NCBI GenBank assembly: GCA_015178975.1 | Contig: WHVD01000235.1 | Coordinates: 1 to 64,000 of the forward strand | Length of the DNA stretch: 64,000 nt | Source: Hysterangium stoloniferum | Taxonomy: Eukaryota > Basidiomycota > Agaricomycetes > Hysterangiales > Hysterangiaceae | Direction of reading: 5' to 3' | Shown here: in pieces, positions 1 through 64,000 of the stretch | Position numbering within the stretch: position 1 is the stretch's first letter | How the letters are laid out: the number at the start of each line of letters is the position of its first letter | Notes under the pieces: model-generated | What the model was told of the DNA's origin: nothing | The model's input: only the letters and a program-made list of their open reading frames with translations | The model's database searches: none | Position numbers and translations under genes: made by a program

Positions 1-150
1 CCCAAGGAGGCCGAAAATCTAGATCCCGTACGTAAAAACTTGTCGGGTACGGCTGGGTGTGTCAAACATCATGTGACTCGGCAAAAGTTTGCATATAAAA
101 GTTTGAGAGTTCCTGGCGCTTGAAATTCCACTTCCCTTCCTTTAGCCACC

Positions 151-1121
151 ATGACCATAGGCTCAGGGTCAAAGCCCTTCCCGGTTAGGTTAACAGTTGC
201 ACCCATGTCGTGCCGAGTGGTACGGCGAACGCGAAGGAGCGTCGGCGTATACTCGAGCAGAAGAAAAAGGCGTGTGAAGAGGAGGAGCGGAAAGAGAAGG
301 AGGAGTTGGCGGCCATCGAGGCCGAGGAAAAGAAACAGGCGGCAGAAGAGGCCACGCGCAAGCACTGGGAAGCAGTGCTTGCAAAGAACAAGCAGCAGGA
401 GGCCGATCGGCCGCGGGGAGGATGGGCGAAAAAGAAGCGGGAGGGAAAGGTGAGTCGGCTCTGGTGTCTTTTGCGAACCTTACTGACAATATTTGTTAGC
501 ACAAGGCTGCAACGCCTTTGGAGTCTGATGACGAAGAGGGAGAGGAGGACGAGGAGGATGCACCGGGCTGTCGAGCCCCAAGGTGGGTTCGGTTTCCTAA
601 AATAAAACTTCCTAAATAATTTTTTCTATAGAAACAAAAGCAGGCCCCCAAGGCGGGGCCCGAAAATGACCCCAAGTGCAATCGGTGCACGAAATGGGGT
701 CGAACCTGTCATCCCCGGACCAATGGTCGGGCGCACTTGTCAAGAGTGTGCTGATCAGAAGCTTGGTGTGTTTTCCCGGGGGGCGATGGCTCATTCCAGG
801 AGCGACAGGCCGATGCTCTAGAAGAGCAAAACCGCCTCATGCGGACCTACTTCTCGGAGACGAGTCGGTACCGATATGAGATGTTGCGACAACAAGGGCT
901 CATAACTGAGCAATTGCGACTCTTGGGCGTCGGGCTGGAGAAACAGACCAGTGTTATCGAGTCTCTCGGTGGTCAACTTGAGCAGTATTTGGAATCTCGA
1001 GTTGCGGTGGCATGAAATTGGGGTTTCGGAGAAGGTCGGTGGTGTGGTATCGGTGGCTGTCGGTGTGGAGGAGGGTTCGGAGGTCGGAGAGGAGGGAGAA
1101 GTTGTAGAGGGAGAAACTTAG
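151..1121 (+). pseudogene. Decayed coiled-coil / double zinc-cluster gene with two introns
   Basis: A TATA-like CATATAAAAG (92-101) precedes an ATG at 151 in good Kozak context (GCCACCATGA). The frame slips by one base near 208 and a Glu/Lys-rich coiled coil follows to 449. Two introns are visible: 450-499 (GTGAGT...TTAG, with a CTGAC branch site) and 583-631 (GTGGGT...ATAG). The third exon shows two Cx2Cx6C clusters, at 677-709 and 738-769, which lie in different frames. A Gln/Glu-rich coiled coil (782-1014) and an acidic tail end at 1121 after another frame change. The layout of Lys/Glu coil, paired Cys clusters and coiled coil resembles many anonymous, often repeat-linked proteins of Agaricomycetes; the function is unknown. 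At least four frame breaks argue for a pseudogene. Splice sites are read by eye. Confidence 0.55.
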
Positions 1122-1216
1122 ATAGTGAAATATATCGGTTTTTCTTTTAAACAAACAAATCATAGCGTGAAAACATAAGGCATAGTCGGAAAAAGGTTGG
1201 GTACCGCGTGATAGAC

Positions 1217-2057
1217 TTATAAGGAATTGAGAGGACCGGGTTTGTTCGGATAAGCTTGGTGAAACCCTAAAACGATTTCCGAGGCATTACCGAGCTCTGT
1301 AGCTAGGATCCATGAAGTTTCTTCATCTGTACCTTCATAGCCAGCCCATTTGACCAAATAAAGTAATTTGCATGAGCGTCGGCGATTGTCGATTTTTGAG
1401 TCTAGGATTTCTGATATCTCGAATTCGGGTTCCCCATCAATAATCACGGGTGGAGGTGGTGGTTGTGTGCGATCCGGTATATTGTTAGGAACACAAGGTT
1501 CTAACATAGATACATGAAATACCGGGTGCACTGCACGCATGTTGTCGGGGAGCCGAAGCGTCCATGAAAGCGTGCCGGCTTGTGCTATAACTTCAAAAGG
1601 ACCTAAATATTTTCAGAGAGCTTCTTAGAAGGTCTAGTAGTTCAGAAAAACTCGGCTTTAACGAATACTCGGTCTCCGATCTTGAAATCAGGAGGTGGAA
1701 GTCGGTTTTTATCCGCAGACCGTTGGTATCGTTCTTGAGCCATTGCGATAGTTTTACGAAGTTCTTGATGTAGCTCGTCGAGGTTTGTAACAAAGTCTTG
1801 AGCATGGCGGATGCGAGATCGCATTCCGGGTGGATTGTGATGTTGGGGTTGTAGCCTTTATTTGCGAAGAAAGGCGAAATGCCAGTAGTGGCATTCGGTG
1901 CGTTGTTGTATGCGAATTCGGCCAGCGGTAGTAGTGATTTCCAATTGTCTTGTTGATAGTTGCAATAGACACGGATGTATTGCTCCAAGGTTTGATTCAT
2001 GCATTCGGTTTGTCCATCGCCTTCTGGGTGATAGCCCGAAGTGAAATGTAACTTCAT
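1217..2057 (-). pseudogene. Ty3/gypsy integrase C-terminal half with chromodomain, truncated
   Basis: This is the 3' end of a minus-strand Ty3 pol. From 2057 downward it shows the integrase core end (YHPEGDGQTE, then AFAYNNAPNATTG-like AEFAYNNA...TGISPF), a frameshift near 1815, the GPF/Y-type linker (KIGDRVFVKAEFF) with further breaks near 1600, and a chromodomain at 1240-1430 (LLYLVKWAGYEGTDEETSW) ending at a stop at 1217. Chromodomain integrases mark chromoviruses, which target histone marks. The catalytic first half of integrase, reverse transcriptase and gag are absent: the copy is cut at about 2058, where another element starts on the opposite strand. No LTR was found for it. Confidence 0.85.
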
Positions 2058-2061
2058 TCTA

Positions 2062-2296
2062 GTGCTTTTCCGAGTACCGGGAACTCATTCGCCCAGGCAT
2101 GGTCGTCACTGAAGACGGCTCTGCAGAGACCCTTATCGACAGGATTGTAGATGCACGCCGCCGTGGCCGCGGGGCTCAATACCTTGTGCGATGGGTAGGT
2201 TTTGGAAAGGATCACGATGAGTGGCTCCCCCGCAGGGCTCTTGAGGACACAGAGGCCTTAGACGTCTGGGAGAATGAGAATGGGTTAGAAATTTAA
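2062..2296 (+). pseudogene. Chromovirus integrase tail (chromodomain), truncated
   Basis: The last ~75 codons of a plus-strand chromovirus pol are open from about 2062 to the TAA at 2294-2296. They encode a chromodomain (QYLVRWVGFGKDHDEWLPR), followed by a polypurine tract and LTR. The piece abuts the minus-strand integrase at ~2058 without spacer, so the rest of this element was lost in a rearrangement. Its LTR termini match the young LTR element at 11157-15613, so both belong to one family. Confidence 0.85.
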
Positions 2297-2311
2297 GCTA
2301 CGGAAGTTTTT

Positions 2312-2325
2312 AGAGGGGGGAGGGG
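2312..2325 (+). promoter_or_regulatory. Polypurine tract (plus-strand primer) of chromovirus tail
   Basis: AGAGGGGGGAGGGG lies directly before the LTR start TGTAATCC. It is the purine run expected to prime plus-strand DNA synthesis, and it nearly matches the tract at 15210-15223 of the 11157-15613 element. Confidence 0.75.
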
Positions 2326-2662
2326 TGTAATCCTGGCCGCCTTACCACACATACAGAGCCGCATCCTGACCCCCTGGTCACTGACCGCACTCCTATGGTT
2401 CCCCTGATCGAGCCCAACCCGAGATCAGACTCAATAAAGATTCGAACCCTTTTTCTTTTCTCTTTCCTTCCCCTTCCCTACCACGATCTAGACTCTCGGT
2501 CCTGCTTGTCCAGAATTCCCCTTGTCGCGAATACTTGAGGGTTCTCTATTTTATATATATTAGTTAGACGTCACATCTGTTTTGTAGTAGAAAATCACTC
2601 ACAACACGATACTTTTGTCCTGTCTGTTACCGACCGAGTGAGGCTGATACCACAGCCTTACA
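2326..2662 (+). mobile_element. 3' LTR of truncated chromovirus
   Basis: The 337-bp sequence begins TGTAATCCTGGCC and ends GAGGCTGATACCACAGCCTTACA-type (TG...CA). Start and end share long blocks with the LTRs at 11157-11546 and 15224-15613 (the CCTGGCC...CCTTACCACA start and the GACCGAGTGAGGCTGATACC end), while the middle differs. There is no matching 5' LTR in the window. Confidence 0.8.
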
Positions 2663-3295
2663 CAAGCACTGATACATGAGTGAACCTATGGCCCCGTGAT
2701 ACGGTATGTTTTTCAGATCTTCATACTAGCAGGATGTAATAGGTGAGTGAGATGTGGAAAGATGCTGGTGAGGGTCGAGCGGCGTAGATAGCGGTTTTGC
2801 GGCCGGTAGGCCAAAATGCGCTAATATCTTGTTAATGTACGAACACTGTGAAAATAAATAGTTCTGGGTGCAATCCCGTTCGAACTCGATCCCTAAGAGT
2901 CATTTAAACTCTCCTAGGTCCTTAATTTTGAATTCCACAAGAAATTGATCGTTAAATTGCAATATGACTGGCCGTGGAGCTTCCGGCTATCGTCATATCA
3001 TTGACATCCACTGTGGCGATCAGCGTGTTGAGATTATTTGCGCAGTTCTAAATAATACTCTCAGTGAGTGATAAACCTTCACTATAACATCTATTGTTAT
3101 CTACCTAAATAATACTGAATTAATAGTAAGTAAACTATTAATGTAGAACTAGGGAAAATTGCATACCTCTCAGTGAGTGATAAACCTTCACTGAGAGGCT
3201 ACACGATTGGTCTCTATGCTAATATTTCAACACAGCGTATCTTCGTCATTGTATCTGTAAAACACTGCATGTTCAACTTGGCAACGACTGAATCT
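2663..3295. other. Non-coding stretch with a direct repeat and hairpin
   Basis: No coding potential was found. A 26-bp direct repeat (CTCTCAGTGAGTGATAAACC and six more bases) occurs at 3058-3083 and 3167-3192. The second copy sits in a perfect hairpin at 3166-3198, with 11-bp stems CCTCTCAGTGA/TCACTGAGAGG and an 11-nt loop. This may be a small decayed mobile element. Confidence 0.6.
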
Positions 3296-3342
3296 GCACC
3301 CCAAGATGTATTGACTTAGCCTTATGAATTTATCCTTCTGTT

Positions 3343-3558
3343 TGTAATCCTGGTGCCCCCAGTCTTATGCACGGACCCTTTAGTTTTACGTGATTACATA
3401 ATCACCGTGTTGTACGGTATAAGTAGCCAGGAAGTTTTCAGGACCTTAGATCTTACCGTACACTGCACTTGCCTGTATCTTGTTCTGCTCTGGACAATAC
3501 ACCGTGGTCCTGTCAACTTGTGTGACCGCCAGTGATCCCAATTGACGACGGGATTACA
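3343..3558. mobile_element. Small solo LTR (216 bp), TSD CTGTT
   Basis: The element begins TGTAATCC and ends GGATTACA, an 8-bp perfect terminal inverted repeat. It is flanked by CTGTT at 3338-3342 and 3559-3563 and splits the tRNA-headed repeat body. The TG...CA ends with a 5-bp duplication fit a solo LTR or a very small LTR-type element; orientation is unknown. It contains no gene. Confidence 0.75.
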
Positions 3559-3680
3559 CTGTTACTGTATAACAAATTAAGGTGTAGTATGACAAATAAG
3601 TCTGGAATGATTCAAATCCAGAACGTTATAATGGCGTGTCGTTGTTTAGTATCTATTAGAATGTAGGTATTGTAAATAAG

Positions 3681-3774
3681 GCCTCGGTAGCTCAACGATA
3701 GAGCATAAGATTCTTACAGTCCCTCTGACCGGGTAAGACTCTGAAGGCTGTGGGTTCGACTCCTGCCTGAGGCA
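3681..3774 (+). tRNA. tRNA-Lys(CTT)-like sequence, head of dispersed repeat
   Basis: The cloverleaf can be drawn: acceptor GCCTCGG/CTGAGGC plus A73, D arm GCTC...GAGC, and T arm GTGGG-TTCGACT-CCTGC. The anticodon loop TTCTTA gives CTT, with an intron-like insert of about 22 nt after position 37. One anticodon-stem pair is mismatched. The flanks are shared with several other copies in the window, so this is more likely a repeat head than a single functional tRNA gene. Confidence 0.55.
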
Positions 3775-3951
3775 ATATTTTTTCCCGTTAAATCACGGGC
3801 TCCTTCTTAACAAGAGTTCCCATTGAACTAGATATATATATCTTTTTCCAACCGTATGAAATATGTTTAAGAATTATGGAAGGTGTAATATGACAAATAA
3901 GTCTGGAATGAGGGAAAAAATAACAGATTCAAATCCAGAACGTTACAACGG

Positions 3952-5224
3952 TGTGATGTATCTAGTATATATTCACGAATTTTCCCTTAATTTTCCAGAA
4001 TTTATTTCAATTTATTTTATTCTATTTTATTTTATTTATTAATTCAAGAATTAGGCTATTTTCCTTTTAACTTCGAATACTCAAAGCTTCGAATGACATC
4101 ATATTATGTAATCGAAGCCTAGAGCGGTCGAAATATAAGTATAATAAAGCCGGGTTATCTGATTTCGAGAGACCGGGTTTTTATTATATTATATTAGTAC
4201 ATATATGCGCATTATTATCGCGCGATCACGTGACATCACGTGACGACGACGTCACGACGTGTTTACAAATCGTCGCGAGTAGTTTTCGCAGCCGCCCGGC
4301 CGCGTTTATTTCCGTTTCGGCGCCACGGCTTATTTTGCTTCCACCCTCGGCCATCTCGGGTTTATTCTCTGACTCGACCGGTTCGGATCTTCGGTTCGGA
4401 TCTTCGAGTCGGGTGATAGCTATGACATCATAGCGGAATTATAGAAACTTTTAGAAGCTTCCAATAATTTCCTAATTAGTTATTTAGCTATTATTAAGCA
4501 AAAATCTCTACATGTATAAAAGGAGGCCTAAATCACTGAATAAAGAACAACTACTTTACTACTATCAACAGCACCAGCTCATAAGCTTATCTAATCATCC
4601 TAAGGACAAAAATAGCCTTAGTCTGATTTACTAACTGCAAGCACCTACACTTGCAGCATTTTGAACTCTTTCTCAGCAACTCTTGAACTTAGCTAATTCA
4701 TCTAAGTTCCCTCAGCTTCCCGGAAAACCTTTAGGCTTACTAATCACTTAAGTAAATCTAAATTCTCATTACTGAAATCCCTGCCCGTGTAGGTTATTCA
4801 AGAGCCCATTTTAACAGCACAGTTAATCGATCTTTAAACAAACGCTTGGATATTCGACTCTCGGACAATCTCTCTATTTATAAATTATTTAACAGCTTGT
4901 TAAATCTTTATAAATAGTAAACTAAAAGGCTACAAGAAATAGAAGGCTTGCGACAAGTTTCCGCCAACTTATTGCGCATACATTCAGCTCCCGAACCTTC
5001 ATTCTCAAAGAGAACTTAACTTTCGTAGAGCACGTCACTACAAGTTCATCTGAATTTGTCAAGAGACCAAACAAATATTGACTTTAGTTGTTTAAGCTTA
5101 ATAGCGCAGCTAATTAATCTATCAGTATTTAAATTACTGGACCTTTATTTGTTTATTTCTTGAATCCCTTGCCGTGTCAACGTTTGTTAATTATTTGAGA
5201 GAGTAAATAGCCGGATACCTTACA
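3952..5224 (+). mobile_element. Long solo LTR (1273 bp), TSD AACGG
   Basis: It starts TGTGATGTATC and ends GGATACCTTACA, and is flanked by AACGG at 3947-3951 and 5225-5229. It is related to the 1548-bp LTR at 41660-43207: they share AGCTTATCTAATCATCCTAA and the long block after it on the same strand. No convincing gene lies inside. It sits between two units of the tRNA-headed array. Confidence 0.85.
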
Positions 5225-5688
5225 AACGGTGGTGTCATTGTTCAGTATCTATTAGAATGTGGGTATTGTAAATAGGGCCTTGGTAGCTCAACGGTAGAGC
5301 GTAAGGTTCTTACAGTCCCTCTGACCGGGTAAGAGTCTTAAGGTTGTGGGTTCGACTCCCCCCTGAGGCAATATTTTTACCCCATTAAATTACGGGGCTC
5401 CTTCTTCCTACCAAGAGTTCCTATTGAACCAGAAACCAGATATATATATCTTTTTCGAAGCCTATGAAATACGGAACTAGCCATCAAGTACCAAACATCC
5501 ATATGCATAACTATGTAAAAGTTCAAAATTCGGACCCCAAGATATATCGACTTAGCCTATATGAATTTTTCGTTTTGTCATTGTAAATACTGGTACAACA
5601 AAAGGTGCAGTATGACAAATGTCTGAAATGCGGAAAAAAATAGCAGACTCAAATGTAGAACGTTACACCGGTGTTGTTGTTCAGTATT
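5225..5688 (+). repeat. tRNA-headed repeat array, unit 2
   Basis: The array resumes after the LTR with the standard joint GTTCAGTATCTATTAGAATG, a tRNA-Lys-like head (5277-5370) and the full body. It breaks off in the next joint at GTTCAGTATT, where the 11.5-kb element is inserted. The sequence continues at 17226. Confidence 0.75.
5277..5370 (+). tRNA. tRNA-Lys(CTT)-like sequence with intron
   Basis: This is the best-folding head in the window. It has acceptor GCCTTGG/CTGAGGC with wobble pairs, D arm GCTC/GAGC, anticodon stem TAAGG/TCTTA, and a loop with anticodon CTT. An intron of about 22 nt lies after position 37, and the T arm has GGTTCGACTCC. It could be transcribed by Pol III (A and B boxes present), but the shared flanks mark it as part of a repeat. 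Confidence 0.6.
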
Positions 5689-6363
5689 GGAGGGTGTTTA
5701 TAATTACTATAATCTCAAATATTTACTAATAAAAGTCTTATTTTTACAAAACTCCATCTTTAAATAGTGATATCTATTCTGAAACAATTATATCATCAAA
5801 AAATAACCATCAGAAATAGTTCTCCATATTACATCTTATACAACCCATAGTTATTTAACAAATTCCATTGTATATAATTTCCTTCCTTTTACAGATGCCT
5901 ACTAATACTTTTATTAGTACTTTGTTTTTTAAAAGTTGAAATGTAGTTATTTCCATGTAAAATATGTAAAATATTATTGGAAATTTTTCATATCACAGCT
6001 GTCTTTATTAAGTAAAACCCCCTATATATTCTGGGTATGTTGAATCAAGTAGAAATCTGTTCAGATTAACAGATCCATTCCGAAGTAATACATATGTATT
6101 TAGAGGTGCCAATAATATACATATGCATGAAATGGACTATCTAAAGGTATCTATTTTTTAAAAGTATTAGTGTTTCAAACTACTAATTCTTTTTATTGTC
6201 TACTTGTGTCCGGAAAGATTCTTTAGTTTGTAATGTATGAGAGAGTTTAAAACTTTTTGAAAGTTTTAAAAACCAAATTATGTTTGAATCACATCTCAGA
6301 TGTTTAAATGACCTTTAGAGTATATTAGAATTTGGTATACTTAATAGTTTTCAGATATCCTCC
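5689..6363. repeat. Terminal direct repeat R1 (675 bp)
   Basis: R1 begins GGAGGGTGTTTATAA and ends GATATCCTCC, so its own tips are a short inverted repeat (GGAGG/CCTCC). It looks identical to R2 throughout. Its inner edge lies 13 bp from the stop codon of the transposase gene, so on the minus strand it would serve as that gene's 3' flank. It has no ORF of note. Confidence 0.9.
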
Positions 6364-6376
6364 TACTGGAAGTTTA

Positions 6377-7732
6377 TCAAATTTCTTCTCCTTTCTTTTT
6401 CCAGTATTCATCTATACACTCTGTGGTATCAAAACTCCTCACTCCTTGCCAAGTTACATCTTCATATCCCTTCCATTTTACAAGGTACTCTCTGAACTTT
6501 CCTTTTCCTCTATGGTTTATTATTTCCTCAATTTCATATGCCTCATCTGTCCCATCCATATCTTCATCATCACCTAACTCCATACTCAGAAAATTTCTTT
6601 GAAGCTTGAGCATCTCCTGAGCATTACTTCTACTATCTGTCAATGATGGGAGATTTTCATATGTTTCAATATTTTCATCTTTCCAGTAGTCAAACTCTGA
6701 AGATAACCATGAAGAGTGATGAGGTTGAGGTTGAATACCACCTAAAATTACAAACTTCTTCACATTTAATAAGAGACATCCAAGCTTTAACTGGGTTGTG
6801 AATACCTCATCATCAGAAACTCTAACACCTCCTTCATTACTGAGCTTCTTAAATGTGGTAGCCAACTCTCCAAAAGTAGCTTCAATCTTAGACCTGAAAC
6901 TACCAAACATTTTGTTAAAGGTACTCTCTTCCTTTGACAATTCTATACCTTTTGATTTACGTATAGGTATACAGAAGTTAATCATATCTAATTCTGTATT
7001 ACTTGTTATCTTTGTAAGGTGCAAGGGATATCCCCCATCTAAAGCAATACAATCTAGTTTGTCTATATACTTTTCCAATTTCATCTTTACAAACATGACT
7101 CCATCTGAATTATCTTTACAGGGTGCTGACTTTGATGTGAATAGAACCATGCCATTTATATCAATACAAACTTGTGTCCGAAGTCCAGATTTCTTGAGTT
7201 TATATGAATACATATCTTCACTCTTCTCACCAATAACACTTGCTCTAGTATCATGACCATCTATCATTAATGTTATATGTCTAAACAATGGAGGATTTTT
7301 CTGTGCAGAATGAATGCGTATATCAATAGTTGAGAACATAGAAATGAGCATAGTTGAGATCCTTTTATCAAGATCATTACCTTGTTTTTCATAGAATTTT
7401 CTAAACATATCATAATAACTACTTCTAGGTATAAAGTTTCCCATATCATTTATAGAGCAGCCTTGAAGTAGTTGATATAGTATTAAAAGTCCTTTCTCCA
7501 CATTTCTATAGGGTCCAGGATAATCTTGGGTGGCAAAGACGACAACAAGGAAGAAAAAGACTGGAATAATACCAAGTCTCTGAAGAACAATATCCTTAAT
7601 GTGACTAATTTTATCAATAGGTTTGATATCAGACCTATGATACTTGGATGGCTTGATCTGAGGCCATTCCTTATAAAGGAACTTCCATTGTTGGTCCATT
7701 AACTTATTAAACTCCTCATTTAGAGGAGACAT
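6377..7732 (-). CDS. DDE transposase (DDE_Tnp_4-like) with C-terminal chromodomain
   Basis: This intact 451-codon ORF probably cuts and joins the ends of the enclosing element. The catalytic-type residues appear to be D158 (MIDGHDT), D232 (ALDGGY) and E284 (FRSKIEATF), with YSYKLKKSGLRTQ and FNKMFGSFR around them, as in the IS5/PIF-Harbinger-like DDE_Tnp_4 family. Residues 399-446 form a chromodomain (IEEIINHRGKGKFREYLVKW), which in chromoviruses steers insertion to marked chromatin. I recall similar transposases in arbuscular mycorrhizal fungi, but that is memory, not a search. The ATG at 7732 is the only good start, and a 179-bp divergent gap separates it from the next gene. Fusion of a chromodomain to a cut-and-paste-type transposase is unusual. 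Confidence 0.85.
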   Translation of the reverse strand: MSPLNEEFNKLMDQQWKFLYKEWPQIKPSKYHRSDIKPIDKISHIKDIVLQRLGIIPVFFFLVVVFATQDYPGPYRNVEKGLLILYQLLQGCSINDMGNFIPRSSYYDMFRKFYEKQGNDLDKRISTMLISMFSTIDIRIHSAQKNPPLFRHITLMIDGHDTRASVIGEKSEDMYSYKLKKSGLRTQVCIDINGMVLFTSKSAPCKDNSDGVMFVKMKLEKYIDKLDCIALDGGYPLHLTKITSNTELDMINFCIPIRKSKGIELSKEESTFNKMFGSFRSKIEATFGELATTFKKLSNEGGVRVSDDEVFTTQLKLGCLLLNVKKFVILGGIQPQPHHSSWLSSEFDYWKDENIETYENLPSLTDSRSNAQEMLKLQRNFLSMELGDDEDMDGTDEAYEIEEIINHRGKGKFREYLVKWKGYEDVTWQGVRSFDTTECIDEYWKKKGEEI

Positions 7733-7911
7733 TGGTATGGTAAGTATACAATACTAGCCAATTTGGAAATATTCAATTTAAGAGAGATAATTGAGGTTAT
7801 TGTTATTCTACTATATACATAGGTGTAATAATGAAAAATGAATTATTCCAACTCCAACTATCTTAGATAGGATATAAGCACATATCACTCTTACAATCTT
7901 TACAAATCAAT
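7733..7911. promoter_or_regulatory. Divergent promoter region inside the 11.5-kb element
   Basis: The 179-bp AT-rich gap separates the minus-strand transposase gene from the plus-strand gene block. A TATA-like GATATAAGC lies about 40 bp before the ATG at 7912, and CTATATACAT sits near the middle. Shared regulation of transposase and accessory genes would follow from this arrangement. This is inferred from position and motifs only. Confidence 0.4.
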
Positions 7912-8391
7912 ATGTCTACTTGTTCAACATCACTCCTTATTCAACACACTGCTTATAACTGCTTTGTTAGGGACAAAGCAGTAACTATTACAAGAACTAG
8001 GGAACCAAACCCTTTTGTTCCACAACACTTTCAAATGCCAATTGTTGGTCCTAAGAAATACACATATTATATTAACTATGATGATCTGGAACTAAGTCCT
8101 CCATACAAATTTCAGGATAAGGTTGATTTTCCATTTCTCTCTGAAATGATGGGGTATTACAAGTTTATAGGCCTTGAACCAATCCCATTGAGATCATATG
8201 ACAATAGAATACAAATGTATAATGCTGTATTTACTCATCCAAACATGGCATTCATAGATAAAATCAGTTTTGAGGTGTTTATACCTTTCAGAAAAAAATT
8301 AGATGAATATGAAGAAAGAGTTGAAGAAGTTTTAATATCTTCTGGTTGGTGGAAGGGACTACTTTCTTATTTCTTTGTTTGTTGTTTCTAA
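7912..8391 (+). CDS. Unknown 159-aa protein
   Basis: The intact ORF begins at the first ATG after the divergent promoter. I do not recognise the family. The middle is rich in aromatic residues (KKYTYYINYDDLELSPPY), followed by a charged helix (FRKKLDEYEERVEEV) and a hydrophobic tail ending in Cys-Cys-Phe. It is followed after 94 bp by the nuclease-like gene on the same strand. The two could be one protein joined by an unrecognised intron or frameshift, because the last ~12 residues look unlike the rest. The only context for a role is the element itself. Confidence 0.5.
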   Translation: MSTCSTSLLIQHTAYNCFVRDKAVTITRTREPNPFVPQHFQMPIVGPKKYTYYINYDDLELSPPYKFQDKVDFPFLSEMMGYYKFIGLEPIPLRSYDNRIQMYNAVFTHPNMAFIDKISFEVFIPFRKKLDEYEERVEEVLISSGWWKGLLSYFFVCCF

Positions 8392-8485
8392 ATGTATTAG
8401 CATTTGACTGTAAATTTTAAAAGTTACAATCAATTTAATAGAGAATATTGAAAATTTCTGGATATTAATTAGATAAGTAAGTCTA

Positions 8486-9100
8486 ATGGAGCAAATCTTA
8501 AAGATATCTGTGAATGCTGCTGAAAGTGCTTCTATTAACCCTGACAACTTAGAATGCTTTTGGTATGCACCATGGAATGTTAGACTAGTATCACTTTTAC
8601 AACCACCATTATTGGTTAATCCCCAACTATCCTTACAATATAGTATAACCAATAGGGATGATGTAGAGATACCTAAGATATTTATACCAGACTTTGTTGT
8701 TATCCATTATAAGAAGGAAGCACAAAGTCTATATGAATGTAAATATTTGATAGTGGAAAATAAGAGGTTAATTAATCCAGGAAAGTTAGAAGAACAAGTA
8801 GAAAAGGCAGAGGATCAGTTAAAAGAATACATGCAGGTAGTCTTTCTAGATGAGGACTATCATGGGATATTTGGAATAGTCTCTGTAGGAAGATTTTGGA
8901 AATGGTACAGATTTATTAGGAAAGATACTTCTAAGAGTCACAAGTCTAAAACTTCATGGGGTAATAAGAGTTATATCCCTAGTGATGAAGAAGAGGATGA
9001 AGTATTTGAAATAGAATATAAATCTAAAATACTTGATATTATGGATAATAATTCATTTGATCAACTTAAATCTAAAATTAGAAACACCTTCTTAAACTGA
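8486..9100 (+). CDS. PD-(D/E)XK nuclease-like protein
   Basis: The 204-aa product carries the spacing of a PD-(D/E)XK nuclease core. IPDFVVIHY (P68-D69) is followed about 20 residues later by LIVENKRL (E91-x-K93). A helix with QLKEY (111-115) and a strand GIFGIVSVGRFWKWYRF come next, as in type II restriction-endonuclease-like folds. The tail is acidic and then basic (SDEEEDEVFE). Such a nuclease could nick or resect DNA during transposition. ISL2EU-type transposons are known to carry a YqaJ nuclease of the same fold beside their transposase, so there is precedent. The next gene starts 17 bp after the stop. The fold call rests on motifs only. Confidence 0.55.
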   Translation: MEQILKISVNAAESASINPDNLECFWYAPWNVRLVSLLQPPLLVNPQLSLQYSITNRDDVEIPKIFIPDFVVIHYKKEAQSLYECKYLIVENKRLINPGKLEEQVEKAEDQLKEYMQVVFLDEDYHGIFGIVSVGRFWKWYRFIRKDTSKSHKSKTSWGNKSYIPSDEEEDEVFEIEYKSKILDIMDNNSFDQLKSKIRNTFLN

Positions 9101-9117
9101 AATTTTAAAAGCTCTAC

Positions 9118-9471
9118 ATGATGAAATTAGATAATATGAACTTCCCTAAGGTACTTGGATATAAAGTTAGAAAAGAAAAGATCTTGGAACAGTGTAGACG
9201 ACATCATATAACTACAGAGAGTGGCTACTTGGGAGATATTAAGAGGTTAATAAGAAGAAGTGGATGTCCAATAACATTCAATATCCAGAAACATGAAGAT
9301 GCTCCTAAGGGTGAAGGTGGAATATTTATCATGTGTATCTATGAATTTTCTCATCCTAAAGAGGAAGTAAATATTGAGGACATTTTATCAAGATTTCCAT
9401 CTACATTTGAAGAAATAAAAAGAGATCTTGGAATAGTTGGAGACCCTCAAATTTATTTAGCAGAACCCTAA
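9118..9471 (+). CDS. Unknown 117-aa protein
   Basis: The small intact ORF has two adjacent ATGs (9118 and 9121). I do not recognise it. It is basic at the N-terminus (KVRKEKILEQCRRHH), with a GDIKRLIRRSG segment suggestive of a short helical DNA- or nucleic-acid-binding piece, and an acidic C-terminus. It begins 17 bp after the nuclease-like gene, so co-expression is likely. The large inverted repeat starts 61 bp after its stop. Confidence 0.45.
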   Translation: MMKLDNMNFPKVLGYKVRKEKILEQCRRHHITTESGYLGDIKRLIRRSGCPITFNIQKHEDAPKGEGGIFIMCIYEFSHPKEEVNIEDILSRFPSTFEEIKRDLGIVGDPQIYLAEP

Positions 9472-9531
9472 TTATTTCCCCATAAATACCTCTTTTAAAA
9501 GAAATTTCAACTAACCTATTTACCATAATCT

Positions 9532-10112
9532 CTCTTTTTAAAAGTAATCCAAAAATCCTTTAAAATCCCATAATAAAGATTAAAAATTAATAAAGGGTAG
9601 TAGTGGTGACATAGGCTTAGGGGCCAGGGCCCTAGTTAATTTTAATGGTTCTTTTACCCCAATAAATTACCCAAATTTCAGTTGTCTTCTTACCATAATT
9701 ATTCAGAAGGGCTGTAGCTATTACCATCCAACCTTTTCTATTTTCAGGATTTACCAATATCTCTTTCTTAGATCTTCAACAACAATAATATCTATTTAGC
9801 AAGTTAGAGACTATTTCATTTAGTAAGCTAGGAACTGTATTTGAATTATTAATAGAATTTCTGAAAAGGGGAAGATAGTTGAAACATTGGTAAATCCTGA
9901 AAATAGAAAAGGTTGGATGGTAATAGCTACAGCCCTTCTGAATAATTATGGTAAGAAGACAACTGAAATTTGGGTAATTTATTGGGGTAAAAGAACCATT
10001 AAAATTAACTAGGGCCCTGGCCCCTAAGCCTATGTCACCACTACTACCCTTTATTAATTTTTAATCTTTATTATGGGATTTTAAAGGATTTTTGGATTAC
10101 TTTTAAAAAGAG
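9532..10112. repeat. Perfect long inverted repeat (227-bp arms, 127-bp loop)
   Basis: Arm 9532-9758 (CTCTTTTTAAAAG...TTACCAAT) and arm 9886-10112 are exact reverse complements by eye. They enclose a 127-bp unique loop. The repeat lies exactly between the plus-strand genes ending at 9471 and the minus-strand genes ending at 10174, so transcripts from either side could read into it and fold into a long hairpin. No ends, TSD or gene mark it as an independent mobile element. Confidence 0.9.
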
Positions 10113-10173
10113 GATTTATGATAGAGTTGGAAGTTAAAGGTGTATGGTAATTTTAAAATATTATAGTGATAGT

Positions 10174-10488
10174 TTAAGGATCCTCTGTTGTTCTTATATA
10201 TTCAACTAATTTTTCTGCCATTTCATCATCTATATTTACCCTGGAAAATAATTTACGTTCAAGATCTTTTCCAATACAGAGAAGGGAGAACACAACATCA
10301 CTACCACAAGATTCCTCACTAAATTTTGATAATGATCCTTTCTTGATGAGTTTTATATTGAGCTCAACAAATGCTACAAGGATATCTTTCATCTTAGAAT
10401 CTAATGACAATGATAAGACTATTAAACTACATATCTCATTTATATGTTGTTCATTAAGATTTGTGATATTAGTCTCAAAGAGGAGCAT
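10174..10488 (-). CDS. Unknown 104-aa protein
   Basis: The intact small ORF is predicted to be mostly alpha-helical (ICSLIVLSLSLDSKMKDILVAFVELNIKLIKK) and ends with an acidic C-terminus. I do not recognise it. It lies 31 bp downstream of the 520-aa gene on the same strand, which suggests co-transcription, and it converges on the large inverted repeat. Confidence 0.45.
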   Translation of the reverse strand: MLLFETNITNLNEQHINEICSLIVLSLSLDSKMKDILVAFVELNIKLIKKGSLSKFSEESCGSDVVFSLLCIGKDLERKLFSRVNIDDEMAEKLVEYIRTTEDP

Positions 10489-11156
10489 GCTACTAGAGAA
10501 GTAGTAGATGGAACTTTTTTCATTTTATATGTATATCTTTCTGTCCTTGTCTTTTTACTATTCTACCAGTTCTGATATAGGTCTTCTCTTTTATATCCTT
10601 TACAACTTTTTGTAAAGATTCTCCACATCTTACCTTCAATACTTCTGAATTTTTGTCTAAGACTTCTATAACAGTGCAATTCTTTCCCCTATATAAAAGT
10701 TGACCTTTTGATATAACTTGATATTTTGAATTTTCTTTAAGAATTGAGTATCCTGCCTTATAACTAGATACCCTCAAATCACTTATCTCTTCTAAATTTT
10801 TACTAACTTTATGAATTGGGACAAGGGGAGGTGATTTTTTAGTTATACGAGTATCTACCCAACCAAGTTTTACTCCTTTGTATTCCACAAGTCCTATATC
10901 ACTTGGTGAAAATGAACTCTCAATCCTAGGATAGAGTCCTCCTCTGGGACCAGGTATAAGTGTAATCCCCTTTTGTGACCTTTTGTATTCCTCCACTATG
11001 GTTATCCCATCATCGACCCTAACAAATTTGGTAGTATTTCCATTAAAACTATAGTTAGAAACTAATTGAATTATATCTTCCTTATTTACATCTTTTTGGA
11101 AGCCTCCTTGGATCTTTCCTGTTAAAGAATTCCACCAATGACAATATGTGAAAAAC

Positions 11157-11546
11157 TGTAAGCCTGGCCACCTTACCACATACGTCATCACCAACCTCTC
11201 CCATCAACCACTCATTGTTCCGCCACTTAGCACCCTTGTGCCTTATCATGTGGTCATCATCACCAACCTCTCCCATCAGCCACTCATTGATCCGCCACTT
11301 TATTGTTAAGTAGCACCCCTGTGCCTGATCATACGGTTCCTTGTTCTTCCACCCCATTCGCCTTGACTCTCTATATAAAACCCCATATCCTATAGTGATA
11401 GGATATCTTCTCCTTAACCATTAATCCTTTCCCCACTCTTCCCTAGGGAACCTCGCATTCACCTTGTATCCTACTGATATGTAAAAATAAAGAAAACTTA
11501 GTCCTGTCCGTGTTGACCGAGTGAGGCTGATACCGACAGCCTTACA
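11157..11546 (+). repeat. 5' LTR of young LTR element
   Basis: The LTR begins TGTAAGCCTGGCC and ends ACAGCCTTACA. It contains an imperfect tandem duplication of about 85 bp (ACCAACCTCTCCCATCA twice), a TATA box CTATATAAAA followed about 40 bp later by the inverted pair TATCCTATAGTGATAGGATA, and an AATAAA signal near the end. Confidence 0.9.
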
Positions 11547-13402
11547 CTTTTTTTTTGACATCGACTTTGCTTTTCTGCAATGCAAACACGTCACTTCGAC
11601 CCGTTCACATCCATTTATTTTTCCATCCGACATCCTCATTCGACTCTCGCAACCGTAATTTATCATTCTGCTGATTTCACCCACGTTCAACACCTTCGAG
11701 TTATTGCACATACAAGCATCATCTTTTCCGTCATCGTCAACTGCCATTTTGAAACGCTTCATAATCATAACTTCAACTTCATGTCACACTCGCAGTTGTA
11801 CTCATAGTCGCACACACACTTGCTGCCAGTATCGCACTTACCACTGTCTAATGGTCAGACAACGTTATTGTCGAACCAATTGAACCGCCCCATGCTTGGC
11901 CCACACCCGTGAACCGTCCATCCTGCCTCGCTTAACCGACACACCAACACCATTACTTACCCGTCTGGAAACGAGAAGGAGACGCCACCTTGGACCACCT
12001 CCTCTCCTCATAGACTCCTTCTCAGACACCACACTCACACCGCCCTCTACCTCAATGCCAATTATCGCCGACTCGCACTCTTCAGAAAGCGAAACCGATA
12101 CAGACACTGAACGTGCTCCTCACACCTCGAGGCCTCGTCACTACCACAACTGACGGACAAAGAACAGAGGCTACTACTGTAGGACCATCAAGCCAACCAT
12201 TCTTGGCCTGGCCCCAACCCTTGCACATCGCATACCTCTCGATGGCCATGCAGGCACACCTCACACTACTCCTATATCTTGCCTTCCGTCTACACCGTTA
12301 CTCGCTCGCTCGGAGACAGAAGGAGAGCCCAACTCAGACTACCTCCTCTCCTTGTTGAACTACTTGTGCTTCGTGTCTGTCCCACTACGACACATCATCG
12401 CCTCTATCCACTACAGCACGTATCACATCCGCCACCCTTCAACATCCCTTTCAACGACCGTCGCTGCACTTCGGCGCATCATCGCGTCTGTTCACGTCTG
12501 TCCATCACTCAGCACATCGCCGGGGCTGGTATCGCATCTGCCACCCTCAATGTCTCGACACACCGTTGAACCAACTCCATTTCGGGATACAGCTGCGTCA
12601 GCTCCATTATCTTATCGGCGCCGCATTCAACACCTTCCATGCACCCAGAACCTGCTAGCAACTTCAGTCGGCATTGATTTCAACGTCGGCTCACAATACT
12701 TCAACGGATAACCGCTCCCTTACCAAAGCGAACAACGAAGCTCAATAGGCACAACCATACGCAACGTACACCCAAGGAAAAGCAGAAACCTACAATGCAG
12801 TTTTCCACCACCGTCCTCACTATCCTTGTCCTTGTCAATGCCTCACTTGCAATTTAAATCGTCGCTCGTCAAGGCCTCATGGATTTCATCGCTTGCCCCA
12901 AACAGCACGCATCAACACTGCTTGCATCGACCCATTCTTCACATGACAAGATAGGATTAGAAACGAGGAAGAATCTGTGAGATGTAGAGGACTTGTAGGT
13001 AGACAGCGATATCCAATAGTTCTCTCCCTCCATCACATCATCACAAACGGAAACATTCCGTCATAACGTCGTAGATAGAGATATCCACACAATCTCTCGT
13101 ATCCATGCTGTCAACTCTAACCTCATCATCCCAAGCATCACCCGAACCTATGGTCGAAAGATGGTGTTCCAGAGCCTCTATCACAACCTCTCCACCATCA
13201 TTCAGTGCTTCGAGTTTAACCCAGCATTACAGTATTCATCCGCAACATACCCAGGATTTCAACTGTTACCGCTACCACGGCCAGTATTACCACTACCGCT
13301 ACTGTTACCACTACCACGGCCAGTATTACCACGGCCACTACCATTACCGCTACCGCCACTGCTCCTGCCATCTCTACCACCGCTACTGCCACCGCACCAA
13401 TA

Positions 13403-13670
13403 CATCTGTAAGTGCCAACAGCGGCTACAACTACCGCTACTGCACCACTACATCCGTAAGTGCAACAGCGGCCACAACTACCGCTACCGCACCACTGCAT
13501 CCGTAAGTGCCAACAGCGACCACAACTACCGTTACCGCTACCGCACCACTACATCTGTAAGTGCCAATAGCGACCACCACTACCACTACCACCACCGCTA
13601 CCGTTACCGCACCACTACATCTGTAAGTGCCTACAGCGACCACAACTACCGCTACCGCTACCATCACCGT
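13403..13670 (+). repeat. Tandem array of about five 48-66-bp units
   Basis: Units start ACATCTGTAAGTGCC or similar and continue AACAGCGACCACAACTACC, with a variable number of CCGCTA words. Unit length varies by short indels, so no frame stays meaningful across it. Each unit contains GTAAGT, which resembles a splice donor. Confidence 0.7.
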
Positions 13671-15209
13671 AACCACTACCGTAACCACTACCGCTGCCGC
13701 TCACTACCGCTGCCACTGCATCCATCGGCATTACCGCCCACTACCGCTGCCACTACATCCATCGGCATTACCGCCCACTGCCGCTCACTACCGTTGCCAC
13801 TACATCCGTCGGCATTGCCGCACCACTATATCCACTATGCCTCGGTCACCATCTACATCGACGCCACTGCTCACTCGATCGGAAACAAGAAGGAGAGCCC
13901 AGCTTGGACTACCTCCTCTCCTTGTCAATCCCTCCACGGACGCCACAACCACATCGGCCAACCCGACTGCATCGGAGCCTTCAGAAACTGAAACCGAAGC
14001 TGACACTGAATACACAACCTTTCAAATGTACACTACACCTTTCAAGGCTTCACCGACAAAACAAGCCAAGAAGTCGGCAAACTGAAATAATGTCCAATGC
14101 TTACCACTGGACGATACATACCATTAGTCCATCCGAGTTGATCTTCTCCCTGTTCTGGATTATGCCTTTGCCATACTGGACGCCGAAAAAGGTTCATTGT
14201 TCCTCATCCCGTCACGGCTCCTACAGCGTCTCGTCTGATCAAACCTCTAACTCTTCCGCGTCAACGTCACACATGCCTTCTTCGCCCACCGGCTCAAGCG
14301 TGTCTGTTGGCATATCAATGCGTTCAACCCCACCCCGCTACGTTTACGTTTCAACCCCTCTAAACAGTACTGAACCATCTCATCTTTCCAGTCCCGTGTG
14401 TTTCACCCAAGAACATGTAAAGACACAGCTGCCGCCAAGTCACCCTTGATCTAAATGAACTTTCCTGCACCCTCACACGTGCCAAATTCAACGGTACCCC
14501 CGAAACTGTCCCAGCTCCAGAAAAGTCAACCTTGTACGCTCCTTGTCATTGTTACGCCACCACTGCGATTATTTCGTTTCCCGCGTCTGTCCCAATATAA
14601 CAAGTGTCAATACTCTTGATTCGGGTTTAGCTGCTCTTCTTGCATGCCACATCGCCCATCAGGACACTCTCCGTCGAAACAATTCCATCCAATGCCGGTC
14701 CGCAGGGCATCAAAAGTGCATTCACGCTTCGCGGCAAGCCCACGATCCGAGGTGGTCTTGTAATGCACATTATGCCGGGATGCTCACGACCCTTTCTGGC
14801 CTCTTACAAACTCACCAATCCGCACCAATGAAATCACGTCGAAATCGTAAATATCACATAACCGGCTTCACGCACCCCCCTGGCCGCCAACTCTCCATCG
14901 GCCCCTCCGCTCGAAAGTATTCGCATCACCGGGCCCCATCTCCCCATTCTACACTTCGAACCTGCAAGTTCAACAACGTACACTATATACTCCGCCCCCA
15001 CTTTCCTTGTGGTCGGTTTCCTTTATACAACATACACATAGTGTTACCGCGCATTGCCCCTGATGTTCGCCATCAGTCCTTACCTTGGCTCCGAACCTTT
15101 CCACAAGACCATCTTCCCCATTCCTCCGGCACAAGCTTCTCTGATTTCTCCGTCAGCTCTGTCAAGAACCCCAGAAATGTCATTGAACTTTAACCCTTGT
15201 AAATTTTTC

Positions 15210-15223
15210 AGAGGGGGGAAGGG
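15210..15223 (+). promoter_or_regulatory. Polypurine tract of young LTR element
   Basis: AGAGGGGGGAAGGG lies directly before the 3' LTR start at 15224. It fixes the element's orientation as plus and matches the tract at 2312-2325. Confidence 0.75.
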
Positions 15224-15613
15224 TGTAAGCCTGGCCACCTTACCACATACGTCATCACCAACCTCTCCCATCAACCACTCATTGTTCCGCCACTTAGCAC
15301 CCTTGTGCCTTATCATGTGGTCATCATCACCAACCTCTCCCATCAGCCACTCATTGATCCGCCACTTTATTGTTAAGTAGCACCCCTGTGCCTGATCATA
15401 CGGTTCCTTGTTCTTCCACCCCATTCGCCTTGACTCTCTATATAAAACCCCATATCCTATAGTGATAGGATATCTTCTCCTTAACCATTAATCCTTTCCC
15501 CACTCTTCCCTAGGGAACCTCGCATTCACCTTGTATCCTACTGATATGTAAAAATAAAGAAAACTTAGTCCTGTCCGTGTTGACCGAGTGAGGCTGATAC
15601 CGACAGCCTTACA
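15224..15613 (+). repeat. 3' LTR of young LTR element
   Basis: This 390-bp copy looks identical to the 5' LTR, ends CAGCCTTACA, and is followed by the AAAAC target duplication. It includes the same internal duplication, TATA box and AATAAA. Confidence 0.9.
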
Positions 15614-16550
15614 AAAACCTTCTATCTTCCAAGTAAATCATTATTATTGATTTGGAATAAATGTTATCTACAAGTGCTTTCCATTGTTCTTCAAAAGAAC
15701 TTCTGTAGAATCTACATCCACTAAGGTTGTTTCTAATACTGATAAAGTTGTCTATATACCATGACTTAGAAAATACTTCTCTACCATAGAACTTAATTTC
15801 AACTCTTGTCATTCCTACATTCTTTAATCTTTCTAGTGATTGTAACATTGAATTGGTAGGATCAACATATAAATTATGGATTCTAGATCCCAGAGTAGTC
15901 ATAACATCACAACTTTCTAACATTTGTACAAATTTATTGTATACTTTGATCCTACATGAGTGATCTTCATTGTAGAAGGATATACAATTGTCTCCAACCT
16001 TTTTTCTATCATCAACAATATCTTCTACCTTTATTCCATTATTTAATATATGTTTAAGAACATCTTTTCTAGTAGTAACATAGGGTATATCTTGGGATAT
16101 ATCTATATCATGTAAGATAATTTCATCACAAATAGTTTCTCTTAGGAACTTTATTATATCTTCAATAGAAACTTCAGATAGTGAAATTTTGTATGAGATG
16201 TAAGGAGTATTTGTAGGTGCGATATCATTATTCTTGAGAGTATCTGAGTGTAGTAATTTGATCTTAAAGGAAAGTGAGAAATATACTTTACATTTTCTAT
16301 ATATATCATTTCTAAAGTCCCCCCCAATAGACCATAGAATTACATTGTCACAAAAAATATGTGAAGTGTTAGAGGATTCAAAAGATAGTCTAATAGCTTC
16401 TAAAGGATTGTGATATTTGGTATCCAGAACATCAGGTATACTGAACTCTTTCATAATTTCAATAGATTCTTTAAGCACTTCCTTTGCCATTGGATAATGT
16501 AATAGATACTTTCTCATGGCACTCTTTTCAATTTTATGAAACATCTATTA

Positions 16551-17225
16551 GGAGGGTGTTTATAATTACTATAATCTCAAATATTTACTAATAAAAGTCT
16601 TATTTTTACAAAACTCCATCTTTAAATAGTGATATCTATTCTGAAACAATTATATCATCAAAAAATAACCATCAGAAATAGTTCTCCATATTACATCTTA
16701 TACAACCCATAGTTATTTAACAAATTCCATTGTATATAATTTCCTTCCTTTTACAGATGCCTACTAATACTTTTATTAGTACTTTGTTTTTTAAAAGTTG
16801 AAATGTAGTTATTTCCATGTAAAATATGTAAAATATTATTGGAAATTTTTCATATCACAGCTGTCTTTATTAAGTAAAACCCCCTATATATTCTGGGTAT
16901 GTTGAATCAAGTAGAAATCTGTTCAGATTAACAGATCCATTCCGAAGTAATACATATGTATTTAGAGGTGCCAATAATATACATATGCATGAAATGGACT
17001 ATCTAAAGGTATCTATTTTTTAAAAGTATTAGTGTTTCAAACTACTAATTCTTTTTATTGTCTACTTGTGTCCGGAAAGATTCTTTAGTTTGTAATGTAT
17101 GAGAGAGTTTAAAACTTTTTGAAAGTTTTAAAAACCAAATTATGTTTGAATCACATCTCAGATGTTTAAATGACCTTTAGAGTATATTAGAATTTGGTAT
17201 ACTTAATAGTTTTCAGATATCCTCC
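16551..17225. repeat. Terminal direct repeat R2 (675 bp), likely promoter for the 520-aa gene
   Basis: R2 looks identical to R1 (5689-6363). Its inner edge is 6 bp upstream of the ATG at 16544, so on the minus strand it holds the promoter of that gene. R1 lies just past the stop of the last minus-strand gene. This promoter/terminator placement is what LTRs do in retroelements, although the sequence ends GGAGG...CCTCC are not LTR-like. Confidence 0.9.
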
Positions 17226-17752
17226 ATTGTTAGAATGCAGGTCTTACAATTAACGCCTTGTTAGCTTAGTCGGTTGAGCATTAGACTTGTATAGTTGCTC
17301 CTCCTGGGTAAGACTGTTAGGGTTGCAAGTTCGAATCTTCCCTGAGGCAGCATTTCTCTCCCGTTAAATCACAGGCTCCTTCAAGAGTTACTATTGAACC
17401 ATATATGTATATCTCTTTTTCCAAGTGCATTAAATATGTTTAAGAATTATGGAACTAGCCATCAAGTACCAAACATCCATATGCAGAGCTATATGGAAAT
17501 TCAAAGTTCACACCCCAAGATGTATTGACTTAGCCTTATGAATGTATCTTTTTGCTACTGTATAAACTAGTACAACAAAATTAAGTGCATTATGACAAAT
17601 AAGTCTGGATTGGGGAAAAAATAACCCATTCAAATCTAGAATGTTACAAGGGTGGTGTCGTGGTTCAGTATATATTACGATGTGAATCTTATGAATCATG
17701 GGGCTTCTGCATATATAGCAGGGGTGTTAACCATTACACCACCTGACCCTGG
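17226..17752 (+). repeat. tRNA-headed repeat array, continuation after the 11.5-kb element
   Basis: ATTGTTAGAATGCAGG completes the joint broken at 5688. A second type of tRNA-like head follows (17255-17349), then the body with the marker CACCCCAAGATGTATTGACT at 17511-17530, and another joint. Then comes a reversed tRNA-like piece (minus strand GGTGGTGTAATGGTTAACAC, about 17690-17750) with a good A box but no clear B box. The solo LTR at 17753 cuts it there. Confidence 0.65.
17255..17349 (+). tRNA. tRNA-like head, second type (decayed)
   Basis: Acceptor GCCTTGT/CTGAGGC, D arm GCTTAGTCGGTTGAGC and B box AAGTTCGAATCTT are visible. The central region of about 35 nt (TTGTATAGTTGCTCC...) does not give a clean anticodon stem, so the identity is uncertain. 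The same head occurs, broken, on the minus strand at 52225-52596 and 55072-55089. Confidence 0.4.
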
Positions 17753-18590
17753 TGTTACGACCCGTTCCCAGATGTTTCAATATCCAACTTCTGATCTCCG
17801 ACTTCCGACTTCCGATCTCCGACTTCCGACTTCTGATCTCCGACTTCCGACTTCCGATCTCCGACTTCCGACTTCCGATCTCCGACTTCCGACTTCCGAT
17901 CTCCGACTTCCGACTTCCGATCTCCGACTTCCGACTTCCGATCTCCGACTTCCGACTTCCGATCTCCGACTTCCGACTTCCGATCTCCGACTTCCGACTT
18001 CCGATCTCCGACTTCCGACTTCCGATCTCCGACTTCCGACTTCCGATCTCCGACTTCCGACTTCCGATCTCCGACTTCCGACTTCCGATCTCCGACTACG
18101 GGACATCACAGTTACCATATCATCCGTGTTCTTCCCTTGTTCTGCATTTGGTAATTTGTCCGTTGACAAGTATTCACTCGTTTGTTTGTTGTATTCCCGT
18201 TTCGGAATATTGTCTCCCTAATATGTCTTATTGTATTTCTGTTTTAAGAACACTTCCATTTCCGTCTTATTATGGTCTTAGTTTGTAGTACAATAACGAG
18301 TAGACTTATATTAGTTTCCGCGAATTTGTACTTTACCTTAGATCTGATATCGACTTAGTTTCTTATTCCTTCTCCCGTCTTTCTGTACGCTTGATATTTG
18401 GAACTCTTTGGAACTCTGAATATCCATATCTTCCATTGTAAGTCTTACCTCTGAAATTAAGGACTTTGAGCATTTGCGTAGAGGTGCAGCACATAAGCTG
18501 AAGCCGACGTCCTGACCCTATCCGATAGTTCCTGACTTCCCGGTGACTTTCCAATAGTTCCGGAATAAGTTCCCGACACAGCACTTAATA
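17753..18590 (+). mobile_element. Solo LTR (838 bp) with internal 21-bp satellite, TSD CCTGG
   Basis: It begins TGTTACGACCCG and ends GCACTTAATA (CA mutated to TA), and is flanked by CCTGG at 17748-17752 and 18591-18595. Apart from the satellite it matches, in reverse, the LTR at 59301-59843. It contains a block ATAAGCTGAAGCC shared with the other LTRs at 18922, 37713 and 54061, so these families are distantly related. Confidence 0.85.
17781..18098 (+). repeat. 21-bp tandem array inside the LTR, about 15 copies
   Basis: The period is three 7-mers of the form YTCCGAY (TTCCGAC, TTCCGAT, CTCCGAC). Because 21 is a multiple of three, several frames on both strands stay open, giving repetitive ORFs that are not genes. 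Copies differ by only a few T/C changes, so expansion is recent. Confidence 0.95.
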
Positions 18591-18611
18591 CCTGGGAAAC
18601 ACTGCTAGCAT

Positions 18612-18890
18612 TACTTTTTTTTTTGTATTAAAAATAGTGTGAGTTGGCTTATTGTAATACACAATCTACAAGTGGGTAATAGGCTTGTAATAATAGTACT
18701 TGTTTTTCAATCAATGTGTCAGTTAGTGAATCACCTTCTGACATGATAGGTAGGATGCTAGTTTAGGTGTACACTGGTTCTGGCATGCATTACTTCAGAA
18801 AACATGGTCCACAATTGGCATCCTCCTATGAAAAGGTGAAGAAATAGGTGAACTGCCCCTTCATCACTAATTCCAACAGAGTCAACTGAA
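18612..18890 (+). repeat. Dispersed repeat, copy 1
   Basis: It begins with a T run and ATTAAAAATAGTGTGA, passes GTAATACACAATCTACAAG and CTTCTGACATGATAGGT, and ends near TTCCAACAG. A diverged copy in the same orientation lies at 34256-34530. The type is unknown; no gene is seen. Confidence 0.7.
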
Positions 18891-18907
18891 ACTCGTTGTT
18901 CCTACAG

Positions 18908-20212
18908 GAGTGCAGATATGGTGTCAGGAACCGGAAAACCCGCCAGCCTCCGGGCCCCCGGACCCTGTCCTACATGTTCCCGACCCTCTATATTGTATAG
19001 TTACAACTGGAGTTCCCACCAGAGCCCACATGTCAACTTGTTTATGCCTGACTCTCTGTACGCATCCCACCTGTCTGCACCTAACCCTCTTTGTCTCATA
19101 CACCAGTCCTCAGACTCCACTGGACTCCGGACTCCACCCTACATACACCTGACACTCTGTGTCTTATGTACCAGTCACCAGACTCCAACTGGACTCCCAG
19201 AACCCCTCTAACAGAGCATAGAACCCTGCTCCTGTTATGATCTGTCTCTGCGTCTCACACACCAGTCATTGGAAAACCCATCAGACTCCACCAGACCTCC
19301 TGCACATCAAACCTGTCTATACCCGACACTATCTTGTGCACCAAGTCACCGGACTCTGACCGGACTTCCGGAACCCCTCTAACTGAGCCCCACTCCAGTT
19401 ATGGTTAAATGACCTGTCATAATTCGTTCTCTGCTCCCATTCCATTCCATCCCTAATTCCCAGTTTAGTATTTACTTGTTTCATTTTATGTTTAATAGTT
19501 CTGCCTCTCATTAATACCAGATTTGGTATTATTACATTTCACAGTCTATATATGTAAGTCTGCTATTTTCATGTACTTAGAATCCAGTTTCAATCTCGAA
19601 CAAGTTTTCCCCCGAACAAGTTTGGCCCTTGAACAGTCTCTAGTCCTCTTGTCTGTCTGCACGCTCGATTCCCAGAACTCCCACAGGAACTCCGGAATCT
19701 ATATCTTCCTGTATGCATTCTGTCAGCTCGAAATATGGACACCCGAATGAGTGTACGAGGGTGCAACCTACAGTATAAGCTGAAGCCAAGTCCATCTCAG
19801 CCCGTACCAACCTTTCTGGTAATTATTCTGATACCACCTTCCCTTGTACTAATAATCCCCGGAAACTCCTCCGGACTTATTGCCCAGGGACTCCGTGGGA
19901 CAATCCCCGGAAGCAAGTGTGTGTTCGGAATAACTTACTGGAAACCTCCATGGGACTATCCGTGGAGCTTTGTTTGTGAACTTAACATATGGTCAGGGAA
20001 TGAACCACTTGTTGGCTGCCCCACATTCAGCCCTGAAGGTGATACACTTGCTGTGTCTGGCTCTATACCTACATACAATAAGATGCAAAGTATGAGTATA
20101 AAGCCCATTTAAAGCTTTTCATATTACTAACATTTAGACAGGTCACACTTCCAGGAAGTAAAGAATTAATCTTATGGCCCAGTTACAGTATATGGGATCT
20201 GGTCAGCGACAG
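18908..20212 (+). pseudogene. WD40-repeat gene fragment, interrupted by a solo LTR
   Basis: A splice-acceptor-like TTCCTACAG ends at 18907. The reading VQIW stops at 18921, where the LTR sits, and resumes after the second TSD at 19993 with SGNEPLVGC...FSPEGDTLAVSG, the pattern of a WD40 blade. After a probable intron, SGSKELILW...SIWDLVSD (about 20150-20205) looks like the next blade. A further blade-like piece (VALCSQEGVVRIWKPYE) lies at 33770-33832, beyond the large Ty3 element, so one gene may have been split twice. Frames are poorly kept and the product is unknown. Confidence 0.4.
18922..19987 (+). mobile_element. Solo LTR (1066 bp), TSD TATGG
   Basis: It begins TGTCAGGAACCGG, ends GAACTTAACA, and is flanked by TATGG at 18917-18921 and 19988-19992. 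It shares CAAATGACCTGTCA-like, TCTATATA promoter-like and ATAAGCTGAAGCCAAGTCC blocks with the LTRs at 37713-38552 and 54061-54922. Internal near-repeats CACCAGTC...CAGACTCCACTGGACTCC occur three times. Confidence 0.8.
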
Positions 20213-21134
20213 GTAACATGGTCCTATTCAGGATGCCACCTTTTGACATGAACAAACCAAAATCCATTCAGAGACGTGTGGTCAAGGTAGTTATATAGAC
20301 TACATCTATATTTTATGCAGTATGATGGCAATAACTATGCAGTGTACAGCATTGTCATTGCTAATTAGACGACCTTGGAGCATGGGTCTTCTAATGGGAA
20401 TCCAACATCCTATAGGTACGAGTCTCTTCATGCATGATGAAAAGAGGGTTACCAATCAAAATAAACCCCAAAGATTCAAATGGAAGAGAAACAGACCACA
20501 CATGCTTAAGTTTGTAGTCATAGAAGGAAGGAGCATGAACAAGCTGGCATTGATAGTGAGCCCCTTGATTATAACTGATATAAATATGTATAGTTGATCC
20601 TGATATTGAAGGATGTCCAAGGCAATGAGGATGTCAGACATAGGCTTACCTTCACAAATACTCATATTCAATCTCAGTAGACTGGATGTGCAATTGAAAA
20701 TCAATCCTTCATTCAATGTTAACAGCACACCTATAATTAATTCATTAACAAATCTATAGTGACATTCCCATTTGGTATGAACTGCAAGATGTGAAGTTTT
20801 CACTGAATGGAAAGACACTCACAGTCAACTATCTAGACAACATTAGTCAACTTTTCACATCTTTCACTTTTGAAGTGAACTGGTGATGAAACGGCCTCCA
20901 CAAATTTGGTCTATCAAGAGAGATAGCAATGAAAAGATATCCTTGACTTTGTTAAGGCAATTACTCACACAAAGTGCTTTGACAATGTTTAGAGGAAGGC
21001 TGAGTTGGCTGACCAATGGCCACTTCCTCCTCATGGTGACTATTGGTGGGTATTCAATTCCCCCATGATATCAATGGCCTCAAACTAAATCCCAGAAACA
21101 GTAGGGGAATTATATTTCTGGTGGCGAGACAGAC
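20213..21134. other. Diverged sequence without a recognised gene
   Basis: Short plus-strand readings such as IWYELQDVKFSLNGKTLTVNYL (about 20755-20850) look protein-like but frames break often and no family is recognised. This may be the continuation of the broken WD40 locus before the Ty3 insertion at 21135. Confidence 0.4.
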
Positions 21135-21779
21135 TGTGAAGAGTCGATAGATTCTGACTGCTCGATATATGAAGAATAGTGTTTATTCAACTACTATTAG
21201 TAAGTATTGACTGTTCAGTACAATACAGTGGGTTACTAGACTGATAGTACTAGTAGAGAGACACACTACATGTCACAAGAGCAACTGTACAGTTGCTTGT
21301 GATGACTAGAACAAGAGAATAGAAGAGTTGACCTTTGCGGTACAACTCGCAGCTAGAAGTAAGAGAGATAATCAGCAAAAGACTGAATATCTAGGGTAGA
21401 GAGATAACAGCACAAGTCGACTACAGTGTCGATGAGTGCAAAGACTTGAGAGTGGGACTCGACCTTTGTGGTTCAAGTCCAAAGACTATTAGTATGTGAG
21501 AAGACACTACCTTTATAGGTAACTGAGATGTTACCCTTGACACCTCTCACTATTTGACGTCTGGGTTGTTACGAGGTGGTGTCTGCTGGGTAAAAAGTGT
21601 CTTTTCTTCTGGTGCTGAGTGCGCCCACAGGTATACACAAAGCTTTGAACTAAGAAATAAAGGTACGCTCGAAAAGTATAAGGAATTAAAGAAAGGAAAC
21701 AATACTAGATAATAATGCAGTATAATATGTCTAATATTTAACAGCTTGATCATGATATACAGTATGCATACCCTTCACA
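21135..21779 (-). repeat. 3' LTR of Ty3 element 21135-33681 (645 bp)
   Basis: On the plus strand it begins TGTGAAGAGTCG and ends CCCTTCACA. It is preceded by the TSD CAGAC and followed by the polypurine tract complement. Bases 21290-21779 align with the truncated right LTR. Confidence 0.85.
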
Positions 21780-23960
21780 GTGCCCCCCAGTTTGAAGGGA
21801 TGTGCTATACAAGGTGCTGAAGAGCATTTGGGATGCCACCCCAAGCTTCCTGTGAGGATCCCCCAAGGTCCAAAATGAAGTTTCCCCATCGTTCCCTTTT
21901 CACTCTGAAGGATTCAGCTATTCTCACCCGAGCTAAATTACTAGAGTCCCTGTGCAAGGAGTCAGCCCAGTGTCTGTAGGCCTTCTCTCTGCAGCGAATG
22001 ACTGCATGGACACTAACTGGTGGAGTGGAAATCCACACGAGAAGAGGAGCATTAGGAAGGGGAGACGAAGATGCAGGTAGTGGGGCAGGAACATGTGGCT
22101 GTGTAGTGGTCTCTGTGGGAGGCGTCAAGGTGAGGGCCTCGAGTAAATCTACAAGGCCAGCAATAGAGAGAACACTCGCTGAGTCTGGGGGCAGATGGTG
22201 TGGTTCCACTATGATGTGCCGGAACATAGAGAGTTTAATCTCCCGAGCTGCTCACGCAAAGTTCTCCCCCTCCGCAGGATCCTTGAAGGAGAGATAGAAG
22301 TCCTCCATAATCTCAGATGATGAAGCAAGACTGCGACAACCCTTAAGGCTCCCTTGAAGGAGCGGTTGCTGGAGTACTGGCACCAGCTGTGATAACACCC
22401 TTCCAATGGGAAACTGTTCGGAAGGGTAGTTGACAGCTACTCACATCCAGAAAGTGGTGCAGATGGGCTCGGTTGGAGGAAGCGAGTTGTCAGGGATGGG
22501 AATAGGGGATCGCTCTTGGAGAGGGGTGGTAGCCTTCTGTATCTCCTGTGCCTTTCCGCTCGTTGGGGGAACAATGACGTCCAGTGTAAGAGGGTCCAAG
22601 TCGACATCCATTTGCTCCTGTGGATAGTCATGGATAGGACTACCTAGGGACATGCAGTATGAATATGGAGAGTCGGGAGGGATAGCCGGTGATGGTGGAA
22701 GTGGGGTAGGCACCAGTATAGCCTTGGGGGAAGGGGGCAGACGAGGTGCTAGAATCAGGGCTGAGGGAGTGTATGCTGGGTGGAGGATGGGAGGGGGCCT
22801 TGAAGCTGGTGATGGCAGAAGTGGGGTAGTACCAGTATAGCCTTGGGGGAAGGGGGTAGACGAGGTGCTAGAATTGGGGCCGAGGGAGTGTGTGCTGGGT
22901 GGAGGATGGGAGGGGGCCTCGAAGTTGGTGCAGGGGGTGGGACTGGAGTCAGGGAAGGTTCGCGTTCCTGTGACGGTTGACTAGGATGACAACCCCTCCA
23001 TACCTTGGATGATGGTTTCTGCATTTGTCACTGATTGGGGTCGCTGGTCACAAAGTGAACTTTCGAGGGGAGGAGGAACCCTTCATGACAATCCTCTCCC
23101 AGATATCGAATGCTATACGCATCATTCCTACCCTCGTCTTGCTCCTCATCCTCATCTGAGGAAAAATCAATTGGTCCCCTACGATATCCTTTTTCTCGTT
23201 GGGGCAGTGCTTGACCGTCCCCTCGAGTAAGGGTTATCTGTCACAGCTTAATACGCCAAAGCAATTCCCAGTCATAGAAGATGGTGCCCTCCTTTTCCTT
23301 CCAGGTCTTGGTTCCCGTCGTTCTAATGCAAGGGATCCCACCCTCGCTATCATCTGTCTCTGCAAAGTCGGCCCATTTCTCTCCCAGGGGGAGGAAGGAT
23401 CGGCACAGAGGTTCTGTCTCTGAATTGTACTCGGTCCTCACACTGCTGTCACTTGGAGGGGACTCCCTCTCTTGCTCCCCTTGCCTCCTGCCGACTCCTA
23501 TACTCAGTGTGTCTTTCTCTTTTGCAGGTGAGCCGCCTTGCATTATGTTCTTCTATAAATGTTTCCTGCCGCCGCATCGTAGCAGCGACTTCCTCTGATG
23601 ATGGTCTGAAGGAGTGCCCTAAAGGCTTACTCCAGTCAGTACTGCTGTTTCCCCTGGCTCAGCACCAAAGGGGAAGGTTGGCAGGGGAGTTGGTCCTAGG
23701 GTGGGGTACCCACTGCTCTCGACATTGTCTGTACGAGGCATGCAGGTAATGAATGCCCCACCAGTCGTGGACGTACTAGCTACCAGGGCCTGTGGGACCT
23801 TTTGAACTTAGGGAGAACTTGCTTGTTTTGTTGGAATGGGAGCATCATAGTGTGGCAAGGTGGTGGAGTTGAAAGTGGGGGAAGAACTGCAGATAGGTGA
23901 AGGATGTGGTATGAAAGATAAAGAAAATTTATGCGAATTTACGGGTACTTTGTTTATATA
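21780..23960 (-). other. Extra 3' region of the Ty3 element with Pro/Ser-rich reading frames
   Basis: Between the chromodomain and the 3' LTR lie minus-strand frames at 23241-23543, 22755-23024, 22441-22713 and 21805-22227. They are Pro/Ser-rich, then more structured at the end (HAVIRCREKAYRHWADSLHRD). They look like one decayed additional ORF following pol. I do not recognise it. Additional ORFs downstream of pol are known in some Ty3 lineages. Confidence 0.4.
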
Positions 23961-25555
23961 CAGTGACCCAAAAAAGCATCTGGATGTTTGGTGAAATTGG
24001 AAAGATAGGTTTACAGCTCCAGAAATAAAATAGATAAAATTCTGAATACATCAGAGGTAAGAGGTATACATCTGACCTACATGATGACATAGGCATGATA
24101 TCATAGCTTTCCTTATCAGGAAAGTAGGAAATTAATAATGGACATGGTGCATCCGGACACTTTTTTTGCTCTTGTAATTAATTACTAGTTTTTACCAGTT
24201 TCAGTATTTAGTGTACCCCCCCTTGGCCTTTAGTACTGCAGCAACCTTTCTAGGCATGCTCTTGATCAATTCAAGGCATTTCTCCTTTGGAATACCCTCC
24301 CATTCCACCTCCACTCTCTCCCAGAGCTCCAATATGCTCTTGGATGCCTCAGGGTATGTTCCAAGCCTTCTCTTCAACTCCCACCATAAGTGTTCTATTG
24401 GATTCAGGTCTGGAGACTGTGCCGGCCGGTCTAAAACCTCCACCTGATGATCCTTGAACCAATCCTTGGCCAACTTGCAAGTGTGTTTAGGGTCATTGTC
24501 CTGCTGGAAGACAAACCTTTCCCTGTCCATCCCACAATACTCCACTGTTTTGAAGATATAGTCCTCCAATATGTCCTTGTACATCTCCCCATCCATCCTC
24601 CCATCTATCTTGCACATGTACCCCACACCATGTGCTGTCATACATCCCCAAATCATTAGACTCCCCCCTCCAAATTTGATAGTTCCATTGATATGCTGCT
24701 GAGTGAGTGCAGAACCTGGTCTTTTCCATGCCCACAACCTCCCATCAGAGCCCAAACGATTTATTTTGGTCTCATCTGAGAAGATAACCCTAAACCAGTC
24801 CTCCTCAGTCCAATGCTGGTACTTGATAGCAAACTCATATTGAGCCTTGATGTGTCGACAGGCAAGAAGAGGTCTTTTGGCCTTCACCACAGCCTTCAAA
24901 TTCTCTTTCTTCAATGCATTTCTAATTGTCTGTGTGCAGACATTGAGGGAGAGGTGGGACTTGGCTTGGGAGGCATTATCAACCTGTCCAGAGGTGATAG
25001 AACAAGCCAGGTGGTGATGATCCCTGGGGGAGAGTTTGGGAGGACAACCTCTGGAAGGTGTTGGAAGTGGACCAGGGAGTTGGCAGCAAATTTCTGATAC
25101 TGTAGAGTGCCCAATATGAAGTTTAGAAGCAATTGTTCTGCAGGAGTGACCCTCCTGGAGAAGAGAAATGACAGAGAGCCTTGTTTCAGTAGAGTGCTTC
25201 TTCATCATGTGGTGGGGGGGTGAATTGAGGCAAAGGTTCATGTAAATGTGTTATTTAAACATGTGGTCACATGACATTGTTGAACCTAACCAGAAATTCC
25301 CACAGTTATATGAACCTTAGTTGAGTTTCATGTATCAGTTGACAGAGAAAAAAAAATGTCCGGATGCACCATGTCTATTGTTCATTTCCCACTTCCCTGA
25401 TAAGGAAAGCTATGATGTCATGCTTATGTTATCATGTAGGTCAGATGTATACCTCTTACCTCTGATTTATTCAGAATTTTATCTATTTTATTTCTGGAGC
25501 TGCAAACCCATCTTTCCAATTTCACCAAACATCCGGATGCTTTTTTGGGTCACTG
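23961..25555 (-). mobile_element. Intact Tc1-type DNA transposon (1595 bp), TSD TA
   Basis: It starts CAGTGACCC and ends GGGTCACTG, with TA on each side (23959-23960, 25556-25557). The terminal inverted repeats are about 208 bp (23961-24168 and 25348-25555) with few mismatches. Each repeat carries an outer site (AAAAGCATCYGGATG) and an inverted inner copy (GCATCCGGACA) at its far end. The single transposase ORF is uninterrupted, so the copy may be active. It is nested in the dead Ty3 element's 3' region. Confidence 0.93.
24201..25241 (-). CDS. Tc1/mariner-family transposase (DD34E)
   Basis: The 346-aa intact ORF is a Tc1 transposase that would excise and reinsert its element at TA. The N-terminal part (about 17-110) has helix-turn-helix features (SLLQEGHSCRTIASKLHIGHSTVSEI). 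The catalytic triad is D156 (IFSDETKI), D248 (FQQDNDPKHT) and E283 (SPDLNPIEHLWWELK), with exactly 34 residues between D248 and E283. Length matches Tc1 family members of about 340 aa. Translation could start at the first ATG (25241) or at a Met 11-12 codons later. The stop lies 33 bp inside the left inverted repeat edge. Confidence 0.95.
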   Translation of the reverse strand: MNLCLNSPPHHMMKKHSTETRLSVISLLQEGHSCRTIASKLHIGHSTVSEICCQLPGPLPTPSRGCPPKLSPRDHHHLACSITSGQVDNASQAKSHLSLNVCTQTIRNALKKENLKAVVKAKRPLLACRHIKAQYEFAIKYQHWTEEDWFRVIFSDETKINRLGSDGRLWAWKRPGSALTQQHINGTIKFGGGSLMIWGCMTAHGVGYMCKIDGRMDGEMYKDILEDYIFKTVEYCGMDRERFVFQQDNDPKHTCKLAKDWFKDHQVEVLDRPAQSPDLNPIEHLWWELKRRLGTYPEASKSILELWERVEVEWEGIPKEKCLELIKSMPRKVAAVLKAKGGYTKY

Positions 25556-25801
25556 TATATTGAATTGAAACTCTGCTTGGCTGGACATTGAACGAGATTC
25601 ATTAATTGTGGCTGGGTTTTGGGTAAATGTGTCTGCCGCCAATGAATAATCGTCCCCACCGATCGGAAGGAGAGAAAAAATGAAAGAGAATAAAAACTCC
25701 ATGAAATGGTTCACTGAACAACTGAGATGTTTCTGAAAGGGAGTTACGAAAGAAATGGAATGAAAGATAGAATAGATGGCTCCTCGATCGCATATATTCC
25801 A

Positions 25802-27563
25802 TTAGATTTTGAACAGCGCCTTGTATGCCCTCAGAAGTGCCGGAGCATTTCTGAGATTAGCACCGTTTAACCACGAATCCTCTTCAGGTCCATAACCTTT
25901 CCAGCGCACCCTAAATAGCAGACGGTTTTGCTGTTTTTGATGTCCAACAATAGCTTCGACCTCATATTCTTCATGATCTGGTTTCAACTCTCTTAGGTTC
26001 TTGAGTTGGGGTCTTGGACCGAGGTTGGGAGGAGAGGGTTGGTATTTCTGTAGATGGTCCTGGTTAATGACTGGATGCATCAGATACTCTGGGGGAATCT
26101 TAAGCCTAAATACTTGAGGGTTCAGTTTCTCCAGGACCTCAAATGGTCCAATCCGTCTTTGTATTAGTTTCTTCCCAGTTCCCTTGACTTCCACCAGTTC
26201 GAGGGAGTGGGGGTTCACCAATACGAGGTCTCCCTCAGAGATGTCTTCTACAGGTCTTTGCTTCTTGTTATACGCTCATGCTTGAATTTCTTGGGCTCGA
26301 GTGATTGAATCCCATGCCATCTGTCGATGATTTTCCAGTTCAAGAATCCATTGATCGGCCATAGGGCTGTCTGATAGTTCTCTAGGGACTAGGGGTTTGT
26401 CACCTCCTAGAACTTGAGACATTCCTCTTGGAAGGTATCCCATTAATAGGAAGGCCGGAGCGTAGTTCGTGGAACTGTGAACAGTTGAGTTATACGTGTG
26501 GACAACCACCTCAATCCATTGGGACCAGCTCTCCCTAGCGGAAGCACAATAGGCTCGAAGCATCTATTCTATGGTCTCATTCATATTCTCCATTTGTCCA
26601 TCCATCTGGGGATGGTGAGCTGAAGATACCGCGAGGGTGGTACCATAAATCTTATAGACTTCCCACCAGAACCTGCAGGTCTATCTCTTGTCCCGATCAC
26701 AGATTATTCGAGAGAGCAGTCCAAATGGGCTGGCTACCTGTTTGACAAATATTCATGCAAATCCTTCTGCTGTAAGGTTCAAGAAGGTAGGTATTGAAAT
26801 AGCGAAACGAGTCAATTTATGAACGGCAACAAAGACTGCGGAATACAAATCCTTTCCTGAGTCGGGTAGTCCAGTGATCAGGTCCATAGAAACTACTTCG
26901 AAAGGCCTAAAAGGTACTGTATGTCAGCAGGTCTGAGGGCTCCTTGACGAGTGGTGCGATCAACCTTGGTCTTTTGGCAGATGTTGCAGGTACGTGTGTA
27001 CGACATGCAATCTTGCAGCATTTTTGGCCAAAAGAACTGGTATTTCATTAGCTTGAACAACTGCTGACCTCCAGCGTGTGCTCCCTCAAAAGGGTTATCA
27101 TGTACCAACTTTAAGATAGAGTTAGTCATGGTACCGGGTACACAGACTCGACTTTTCCAGTCTGAGTCATGAAAGTACAGGAGTCTGTTTGCTCCCACAA
27201 AGTAGTGAGAAGGAGTAACAACCACATTGGGTGAAGGGGTATCTAGGGCATAGAGATTCCTGAAAACAGGATCTTTCGAGTAACCCTCTAGAAATTTCTT
27301 TATGTATCCCTCCTCAATACTGATTAGCAATTGAGGTGATGCAATGCAAAGTCAGACTCGTCTTCCTGATTGTCCCTTACTGCATTATGAGAATCCCATT
27401 CTGACTGTCGGACCTTTTGAGTCGCTCCAAAAGGTTCCATAGAATCGTATATGATAGAGAAGACTGCCTTCTTTGCAGGTTCGTCCTTCCATAGATTTTC
27501 CTCAGTACTCTTGTCCAGAGAGGTCGAGGTGATAGCTTGCAAGTCATCTCTAACAGGGCTCAT
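25802..27563 (-). pseudogene. Ty3 integrase with chromodomain (element 21135-33681)
   Basis: From 27330 downward, the HHCC zinc domain is visible (NPFEGAHAGG...CNICQKTK), then core pieces (26563-26276, YNSTVHSSTNYAPAFLLMG). The GPFEV-type linker and a chromodomain (LLFRVRWKGYGPEEDSW) end at 25802. The catalytic core between about 26890 and 26570 contains several stops. The chromodomain places the element with chromoviruses. Confidence 0.85.
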
Positions 27564-27608
27564 GAAGGCCAGTACTCAAGGGAGTCTGGACAGTGGGTCC
27601 ACGTTGGC

Positions 27609-29314
27609 TCAGTGTAGAATCTCGAGACCTGGAAATGCAGCGTATATTGCCCCCCATGCGGCTAGTCGACGATTAGTGTTCTCGTACGATCTAGCCCATT
27701 GCAGAGCTGCATGGTCTGTAATGAGCAGAACATGTTCACCTTCAATGAAGGGTTGGAAGTGAGCTAGTCCTTCCTTTGCTGCTAACGCTTCCCATTCAGT
27801 AGTGGAATAGTTACATTCAGCACTTTTCAGAGTGTGACTCCAATATGCAATGACTCGTTCAATGGTAACTTCAGTCTCCTCAAAAGTGGGTCCCCATGAG
27901 TCTGACCACTCAATCTCAGGCTGCTTGGTTTTATACCGATGAATGAAGGATGGCACATCCTGCGCGTGGTCGAAAGCCAACTTGGCTTGGGCATAGATTT
28001 TAGTGTCCATTAAGTCTCCTAAAGCCATCTTCTGAACTTGTTAGAGACAACAGCCTAGGGAAAAATCTGAAGCGTCCATATACAGCCGATAGGGCATCCC
28101 ACTAGCTGGATGTCCCAGCACCAGTGCTGATCCTAGTGTGGCTTTAACATCCTCGTAAGCTCTGACATGTTCAGTGGTCCACATCCAGGGTGTTCCCTTC
28201 CTTAGGAGTGAGAATAAAGGGGACACCATCCATGAATAGAATGGTATATATGCTGAAAAGTAAAGGACCATCCCAAGGAACCGTTGCAATTCAGAAACCT
28301 TAGTGGGTGGGGCCAGTTCCAATATAGCATGAACTTTCTCTTGGTGGGTCGAGAAACCCAACTGGATACTTTATGACCCAACAACAAGATCAAATTATAT
28401 CCAATAAAACATTTCTTGGGAGAGAGAGTGATGCCGGCCAAAGCAATAGCACCAAGCACCTGATTTAGGTGGAGCAGATGATCATCCCAATTCTTAGAGA
28501 ATATTACTATGTCGTTGATGTAAACCAGACAAAAAATCCATAGGTAGGGTGCTAAAACTGTTTGCATAATGCATTGAAATGTGGAGGGGCCGTTTCTGAG
28601 CCCGAACGGCATCCTTTTAAATTGCCACAGCCCTCTGTGAGATCTGAAGGCTGTTTTGGGCTTATCATCCTCCAACATTTCTAATTGAGTAAACCCAGCT
28701 AACACATCAAAAGAAGAGAGGACGTTTGACCCCGACAGCGCTTGCATGATCTCCGATTGACATGGTAAAGGGAATTCGTCTGGGACAGTGAGATGATTGA
28801 GTTTTCAGTAGTCAATGACCACCCGTGGTTTACCATTATGATATACTATGAAAGCCAGTACCCCCCAGGGACTTTTAGATGGCTCGATGACACCCTGTTT
28901 GAACCAGGTATCCATTTGCTCATCTATAACTCTCCTATTAGCAGGGGAAGAGGGGAACATAGGCATGGAGATGGGCTGGGCACCCTCTTTCAAGGGGATA
29001 GGGACTCTGCATTCCACTTGCCCTAACCATCCGTCGACTCCGAAAGCCTTAATGTTCTCAGTCAAAACTGATCTGAGATGTGGCAGAACTTTCATTGGTA
29101 TATCTGGTCCCAAATTGACTAGCTTGTGGAGATCCTCTGAGGCCAGTTTCTCATTATCAGCCACCGCAGCTGTCTTAGGACTGGGCAGTTCGAAATCGTC
29201 CGCAATCTCTGGTTCAACAGGTAGCTTAGGCCTTTCTGAGGTGAATTGACGGTCCTCCTCAAGTTGAGAGAGACTTTCGATAAGGTGTGCAATCTTGGTC
29301 GTGCCAGCTGCCAT
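27609..29314 (-). pseudogene. Ty3 reverse transcriptase and RNase H (element 21135-33681)
   Basis: Reading downward: the RT N-terminus (KQGVIEPSKSPWG...KPRVVIDY), the palm (SSFDVLAGFTQ, FKRMPFGLRNGPSTFQ), the active-site box LVYINDIVIF, the connection, then RNase H (NYSTTEWEALAAKEGL...LLITDHAALQW). The expected Y-x-D-D is Y-I-N-D here, so one catalytic Asp is lost. Frames change at about 28800, 28360-28200 and 28035. Confidence 0.9.
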
Positions 29315-29389
29315 TAAACCCCTCTCCTCAAGTGACCTGGGCTTGTGAGCCCAACGAGCGGGGTTGTGAATTATCCCGATTGTCTCCCC

Positions 29390-31114
29390 TCATTGGATAA
29401 TCTTAGGGGTTAATGACGGGTTGGCCAAGGGTACTGACACGCTATTCCTTGAAATTGCCATGATTGGGGTGGCTAATATGGAACCATCCTCATTTTGCAA
29501 TATGATTCCTTTGACAATCCACTCCTCACCCATTAGGTCTTCAACAAAAATAGGCACTAGTCTGGCTGACTCCAGATCAATGGTGCAGTCTTCCAAGGCT
29601 CGTGCAACTCTTTCAGTATGCACACCTTGATCGGGAAGAGAGGTGAGTTTGGGTTGCTCCTTCTGATGCTTCCCGAAAGGGGCCTTGTTGATGGTGAAGG
29701 TCAAAGGTTGAGATTCCTTAGAAGAACTGGCTGGAATAAAACCATGTCGTCCCGGGAGAATAAGCCTAGATCCCAACAGCTGATCTCTTAGGGTACCAAT
29801 TTCTTAGTTAACATGGAAATCTTCTCCTAAGAGAATTGGCACCATCATTCCTCTAATGACATAAGTTTCCACCGCGAACTTCAGTAAAATTCCACTGTCA
29901 TCCTCCAGGTAAATAGGAATATTAACATATCCGATGACCTTGGCATTACCCGTGAGCTGGATTAGACAAAGCTTGAGTCCCTGTTTCAACTTGTACTGGC
30001 CCTGCAGCCCCTTGTAGAATTCCTCTGATATGAGAGAAAGACCTGCTCCCGTGTCCATTCTGACTTTAATGTGTTCGGGTGAATCAGGAGTTCCTACATG
30101 ACCAAAAACATGGAGTGCTGTGACTCCTATGCTAGAGTAACCACTGGGGGGGTCCTGTTTTCGATAAAGGATCGTAATATCCTCCTTCATCAGTCGACTG
30201 GGATGAGGGTACTGGATTCTAGGTCTCCTACTTTCCTTGCGCAGGGACAGGCTTACATTCCTGCGCTCACTTCGACAAGGAATATGTTTCGAGGAGGAAT
30301 CCAATGCCAGATCACTGTCGCTGTCCTCTGAATCTGAGTCATTGTACGGTAGTAAGTCAGGGGGGTTTCCAGCATCAAATGGGAATGTGTCAACTTCAGC
30401 TCCAGGTGAACAGAGTGAGTCCGAGTTGATTTGTTTGTGATAATCCTGAGTCTGACAGTGGTTCTTGGTGAGGCCCTCAAGGTCCTGCCAGTGTGCACTC
30501 AACCGATCTCCCTTTTCGAAGAAATCTGCAGTGAGTATGGATACATAGACCTCAGACGGAAGGGCTTCATCAGGCGTTCGATTTTCCTCCCTTACTAGAT
30601 CATTTCTGAACCAAGGTGCATAAATGGAAACAATAGTCAATTCGTCATCAGAACTATTTACTTGTCCTTGTATAGATAGTCCATGGACCGCTTCATATAA
30701 CCTTTGCTCCTCAGTTTCCTCCGACATATCCTGTGCAGAGCATTTGTTGATAGAGATGTAATGAGACATTTTGCCAGCATGAGGGCAATCTATCTTGAAA
30801 TGCTCCAGACTTCCACATATCCAACATTCCTTAGTGGGTTTGACTGAGCTCTTCTTGTTGCTCCTCTCAAAGAACATTTTTCCGTGACACTTTCCCTGTA
30901 TCAGGTTAGCGGTGTCTGGGATGATCCTTCTCGTTGAGGCTCTCTCATTAGTCTCACTGACGAGAATGTGGTTAGGTGAAGAGAGGTAATCCAATTCCTG
31001 ACCTTCCGATAACATGACGCGTGGTTTCTGGAACCGGTAACATTCCCGGTGCATTTGGACCCAAGCATTGATCAGAGCTTTTTGCAGGTTATTAGCATAA
31101 GTCTGCAAACTCAT
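29390..31114 (-). pseudogene. Ty3 gag C-terminus and protease (element 21135-33681)
   Basis: ORF 31114-29804 (436 codons) carries a CCHC zinc knuckle (CWICGSLEHFKIDC) near residue 95, a long acidic linker, and an aspartic protease near residue 350 (MDTGAGLSLIS, later ILLGEDF). ORF 29776-29390 continues toward the reverse transcriptase after a stop. The knuckle binds the RNA genome and the protease cleaves the polyprotein. Confidence 0.85.
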
Positions 31115-31447
31115 GATGTCATCAATGGGTTGCCCTTGAAGAAGGTAAAGCCTTTCCGTGGGCAGCGTGAGAATGGGTCTGCATGTTTCATCCCCTCTGT
31201 CTTGGTGGAACCCGTACAGGAAATGATAGAGTTTAACTCTCTGCTGGATGTAGTGGATGGGTGTCTCACGATTGTGACCGGCTTGTCAAAATTTCATGGC
31301 TTCCCATTCTAAGACCAAGGATTTACGCCAGCGAGTTCCAAGCAATCCTTCCACAATGCCCCAAAGAAACAACCCATGAGATTGACTGAATTCAGTATGA
31401 TGCTCACAGTCTAGGGTGCTCCACCAGACCTTAGCATTGCCCGTGAG

Positions 31448-33111
31448 TCATCTTGGCAGAACAACTTCTAACAGTGCACTCAAAGAGTCTGATACTTCTG
31501 CGAGACTCATGATGTCCATGATATAATCCAGGGCCTTGTATTGGGCTCTGTCGTATTCAGGGAGGTCAGACCATTTGATCTTGATGTCGTTGGTGTTAAG
31601 AGTGATCTTCTTGTCCTTAGGTAAGTCATCAATAAGCGTGCTAGCTTGAGTCTGCATCGGAGTTCGAAAGGGGGTATTAGGCACTCCATTGTGGCGCTCC
31701 CCACATCCTGAATTCCCTCCTTGGTCTGAAGTATTCGAACTCCCAGATGAATCACTAGGGGGTCCTGATGGCAAGAAAGGATTCGAAGTGATCGGCAGAG
31801 AATGGTGGGGACTGTCTGAGTTCAGTGATCCTCGACCAGCAACTGGGCCAGCTATACCCTCAGTGAATGCTGTAGAGAAAGATGGTCGACCCTTGCTGGC
31901 GACCAATCAGTTTCTGACAGTGGTCACCTTGTTCCCGAAGTTAGGGCTGTTCGAGACTCCTTCAAATGTGACGCGAGAGTGATGATCTCCCTGGAGAGGC
32001 ACTGGGCCGGGTTCCATCGCGATTTGTCTCTCGATCTCTGTCATGTTCAGAAGTCAACACGGCTGAGGTTGATGAAAAGGAGTGCAGACCTCAATCCTCT
32101 TTTCCTGAAGGTGTTCTATCACCTGTGTCCTCATCTCCCATGGAAAATCCTCCAATATCACGGAACAGTTGAGAGAATGTAGGAAACAAGTATCAGGAGG
32201 TTGCGAACGAATGAATTAGTCGTGGAGAGAGGTGAATCGGGGACCTGAATCGAGTCATTATAGGGGAGGAGTACCTCTAAAACCATCTTATCGAGTCTCC
32301 TTTTGTTTCGCTTCAACTGACCCCTTAAGGTGAAGTATGCAAATGATAGATTTGGTGTGACTCCATTGAGAGACTCCTCCAACATACGGATGTACATATA
32401 CTGGTAGTCAACCTTAGGCACAACATGATCTCCGCTGAGCAGGACGTGTAGGATTTGCAATGCATCATTATGCGTACGAAGTGCTTCAAGGAATAGAGAG
32501 AACACCTCCCGCTTGAGAATCCTTTTTCCTCCCTCCATAGCGGTTGTCACCTCATTTGACCATTTGGGAATCGATCGGGTCAAGTCCTCAAGACTCCCTG
32601 GTCACGTGAATAAATCCCGCACCGATAAGATCACCTGATAACGACTTAACCAGACTGCTACAGTCACTGGTAAAAGGGGGTAATCTGTATTGTACTCCTC
32701 CACAAAGGGAGTAACCTGATCCTCAGAGATTCGATCGGTGTAGTACATATCCCATTGCAAGTCGATGGGCTGAGCGTAAACCATATGACCTCTGAGGAAC
32801 TGCTTAAGGATAACCTGTCTCAGAGGAAACGTGAGAATGGGCTCGGGTGCTCGACTAGGCTCAACATTGGCTCCAGGGGTGCTCAACTGCCCGGTTGATG
32901 AGCATTCCTCAGGTGGATCAGGGGGAATATTTGTTGACGATCCAGCTACTACCCTGGAGGGATCCTCCGGAGGAGCTGATCCTTGAAAGGTCGACGAAGA
33001 CTTCCTCAAAGTGACATTACGGGGTGGTTCTAGGTTAGCGGGTCTTTGACGAGGCATGGAACTGCTCGGAGTTGATGAAGACCTCGGTGTTTGGTTTTTG
33101 CCCGTAGTCAT
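31448..33111 (-). pseudogene. Ty3 gag N-terminal region (element 21135-33681)
   Basis: Three minus-strand frames follow the 5' LTR: 33111-32602 (Ser/Pro-rich start, then a structured segment QPIDLQWDMYYTD), 32583-32158 (helical capsid-like segment) and 31906-31448 (Ser/Gly-rich, then KIKWSDLPEYDRAQ). Position and character fit gag, but sequence alone does not prove the capsid fold. Stops and shifts separate the frames. Confidence 0.6.
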
Positions 33112-33189
33112 TCGCGTGCTCGAGTCTTAGTAGTCAAATAATAAGGTCTTTCCTTGTAGGAAAAGAACGGTCTGGCCCGGATCACCACT

Positions 33190-33681
33190 GTACAGTTGCT
33201 TGTGACGACTAGAACAAGAGAATAGAAGAGTTGACCTTTGCGGTACAACTCATAGCTAGAAGTAAGAGAGAAAATCAGCGAAAGACTGAATATCTAGGGT
33301 AGAGAGATAGCAGCGCGAGTTGACTACAGTGTCAACAAGCGCAAAGACTTGAGAGTGGGACTCGACCTTCGCAGTTCGAGTCCAAAGACCATTAGTATGC
33401 GAGAAAACACTACCTTTATAGGTAACTGAGATGTTACCCTTGACACCTCTCACTATTCGATGTCTGGGTTGTTACGAGGTGGTGTCTGCTGGGTAAAAAG
33501 TGTCTTCTCTTCTGGTGCCGAGTGCACCCACAGGTATACACAAAGCTTCGAACTAAGAAATAAAGGTACACTCGAAAAGTATAAGGAATTAAAGAAAGGA
33601 AACAATACTAGATAATAATGCAGTATAATATGTCTAATATTTAACAGCCTGATCATGATATATGTATGCATACCCTTCACA
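33190..33681 (-). repeat. 5' LTR of Ty3 element, truncated
   Basis: It matches 21290-21779 of the left LTR and ends CCCTTCACA before the TSD. The inner ~155 bp are missing. On the minus strand the next bases read GTGGTGATCCGGGCC, which would suit a primer-binding site starting TGG, so the LTR may have been trimmed and extended during reverse transcription rather than by a later deletion. Confidence 0.8.
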
Positions 33682-33686
33682 CAGAC

Positions 33687-34255
33687 ATACCCATGCATGT
33701 CATTTGAGCTGCAGATAATGAAAAAGATAGAACAGAGCCCTTGAAATTGGTTGTCAAGTGGTTGATTATGGTTTCACAGTTGCTTTGTGCAGTCAGGAAG
33801 GTGTTGTTCGGATTTGGAAACCCTATGAAACACATCAAATGCAGTCTGATACATCATGTAGCGAAGAGTAGCAGTACTCTGTGTGGTAATGCATTGGAAA
33901 AAATGAGAAAAAACCTTCTCATCCATTCTTTGCCATTTTCATCAGGCTACTTTATAAAGTACAGCAGATGAGCAGATGGCAGAGGGGGTGGAAAGCCCAC
34001 AATGGTAGAACACAACAAAGATGCTGGGATATCTGGAGGAGCAGCAGGGTGCAAGTGAGGTTGCTGGGTGGTCCAGGAGAGCTTAAACTGAACTTGTTGA
34101 AGAATGTGAGGAAGTTCACAGATGTGAGCAAGCTCACAGATGTGAGCAAGCTTGCAGATGAGAGGTTTAGTGGCAAGGTGGAGGAGCTTATTAAAGAGCT
34201 TTCAGGGCTGGTGTTGTTGTATGGATCATTGGAGGCACATAGTTGCTGATTTCTC
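33687..34255 (+). other. Region resuming the locus split by the Ty3 element
   Basis: A WD40 blade-like reading (VALCSQEGVVRIWKPYE) lies at 33770-33832. An 18-bp direct repeat (ACAGATGTGAGCAAGCTC) about 2.7 times at 34115-34165 falls within a Lys/Glu-rich plus-strand frame ending at 34249 (DVSKLTDVSKLADERFSG). No complete gene is seen. Confidence 0.4.
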
Positions 34256-34530
34256 TGTTTTTATTAAAAATAGCATGAATTGACTTATTGTAATACACAA
34301 TCTACAAGGGTTCAATAGGCTTATTGTAAGGGTACTTGTCTATCAGTTAGTGAATCATCTTCTGACATGATAGGTTTGGTGATACTTTGGGTGTACATGG
34401 GTAAAATGATGCATTAACCTCCCTGGGAATGGTCCACAATATGTATCTTCATATAAAACTTTGAAGGAGGAGATGAACTGCCCCTAGGAGAAGGATGTTT
34501 CATTATCATTTCCAACAGTTTTTGGAATAT
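34256..34530 (+). repeat. Dispersed repeat, copy 2
   Basis: It is a diverged direct copy of 18612-18890 (ATTAAAAATAGCATGA, GTAATACACAATCTACAAG, CTTCTGACATGATAGGT, CATTTCCAACAG). Both copies border the locus interrupted by the large Ty3 element. Confidence 0.65.
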
Positions 34531-34865
34531 GAGGCTACATATGGGGGAGAGATGGGACTCAATCAGGTTGCAGGTACTGTCTGTCCAAGCATGATTTGTT
34601 GAGAGAGGTTATTTTGATATTTGGTAGTGATAAACTCCATGAAGCCCTCCACCCTGCTCACCCCCACCTATTGTTTGTGCAGTGTGAAGTTAAACCTTGG
34701 CAAAGCTGGGTAAAGATCAGTGTTGGCATTAAGACCTAAGGGTTAAGTTAAATTAAGGCTTAATTCATTCTAAGGTTAAGCCTTAGTATCAGCTGAAGAT
34801 TTAAATAAGCCTTAATAATGTACAAGTCAAAATATATGACACAGAAGCAAGTGGCAATGTAAGCA
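34531..34865. other. No gene seen
   Basis: Diverged AT-rich sequence. TTAAGGCTTAA/TTAAGCCTTA words (34735-34815) suggest a small inverted or tandem decayed repeat. Nothing else is recognised. Confidence 0.5.
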
Positions 34866-35114
34866 TTGGATAAGATAGATTCCAGTGTTGTTTTCCCGAA
34901 TTATGCTAGATTCATGCGCTGGGATAGGAGTGGCGCTATCGTGACGGAAAAAGTCCGTCTTGAGTTTAAAAAAGCCGTTTGGGACGACGCGTTCAGTGAC
35001 AATGGTTCCTTGGAGCGTACTACCAAGGTTGTGCTTGATACGCTGGGTCAGATTACACTATATGCGACGGCACACCAAGCTGCACAGTTCCGGACACATG
35101 TCTTGGTTAATTAA
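34866..35114 (+). pseudogene. Rearranged fragment of a FunK1-type kinase gene
   Basis: The frame joins two pieces typical of FunK1 N-terminal regions in reversed order. First comes YARFMRWDRSGAIVTEKV, then DTLGQITLYATAHQAAQFRTHV, which in intact members precedes it. The first piece shares 38 identical bases with the kinase relic near 51544-51581 (GATAGGAGTGGCGCTATCGT and 18 more). The break falls right after GTCCGTCT. It could derive from the joint of a tandem duplication. It is not a functional gene. Confidence 0.6.
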
Positions 35115-35169
35115 TTTAATTAACCCTTTAGATACCAACACACATACTGACTACCACTCTCCTTGACCA

Positions 35170-36030
35170 ATGGCAATGCCTCCCACAAAAGGCCCTCTCT
35201 GGGACTACTTCCTAGCTGGTGTAAAACAAAATGGATCACACAATCGGGCCCATTGTTGTGGTTGCATCAAAAAAAAGGTCCAGCAGGAGCAAGTATTGAA
35301 CTTGATGACAATGGGAACCCAAATCTATCATCAGAATCATGGGTAAGTGTCAATCTCAATTTTTACTGCAATTTTCACAGAACAGCATGTAAAGCTGGTG
35401 TTGGTGGTGTACTTGGGGTCAAATATTCAATGATTGCACATATACTGGGTAAAAATGGCAATATGCCTTGCCCAAATGCATCTGATGATGCACAGAAGAC
35501 TGCAAGGGAGGAGAAAAAGGGTAAGAAAAAGAGGGTGGAGGGAGGGGGAGGGTAGTGATAGTGAGAATGAGGGCAAGAAGAAACAAGCAGAACAAAAACT
35601 TCTCACCAATGTTGAAACAACCCTGAAACAGTCTTGGCTCAAAGTCTTTCAAGGAATCCCATTCTGACCCTGAAGTAATCCTAATTTTCTTGTTGTTCCA
35701 ATCAACTGTGGGCAGCATCATAAATCAGCTGAAGGGAGTGTTGCATGGTGAATATGCCATTTTGGCATCTGATGGGTGGAAGGACCAATCAAGGGACTCA
35801 GTGAATGATGTCAATCTATCTATTAGCAGAAAAGTAGCATTTCAAGCACTTGCATATAATCTAAAATTACTAGTATTGGTCCAGACATATCTTATCAACC
35901 TCACTTCATACAAAAGGATGGTAAGTCAATGTGCAACTTGAGAAAATTGCCAAGGTCAGGATTATGACACTGTTAACTTACCTATCACTGATGTTCTGAC
36001 CTGCAGAAACGTACCAACATTTGAGAGCCA
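35170..36030 (+). pseudogene. hAT-type transposase N-terminal half (BED finger, DUF659-like)
   Basis: From ATG 35170 a BED-finger start is seen (GPLWDYF, HNRAHCCGCIKK). A frameshift in an A8 run near 35270 leads to the frame ending SSESW at 35342. An intron GTAAGT...CACAG (35343-35380) follows, then GVKYSMIAHILGKNGNMPCPNA and a Lys-rich stretch. After a break, the DUF659-type LASDGWKDQSRDSVN appears (35762-35810). This order matches Ac/hAT-like transposases of Agaricomycetes. The C-terminal catalytic half is absent, and the 36060-36520 stretch is unassigned. Confidence 0.65.
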
Positions 36031-36769
36031 TAGAAGGAGGCTGGATTTGTAGAACAAGTGAAGTGGAAAAACCATGATGAAAGCAAAGTATCCCAGCTGC
36101 TCACAGTTCCCTGGTATGCTGACCTACATATTGGAGGATGATGTGGATATAAGAAACACTGAGGAAGAGACACTGAATCTGAAACCATGGACAGGGCTAG
36201 TGAAGTCATGTGCAGGTTGGTGGAAAGAAAGGCAAAATGGGTCCAGGAGGAGCAAGCACACAGTTCAGATGATGATGACCTGGGCAATGTCACATACAGG
36301 TGCCAGCACTCAAAGTGTTTGCCAAGATTCCTTGAATTACTGTTCTGGAGATGGAAGGAAACTGGTAGTGATGAGCAAATGAGGCAGGCTCACTGGCATC
36401 AGGCATACACAGAGGAGGCAAGGTTGATGGAATTGCTTGTCGACAAGGAGTGGGACTGTTATGATCCCAACATTTTGGACCCCCATGACTCGTTTCTTAC
36501 TAGAAAACCCTTGTTGTCTCATTACAGTAGGCAACAAAACTGTTTGGATGTTTCTTTGTTTTGAAAAGATCCTTTAGCATTAGCCCAAATTAAATTCTAA
36601 AAATTCTGAATAAATTATGATAGATACTCTAATATCACTAAATGTTGATTACATAACCATGATGTCATATGTCCATTTATGGTGATGTAATAATAGGATT
36701 AATGAACCTTGTACATCCGAATGGTTTTGTTGCCTGTATTTTATAAACCCTATATACTAAACTAGTACT

Positions 36770-37712
36770 TGGTATACCTTCCCTTGGCCTTAATTACAAC
36801 TTTGGCTCTTCTAGGCATACTCTCTATCAAGTTCTGACTCACCTCCCTTGGTATCTTTTCCCATTCCACTTGACAGTGCTCCCAAAGCTCCTCCACTTCA
36901 CTAGGTGGTGTTTCATAGTCAGCTAGCCTCCTTTTCGAGGGTTTAGATCTGGAGACTGTGCTGGCTATTTCATAACAGTGTAGCCATGGTCATCAAATCA
37001 CTTTTGAGCTAGTTTGCTAGTATGCTTTGGATCATTATCCTGCTAGAAGATGATATCAGATGGAGTTTTTTTGTAAAACTCAAGGGATTGCTGAAGTTCA
37101 TCCTCCAAGATGGAGCAGTAAAGCTGTGAATCCATCTTCCCTTCAATTCTAGTGGCATATCCAATGCCTTCCCAAAGTATGCAGCCCCACATCATCACAC
37201 TACCACCACCAAACTTCAATGTTCCCTCCACCTGCCTGTCAGTCAACCCCTCCCACCACCTTTTCTACACCCACTTCCTTCCATCTGACCCAAGATGATT
37301 GATTTTGGTCTCATAAGAGAATACAACTCTCTTCCAGTCCTCCAGAGTGTACTTCTGATGTCTCTTTGCCCACTGTAGCCTCTCCCTCCTGTCAGATCAT
37401 CTCAGAAGAGGGCACTTCTTCTTCACCACAGGTTTTAGGCCAGCCTTGTGTAAGACATGACAAACAGTTTGGGAGGAGAGGGACTTATCTGTGACATCCC
37501 GAAGAGACTTGGTAACTTGCACTGCATTATCAGATTTCTGCCTGCAAATGAGATGCTTAGCATAGCTGATATCAGCATATGTAAGCTTAGTTGGATGACC
37601 ACCAGAGGACTTGAAAGCCTCAGGACAGTATTTAGAGTGCATTTTTGAGATAGTTCCAATACTAACACCAGTGGTCTGATGAATAGAGTGCCCAAAGACA
37701 TTAGAGAGGGGC
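36770..37712 (-). pseudogene. Tc1-type transposase, decayed
   Basis: Minus-strand pieces at 37642-37397 (KSDNAVQVTKSLRDVTDKSLSSQTVCHVL) and 37246-37043 (GTLKFGGGSVMMWGC...) align in order with the intact transposase at 24201-25241. CAAGATGATTGATTTTGGTC marks the first catalytic Asp region, and ATGCTTTGGATCATTATCCTG marks the second. Stops interrupt the frame, and the third acidic position falls in a broken region near 36940. Confidence 0.8.
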
Positions 37713-38552
37713 TGTTACGACTGGACAATCCCGCCAGACACCGGGCACTAACCTGTACGCCCCCATGCGCTACAAGCACCAATCGTCTGTTTATAGGATT
37801 TCCCGCCCGGACTCCGTTACATCAAGACTCATTATGTTCGACCTCATTACGACACATATCAGTCACCGGACTTCCCCGGACTCCGTCTCTGTCTATGTCC
37901 GTCTTCGTCCCACGCATCAGTCACTGGTCCCCGCTTAGAATCCCGTCACCGCTCTAATCAAGCCCCGTTCCCATTTTAGTCAAATGACCTGTCACGATTT
38001 AGGACTCCGCTCCCACTCCATTTCCCATTATGGGTTATGCTTTGTCACGATTCGGACTCCGCTCCGTTCCGTTCCGTTCCTAACACCAATTTGGTGTTTA
38101 CTATTCCCGTTTTATGTTTTGTTAGTTTCGTTTCGTTATTACTGGATTTGGTATGTCATGCATTCCACGGTCTATATAAACTGGCAGATGTTGTACATAC
38201 AATCCAGTCAGAAAATTAGCTTAGATTCCCCCCAGTAATCTAATAACATTTTCCGCTCTAAAAACCTTACTTGATTCACATCGCTCGCACTAGTCGGAGC
38301 CCACGGGCTCCGGCGCATCTATCTCTCTCAACCAACTCGACTCACGACCCACGACCTCCGACTTACGACCCACGACCCCCGACTTATGACCTACGACCCA
38401 CGAACCCCGCCCGGACTCCCTGGGATCCCCATCTGTCCATTTGAAATTGGACAACACTATCTAGCGAGGGCGCAGCCTATAAGCTGAAGCCAAGTCCTAC
38501 TGGATATCCTGTGGGTTTCTCCGGAAACCCGGCCTGTGTGTGTATCCTAACA
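37713..38552 (+). mobile_element. Solo LTR (840 bp), TSD GGGGC
   Basis: It begins TGTTACGACTGGACAATCC, ends GTGTATCCTAACA, and is flanked by GGGGC at 37708-37712 and 38553-38557. It is the same family as 54061-54922 (opposite strand). It contains a promoter-like GGTCTATATAAACTGG (about 38170) and a CGACC/CGACTT tandem stretch at 38335-38405. It is inserted near the 5' end of the decayed Tc1 transposase. Confidence 0.9.
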
Positions 38553-38972
38553 GGGGCAGAGTAATGATGTATTCATGAATAGCAGGGAGAATTGTGTGCA
38601 TAGTGAATTGTGGGGACAAGCATGCTAAAAGGCCTTGTATTTATACTTGAATATGAACAAATCATGTGACTTTGGGGTTTAAGGTTTAGGTTTTAGGTTG
38701 TGGAAGTAAAGTCATGTGATCATGAATATCTTTAGACCACTTCTTTGCTTTGTGAGTCTTGGCAACACAACCGTTCAGATGTACAAGCTTCATTAATCCT
38801 ATTATTACATCACCATAAATGGACATATGACATCATGGTTATGTAATCAATATTTAGTGATATTAGAGCATCTATCAGAATTTATCCAGAATTCTTAGAA
38901 TTTAATTTGGGCTAATGCTAAAGGATCTTTTCAAAGCAAAGAAACATCCGAACGGTTTTGTTGCCTACTGTA

Positions 38973-39393
38973 TCAGAGCTTCTGCCCATGTCATTACCCC
39001 TTGCAGCTCCCCCAATACTTGTTCATAATGAACTAGTGGCCTATCCTGTCTCCACTCCATCCACTCCTCCATTTCTGTCTCCACGTATACTCTTACTTGC
39101 CACCTAATATTGTTCTCTTAGTACCATACATTAGTTTCCATTGCTCCCCACCTTGTCATCACTTCCCTTTGATTCCATCCTATACTTCACTTCTCTGATT
39201 GGCCTTCTGATCACCCATCTTGATGTAGTATAAAGTTCTTTCCCAGTTCTTCAGTTCAAATATCAACTTAGATTAGCCCCTCTTAGTTTTTTGCCTTACC
39301 CTCTCATCACTACATTCTTCAAGAGGGGTCTTCAGCAAGCCATGACCCTCTACCTTGACTCTTAGTGATTTGGCCCTCTGGTCAATTAAGCTA
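38973..39393. other. No gene seen
   Basis: C/T-rich sequence between the Tc1 element and the putative LTR of the next Ty3 element. No reading frame or repeat is recognised. Confidence 0.5.
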
Positions 39394-39687
39394 TGTAAGT
39401 GTTGACTCTTACTCATATTCTACTATCTGCTCTGTTTGTGTAAGGTTCAGCTTGAGAGATAGTGTAATCCTTCAGTTTGAGCTTCTTACAAAGAGGAACA
39501 AACAGAGTAGGAATAGGCTCCAATTCGAAATAACTCCTGTAACTAATGGGTGGCTTCCCTATTTATGCTAGCATTCGTAGACTAACCTCCTTAATGATAG
39601 ATAATAGAAATGAAATGGTGTAATGATCAGAAAATAATCTACCCTCTATTTAGCTCCTGAGTCTGCCACCAGGTCCGCTCCCATTAC
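39394..39687 (-). repeat. Putative 3' LTR of the second Ty3 element
   Basis: On the plus strand it runs TGTAAGTGTTGAC...CTCCCATTACA, and the adjoining minus-strand purine stretch GGGAGGGTGGG suits a polypurine tract. A minus-strand TATA-like GCATAAATAGG lies at about 39560. No partner LTR is available for comparison, so the left boundary is uncertain. Confidence 0.5.
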
Positions 39688-39736
39688 ACCCACCCTCCCA
39701 CGCTGCAATGCAGTGTGCCATTAACAGCGGGCTGGT

Positions 39737-41659
39737 TTAATGATGCAATTCCAACACCCCCCGCTCCAGCTTGTCAAAGTCGTCACTCACATAACCGCCA
39801 TCGAGGTCCATCTTCTCCTGTCGACCATGACCAATCTGTTGAGTCAATGCATCTGACCCATCCTTCTTCATCAACCAATATTGTGCTGATGCCCTTACAC
39901 ACCCCTCAGTTGCCTGCAGTGGACTTAAGACTGGCATGCCGTTCCCAGGCCGAGTTTCAAGGCAGTGCACTGAAGATGATGCCACTGGCACAGAAGTACC
40001 CTGCTGCCGCCTCCTTCTCTGGCGATGGATAGCACTTGAGGCCTGTGTTTGGTGCCGTGACGGTAGGCTCCCTGGTACATCCAGCTGTGGAGACAACCTG
40101 TCTATCAGCGATGCAGGTTGTTGTCTCTCCCTCCAGGCACGGGTCTGTTCCCTTACATGAGGGTTGACCATAGATTTGGGTTGCAGTATGTTATTCTTCT
40201 GCTGTGCTTCGAGGAGTTGACACTGCATAGTCTCGAACTGCTCCATACACAAGTCCCATGCCACTTGGATGCCTCGAAGAGCACGATAATGAACGGCAGC
40301 CATTGTAGTCATCAAAAACTCTGTGGATACTTGCATTGGATAATCCTGAGCATACATAGTGGGTGATTCTTGCGCAGCAATTGGGACAGCTGAACCGACA
40401 TAAATAGAAGGCAAGTCTTCAGCACTTGATATGTAAGACACTTCCTGATGACACTCTGAGCTCAAAGACATCTTGGCAACTTCGATTTGATTAGAGAGCC
40501 ACCCTTGGCCCCTGGGCAATGATCGAGCACTTGTAACACCTAATGCCTCCAGGTAAGCCTTCAATGGCTGAACGTGCTGAACATCTTGATATGGCAACCA
40601 GGTAGTGTTGCCAGTGTTCCACAAAACCTCAAAGAAAGCATTGATGCCCTTGCCCAAATGAGCAATAAGCTTCTCGACTGCCCACTCACAAGGCCAACTA
40701 CCAAAGCCAGGAATCTGCCTCAACTGCCTCCCTGGGAACAGACGATCATCATTCGGAATGTGTATATGAAGCAATGAGGCATGAAAACTTGGGTTAATCC
40801 CCTGCTGCTTGAGCTCCCTTGACCATTCCAACTGGTATGTTGCTCCTGGCTCCAGTACCTGGCTGATCCTAAAAGGCCCAATATATTTTGGCAGCAGTTT
40901 ACATGCCCAATTTTTTGGTAAGTGTAAGTTCTTCATGGATAGATAAACCAAATCATTGACACTAAATGCAGCAGACCTCCAGTGTCGATTTGCCTGCCAC
41001 GTCTGCTTAACCCTGGCTGTCAGTATCTCATCATGCGCATTCATGATTGCTAGCTTCATCCGTTCTGCAAATTCAAGGACACCTGGATACATTGTATTGT
41101 TGTCCCAGAGCAGTGGCCATGGCAGCCGACCATAATTCGGAAAAAATGGTGAGAATCCAGTTGTTTCTGATGTAGCGTTATTCATAGCAAACTCAATAGC
41201 AGGCAGCTTCGACACCCAATCTTTCTGGTTTGGTGCTACACATTGCCTAAGCATTTGAGTCATTGTTCGATTTGCATGTTCAGTTGCACCATCTGTTTGG
41301 GGGTGGTATGATGAAGACATCCGCAATTCGACTCCTATCAACTGATGAAGCTTTCTCCAAAAGATACTTGTAAATAGTGAATCTCAATCACTAATGATTT
41401 TGTCTGGCAGCCCATGCAACTTGTAAACATGTTTGAAGATCACCTCAGCCATTTGAATAGCAGTATAGTTGCTGCATGCTGGTACCAAATGGACCATGCA
41501 AGTTAAATGGTCAATAATCACACAGATGCTATCGAACTCTCTGAGGTGATTCTTGGACACTGGCAAGGGTCCTACAAAATCAATCCCAATTGCCTCCCAC
41601 GGCTGCGATGGCACTTCCATTGAATGAAGTTGTCCCTGCAGTTTCTGTGTTTCAGATTT
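39737..41659 (-). pseudogene. Ty3 integrase core and C-terminal domain (part 2)
   Basis: ORF 41620-41384 has the integrase core start (EAIGIDFVGPLPVS, the first catalytic Asp) through GLPDKIISD (second). After a stop, ORF 41341-39737 (534 codons) continues with SSSYHPQTDGATEH, including the third acidic residue region. The GPFRI-type linker and a long tail to 39737 follow. The end (FEVLWNTGNTTWLPYQDV) is a degenerate chromodomain-like segment. The upstream part is cut off by the LTR at 41660-43207. Confidence 0.85.
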
Positions 41660-43207
41660 TGTGAGGTATCAGCATTATCTCATAATGTTCTCTTAATTTT
41701 CTTTGAATTACTTAATATTTTCTCAAATTTTATTGTATTTTTATTATGTTTATTGTGAAAAATAGGCCTCATTCCTTTTAACTTCGCATAAATAATAGCA
41801 TATATGGACTCATATTATGCTATTATTATTTAATTAATTTATTATAATTTTTAACTAATTATTTATATTTTATTTACTTAGTTATTGCTTTTCGGCACCT
41901 TGCTGCAGACTTTGTCTGCGCATTTTTGGAGTCACGTGACGTATTAGATAAGCCTCCGGTGTCGGGATGTCACACAAGTCACGGAAGTGACTACCCGAGT
42001 CATTAATTGATTCCGCCGACTCATCGTTTGATTCCGTCCCGGGACCGCGGCCTTGAACCTTCATGTACAAGCAAGAGGTTAGAACCCTTGTCTCAGAGAG
42101 GGGAATCATGTGATAAATAAAGGGTAAATAATAACTAGAATATGAGGTCATTATGATCTAACTAGTGACCTCATAAACTAAATAATTAGCTAATTATTTA
42201 GTTATTATTTAGTTATTATTTAGCTATCAAAATGTATATAAGGAGGGCCAATGTCACAATATGGGGGCTTACGCAGGCTTGTCACGAGTCACAATAGAAC
42301 ACGTTGCAGATATTGACAATACGCTATTACGCTATTGTCCAAATTCTTTTGTCTAAAACCTTTCTTTGTTCAGTTTTTCTCTATTGTCTAGAATCATTTA
42401 TAAGTACACGTTATGTAGAAAGTACCTCAGTCGATTCCACTATATTGTGACGACTGAGGTAAGTCATACTACTTTATATTGTGACGACTGAGATATCTTC
42501 TGTTATAGCCAAGTTTCCAATAAAATCATCATATCTCACACATTTTACTGCACAGCTCAGAAGCTTATCTAATCATCCTAAGGACAATAATAGCCTTAGT
42601 CTGATACACTCACTGCAAGCACCTACACTTGCAGCATCTTGAATCTTTGTCAGCAACTCTTGAACTTAGCTAATCATCTAAGTTCCCCCAGCCTCACAGC
42701 TACCCTTTAGGCTTATTAATTACATAATAAACCTAATAAGTATCTAAGTATCCTTACTGAATTTCCCTGCCAATACTAGATTATTCAAGGCCCAGCCCTA
42801 AGTTTATTGAATTAATCAAGTACAAGCACTCAGATAATCCAATACAAATATTTTCTCTATTAATAAATTATGTAACACCTTGTTAAATAACTATTAATAG
42901 TTACAAATAGGCATACAAGAATCCGAAGCTTTATATCAAGTCTCTGCTAAGGTACTGCGCATATACTCAGCTTCTAGCCCCTATTCTCAAGGAATAGTTC
43001 TTTTATTTGCTAAAAGAGTCATATATTGTTCTATTGAACCTTTCAATAATCAAAATAAGCATTGATTTGAGTTGTTTAAGCTTAATAGCGCAGCTCATTA
43101 ATCTATCAGTATTTAAATTACTGGACCTTTCCTTGTTTTATTGTTGAAGCTCTGTGACACTATAACATATATTGAGCTATTTAAGAGAATCCCCTGAATA
43201 CATTACA
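41660..43207 (+). mobile_element. Long solo LTR (1548 bp) splitting the integrase, TSD GATTT
   Basis: It begins TGTGAGGTATC, ends GAATACATTACA, and is flanked by GATTT at 41655-41659 and 43208-43212. Removing it rejoins the integrase reading at a Leu-Lys-Ser codon run. It is related to the LTR at 3952-5224, with matching termini and the shared AGCTTATCTAATCATCCTAA block. AT-rich ends flank a more GC-rich middle. No gene is recognised inside. Confidence 0.88.
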
Positions 43208-44079
43208 GATTTCAAAGTGGCACACATGCTGCATGACTTGCAAAATAATTCGACGTTCTTGGTTAATGATGGCCACCACACATTGGTTTGCAAATATGTG
43301 GCAGTTTTCCTTGCTCCTAGATGCGCCAAGATGGAATGGGCGTGCAAGATAACAATTTCCCACACTTGTCAATTCCCAATGGTAATATCAGGGTGCAAAG
43401 CAGTTTGATGCCATCCAGATTTAAAAACAGAAAACCATCCTGCGACGTAAAGCCCTTATACTCCTGCGGCGTTGCCCATATCCTAGAGAAGAAAACATCT
43501 GATCCATACTGTCATTGTAGGGCTTCTGGGATGTCCAATCCTGAGTGGCCCTCCAATGGAATTTCCGCTAGTGGATAATCTGAGGGCAACCCAGGTAACC
43601 CGCCCTCCATTGTCACTTGTGAAGATTGCCATTCAACGTAATCTTGATGACCAGACATATCTGGTGTTTTGCCCCTCTCCCCTTGTGATGGATGCTCCAG
43701 GGGTGATCCAGATAACTTACTATGACCCTTGTGTGTGTTTTCGGTCATCTGTCCTGATCCTTCGTGTTTGAGTGGCCAACCTTTCTGACTGTCTTGGTGT
43801 GTCCTCCAATGCTAACACTGTGGACCCTGCTGTATACAGTGGTGTTGACACACTGTTGAAGCCAGGTACCCCTGAAATGTAGTGCACCCCCCGTGTATCC
43901 TCTTCCATCCCTGGAATGTCAGCTACGTACTCTGATTCAGCCCTAATAGTACCCAAGGGCTCATTGCTATACATTCTTGATAGTGCATTGGCAAAAGTAT
44001 CCGACTTTCTGGGAATATAGTGGATCTCGAAGTTGAACTCATTTAGAAGATCCAGCCAACATGTCTGTCTAGGAGACAA
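43177..44079 (-). pseudogene. Ty3 RNase H end and integrase zinc domain (part 1)
   Basis: ORF 44079-43720 continues RNase H (SPRQTCWLDLLNEFNFEIHYIPRKSDTFANALSR, the HxxxN region of Ty3 RNase H). ORF 43365-43208 carries the integrase HHCC domain (ILAHLGARKTATYLQ...WWPSLTKNVELFCKSCSMC) up to the solo LTR. Linker sequence between them has stops. Confidence 0.8.
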
Positions 44080-44127
44080 GTTCTTCTGTGTAAGTATATA
44101 TTCTATCCCCTTATGGTCAGTACAGAT

Positions 44128-45216
44128 TCAAAATTTTACCCCCAACAGTTGTGAGCAAAATCGTTTCAATGATTCCATGATAGCCAACAACTCCTGTTCA
44201 TGAACAGGATAGTTCTGTTGAGCCGAGTTGAACTTCCCTGACCAGAATGACACTACTGCAGCAGTGCTAAGATCTTCACTTTGACTGAGAATGCCACTTG
44301 CTCCTGTTAAACAAGCATCTGTCACCAAGTTAATGGTTTGGTGACCTGGTGAGTAGTCCAATGCAATTTGATAGCTGTCACGATGGCCCTGAACAATACA
44401 CTTGATATCTTCGAAAGCATGCTGCTCAGTAGCCCCCTACCACCACTGCCTGTTTACTCCTGTCTGGGCTGCTAAAATAGCCATTGTGATTCAAACTCCC
44501 TCACAGTTGTTAGCAAGATATCCTACAGCCCCCAAAAATCCAGCCAGAAGTTGCTTATTCGTAGGAATCTTCCAGTTGGCCACTGTGTCAACTTTATGTG
44601 TGTCCATTTATATACCTTTATCGTTAATCACATGCCCTAAAACCTGTAACTCTGAAGCAAACAAGTGCATCTTGTTGACAGCCAGATATAATTTTTCCCA
44701 ATGGAGCACTGTAAACACAGTGTGTAGATGCTTCACATGATCACTGATAGAGTCAGAATATACAACAATATCATCCAAGTATACATCCATGAAAACACCG
44801 ATATACAGCGCAAATATGTGGTTCATCAATGTCTGGTAAGTAGAAGGACCATTGCAATCCCTGATTTGTAATGTTAAACTTTCCATAGTGCCATCCAGAG
44901 AGGTGAACAATGTCTGGTGAACATGCTCGGGAACCACTTGGATCTGCTCATAAGCATCCTTCCCATCTATCAAACTCCAATACTTATGATGCACAACATT
45001 TCGTAGAATGGCTTCAATATCTGGCAAGGGGGTAGCCAGCTTATATGTGTTAGCATTCTGCTCATGCTTATCCACTACAGTGCATATCCACAAAGTGCCA
45101 TCAGCTTTTGGAGGTTTAGGAATAATGAGCATAGGGCATGTATTTGTTCCCGTGGCAACCCTCCACCTCCCATTCTTGATATATGTGGTTTTCTTTTCAT
45201 GCCATAGCTTCCTCAT
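44128..45216 (-). pseudogene. Ty3 reverse transcriptase and RNase H core
   Basis: ORF 45216-44608 has NTCPMLIIPKPPKADGTLWICTVVD, LIDGKDAYEQIQV and the intact catalytic box VYLDDIVVYSD. ORF 44361-44128 has the RNase H start (LVTDACLTGASGILSQ) and HEQELLAIMESLKRF. A stop-containing gap (44607-44362) separates the two. Unlike the other Ty3 element, the reverse transcriptase active site is unaltered here. Confidence 0.9.
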
Positions 45217-45243
45217 TGCTTCGGGACATTTGGATGGTCTCCA

Positions 45244-45831
45244 TTAGTAAGCTTTGGCATCGTCAATGATTGGAATGGTATGATTAACAGCCCATAATGG
45301 AGGCAATGCTGTTGATGCAGTGTCTGGGTCAAGGTCAGCTGCTTCAGCATGTAAATCTGCCCTTAACCTCTCTAACTCATCATCAAAAATTTCCGCCACT
45401 GCAGAATGGAGAGTCTCAATGGTATCTCCTTCCATAGGGAGTGGTAGAGGTGACCCAATGTTGACCCTTGTAGGATTCAGCCCCATCATAACTTGATGTT
45501 GAAATATGAATAGAGTCCCTAATATCAAGTCGTATGAATCAAGGTTAGCAACATCAAAATGCCGAGTACAATTGATGTTCTGATATGAAAACTGAGCAGT
45601 TGCTGAATAATTGATTTTTGACCATGATCTGTGAACAGCAAGCTGGATAGTAAGTGGTTTTACTAGTGGATCCTTGACTACCTGCAGCTGATAGACTAGC
45701 ATCGTTGACATGAAGTCTGCAAGTGATCCACTATCAATTAAAGCTTTCACTGGTCGTTCATTAATAAATGCCTCAATGACCACAGGTTTTGGCATGCAAC
45801 AAGTAAAGTCTTTGGTTGCATTGAAGTACAC
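45244..45831 (-). pseudogene. Ty3 aspartic protease (second element)
   Basis: The retropepsin motif ALIDSGSLADFMS near residue 30 and YDLILGTLFIFQHQV near residue 105 bracket a typical protease domain. An acidic linker to reverse transcriptase follows. It is open for 195 codons but starts mid-protein. The gag frame before it is broken. Confidence 0.8.
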
Positions 45832-46039
45832 TGGACCATTTCAACCCCTTCATTTTGCAAGTGACTCTTCTTCCTATTTCCTAACATCTTTTTCTTAGGC
45901 ATATGAGCAGCATTGACAAACATGACTGCCCCTGACAAGTCCTCTGGGATTTCTTACCTGGCCACAATATGTGGCACTGTCCATTCGTCATGTTGGAGAT
46001 GGTCTTTTGTAACCAGGTAAGTTACTGATAACTCCCAGT

Positions 46040-48577
46040 CATGAATATGATACAATCCTGCAGAGAATCAGATGATAAATTGCTGTTGCTTCACTCCATT
46101 TGCATCATTAAAGACACTTGTCTTATAGTAGACTTGGAAATGGAGTTTGAGAAGATTGCACATTGCCTCTTGACAATACCTTCGAAGTGCAGGCATATCA
46201 TCAGAGAAACCAGGTATGTGTTCCTCATAGACAGCTTTATTTTATCATCCATGTCCTCATTCAGCCTGAACACCGACCAGGGCATAAAAAGAGGTAGGTC
46301 ATTGTGGTTCTCGTCCCATATCTGAAGTCTCAACTCTTCTGGATGTACCCTAAACTGGACATCAGGATTAATCCCCTCCTGCAGTGCTTCTTCTGGTGGA
46401 AAGTACTCCTTCAGAGCTTTGAGAAGATGCTGTGCTGGACTAGTTCCATCTGACCTCGGTGGCTCCTCATCCTCCATTGTTTCCCATTGAGTAGCCCCCC
46501 CTGCCATTGGGATAGCAGTGCTAATGACTTGCACCATTTCCCAGTGACCACTAAAGAGGGCTTGTTTTGTAATTGCCATGTATAAATGGGGCTGTAAGCG
46601 GTCCACAATTTCATACACCCAATGCATACCATCAAAAGATACCTGAAACCGCTCTGTGTGTCACATTCCTGCTGACATGGACTCAATTCACGAAAAATAT
46701 GTACAACAACGCTGTTGTATAATCCTTGCAACTGTCACACGGTCTGCGCAGTCATCAGTGAGCTTTTTCCCTAACAATTCTGGGTCATTCACGATGCTTT
46801 GAGTAACAGTAAACCCTGGTTCCCTACATTCAACTTTGCCAATATGAAGAGGGTCCCCACATATGATGTTGTCCCTCACCCGAAAGTCTTTGACTGAATA
46901 GGACACCTCAAACTGTGTCAGTGGATTTTGACCCTCAGTGATTGCAGTATCAGGCCCAAAGTATTCTGTGATTGCCCTCTGCAGCCAGGCAGTATAAATT
47001 CGATCATGTAAGTTATTGAACTCCTGTTGTCTCTCCTCATCCCTAATCACGAATGAGGCCATATGTAGTTGTAACTCTGCCCGCTCTTTCTTTCTTTCCA
47101 AGTTGGTAAGTCGTTTACTCAGACAGTTCCAGCAGACATGGTTACCCTTTTTTTCGATGCTGACACAAACTTCCCACAGGGGCAGTTGCGGGATTCGTGA
47201 CCCTCATTCTTGCAGGAGAAACATCGCCCCTCTGCTTGAAGTTGATTCATCTCGCTCCGACTTAATTTAGGATGTGGTTCAAGAGTGGTACTTCCCGATC
47301 CAGATGTTTTGGACTGGTAATTTTTCGCCCCTTGACTATCAGCTTTCTGCCCCATCTGACTCACTAGGTCCTTCTTTCGGGGCCATATCTGAGGCGATCT
47401 GGATGATGTGTTTTCCCTTCTCCCTTTTTCTGTGATCTGAAATTCTTGTGCTGCCTCAAATCGGGTAGCAGTTTTGATGAGTTTCTTCCATGATGTACAT
47501 ATTGTCAGGATTGAGTCCATTATCTAACCATTTCTCTTTAATATAGTCAAATGCCCCATCCCACATGATTTACTTTAGTTGTCACTCATGGATGTCAGGA
47601 AACCTCCTCACATTATTTTTGACATCTTGCACAAAATCATGAAAACATTTTCTACCCTGCCTGGCGGACGTAAGTTGCTTTCAAAGATGCACCTTATAAT
47701 CAGCAGGAAAACAATAATTGAATAGACCATCATACACAGCCTTCAAAGTCCACTTCCATTTGCTCAAAGCTACATGCTTCATATAGGAGCTTGCCTTTCC
47801 ATCGAGGAAGTATATAATCAATTTAACCACCCACTTGCAATCTAACCCATTAATCTCTGCCCAGAGATCATATGCATAGATGAAGGCTTCAAGAATGTCA
47901 AGTTCAGCTATGCCATTATATATCACAGTCTGCTTCATTTTAACTCCAGCTAACAGTTTTTTAGTCTGTTTAGCATCAGCCTTTGACTGTCTGTGCTTTT
48001 CGTGTCTTATTCATGTAGAGCTCGGTGAGTTTTTCTTTCCATGCTTCTTCTTCCTTGTTTCAGAATGGCTCCCAGGAACATCTTCTGACCCCGATCCTGA
48101 ATCAGGTGAGTCTGTGCTCCTTCTACTGATTTCCAAATCAGTGGAAATACTACTGGATGAATCATCTGATCAATCACTACTAGATGGGCTACTTGAATCG
48201 GATGGTGGTCCGAACTTCCCTTGCCCTCCTACTGCAAAGTACCCACCCTCCGGCACTTGTGAAGACTCCCATACATAATGGCTAGTAACTTTCTTGGGCT
48301 TCTACTCTTTTTGTGGCTGACTATTCCACATTTCACTCCCTTTGTGCAGGTTCTTTAAGGGACGTTCGCCTTCCATTCTTCCTTTCCCTTTGTTGGATGG
48401 CATCGGCAACTCCTTTTTAGATCCATCTGCATTTGCAGGTTCTAACATAGAAGATGTGGTTTCGGTTGTCATAGGTGCGTTTTCCTCCACCTTAACCAAC
48501 ACTGGGAAAGATAGCTTGCGACGGTCTGCTGCTGAGGACAATTCGGGGCGAGCTGAGTTTAAGGTTGTGCACGTCAA
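46040..48577 (-). pseudogene. Ty3 gag (second element), fragmented
   Basis: Minus-strand frames at 48577-48302, 47938-47681, 47520-47119, 47101-46688 and 46627-46091 cover gag. 47938-47681 looks like the capsid start (FIYAYDLWAEINGLDCKWVVKLIIYFLDGKA). 47520-47119 holds a CCHC zinc knuckle (CFSCKNEGHESRNC). The frames downstream of the knuckle (47101-46091) resemble no protease and may be an extra linker domain. Confidence 0.65.
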
Positions 48578-49089
48578 ATTGTTGTTTTTTAATATTTATT
48601 ATTGTATGTGGTGTATCCTACTTTACTTCACAAATTAGTTCAACCTCTCGAGGTAACTGTGCTGAGTTTAAATTCGTATTTATTCGCTTGATTCAAATAC
48701 ACTTATCCTGTTGGAATGTCAACCTGACCGAAGTAAAGAGACCGAGTTTCAATCCATTTTGTGCAACGCACTCTAACTGAAATTGTCACGTACCGCTCAC
48801 TTATGTGGAGTTTGTCTTTCGCGCTCGCGTGCCTCTAGATACAGTCCTTTCCTATGTGAGATGATGAGACAATTCTCGAAGCTGTACGCTCAGCATTTAA
48901 TTCTGACAATACAATTCAGACCGACGACCATCCCTTCTTCACACTCCCTCACATATCAATCATCACCCGACTTCAACATTTATACATCCCGCTTCGACCC
49001 GCGCAACCTCGATGCTATTCTTCTTATTTTACGTTACGTACAGCATATCAAAACATCCCTGCCCACGGTGTACTGTGTTTTTGATTGAC
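48578..49089. other. No gene recognised; start of a CpG-rich segment
   Basis: The Ty3 element ends near 48577 without an LTR. From about 48740 the sequence becomes richer in CpG and less repetitive. No supported coding region is seen before 49090. Confidence 0.5.
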
Positions 49090-49447
49090 CAACCGCGACG
49101 TTTGGTAAGGTGTTCGGCGTCGGCTTGCGAGGTAATGTTAGGTCGAATCTAGAGCTGGGGCATGTTCCGTCTGAACGGCCTGATTCTGTAGCTGCATCGC
49201 TCCTATCAGGTCTTTGTATCGGTCTTGGCATAACGGGCAGCCCGGAGACTATTGACGTCCTTATAGATGAACTCGGACTCGCGAGTGATGGGACGGCGAG
49301 GAGCGAGGCAGCCACGACACAACCCGCTGGTACATGCTTGTAGCTACTAGGCGGTTATGACCAGGTGTACCTGCGTTCGAATAACCTGGACAATATCCTC
49401 TATTCGTTGAAGAAGTTGAACATTTCCGAGGCAGATACCCCCTTCTG
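49090..49447 (+). pseudogene. Unrecognised coding fragment with one in-frame TAG
   Basis: One frame runs from just after the TGA at 49087 to the TGA at 49445-49447, with a single TAG at 49341-49343. It encodes ERPDSVAASLLSGLCIGLGI, SPETIDVLIDELGLASDG and, past the TAG, GGYDQVYLRSNNLDNILYSL. Composition and codon use look like a real protein end, possibly a helical repeat. No good ATG starts it, so upstream exons are missing or unrecognised. I do not know the family. Confidence 0.45.
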
Positions 49448-49984
49448 AAGGTACATATTCCCTTTCGTCTGCCGCCTTCTCGAATTGATAGCTAATAAAT
49501 GTACTGCAGTTTGCTATCGCTAATATTGAAAATTATCTCGCGACATGACCTCAGTAGCGATGAAATTGTTGCGGAGACTAGCCCCGCATGGAATTTATGG
49601 AACGAGGCGGGACTCGGAAGCTGGGGTTTATTGGATAGCGACAGCGGATCTGGTATTTCACAGGAACAAATAATTAATTAAATATCAATTCGTGCTATGT
49701 CTTTCAAAACCCGAATAAGCTTGTCACTACATTGGTATAATTTTCAATTCCCTGCCAGAGCCTTACTGTAAATATCCCCGGACCGAACAGACCTAATCCC
49801 TTTTAGATTAGCCCCCCCATGTAATAGGAAATTTTTCTGAAAAGGGCCGGTAACCCTGTGGCAGGCTGTATTTCAACAATGTTCAAACTGACATATTCGT
49901 GGTCATATTACATCAGGATTGGTATTCAACAAATACTAGGATTTACAATCGAGTTTCATACGGGTATGCAGGTATCTTGCATCA
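49448..49984. other. Spacer between two coding relics
   Basis: CpG-containing, moderately AT-rich sequence with no supported gene. A short frame at 49499-49681 (MYCSLLSLILKIIS...) has weak protein character only. Confidence 0.4.
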
Positions 49985-51590
49985 CTAGCGAAATGGGTCA
50001 TCTGAGATCGGATCAGCGCCACCTTCACAACACTCAGTCTTCGGAGCCATAGGCTGTGTGGGAGGAGGAGTTGATAGATCGCGCTGCACACGGTCACCAT
50101 GCTGATTCCAACCACTGTTCTGTAACGCAGTCGTTAATTCTGATTCCATCCAGTCTGAGCACTCCAAGGCAGATAGTTTCTCCAGGAACTCCCCCGCACG
50201 GAGTGCAGAAAGAATGATTTTATTATCCACTGGCTTACCGAGGACTACAGATTTGACATCCGATGATCCTTCCTTCTCGAAGAGTTGTTTATATTGAGCA
50301 ATTTCTGTTGCTTTCGGCGGATTTTCGTATCGTACTGCAAACGTTACCGCCAATGCTCCGATTAACTCCCTCAACGGGACATTAAATAAACGAGAAACTT
50401 GGAAGGGGTCGGAGAAGCACACTTCCACTTTCTTCCTATCTCCTGCTTTCGCAGCTCCGTCAGGGTCCAGATAATGATGGTCAAAAGCGGCATGGAGCAT
50501 GTCGGTGAGCGCACTCTTGAAAAAGCCTTGCTTGGTATATCTCAAGGCAATCCAGAGGAGGACGTAGAAGAAGGATTCCAAGTCATCAGCACGGTCGGGG
50601 ATCGCTGGTAGCTGCCCGGGGGTGGGAACCACCAGCAAACGAGCAGCCATGAATTGCCAGGTACCCTGTCCATGGAAGAAACAGAGAGAAGGGAATCACA
50701 AAACGTCAAACGGGAATTCAAAAGAATTTTTAATAGGATCGGGACAGTAGGGGAGGAGGTACTCACAGTCCTTTCAGTGTGCGCTTGTCTTTGATGTATT
50801 TGATTAAGCATTTTGCAGAGATCCCAGTCAATTAACAATCCACCACCTGTGGCAGTGATGAGAATATTGCCTGAGCTGATATCTCGGTGAAAATTTTCAG
50901 CCTTGTCATAAGCGTCCCCATGGGCTGTTGAAAGGGAATCAACGCCAATTCTGTTAAGAGACTGATATACGTACCTACGATGGCGTCTCTTACTGCAGTC
51001 ACCATCTCCTTTGTATCCCTAAAATCGCTTAGAGACCTCCCGATTTCGTTCAAAACGAGTCGATAGTGCTGCAATCGCCTGAATGGTGAAGGACGTTTTA
51101 CCATTGATGAATCCTGCGTCTTGGTACACTGCTGTAAAACATCACATCCCTCCTTGCACGTGCAGATATTCCTGACCCCATGTTTCTTCAACTGCTCATA
51201 TATCATGTGTTCGGGGCTTTGCGTGGCGGAAACGATCCTCCATGTGTCCTTGAGAAGTACCAGCTTCCCAGTTTCGATACAGTAGGCCTTGAAGACACGG
51301 GTCGAGCGGCCGAGGGGGATCCCACAGCCATGTAGGTGGGACAATAAAATACGTAAGTATGGCCTCTTGGATCAAGTTGAACATGAAACAGTCGGCCATG
51401 GTCTTCGAGATTGAGGACCTTTTGGCCTTTGCCGCGGCAGGGTGGTTGGGTGGAAATTCTCTGGCGGTAGTATCGACGCCACGTGCAGCAGGGCTCGCGT
51501 GATTAAACCGCCAGAAGAACTGAAGGATTTGAGAGACGGACTTTTTCCGTCACGATAGCGCCACTCCTATCGCCCTAAGATACATAGTTC
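49985..51590 (-). pseudogene. FunK1-type fungal protein kinase, 5'-truncated with frameshifts
   Basis: Three exons are read on the minus strand: about 51590-50975, 50924-50767 and 50665-49985. Introns 50925-50974 (GTACGT...CAACAG) and 50666-50766 (GTGAGT...GGACAG) restore the kinase core exactly. The core has LLKDTWR, RLVLNEIGRSL, FHRDISSGNIL (catalytic HRD), LLIDWDLCK (DFG equivalent) and GTWQFMAARLL, then DDLESFFYVLLWIA. FunK1 kinases are expanded in mushroom-forming fungi; their substrates are largely unknown. The first exon needs three one-base corrections (near 51525, 51430 and a C5 run near 51317) to keep FFWRFNHASPAARGVDTT and GRSTRVFKAY in one frame. Homology stops at about 51585, so the N-terminus is lost. 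The catalytic half is intact. Confidence 0.85.
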
Positions 51591-52079
51591 CGTACAGTAG
51601 CTTAGTACTACCAACCCCTTTTGTTCACGTCCATCGTCTACCAGCCTTTACCCACCTTGCGTCAACAATAAGAGCGATATTGTGCATCTTTACCGTATAG
51701 TCTCCGTGAAAGGAAATACAGTAGATAACGATAATTTATACGATCGGGAACTGGGTACATGAGTGCGTTATGATATCTTTGCGTATGAGTGGGTAGCTTA
51801 GCCCAACCCTATTCATTATGAAGTTATGCATTGTGACATTATCCACTGTATTAAATAAAAATACTTGATTTGGTAACACACATTTACTGCAAAGTGTTTG
51901 GATTTATTGGTATATGTTGCAAGCCGTTGAGGCGTCCGACGCTGACGGTCTTGCTGTGCTCTTTGTTTGGGGTATACTATCTTACCAGGTGGATATTCTA
52001 TTTACTTGAGGGACAAATAGGCTAGGTAGTATAGAACTCTACAAGGGGCTTTGTCTCCCCCCAAGTTTGAACTTCTATA
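51591..52079. other. No gene seen
   Basis: Sequence between the kinase relic and the tRNA-headed array. It is CpG-containing but has no supported coding frame. No missing 5' kinase exon could be found here. Confidence 0.5.
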
Positions 52080-52596
52080 TAGCTCTGCATAAACATGGTT
52101 AGTACTTAATGGCTATCCGTAATTCTTAAACATATTTCACATGCTTGGTAAAAGAAATATATACCTGCTTCAATGGGAACTCCTGGTAGAAAGGAGTCAG
52201 TGATTTAATGGGATAAAAAGATTGCTTCAGGCAGGAATCGAAACCGCAAGACTAATGGTGTTAGAGTAAACTGCAAGCCAGGGAACCACAGTATGAGACT
52301 CTCTATGTAGGTACTAAGTAACTTAGATAGAGTGGTGTAGAATAAACCAGTGATATAGCTGGGCTTCCAGTTGAGGTTTCTACCCCTCAACTGGACTAAC
52401 TATATACTGTACTACATGGTCTGTGCACCTGTCTGTAGGACTATCTGCTCAGGAACTATCTAATAAGTAACTATCACATGATGTGAACCAGTTGAATCTA
52501 TACAGACACAAAATGAGATATGAGGTCATAGCTAATTGTATATACACATATTCTAACAAATGGTCCCATCATGGGAGGAGCAACTATTCAAGTCTA
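52080..52596 (-). repeat. tRNA-headed repeat array, minus-strand copy (right-hand part)
   Basis: On the minus strand it shows the 3' half of the second-type tRNA-like head (GCGGTTTCGATTCCTGCCTG, 52225-52245) and the body (ATCCCATTAAATCA, TATATATTTC, TTAAGAATTACGGATAGCC) down to about 52080. The head is split by a 300-bp LTR and, farther 5', by a MITE at 52597. It continues at 55072 beyond the nested elements. Confidence 0.65.
52259..52558 (-). mobile_element. Solo LTR (300 bp), TSD AATGG
   Basis: It begins TGTTAGAGTAAACTGC, ends ACATATTCTAACA, and is flanked by AATGG at 52254-52258 and 52559-52563. It is the same family as 60356-60671 in opposite orientation, sharing GGCTTGCAGTTTACTC and the AGTTGAGG...CCTCAACT inverted pair. 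It lies inside the tRNA-like head. Confidence 0.9.
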
Positions 52597-53224
52597 CATC
52601 AGGGATTTGGGAATGTCTACACCCATTATATAGACTTCCTAGATCTATAGAAAGCTTTAATACTGACTAGTAAATAGGGATCTCGCAAAAGTAGTGTGTC
52701 TAGCCGTGTCTAGCTGAGCTAGCTCTCCTACATGGCTCTAGACAATATAGTAGCGCTGTGCACCGTGCCAGTACACTGACAGTTCATACGGTGCCATATG
52801 ATGGTCACAGTACCTGTACCATTGGTCATCATGGTTGGGTTTCAACAGCACAGTAGATGGTATGGGTGGCACCGTCTTGCACCGTATAGGTACAGCTGTA
52901 AAGCGGCATGTATGGCACTGTACGGCATGCTTAATCAGTAAATAATCATGTCATTGACCTTATCAACATTTCATCTCCAAGGCTCAGTCGGTGGTTTCAG
53001 TGTCCACTGATAGGCTATCACCTCCAGCAGGACTATCACTAGGGTGTCGCTTCCTACAAAGGGCCCCTTCAAGTGACAAACTACATGCACATTTCACTTG
53101 TGTCTCTTGGCTGTTGCCCTGTTTGCCCACTTCAACCTCATTCCCAATTTCACCTATTGGTGGTGTCAAATGTGCAACATGCTCAATTTAACTCAGCCCT
53201 ACCCCTCTATTTCAAATCTTTCAA

Positions 53225-53964
53225 ATGATTACTATGGTTTCATCATGGCTGAAATCATTCCACAGCACCACCACTCAGATGTCTGTGACAAAGGCACCAA
53301 TGCTCTCAACCACCCTTGCCATATTTCATGGTCTTCAAGATGATATCAAGACAATCCTTTGCAGTTTGGCAATGAATGTGTCTCCCATCATCCAAAAAGG
53401 GTCTTCTTGATGCTCATGAGAAGCTCAGTGAGTATTATTACAAGTATGATGAATCTCCATTTTATACTTGGGCTGCATGTACATCATTTTATCATTCCTG
53501 TCAATGCTAGCTAACTAATCTACTCAGTACTTGATCTGAGGATATCATATGATGGTATGAAGCTTGACTATCAGAGCGACCCACTACTCTTGCCATACCT
53601 TGAGTCATCCAAGGACGAGCTGGAGGAGTACTTCAAACTTCCACTGGAAGACTTTGAGACCTGCAATCCTATTCATTGGTGGATGGGCCGGCATGCTCAG
53701 TTCCCAAATCTCTTCTGGCTTGCTCACAATATTCTCTGTATTCCAGGTGTGTCCATAATCCAACAATTCATTGTGATAGGTGATGAACATTACATGTCAG
53801 GGTCTGCAGTTGCCATTGAACACATTTTCTCTGGGGGCCCCAATACCATTTCACTGTGCCGCGCAAGTCTCCATCCCAAGACAATCAAAGTCCTTATTCT
53901 GGTGAAGAAGAAGCTTCATTTGGCGTGTGCTCAGAGTGCAGCAGCATTGCAGAGTAGTAGTTAA
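53225..53964 (+). pseudogene. hAT transposase C-terminal part
   Basis: Pieces FHGLQDDIKTILCSL and, in another frame, GLLDAHEKLSEYYYKYDESPFYTWA (about 53400-53475) precede ORF 53557-53964. That ORF carries the hAT dimerisation region: YFKLPLEDFETCNPIHWWMGRHAQFPNLFWLAHNIL, then AVAIEHIFSGGPNTISL and LHPKTIKVLILVKKKL. The usual VER-FS motif is IEHIFS here, and an extra segment (FIVIGDEHYMSG) looks like retained intron sequence. The N-terminal half is missing. Confidence 0.85.
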
Positions 53965-54060
53965 TATGCTTTGCTAGTCCTATCTGAATTTCTTTGGTGC
54001 TGTATTGTTCCATTCACCGTCAGACAGCTGTCTGGGCACCCGTGCCGTACTGTTGAGCAA

Positions 54061-54922
54061 TGTTAGGATACACACACAGGCCAGGTTTCCAGAGAAACCC
54101 GCGGGATATCCGGTAGGACTTGGCTTCAGCTTATAGGCTGCGCCCTCGCTAGATCGTGTTGTCCAATTTCAAACGGATGGGCGGGGGTCCCGGGGAGTCT
54201 GGGTGGGGTTCGTGGGTCGTAGGTCGTAAGTCGGAGGTCGTGGGTTGTAAGTCGGGGGTCGTGGGTTGTAAGTCGGGGTCGTGGGTCGTGAGCCGAGTTG
54301 GTTGAGAGAGGTAGATGTGCCGGAGCCCGTGGGCTCCGACTAGTGCGAGCGATGTGAATCGAGTAAGGTTTTAGAATGGAAAATATTATTAGATTACTGG
54401 GGGGAATCTAAGCTAATTTTCTGACTGGATTGTATGTACAACATCTGCCAGTTTATATAGACCATGGAGTGAATGACATACCAAATCCAGTAATGGCGAA
54501 ACGAAACTAACTAAACATGAAACGGGAATAGTAAACACCAAATTGGTGTTAGGAATGGAACGGAATGGAGTGGAGTCCGAATCATGACAAAGCATAACCC
54601 ATAACGGGAAACGGAGCGGGAGCGGAGTCCTATGTAAATCGTGACAGGTCATTTGACTAAAACGGGAACGGGGCTCGATTAGAGCGGTGACGGGATTCTA
54701 AGCGGGGACCGGTGACTGATGCGTGGGACGAAGACAGACATAGACAGAGACGGAGTCCGGGGAAAGTCCAGTGACTGATGTGTCGTAATGAGGTCGAATG
54801 TAACGAGTCTTGACGTAACGGAGTCTGGGCGGGAAATCCTATAAACAGACAATTGGTGCTTGTAGCGCATGGGGGCATGCAGGTTAGTGCCCGGAGTCCA
54901 GTGGGATTGTCCGGTCGTAACA
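54061..54922 (-). mobile_element. Solo LTR (862 bp), TSD AGCAA
   Basis: On the plus strand it begins TGTTAGGATACACACAC, ends GTCCGGTCGTAACA, and is flanked by AGCAA at 54056-54060 and 54923-54927. It is the reverse-orientation relative of 37713-38552, including the GTCGTGGGTTGTAAGTCG-type tandem stretch (54196-54300) and the minus-strand promoter-like TATATAAACTGG. It is inserted in the hAT element's right end. Confidence 0.92.
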
Positions 54923-55071
54923 AGCAACCTAAGAGGTAGGTGTATGGATGGTATATGGTATGGCCGTACCCCGTCAACCACCGTATTGTGTATGGCCATC
55001 TCTGTAATATGGATGGTGTGCAGCCCTACAATATAGACGGCATACTTACTGAGCTTCCCACTTTCCTGATG

Positions 55072-55790
55072 TAATGCTCAACTGACTAAGCTAACAAGGT
55101 GTTAATTGTAACACCTACATTCCAACAGATACTGAACAACAACACCGGTATAACGTTGTAAATTTGACTCTGTTATTTTTTTCCGTATTTCAGACATTGT
55201 GATACTGCACCTTACTTTTGTTGTACAAGTATTTATTTTACAATGACAAAAAGAAAAATTTGTAAGGCTAAGTCGATGTGCGAACTTTGAACTTTTACAT
55301 AGTTATGTACGCATATGCTTGTTTGGTACTTGATGGCTAGTTCCATAATTCTTAAATATTTCATCTGCTTGGAAAAAGATATATATATATATAGTTCAAT
55401 GGGAACTTTTGGTAGGAAGGAGCCTATGATTTAATGGGATAAAAATATTGCCTCAGGTGGGAGTCAAACCCATGGCCTTGAGACCCTTACCCAGTCAGAG
55501 GGACTGTAAGAATCTTACGCTCTACCGTTGAGCTACAGAGGCCTTATTTACAAGGCCTACATTCTAATAGATACTGAGCGACGACACCACTGTTGTAACG
55601 TTCTGGATTTGAACCTGCTATTTTTTCCCTCATTCCAGACTTATTTGTCGTGTTACACCTTAATTTGTTGTACTAGTATACAGTGACAAACGGAAAAATC
55701 AGAAGGCTAAGTCAATATATTTTGGGGTGAGAACTTTGAACTTTTACATAGTTATGCATATGCATGTTTGGCACTTGGTGGCAAGTAGAG
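55072..55790 (-). repeat. tRNA-headed repeat array, minus-strand copy (left-hand part)
   Basis: On the minus strand: body, tRNA-Lys-like head (55542-55449), body, joint GTTGTTCAGTATCTGTTGG, then the start of the second-type head (GCCTTGTTAGCTTAGTCAG, about 55105-55080). The MITE interrupts that head. The order Lys head, body, second-type head is the same as at 5277-17349 once insertions are removed. Confidence 0.7.
55449..55542 (-). tRNA. tRNA-Lys(CTT)-like sequence, repeat head
   Basis: The acceptor GCCTCTG/CTGAGGC is imperfect, D arm GCTC/GAGC is present, and the anticodon loop TTCTTA gives CTT with an intron-like insert. The T arm has GGTTTGACTCC (C to T in the B box). Mutations in the B box and acceptor make a working tRNA unlikely. 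Confidence 0.5.
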
Positions 55791-57684
55791 TTGCTCCAAC
55801 CATTACTGGGACTGCCGCTATGCTATCCCAACACTGCAACTAAAGGTGGCCTTCCTCTGTAGTATGACTGGTGACAAATCTAAGTAGGGTGCTCCTGTTG
55901 AAGTATGTATAATACTGTTCCTAGACTGTATAACTTTCCATTTGTCTCACTGAGTCGTTGTAAATAGATAAGGACTAAACAAAAATACATAGGCCTCATG
56001 TAATGTGAAATACGCAGTGATTTTCAACTGCAGGGACCTGAGCCCTAATGCTCATAATCCCTCACTAACCTAAATCTCCAAAAGGTCAATAGCTGCACCA
56101 TCAGCTTTCTTTACATAACGAGCCCAGGGAGAATGAATATAGATTTCTGTTTTGAAAAACAACCAAACTCAGGAACTACATTTTCCACATTTAGTAAGAG
56201 CATGGTGCGCTGATGTGGACTCCTCAGTGGCTGCTCATATTCCTCTTCGTAGCTCTTGGTTTGTTTCAGGAATCAAGCCAATATCAGAACCAGGAGCAAC
56301 AAATTGAAGGATTCTTTGAAAAAGCGGAATCTCTGTGTCAGGACTCACAGACAATTCCTGGGTTTTTTGTGTTTTGGCGACTCCTTCAAACCGTACATAC
56401 TTAATACTCACTCTTTGTAGATTTAAATGGAAAGGGAAGCCTCCTAAATATCGACTTTAGGATGTCAGGGGTGCACCGGTGTGGTCAAATGAATAGTTAG
56501 TCTCCTGTCCAAACTTAAATCTATAGTGTGCACATTGGCACCTAATGAGCTCTTGTTTCCCAGACAGACTTTACTGGCATTGATCACATATGAAGGTACT
56601 TGTGCCTGTACAACAAGTTGAAAGATACAGGAGAATGATAGGATCGTACTTATAGCTTTGGAGCCGATGTCACACTAACATGGGATATAGGCAATGTCTG
56701 AGTTGGCAGTCATACCTCAGAGAGAGACATGGTTAATACAATGTTAATAAAAAAGAGAAATAACTAACTGGGGGGGAAGGGGCAGACAATCCCTCCTCAT
56801 CTCATGACCCCATAAAATCAAACAAAGTCCAAATTGCATCTCTCTATCGTGCCCATAAAGTTGTCACTGTCCACCCACTCGAAGAACAAGTGACCAGTTC
56901 AGACGGTGCAGAGGATAGCAACTACAACAACCAAGATGAACACCCAATTCCTGTGTGCAGTTTTGCCATAGGGTTGAGCAGCTGAAGCTGTCGCTGCCGG
57001 ACGCTGGCTAGACTGTCACTAAAATCGAGCATCCCTTCTCATTCATACTCCCCTTCTCATTCATACTCCCCTTCTCATTCATACTCCCCTTCTCATTAAT
57101 ACTCCCCTCCCCTTCTCATTCATACTCCTCTTCTACTCATCTGTCTGACATTAAATATTTAGTATAGATTATTATTTTATACTCCTGTTCAAATATTAAG
57201 TTAGAACCTACATGTTAGGAACTATGTCATTTAGGTCCCTATATGTATTTTCAATCTATACTCTGGCATCCTGACATTGGTATTCCTAATGCAACATCTC
57301 TGATGACAGTGTACTGACAACTCACCCACTTAATGACTTCATTTTCTAGCCATTCCATCCCATTTTCCTTCTGATGGCATTCCATTATTCCTTGCATAAC
57401 TTCACCACATCATTTGCCACCTCAGAGTAATTATCTTTTTTCTCTTGTCTTGTGTTCCTTTTTCTTGACTCCCTGTTCCATTTTTCCAATTTCCTGTATC
57501 CTGTTAATGTAAAATCACCATTTTCAGTCCTCTATGCTTCCATTTACATAGTTATTAAATCCTGTCTTGTACACTACTACCCTTCAGTTTAAATATTGAC
57601 TCAGAATACCCATTTAGAATCCCCCTCTTAGTTATAGAAGCTTATGGAATAATACCATCATTTATTTTAAAGTATTGTTTATCC
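55791..57684. other. Long stretch with only weak coding relics
   Basis: On the minus strand, PDTEIPLFQRILQF...GLIPETNQELRRG (about 56395-56285) and, after a possible TTCAAAACAG splice acceptor, SIYIHSPWARYVKKADGAAI ending with TAG at about 56075, look protein-like. On the plus strand, VQIASLYRAHKVVTVHPLEE...EHPIPVCSFAIGL (about 56825-56981) also looks coding. None is recognised or complete. A minisatellite lies at 57035-57135. Confidence 0.35.
57035..57135 (+). repeat. 18-bp minisatellite, about five copies
   Basis: The unit TTCTCATTCATACTCCCC is repeated nearly exactly four times, with one short extension (CTCC) before a fifth copy. Confidence 0.95.
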
Positions 57685-58230
57685 TGTCATATTTCAGACT
57701 CCACTCCCAACCCCGTTCCCATTATGGTCTAATGACCTGTCACATTTCGGACTCTCCTCCACTCCATTCCATTCCTAACACCAAATTTGGTGTTTACTTA
57801 TCTCATTTCATGATTACTAGTTTGGATTTCATTATTACTGGATTTGGTATGACATACATTCCACAGTCTATATAGTCTGGCAGATGTTGTACATACAATC
57901 CAGTCAGAAAATCAGCTTAGATTCCCCCCAGTAATCTCAGTACATTTTCCACTCTATTCCTGTGTTTGAAACACACTGCTATCTACCTCATCAGAGCCCA
58001 CAGGCTCTGACCTATCTATCACATCTGACCTATCACTGCCCAATCCCTCGACCTCTGTGGCATTCCTGCAGTCGACCCTCCAACCTCTCAACCCACCAAC
58101 TACTCGCCGGACTCCCCAAGATTCCCATCCACCTGTGTGCAATTGGACAACATGATCTCATGAGGGTGCATCCTATAAGCTGAAGCCAAGTCCTACTGGC
58201 TTTCCTGTGGGTTTCTCCAGAAACCCTCCG
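57685..58230 (+). mobile_element. LTR fragment (family of 37713-38552)
   Basis: It matches the middle to late part of the LTR at 37713: AATGACCTGTCACATTTCGG, AACACCAAATTTGGTG, TCTATATAGTCTGGCAGATG and ATAAGCTGAAGCCAAGTCC. It lacks both ends and has no target duplication. Many C to T and G to A differences indicate an old copy. Confidence 0.75.
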
Positions 58231-58379
58231 ATAAGGTCTGCATGCACTCCATAACATCTGTGCACAATTGAGAGATTGGTCTGTGCACAATGCCTAGTAC
58301 TGCTTTAGGTCTTAGCTAGACACACAATGTATATAATCTAGGCAGTTAAGGACACTGTGTAGGGAAGTCCTGAGCTTCC

Positions 58380-59990
58380 ATGGTAGGGGAGTCTTTCTCA
58401 GTGATTGGCATAATTGAGTCAACATAAATAAATGGACAACCCTTGGCCCTTGGTCAATGAATGGACACTTGTGACACCCACTGCCTCCAGGTATGCCTGT
58501 AATGGCTGTATATGTTACACATCTTTGTAAGGAAACCATGTAGTTTCCCCAGTATTCCACAAAACCTCAAACAAAGCATCTTGGCCTTGTCCCAAGTGAG
58601 CTAAATTCTGTCTACTGCCCACTCATAAGGCTGACTACCAAAGCCAGGAATCTGCCTCAACTGCCTCCCTGGGAACAAACAATCATCATTTGGGATATGT
58701 ATACAAAGCAACAATATGCATACAAAGCAACAATATGTATACAAAGCAACAATATGTAAAAATAGGGGTTAATCCCTGTTTCTTGAGCTCCATTGACAAT
58801 TCCAACTTGTATGTCACTCCTGGCTCCAGTGCATAAATGATCCTAAAAGGCCAAAAATATCTTGGCATCAGTTTACATGCCTGATGCTTTGACAAGCATA
58901 AGTTTTTTGTGGATAGATAGACAAGGTCATTAATGTCAAATGAAGCAGACCTTTGGTGGTGATTTGCCTGCCATGTCTGCTTAATTCTAGTCAAAAGGAT
59001 TTCATCATGTGCACTCATGATCACCAGCTTCATCCACTCTGTGAAGGCAAGGACACCCAGATACTCTGTTTTGTTATCCAGTGGGCATGGCAGCTGAGTA
59101 TAATTCAAAAAGAATGATGAGAATCCAGTTGTTTCAAAGGTAGTATTATTCATAGCAAACTCAATTGCTGGCAGCTTCAACATCAAATCCTTTTGGTTTG
59201 GTGCCACACATTGCCTCAACATCTGAGTCATCATTTGATTTACATGTTCGGTAGCCCTGTCTGTTTGGGGATGGTATGCTGAGGACATTTGCAACTGACT
59301 TGTTAAGTGCTGTGTTGCAACTTATTGCAGAACTATCAGAAAGTCACCAGAAACTCAGAAACTATTGAATAGGGTCAGGATGTTGGCTTCAGCTTATGTG
59401 CTATGCCTCTATGCAAACGCTTGGAAGTCCTTAATTTCAAAGACAGGAGTTATGCTGGAAATTATGGATATTCAGAGTTCAGAAGAGTTCTGAATATCGA
59501 GAGTACAGAAAGATGGAAGAGGTAATAAGAAACTAAGTCGATATCAGATTTAAAGTAGAGTACAAATTTGCAGAAACTAATATAAGTCTTCTCATTATTG
59601 TACTACGAACTAAGACCACAATAAGATGGAAATGGAAACATTCTGAGATGGGAATACAATAAGACAGATTAGGGAGACAATATTCTGAAATGGGAATATA
59701 ATAAACAAACAAGTGAATACTTATCAACAGACAAATTACCAAATGCAGAACAAAGGAAAGATTATGGAAGATACAGGAACTATGATGTTCTGTATTGGAA
59801 GTTGGGGATTGGATATTGAAGTATCCAGGAATGGGTTGTAACACGACTCCTATCAACTGATGAAGCTCCCTCCAAAAAATACTCATAAACAGTGAATCTC
59901 TATTGCTAATTATTTTGATTGGCAGACCATATAGCTTGTAATTGTCCTTGAATATCACATCTTGCTTGTGGTCTATTCCTCTTTTCTTAA
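58380..59990 (-). pseudogene. Ty3 integrase fragment (same family as the element at 39394)
   Basis: Minus-strand ORF 59294-58686 is a diverged copy of the 41341-39737 integrase (SSAYHPQTDRATEH...KLPAIEFAMNNT, VLEPG-like ALEPGVTYKLE). Homology to 40490-40620 continues to about 58440 with stops, and 59849-59990 holds the preceding integrase core (YGLPIKIISN). A solo LTR (59301-59843) splits it. A 19-bp unit (ACAAAGCAACAATATGTAT-like) is tandemly repeated three times at 58700-58755. Confidence 0.85.
59301..59843 (-). mobile_element. Solo LTR (543 bp), TSD TGACT/CGACT
   Basis: On the plus strand it begins TGTTAAGTGCTGTG and ends GGGTTGTAACA. The 5-bp flanks TGACT and CGACT differ by one change. 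Comparison with the uninterrupted relative at 41310-41345 confirms the joint. It is the reverse relative of 17753-18590 but lacks that copy's 21-bp satellite. Confidence 0.85.
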
Positions 59991-60223
59991 AAAGATACAA
60001 AAGAGAGGGAGGACACAAGCCAGAAAGCCTTGGACGAAAATGGAGGTGATCCGTCCATGGTCTTCCTTTGTTCCGCAAAATTCTATTAACCCTCGTCAGT
60101 TTTCACATGAATATAATAACATGATCAGTATTGCATGGCCCTGCCAAGGAGATGAACATTCAAAAGGTAGTGTAGGCGTACATTAAGGTTTAGGTTTTGA
60201 AGGCCATTTGTCGATTCGGACCT

Positions 60224-60773
60224 ATGGCAGAAGCGCCTGCATCACCCAACGGTCCAATTGGGTCTCCAGTGAGTTCTTCAATAATAATGTAATAAGGGTG
60301 ATTTTATTGATGTTGCCTCACCTAAAGCGCAGAGTATGATCAAGTATGATCACTGTGTTGGAATATGAGGTATCATCTATTAGTATGACCTCATACCTTG
60401 TATTGTGACTGCTTAGGTTATCGCCGGTTCATGGACTTCCGTGATAGTATTATTAGTTTAGTGACGGAGTTCTGAGTTGCTTGTGAGCACAGACCCATGC
60501 ACTAACCATGTAATATAGTATATAGTTAGCCCCAGTTGAGGAGTAGAAACCTCAACTGGAAACATAGTTATAGCATCGGTTTATTTCTACACTGCTCTAT
60601 CTAAGTCGCATTCTCTGCCCTACATAGAGAGTCATTCAACTTGCTCCCCAGGCTTGCAGTTTACTCTAATACACTGCACACCCCGACCTTACGTAAGTGG
60701 CGTATTACCAAATGGAGGAGGATCGATCTGGACAACAAGGGGCGATATGAAGTTTATTGAGAAAGCTTCTTGA
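60224..60773 (+). pseudogene. Small two-exon reading split by a solo LTR
   Basis: The ATG at 60224 (GGACCTATGG context) opens 15 codons (MAEAPASPNGPIGSP). A 64-bp intron (60269-60332, GTGAGT...GCGCAG) leads to SMIKYDHC, which the 316-bp LTR interrupts. Removing the LTR and one CACTG copy, the frame continues TPRPYVSGVLPNGGGSIW...FIEKAS to a TGA at 60771-60773. The coding-like composition and exact rejoining suggest a real exon before insertion, but the product would be only about 55 aa and is unrecognised. It may be the start of a longer gene whose later exons I cannot see. Confidence 0.4.
60356..60671 (+). mobile_element. Solo LTR (316 bp), TSD CACTG
   Basis: It begins TGTTGGAATATGAGG, ends TTTACTCTAATA (CA mutated to TA), and is flanked by CACTG at 60351-60355 and 60672-60676. 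It is the same family as 52259-52558 in opposite orientation. Confidence 0.85.
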
Positions 60774-61698
60774 CCATTCCTGATTTTGACTGGGGCTGAC
60801 GACACAATATACTATGCAGACACACTCTTCTCGTTCATTGTATTAATTGCCGATACTCGCTGTAAATAAGATCCGTGACATTCCTTATCGCTTATCTCGA
60901 TGCATTCTTCTGAATATTACAAGGAATAGAATCTATGCGAATGCTGAGTTTTCTTCTGATTTCATAATTTGTATTGGGTCGCCATGACCGGTGATCTGTG
61001 CGCGGAGCTATAACGTGGGTCACACAGGTGCAGCCTTACACTGGAGGCACCCCAAGATTTTTGGAGTTGCAAAACCTTCAAAAAATCTTGCTATTTGGCC
61101 AAATTTGCTAAGCATTCTTTGAACTGAAAAACTGTTCGAAAATCTTGAGTTTTAGTAGGTTTTTCTGAGGACAGAAATTGTATCTTAAAACCCTAAAGAT
61201 GTTGATCAGGAAATTCTAAGGAAACATTGTTGGAAATAGCCTATTTTCTGTGGATTTTCTAAATGGGGAAATTCTTAAAAAACCCTGGGTTTTGTTAGGT
61301 TTTTCCACCCAACAGAATTCTATGAAAATTGTAATAATTTGCCTAGAGAAATCAATTGAAAACAACATATTTCTGCTCAATTTTTCTGCTCAGGGAATTG
61401 GGTGAAAACTATAATTTTTTACCAGGAAAATCTTGTGCCAAGACAAAGTTTTGTTAATGTTTTGTCAAGGGGAAAACCCATAATGAAATTGACAATTTAA
61501 TTATATGGGAAATCATTGAATAATGATAGATTTCAATAAGATTTTCCTTGGCCACAAACACTATGGAAATTCAAAAAATGTGTTGGTGAAATCTTGAAGA
61601 AATTAACAATTTCACATGAGTTTCTTAAAGGTTTTTCAAGATGAGAAACCTTGAACTGATTTTTCCTGATTGAGCATGATTCACAAATATTTAAGAGG
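60774..61698. other. AT-rich sequence with decayed tandem similarity, before the satellite
   Basis: No gene is seen. From about 61060 onward, phrases such as TTTTGTTAGGTTTTTC, AGTAGGTTTTTCTGAGG and AAAGGTTTTTCAAGATGAG recur every 100-200 bp with surrounding AAATCTTG/GAAATTC words. This suggests an old, strongly diverged tandem repeat. Confidence 0.45.
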
Positions 61699-63213
61699 AT
61701 TGTTTTAGATTCAGGTAGATTCTTTTAGATTCAGATAGATTATTTTAGATTCAGATAGATTCTTTTAGATTCAGATAGATTCTTTTAGATTCAGATAGAT
61801 TCTTTTAGATTCAGATAGATTCTTTTAGATTCAGATAGATTCTTTTAGATTCAGATAGATTCTTTTAGATTCAGATAGATTCTTTTAGATTCAGATAGAT
61901 TCAGATAGATTCAGATAGATTCTTTTAGATTCAGATAGATTCTTGTAGATTCACATAGATTCTTTTAGATTCACATAGATTCTTTTAGATTCAGATAGAT
62001 TCTTTTAGATTCACATAGATTCTTTTAGATTCACATAGATTCAGATAGATTCAGATAGATTCAGATAGATTCTTTGAGATTCAGATAGATTCTTTTAGAT
62101 TCAGATAGATTCTTTTGGATTCAGATAGATTCTTTTAGGTTCAGATAGATTCTTTTAGATTCAGATGGATTCTTGTAGATTCACATAGATTCTTTTAGAT
62201 TCAGATAGATTCTTTTAGATTCAGATAGATTCTTTTAGATTCACATAGATTCTTTTAGATTCAGATAGATTATTTTAGATTCACATAGATTCTTTTAGAT
62301 TCAGATAGATTCTTTTGGATTCAGATAGATTCTTTTAGGTTCAGATAGATTCTTTTAGATTCACATAGATTCTTGTAGATTCAGGGAGATTCTTTTAGAT
62401 TCAGATAGATTCTTTTAGATTCAGATAGATTCTTTTAGATTCAGATAGATTCTTTTAGATTCAGATAGATTCTTTTAGATTCAGATAGATTCTTTTAGAT
62501 TCAGATAGATTCTTTTAGATTCAGATAGATTCTTTTAGATTCAGATAGATTCTTTTAGATTCACATAGATTCTTTTAGATTCAGATAGATTCTTTTAGAT
62601 TCAGATAGATTCTTTTAGATTCACATAGATTCTTTTAGATTCAGATAGATTCTTTTAGATTCACATAGATTCTTTTAGATTCAGATAGATTCTTTTAGAT
62701 TCAGATAGATTCTTTTAGATTCAGATGGATTCTTGTAGATTCAGATAGATTCTTTTAGATTCAGATAGATTCTTTTAGATTCAGATAGATTCTTTTAGAT
62801 TCAGATAGATTCTTTTAGATTCAGATAGATTCTTTTAGATTCAGATAGATTCTTTTAGATTCACATAGATTCTTTTAGATTCTTTTAGATTCAGATAGAG
62901 TCTTTTAGATTCACATCGATTCACATAGATTCACATAGATTCACATAGATTCACATAGATTCAGATAGATTCACATAGATTCACATAGATTCAGAGAGAT
63001 TCAGATAGATTCTTTTGGATTCAGATAAATTCTTTTAGATTCACATAGATTCAGATAGATTATTTTAGATTCAGGTAGATTCTCTTAGATTCAGATAAAT
63101 TCTTTGAGATTCAGATAGATTCTTTTAGATTCAGGTAGATTCTTTTAGATTCACATAGATTCAGATAGATTGTTTGAGATTCAGATAGATTCTTTTAGAT
63201 TCTTTTAGATTCA
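61699..63213 (+). repeat. 10-bp-period satellite, forward block
   Basis: Nearly every 10 bp reads TTCNNNTAGA. The main variants are TTCTTTTAGA, TTCAGATAGA and TTCACATAGA, with rarer TTCTTGTAGA, TTCTTTGAGA and TTCAGGTAGA. The commonest order alternates the first two, making a 20-bp dimer. About 150 monomers are present with almost no length changes. No frame is meaningful. Confidence 0.97.
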
Positions 63214-63224
63214 CCCTAAACCAT
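63214..63224. other. Unique spacer at the satellite strand switch
   Basis: About 11 bp (CCCTAAACCAT) separate the forward and reversed satellite blocks. CCCTAAACC resembles fungal telomere repeat sequence (CCCTAA), but a single unit is not evidence of a telomere. Confidence 0.6.
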
Positions 63225-64000
63225 AAAAGAATCTATGTGAATCTAAGAGAATCTATGTGAATCTAAGAGAATCTATGTATCTGAATCTATGTGAATCTAT
63301 GTGAATCTATGTGAATCTATGTGAATCTATGTGAATCTATGTGAATCTATGTGAATCTATGTGAATCTATGTGAATCTATGTGAATCTATGTGAATCTAT
63401 CTGAATCTATCTGAATCTATGTGAATCTAAAAGGATCTTTGTGAATCTATCTGAATCTAAAAGAATCTACCTGAATCTAAAAGAATCTATGTGAATCTAT
63501 CTGAATCTATCTGAATCTATCTGAATCTAAAATAATCTATCTGAATGTAAAAGAATCTATTTGAATCTACAAGAATCTACCTGAATCTAAAATAATCTAT
63601 CTGCATCTATGTGAATCTAAAAGAATCTATCCGAATCTATGTGAATCTACAAGAATCTATCTGAATCTATCTGAATCTAAAAGAATCTATCTGAATCTAA
63701 AAGAATCTATCTGAATCTAAAAGAATCTATGTGAATCTAAAAGAATCTATCTGAATCTATGTGAATCTAAAAGAATCTATGTGAATCTAAAAGAATCTAT
63801 CTGAATCTATGTCAATCTAAAAGAATCTATCTGAATCTATCTGAATCTAAAAGAATCTATCTGAATCTAAGAGAATCTAAAAGAATCTATCTGAATCTAA
63901 AAGAATCTATCTGAATCTACAAGAATCTACCTGAATCTAAAATAATCTATGTGAATCTAAAAGAATCTATCTGAATCTATGTGAATCTAAGAGAATCTAT
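63225..64000 (-). repeat. 10-bp-period satellite, reversed block (runs off the window)
   Basis: The same decamers appear as reverse complements (TCTAAAAGAA, TCTATCTGAA, TCTATGTGAA). A homogeneous run of TCTATGTGAA lies at about 63270-63400. The array continues past 64000, so its full length is unknown. Confidence 0.97.

Follow-up and report, generated by a model that had tools for sequence, protein, structure and literature searches.

A probable composite-like PIF/Harbinger-type DNA transposon with LTR-like terminal direct repeats in the fungus Hysterangium stoloniferum

The first 64,000 nucleotides of contig WHVD01000235.1 of Hysterangium stoloniferum (assembly GCA_015178975.1, forward strand; hereafter the window) harbour what is very probably a composite-like DNA transposon of the PIF/Harbinger type, in which each of two 675-bp terminal direct repeats would be a complete transposase substrate and the repeat pair would be regenerated either via a circle that holds a single repeat or by conversion. 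The assembly displays this architecture together with recurrent ends, 3-bp duplications around solo repeats and full copies alike, and repeats that match within each element.

Architecture of the element in the window

Positions 5689-17225 of the window constitute a single inserted element, bounded by the tips GGAGG...CCTCC and with ATT duplicated outside; its features, and those nested in it, are the following.

5686..5688: left target-site duplication ATT (flank comparison)
5689..6363, + strand: terminal direct repeat on the left, 675 bp, with GGAGG...CCTCC tips; a gap of 13 bases lies between it and the transposase stop codon
6377..7732, - strand: transposase, 451 aa, DDE_Tnp_4 and chromodomain (Pfam matches)
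7912..8391, + strand: ORF-A, 159 aa (ORF list)
8486..9100, + strand: ORF-B, 204 aa, PD-(D/E)XK-like motif, IPDFVV ... IVENKR (alignment)
9118..9471, + strand: ORF-C, 117 aa (ORF list)
9506..9763, + strand: inverted repeat, left arm, 258 bp (sequence comparison)
9881..10138, - strand: inverted repeat, right arm (sequence comparison)
10174..10488, - strand: ORF-D, 104 aa (ORF list)
10520..11156, - strand: large accessory gene, 3' part (Rep_trans-like candidate), severed by the nested insertion
11157..15613, + strand: nested separate LTR-type insertion, 4.46 kb, not part of the element
15614..16544, - strand: large accessory gene, 5' part, its start codon 6 bases off the right repeat
16551..17225, + strand: terminal direct repeat on the right, 675 bp, matching its left counterpart exactly and sitting at the expected promoter position of the accessory gene
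17226..17228: right target-site duplication ATT (flank comparison)

The two terminal repeats match exactly, with no mismatch, and their edges fall precisely at GGAGG...CCTCC; the inverted repetition of the tips is short, being perfect over 5 bp (GGAGG) and identical at 8 of the first 11 positions, the other three being transitions. The outer flanks are duplicated, the inner ones are unlike (TAC behind the left repeat, TTA ahead of the right one) and the same junction recurs at 20 places, on which grounds two chance insertions of a small element around genes were rejected. Rejoined with one ATT, the flanks align across the insertion point to an uninterrupted paralogue within the window (55320-55786, minus strand), with 78% identity in 475 columns and two gaps, one of a single base at the junction and one of 3 bases nearby. 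A short-pattern search for unoccupied copies of this target was uninformative, giving 9 places where the control gave 4.

The earlier note, made from the sequence alone, had taken the whole interval for one mobile unit whose long direct repeats imitate LTRs; both statements hold, in view of the identical repeats, the tips, the ATT duplication and the other copies with the same ends, although the interval also includes the nested LTR-type insertion, which had gone unnamed. The latter has identical 390-bp LTRs (11157-11546 and 15224-15613; TGTAAG...CTTACA), is flanked by a 5-bp AAAAC duplication (11152-11156 and 15614-15618) and splits the last gene of the window copy, the large accessory gene; once it is subtracted, the element proper measures about 7.1 kb.

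Other full copies and their repeat pairs

The 111-Mb assembly has the left inner junction, between repeat and transposase gene, at 20 places, and the 675-bp repeat was found at 13 of the 14 right ends fetched. Both ends were inspected at nine of the 20 loci: eight copies keep both outer tips, the ninth (C212) being without the left one, and in seven of these eight the outer 3-bp flanks match (ATT, AAT, ATT, ATT, ATA, ATA and TAA), the exception being C464, flanked by CTT and TAT, where a deletion reaches into the right repeat. Flanks crossed among the seven matching copies, a control which left out C464, agree in 19% of cases. Since other copies share both the ends and the 3-bp duplications, a chance origin of the ends is excluded; further full copies, which the earlier note had proposed to look for, do exist and share its ends, and the second repeat did not arise just at this locus. 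That the structure is a local accident or an assembly artefact can practically be dismissed: C332 has the same left flank as the window copy, being an allele or a duplicate contig, and C441:4500-9850 resembles a fold-back palindrome, but seven insertion sites with differing flanks and matching duplications refute this explanation.

Six elements have both repeats at full length; in these, left and right repeat are 98.5-100% identical, differing at 0, 0, 1, 5, 6 and 14 columns, and the true left/right pairing is the best of 720, with a mean of 99.48% compared to 94.40% over all pairings; in C442 the right repeat agrees better with another copy (99.85%) than with its left partner (99.41%). Repeat pairs might also originate from a Campbell-type integration, in which a one-repeat circular replicon recombines into existing solo repeats and the transposase moves solos only. 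Such a process, which we judge unlikely, yields repeat-genes-repeat within the duplication of an older solo, and solos identical to the C441 repeats are indeed available; it predicts, however, that left and right repeats diverge as much as circle and solo do, whereas the six copies differ at the few columns given above, and none of 38 other places scored above 96% for C1, whose own pair is 98% identical. The solos had also been taken to rule out recombination as the source of the repeat pair, an argument weakened by those identical to the C441 repeats: because they exist, the matched C441 pair alone cannot exclude recombination into a solo.

Solo repeats

Free-standing solo 675-bp repeats, which the earlier note had proposed to look for, are present and dispersed in the assembly: 444 places have the left tip, a count to which full copies contribute both of their repeats, and exact 3-bp duplications flank 25 of the 27 solos read, a biased sample made of the best matches to the window's repeat. 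The repeat hosting two of these solos has 282 unoccupied copies (at most 3 mismatches), with 0 in the control. In view of their exact duplications, the solo repeats act like small mobile elements in their own right, and the full element like a composite. Solos have moved lately and in bursts, as is apparent from a solo-only clade holding 12 of the 27 (support 99/91, bootstrap not settled) and from eight other places 99-100% identical to the repeats of the C441 element, none of which is at the listed left junctions.

As with solo LTRs, a part of the solos could have arisen from full copies by recombination. That all of them are deletion products of full elements, generated by repeat-repeat recombination, the repeat itself never having been mobile, is highly improbable: such recombination predicts retained 3-bp duplications, as observed at solo repeats, but the 444 left tips contrast with only 20 gene junctions, the solo-only clade is supported, and the eight places so similar to the repeats of one element would require as many recent full insertions, all vanished.

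The transposase

The transposase matches PF13359 (DDE_Tnp_4; E 4.9e-10, 39.7 bits, cut-off 24.8) and PF00385 (chromodomain; E 2.1e-6) only, with no match to the Kolobok superfamily. Among 23 aligned sequences D157 and D231 are invariant and E283 is conserved in at least 90%, making these residues the candidate catalytic triad. In the seven ORFs tested no reverse transcriptase, nor a reverse transcriptase/integrase polyprotein, was found, and there was no Myb/SANT match at E up to 1; a retroelement reading was rejected for want of a reverse transcriptase, in agreement with the initial description of the element as carrying a DDE transposase instead.

Proposed mechanism

We infer that the transposase acts on the tips described above. 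By virtue of its short imperfect inverted GGAGG tips each 675-bp repeat would be a full substrate, so that the element-encoded DDE enzyme would move a solo repeat when pairing both tips of one repeat, and the whole repeat-genes-repeat when pairing the outermost tips of two, each insertion duplicating 3 bp. The likeliest step keeping the pair matched would involve a circle of one repeat plus the genes, arising from recombination between the repeats; it could return replicatively through the transposase, in a cointegrate-like reaction that would leave direct repeats on both sides and a duplicated target, by analogy with the translocatable units of IS26, or else by recombining with a solo repeat. 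Conversion of one repeat by the other would fit the matched pairs too, and the circle may be what the large accessory protein acts on. A search of the assembly for repeats abutting with exact tips, at a spacing of 0-12 bases, found no such junction.

A purely cut-and-paste composite, in which repeat-genes-repeat is excised and reinserted as a linear unit, conversion alone keeps the repeats alike, and neither a circle nor a replicative role of the accessory proteins is involved, is a tangible possibility, if short of a probable one. PIF/Harbinger elements are cut-and-paste transposons, outer 3-bp duplications accompany seven of the eight copies with both tips, and the matched repeat pairs could be due to conversion; this explanation nevertheless requires efficient conversion in every lineage and leaves unexplained the conserved large accessory protein, ORF-B and the inverted repeat of other copies.

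Comparison with known systems

The same repeat-INT-repeat plan is known from KolobokP, a group of animal transposons (Kojima & Bao 2022, PMC9587614), so that the "undescribed class" suggested by the earlier note is not supported as stated there; as far as found, the plan has been described just for this one, unrelated group. KolobokP similarly has long terminal direct repeats with short inverted tips of their own (about 450 or 660 bp, here 675), duplication-flanked solo repeats and a DDE transposase in the interior; it belongs to the Kolobok superfamily, spans seven animal phyla, encodes a His-Me finger homing endonuclease and commonly forms multimers, whereas the present element combines DDE_Tnp_4 with a chromodomain, resides in a fungus, makes 3-bp duplications and carries other accessory genes. 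No Pfam match to a His-Me finger endonuclease was seen in the accessory ORFs or in the families listed for 60 relatives of the large protein, and multimers of the form (repeat-INT)n-repeat were not met in an unsystematic look at the copies. Among the literature matches listed (titles and abstract openings), none showed this architecture in a fungus, in combination with a transposase of Harbinger type, or alongside the present accessory genes.

That the LTR-like composite plan recurs in a second kingdom, with a transposase of a different superfamily, indicates that it is no oddity of one animal lineage; it is therefore probably a stable solution, and the upkeep of two identical direct repeats becomes testable by comparison. 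The minimal machinery is likely to be what both lineages share, namely a mobile repeat, an interior transposase and further interior genes, at least one of them nuclease-like. Repeat annotation is likely to label the solos as MITEs or LTRs and to overlook the element.

Canonical PIF/Harbinger elements have inverted-repeat ends and usually, though not in all members, a Myb/SANT protein. Both traits are stated for the Nuwa families (PMC12730594). The present element shares with PIF/Harbinger (PHIS) the PF13359 transposase and the 3-bp duplications (7/8 full copies, 25/27 solos) and differs in giving no Myb/SANT match and possibly also at its ends, where short tips only were found. For IS26, direct-repeat units and a one-unit circle have been described (PMC9587614); as in the pseudo-composite transposons and translocatable units of IS26/IS6, passenger genes are here enclosed by direct repeats of one mobile unit, from which a circle made of one such unit could plausibly form, but the transposase gene lies between the repeats and not inside them, the setting is eukaryotic and the duplication is of 3 bp. 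Identical terminal direct repeats, solo repeats and genes packed against the repeats are shared with LTR retrotransposons, from which the element is set apart by its GGAGG tips, its DDE_Tnp_4 transposase and the lack of a detected reverse transcriptase.

Accessory genes

In C441 the large accessory gene is uninterrupted and encodes 512 aa, counted from the first ATG; 72 relatives of the protein were collected, 60 of which were aligned. Y183, K185 and Q188 (motif YxKxx(E/Q)) occur in all 60, their counterparts in RepSTK1 being Y179, K181 and Q184, and D47 (57 of 58 ungapped rows), D129 and E230 (59/60 each) are candidates for the metal ligands of motifs N', I (RxD) and IV (W/LxRxE). The protein carries, almost invariantly, the tyrosine context (K/R-x-Y-x-K-x-x-Q) of Rep_trans rolling-circle initiators (PF02486; RepSTK1, phage RstA) and candidates for their acidic residues, D, D and E following in the same order; profile comparison offers no proof of this. 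It differs from them in giving no significant HMM or profile-profile match, in its length (about 510 aa), in a longer stretch between motifs III and IV, and in having no counterpart of the motif I (RxD) arginine or of motif II.

PF02486 matched none of the 60 relatives, and a search of the host's own genome with this profile returned no relative; hhalign of the accessory-protein alignment against inovirus and plasmid Rep_trans alignments gave a probability below 2%, with a score equalled or beaten by 11 of 400 column shuffles. Scans of the relatives against Pfam, PHROGs and NCBIfam (60 members in one scan, 7 each in the two others) revealed no convincing family, the SANT model being touched by 2 of 60 (best E 0.055). 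PDB sequence searches and tblastn in plasmids and phages yielded no relative, M13 gene II protein, used as a bridge, led to one near-identical phage only, and no hit was confirmed when viral_contigs was scanned with the transposase and with the alignment of the accessory protein. An ordered-motif expression, which has little weight as it was composed after viewing both families, is found in 62 of the 72 relatives, in none of 120 transposases, in 2 of 14,400 shuffles and in just 7 of 17 Rep_trans proteins.

A two-engine transposon can be envisaged, though we consider it doubtful: a eukaryotic Rep_trans-type rolling-circle initiator would amplify the one-repeat circle and the DDE transposase of Harbinger type, perhaps together with ORF-B as a TnsA-like nuclease, would insert it replicatively, each insertion creating a fresh identical repeat pair in an LTR-like cycle devoid of an RNA step. 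According to PMC13107129, the Rep_trans family appeared restricted to bacteria and was later extended to archaeal viruses; were the accessory protein a rolling-circle initiator, a family of enzymes regarded as prokaryotic would have a eukaryotic branch that was not to be expected, and the protein would tie transposition to the replication of circles.

The D...ExK residues of ORF-B are present in 5 of 6 aligned sequences, and one homologue matches the N terminus of TnsA-like endonucleases below threshold (E 0.0043; 18 bits where the cut-off is 26.5). The arms of the 258-bp inverted repeat, 95% complementary and separated by a 117-nt spacer, lie between convergent genes; two arms are present in 7 of the 8 other copies searched, C51 having one partial arm, and they are full length in C537, C177 and C464, 122 bp each in C441, and in C1, C113 and C71 the sequence fetched stops within the second arm. 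The ORF-A segment is missing in one structural type of the element, and adjoins also a second, more distant transposase family, with 75-82% DNA identity.

Two mobile units with common ends

The element at 5689-17225 and the 675-bp repeat standing alone (solo) constitute two mobile units, one nested in the other, with common outermost ends and duplication length. Compared directly within the window, the 675-bp repeats at 5689-6363 and 16551-17225 show no base difference, and both have the exact ends GGAGG...CCTCC; the outer flanks of the element read ATT/ATT, and the inner flanks are unlike each other. Once the flanks are joined with a single ATT, the target is continuous across the insertion point and can be aligned, at 78% over 475 columns, with a paralogue without the interruption at 55320-55786 on the minus strand of the window; the identical tipped repeats and the ATT duplication in an otherwise continuous target, both claimed in the earlier note, are thereby borne out. 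The landing site is a dispersed repeat with a tRNA-like portion. A tRNA-Val-like sequence lies to the left of the element at 5277-5370 (Rfam tRNA, 50.6 bits), a decayed relative of it, judged by eye, at about 17256-17349 within the target repeat, and an array of 21-bp units (TTCCGATCTCCGACTTCCGAC) at 17720-18160, 0.5 kb to the right.

The last gene of the element is split in two by a further insertion:

11157-15613: nested LTR-type insertion, 4,457 bp, bounded by two 390-bp LTRs of the same sequence; 5-bp target duplication AAAAC

This insertion is separate from the transposon and younger; its longest reading frame comprises 276 aa of repetitive sequence, its interior holds CCACTACCG-type repeats, and it is probably a non-autonomous LTR element that arrived recently. 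Minus this insertion the element measures about 7.1 kb, the uninterrupted copy on contig C441 being 7,001 bp long.

Copies in the assembly

The search for copies covered the same 111-Mb assembly (G000, 554 contigs), where the repeat gave 1,097 first-look candidates, 40 of them scored; allowing up to 3 mismatches, 444 places carry its left 28-bp tip (control 0), and the repeat-to-transposase junction is found at 20 (control 0). At the right end, the repeat adjoins the accessory gene in 13 of 14 fetched cases, and is full-length in 10, two of these ten being the halves of what is probably an assembly palindrome on C441. Of the 20 loci with the junction, nine were examined at both ends (C152, which is the window's own copy, C113, C71, C441, C1, C442, C212, C464 and C537). 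The copy on C332, having the same left flank as the window's, is an allele or duplicate contig of it; the C212 copy is without its left tip, and a search for the right repeat of C177 did not find it. Matching 3-bp outer flanks were found in seven of the eight copies with both outer tips (ATT, AAT, ATT, ATT, ATA, ATA, TAA), flanks swapped among these seven agreeing 19% of the time; the mismatch is C464 (CTT/TAT), in which a deletion runs into the right repeat. Two accessory-gene copies at C441:4500-9850 (L074, L075) are arranged head to head and share the same outer flanks; this is probably an assembly palindrome of the fold-back kind.

Solo repeats

A first search with the repeat returned 30 loci, namely 27 solos and three that belong to full elements (both ends of the window copy and one end of C332). 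An exact 3-bp duplication flanks 25 of the 27 solos; L024, one of the other two, has an altered tip and gives a TAG match if the last tip base may vary. Two solos share one position in a dispersed repeat; 282 copies of that repeat are unoccupied (up to 3 mismatches; control 0), CAT being single in the unoccupied repeat and present on either side of the solo in the occupied one. A tree of 50 repeats places 12 of the 27 solos in one clade that contains no full-element repeat (support 99/91, from a bootstrap that had not settled according to the program's warning), and eight further places are 99-100% identical to the repeats of the C441 element, none of them at a listed left junction. The sample of solos is skewed to the window's own subfamily. 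Because of the duplications, the unoccupied sites, the solo-only clade and these eight places, the solos are mobile by themselves, now or recently. The earlier note had advised a search for further full copies with 3-bp duplications, solo repeats and empty sites; such full copies and solos are present, and unoccupied target copies are found for two of the solos.

Renewal of the repeat pair

Six elements have two full-length repeats, and the number of columns that differ between left and right is 0 (C152), 6 (C113), 1 (C71), 0 (C441), 14 (C1) and 5 (C442). The mean own-pair identity of 99.48% is reached by the true pairing alone among 720 permutations (permutation mean 94.40%), between-element identity averaging 93%; since no other pairing matches it, the two repeats are renewed as a pair, like LTRs at each insertion, mechanism left aside. 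The right repeat of C442 is 99.85% identical to the repeat of another copy, versus 99.41% to its own left partner. One member of a C441-type pair could come from a solo, given that solos identical to the C441 repeats exist; for C1-type repeats, the other 38 scored places all stay at or below 96%.

The transposase encoded by the element would act on the GGAGG/CCTCC tips, and the pair might be renewed by cut-and-paste followed by conversion, by recombination between a solo and a circle carrying one repeat, or by replicative insertion of such a circle by the transposase, which would yield exactly repeat-genes-repeat with outer duplications and resembles a bacterial cointegrate or the IS26 translocatable unit. 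For KolobokP, the describing paper discusses a one-repeat circle entering a solo repeat via recombination or an unidentified mechanism (PMC9587614). A circle route is preferred here, with about an even chance of being correct; conversion is rated less likely, clearly below even.

Transposase and accessory genes

The DDE transposase recognized from the sequence alone is confirmed by a match to PF13359 (DDE_Tnp_4), with a chromodomain at the C-terminus. Across 23 aligned sequences D157 and D231 never vary, and conservation of E283 is at least 90%; we read these residues as the candidate catalytic triad. There are 314 relatives; at 75-87%, the closest of the 120 listed are not among the named ones, which include Mortierella, Apophysomyces, Cunninghamella and Rhizomucor.

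The large accessory protein, the product of the last gene, has 512 aa uninterrupted in the C441 copy and 72 relatives (named: Actinomortierella, Podila, Mortierella, Rhizomucor, Apophysomyces), in none of which a precomputed Pfam domain was found. Several transposase and large-accessory relatives have a common source with the same longest contig (5721, 3383, 3296, 3407, 3343 bases), and one relative of the smaller frame ORF-B likewise shares the value 2983 with a transposase relative; these matching values hint that the genes may travel together in other sources. ORF-B has five relatives, the two named being Ramaria and Hysterangium; a D...ExK motif occurs in five of six aligned sequences, and one relative has a match to the TnsA-like N-terminal domain that falls short of the cut-off (E 0.0043). 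The segment with ORF-A (window 7794-8430) is missing, with a short overlap at the joint, from one structural type of copy (C113, C71, C1:504527, C442, C212, C323:280848), and adjoins a more distant transposase family, at 75-82% DNA identity, in C356, C141, C1:1534146, C268 and C112; judged from these sequences, it is an exchanged gene cassette.

Between convergent genes lies the following feature:

9506-10138: inverted repeat, 258-bp, with a 117-nt spacer

Two arms occur in seven of eight other copies searched, the fetched stretch ending inside the second arm in three of the seven; C51 has a single partial arm. The arms are full length in C537, C177 and C464 and 122 bp each in C441. A replication origin, a terminator or a source of double-stranded RNA are possible roles.

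Rep_trans initiators act through a tyrosine within YxKxx(E/Q) together with three acidic residues, which lie in motifs N', I (RxD) and IV (W/LxRxE) (PMC4797284, PMC5714925, PMC6499999). In an alignment of the large accessory protein's relatives (60 of 72, the 12 omitted being mostly fragments or near-duplicates), K181, Y183, K185 and Q188 are invariant, with spacing equal to that of R177, Y179, K181 and Q184 in RepSTK1; D129 is present in 59/60, E230 (within TRxE) in 59/60 and D47 in 57/58 ungapped rows. At a lax threshold, hhalign unaided aligns D129, the tyrosine motif and TRxE to their counterparts in inovirus and plasmid Rep_trans proteins, at a probability below 2%, which is not significant, 11 of 400 column shuffles scoring equally high; HMM searches with the relatives, and of the element's own genome for Rep_trans, gave no match. 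Of the Rep_trans motifs, motif II and the arginine (R) in motif I are absent from the accessory protein. From its conserved residues it may be a Rep_trans-type nickase, a reading we place slightly below even, and membership is not claimed.

Relation to known elements

The suggestion of an undescribed class of eukaryotic transposon is not supported as worded, since the composite plan is already known from KolobokP, which has long terminal direct repeats with short tips on each, solos and duplications; the transposase, the host kingdom and the accessory genes differ here, and no multimers were noticed. The host is taken to be fungal from the named relatives and from a fungal protein kinase fragment (PF17667) elsewhere in the window. 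The literature search for KolobokP returned nothing beyond the single describing paper. No Harbinger-type or fungal example of the plan was met in titles and the beginnings of abstracts, for part of the matches in a mostly open-access literature without preprints, and the passages searched in a 2025 paper on DNA transposons of fungi that carry TET/JBP genes do not mention such repeats as element ends.

The window also contains:

24201-25241: Tc1/mariner-type transposase ORF (DDE_3)
44608-45831: retroelement protease and reverse transcriptase pieces
50832-51344: fungal protein kinase fragment (PF17667)
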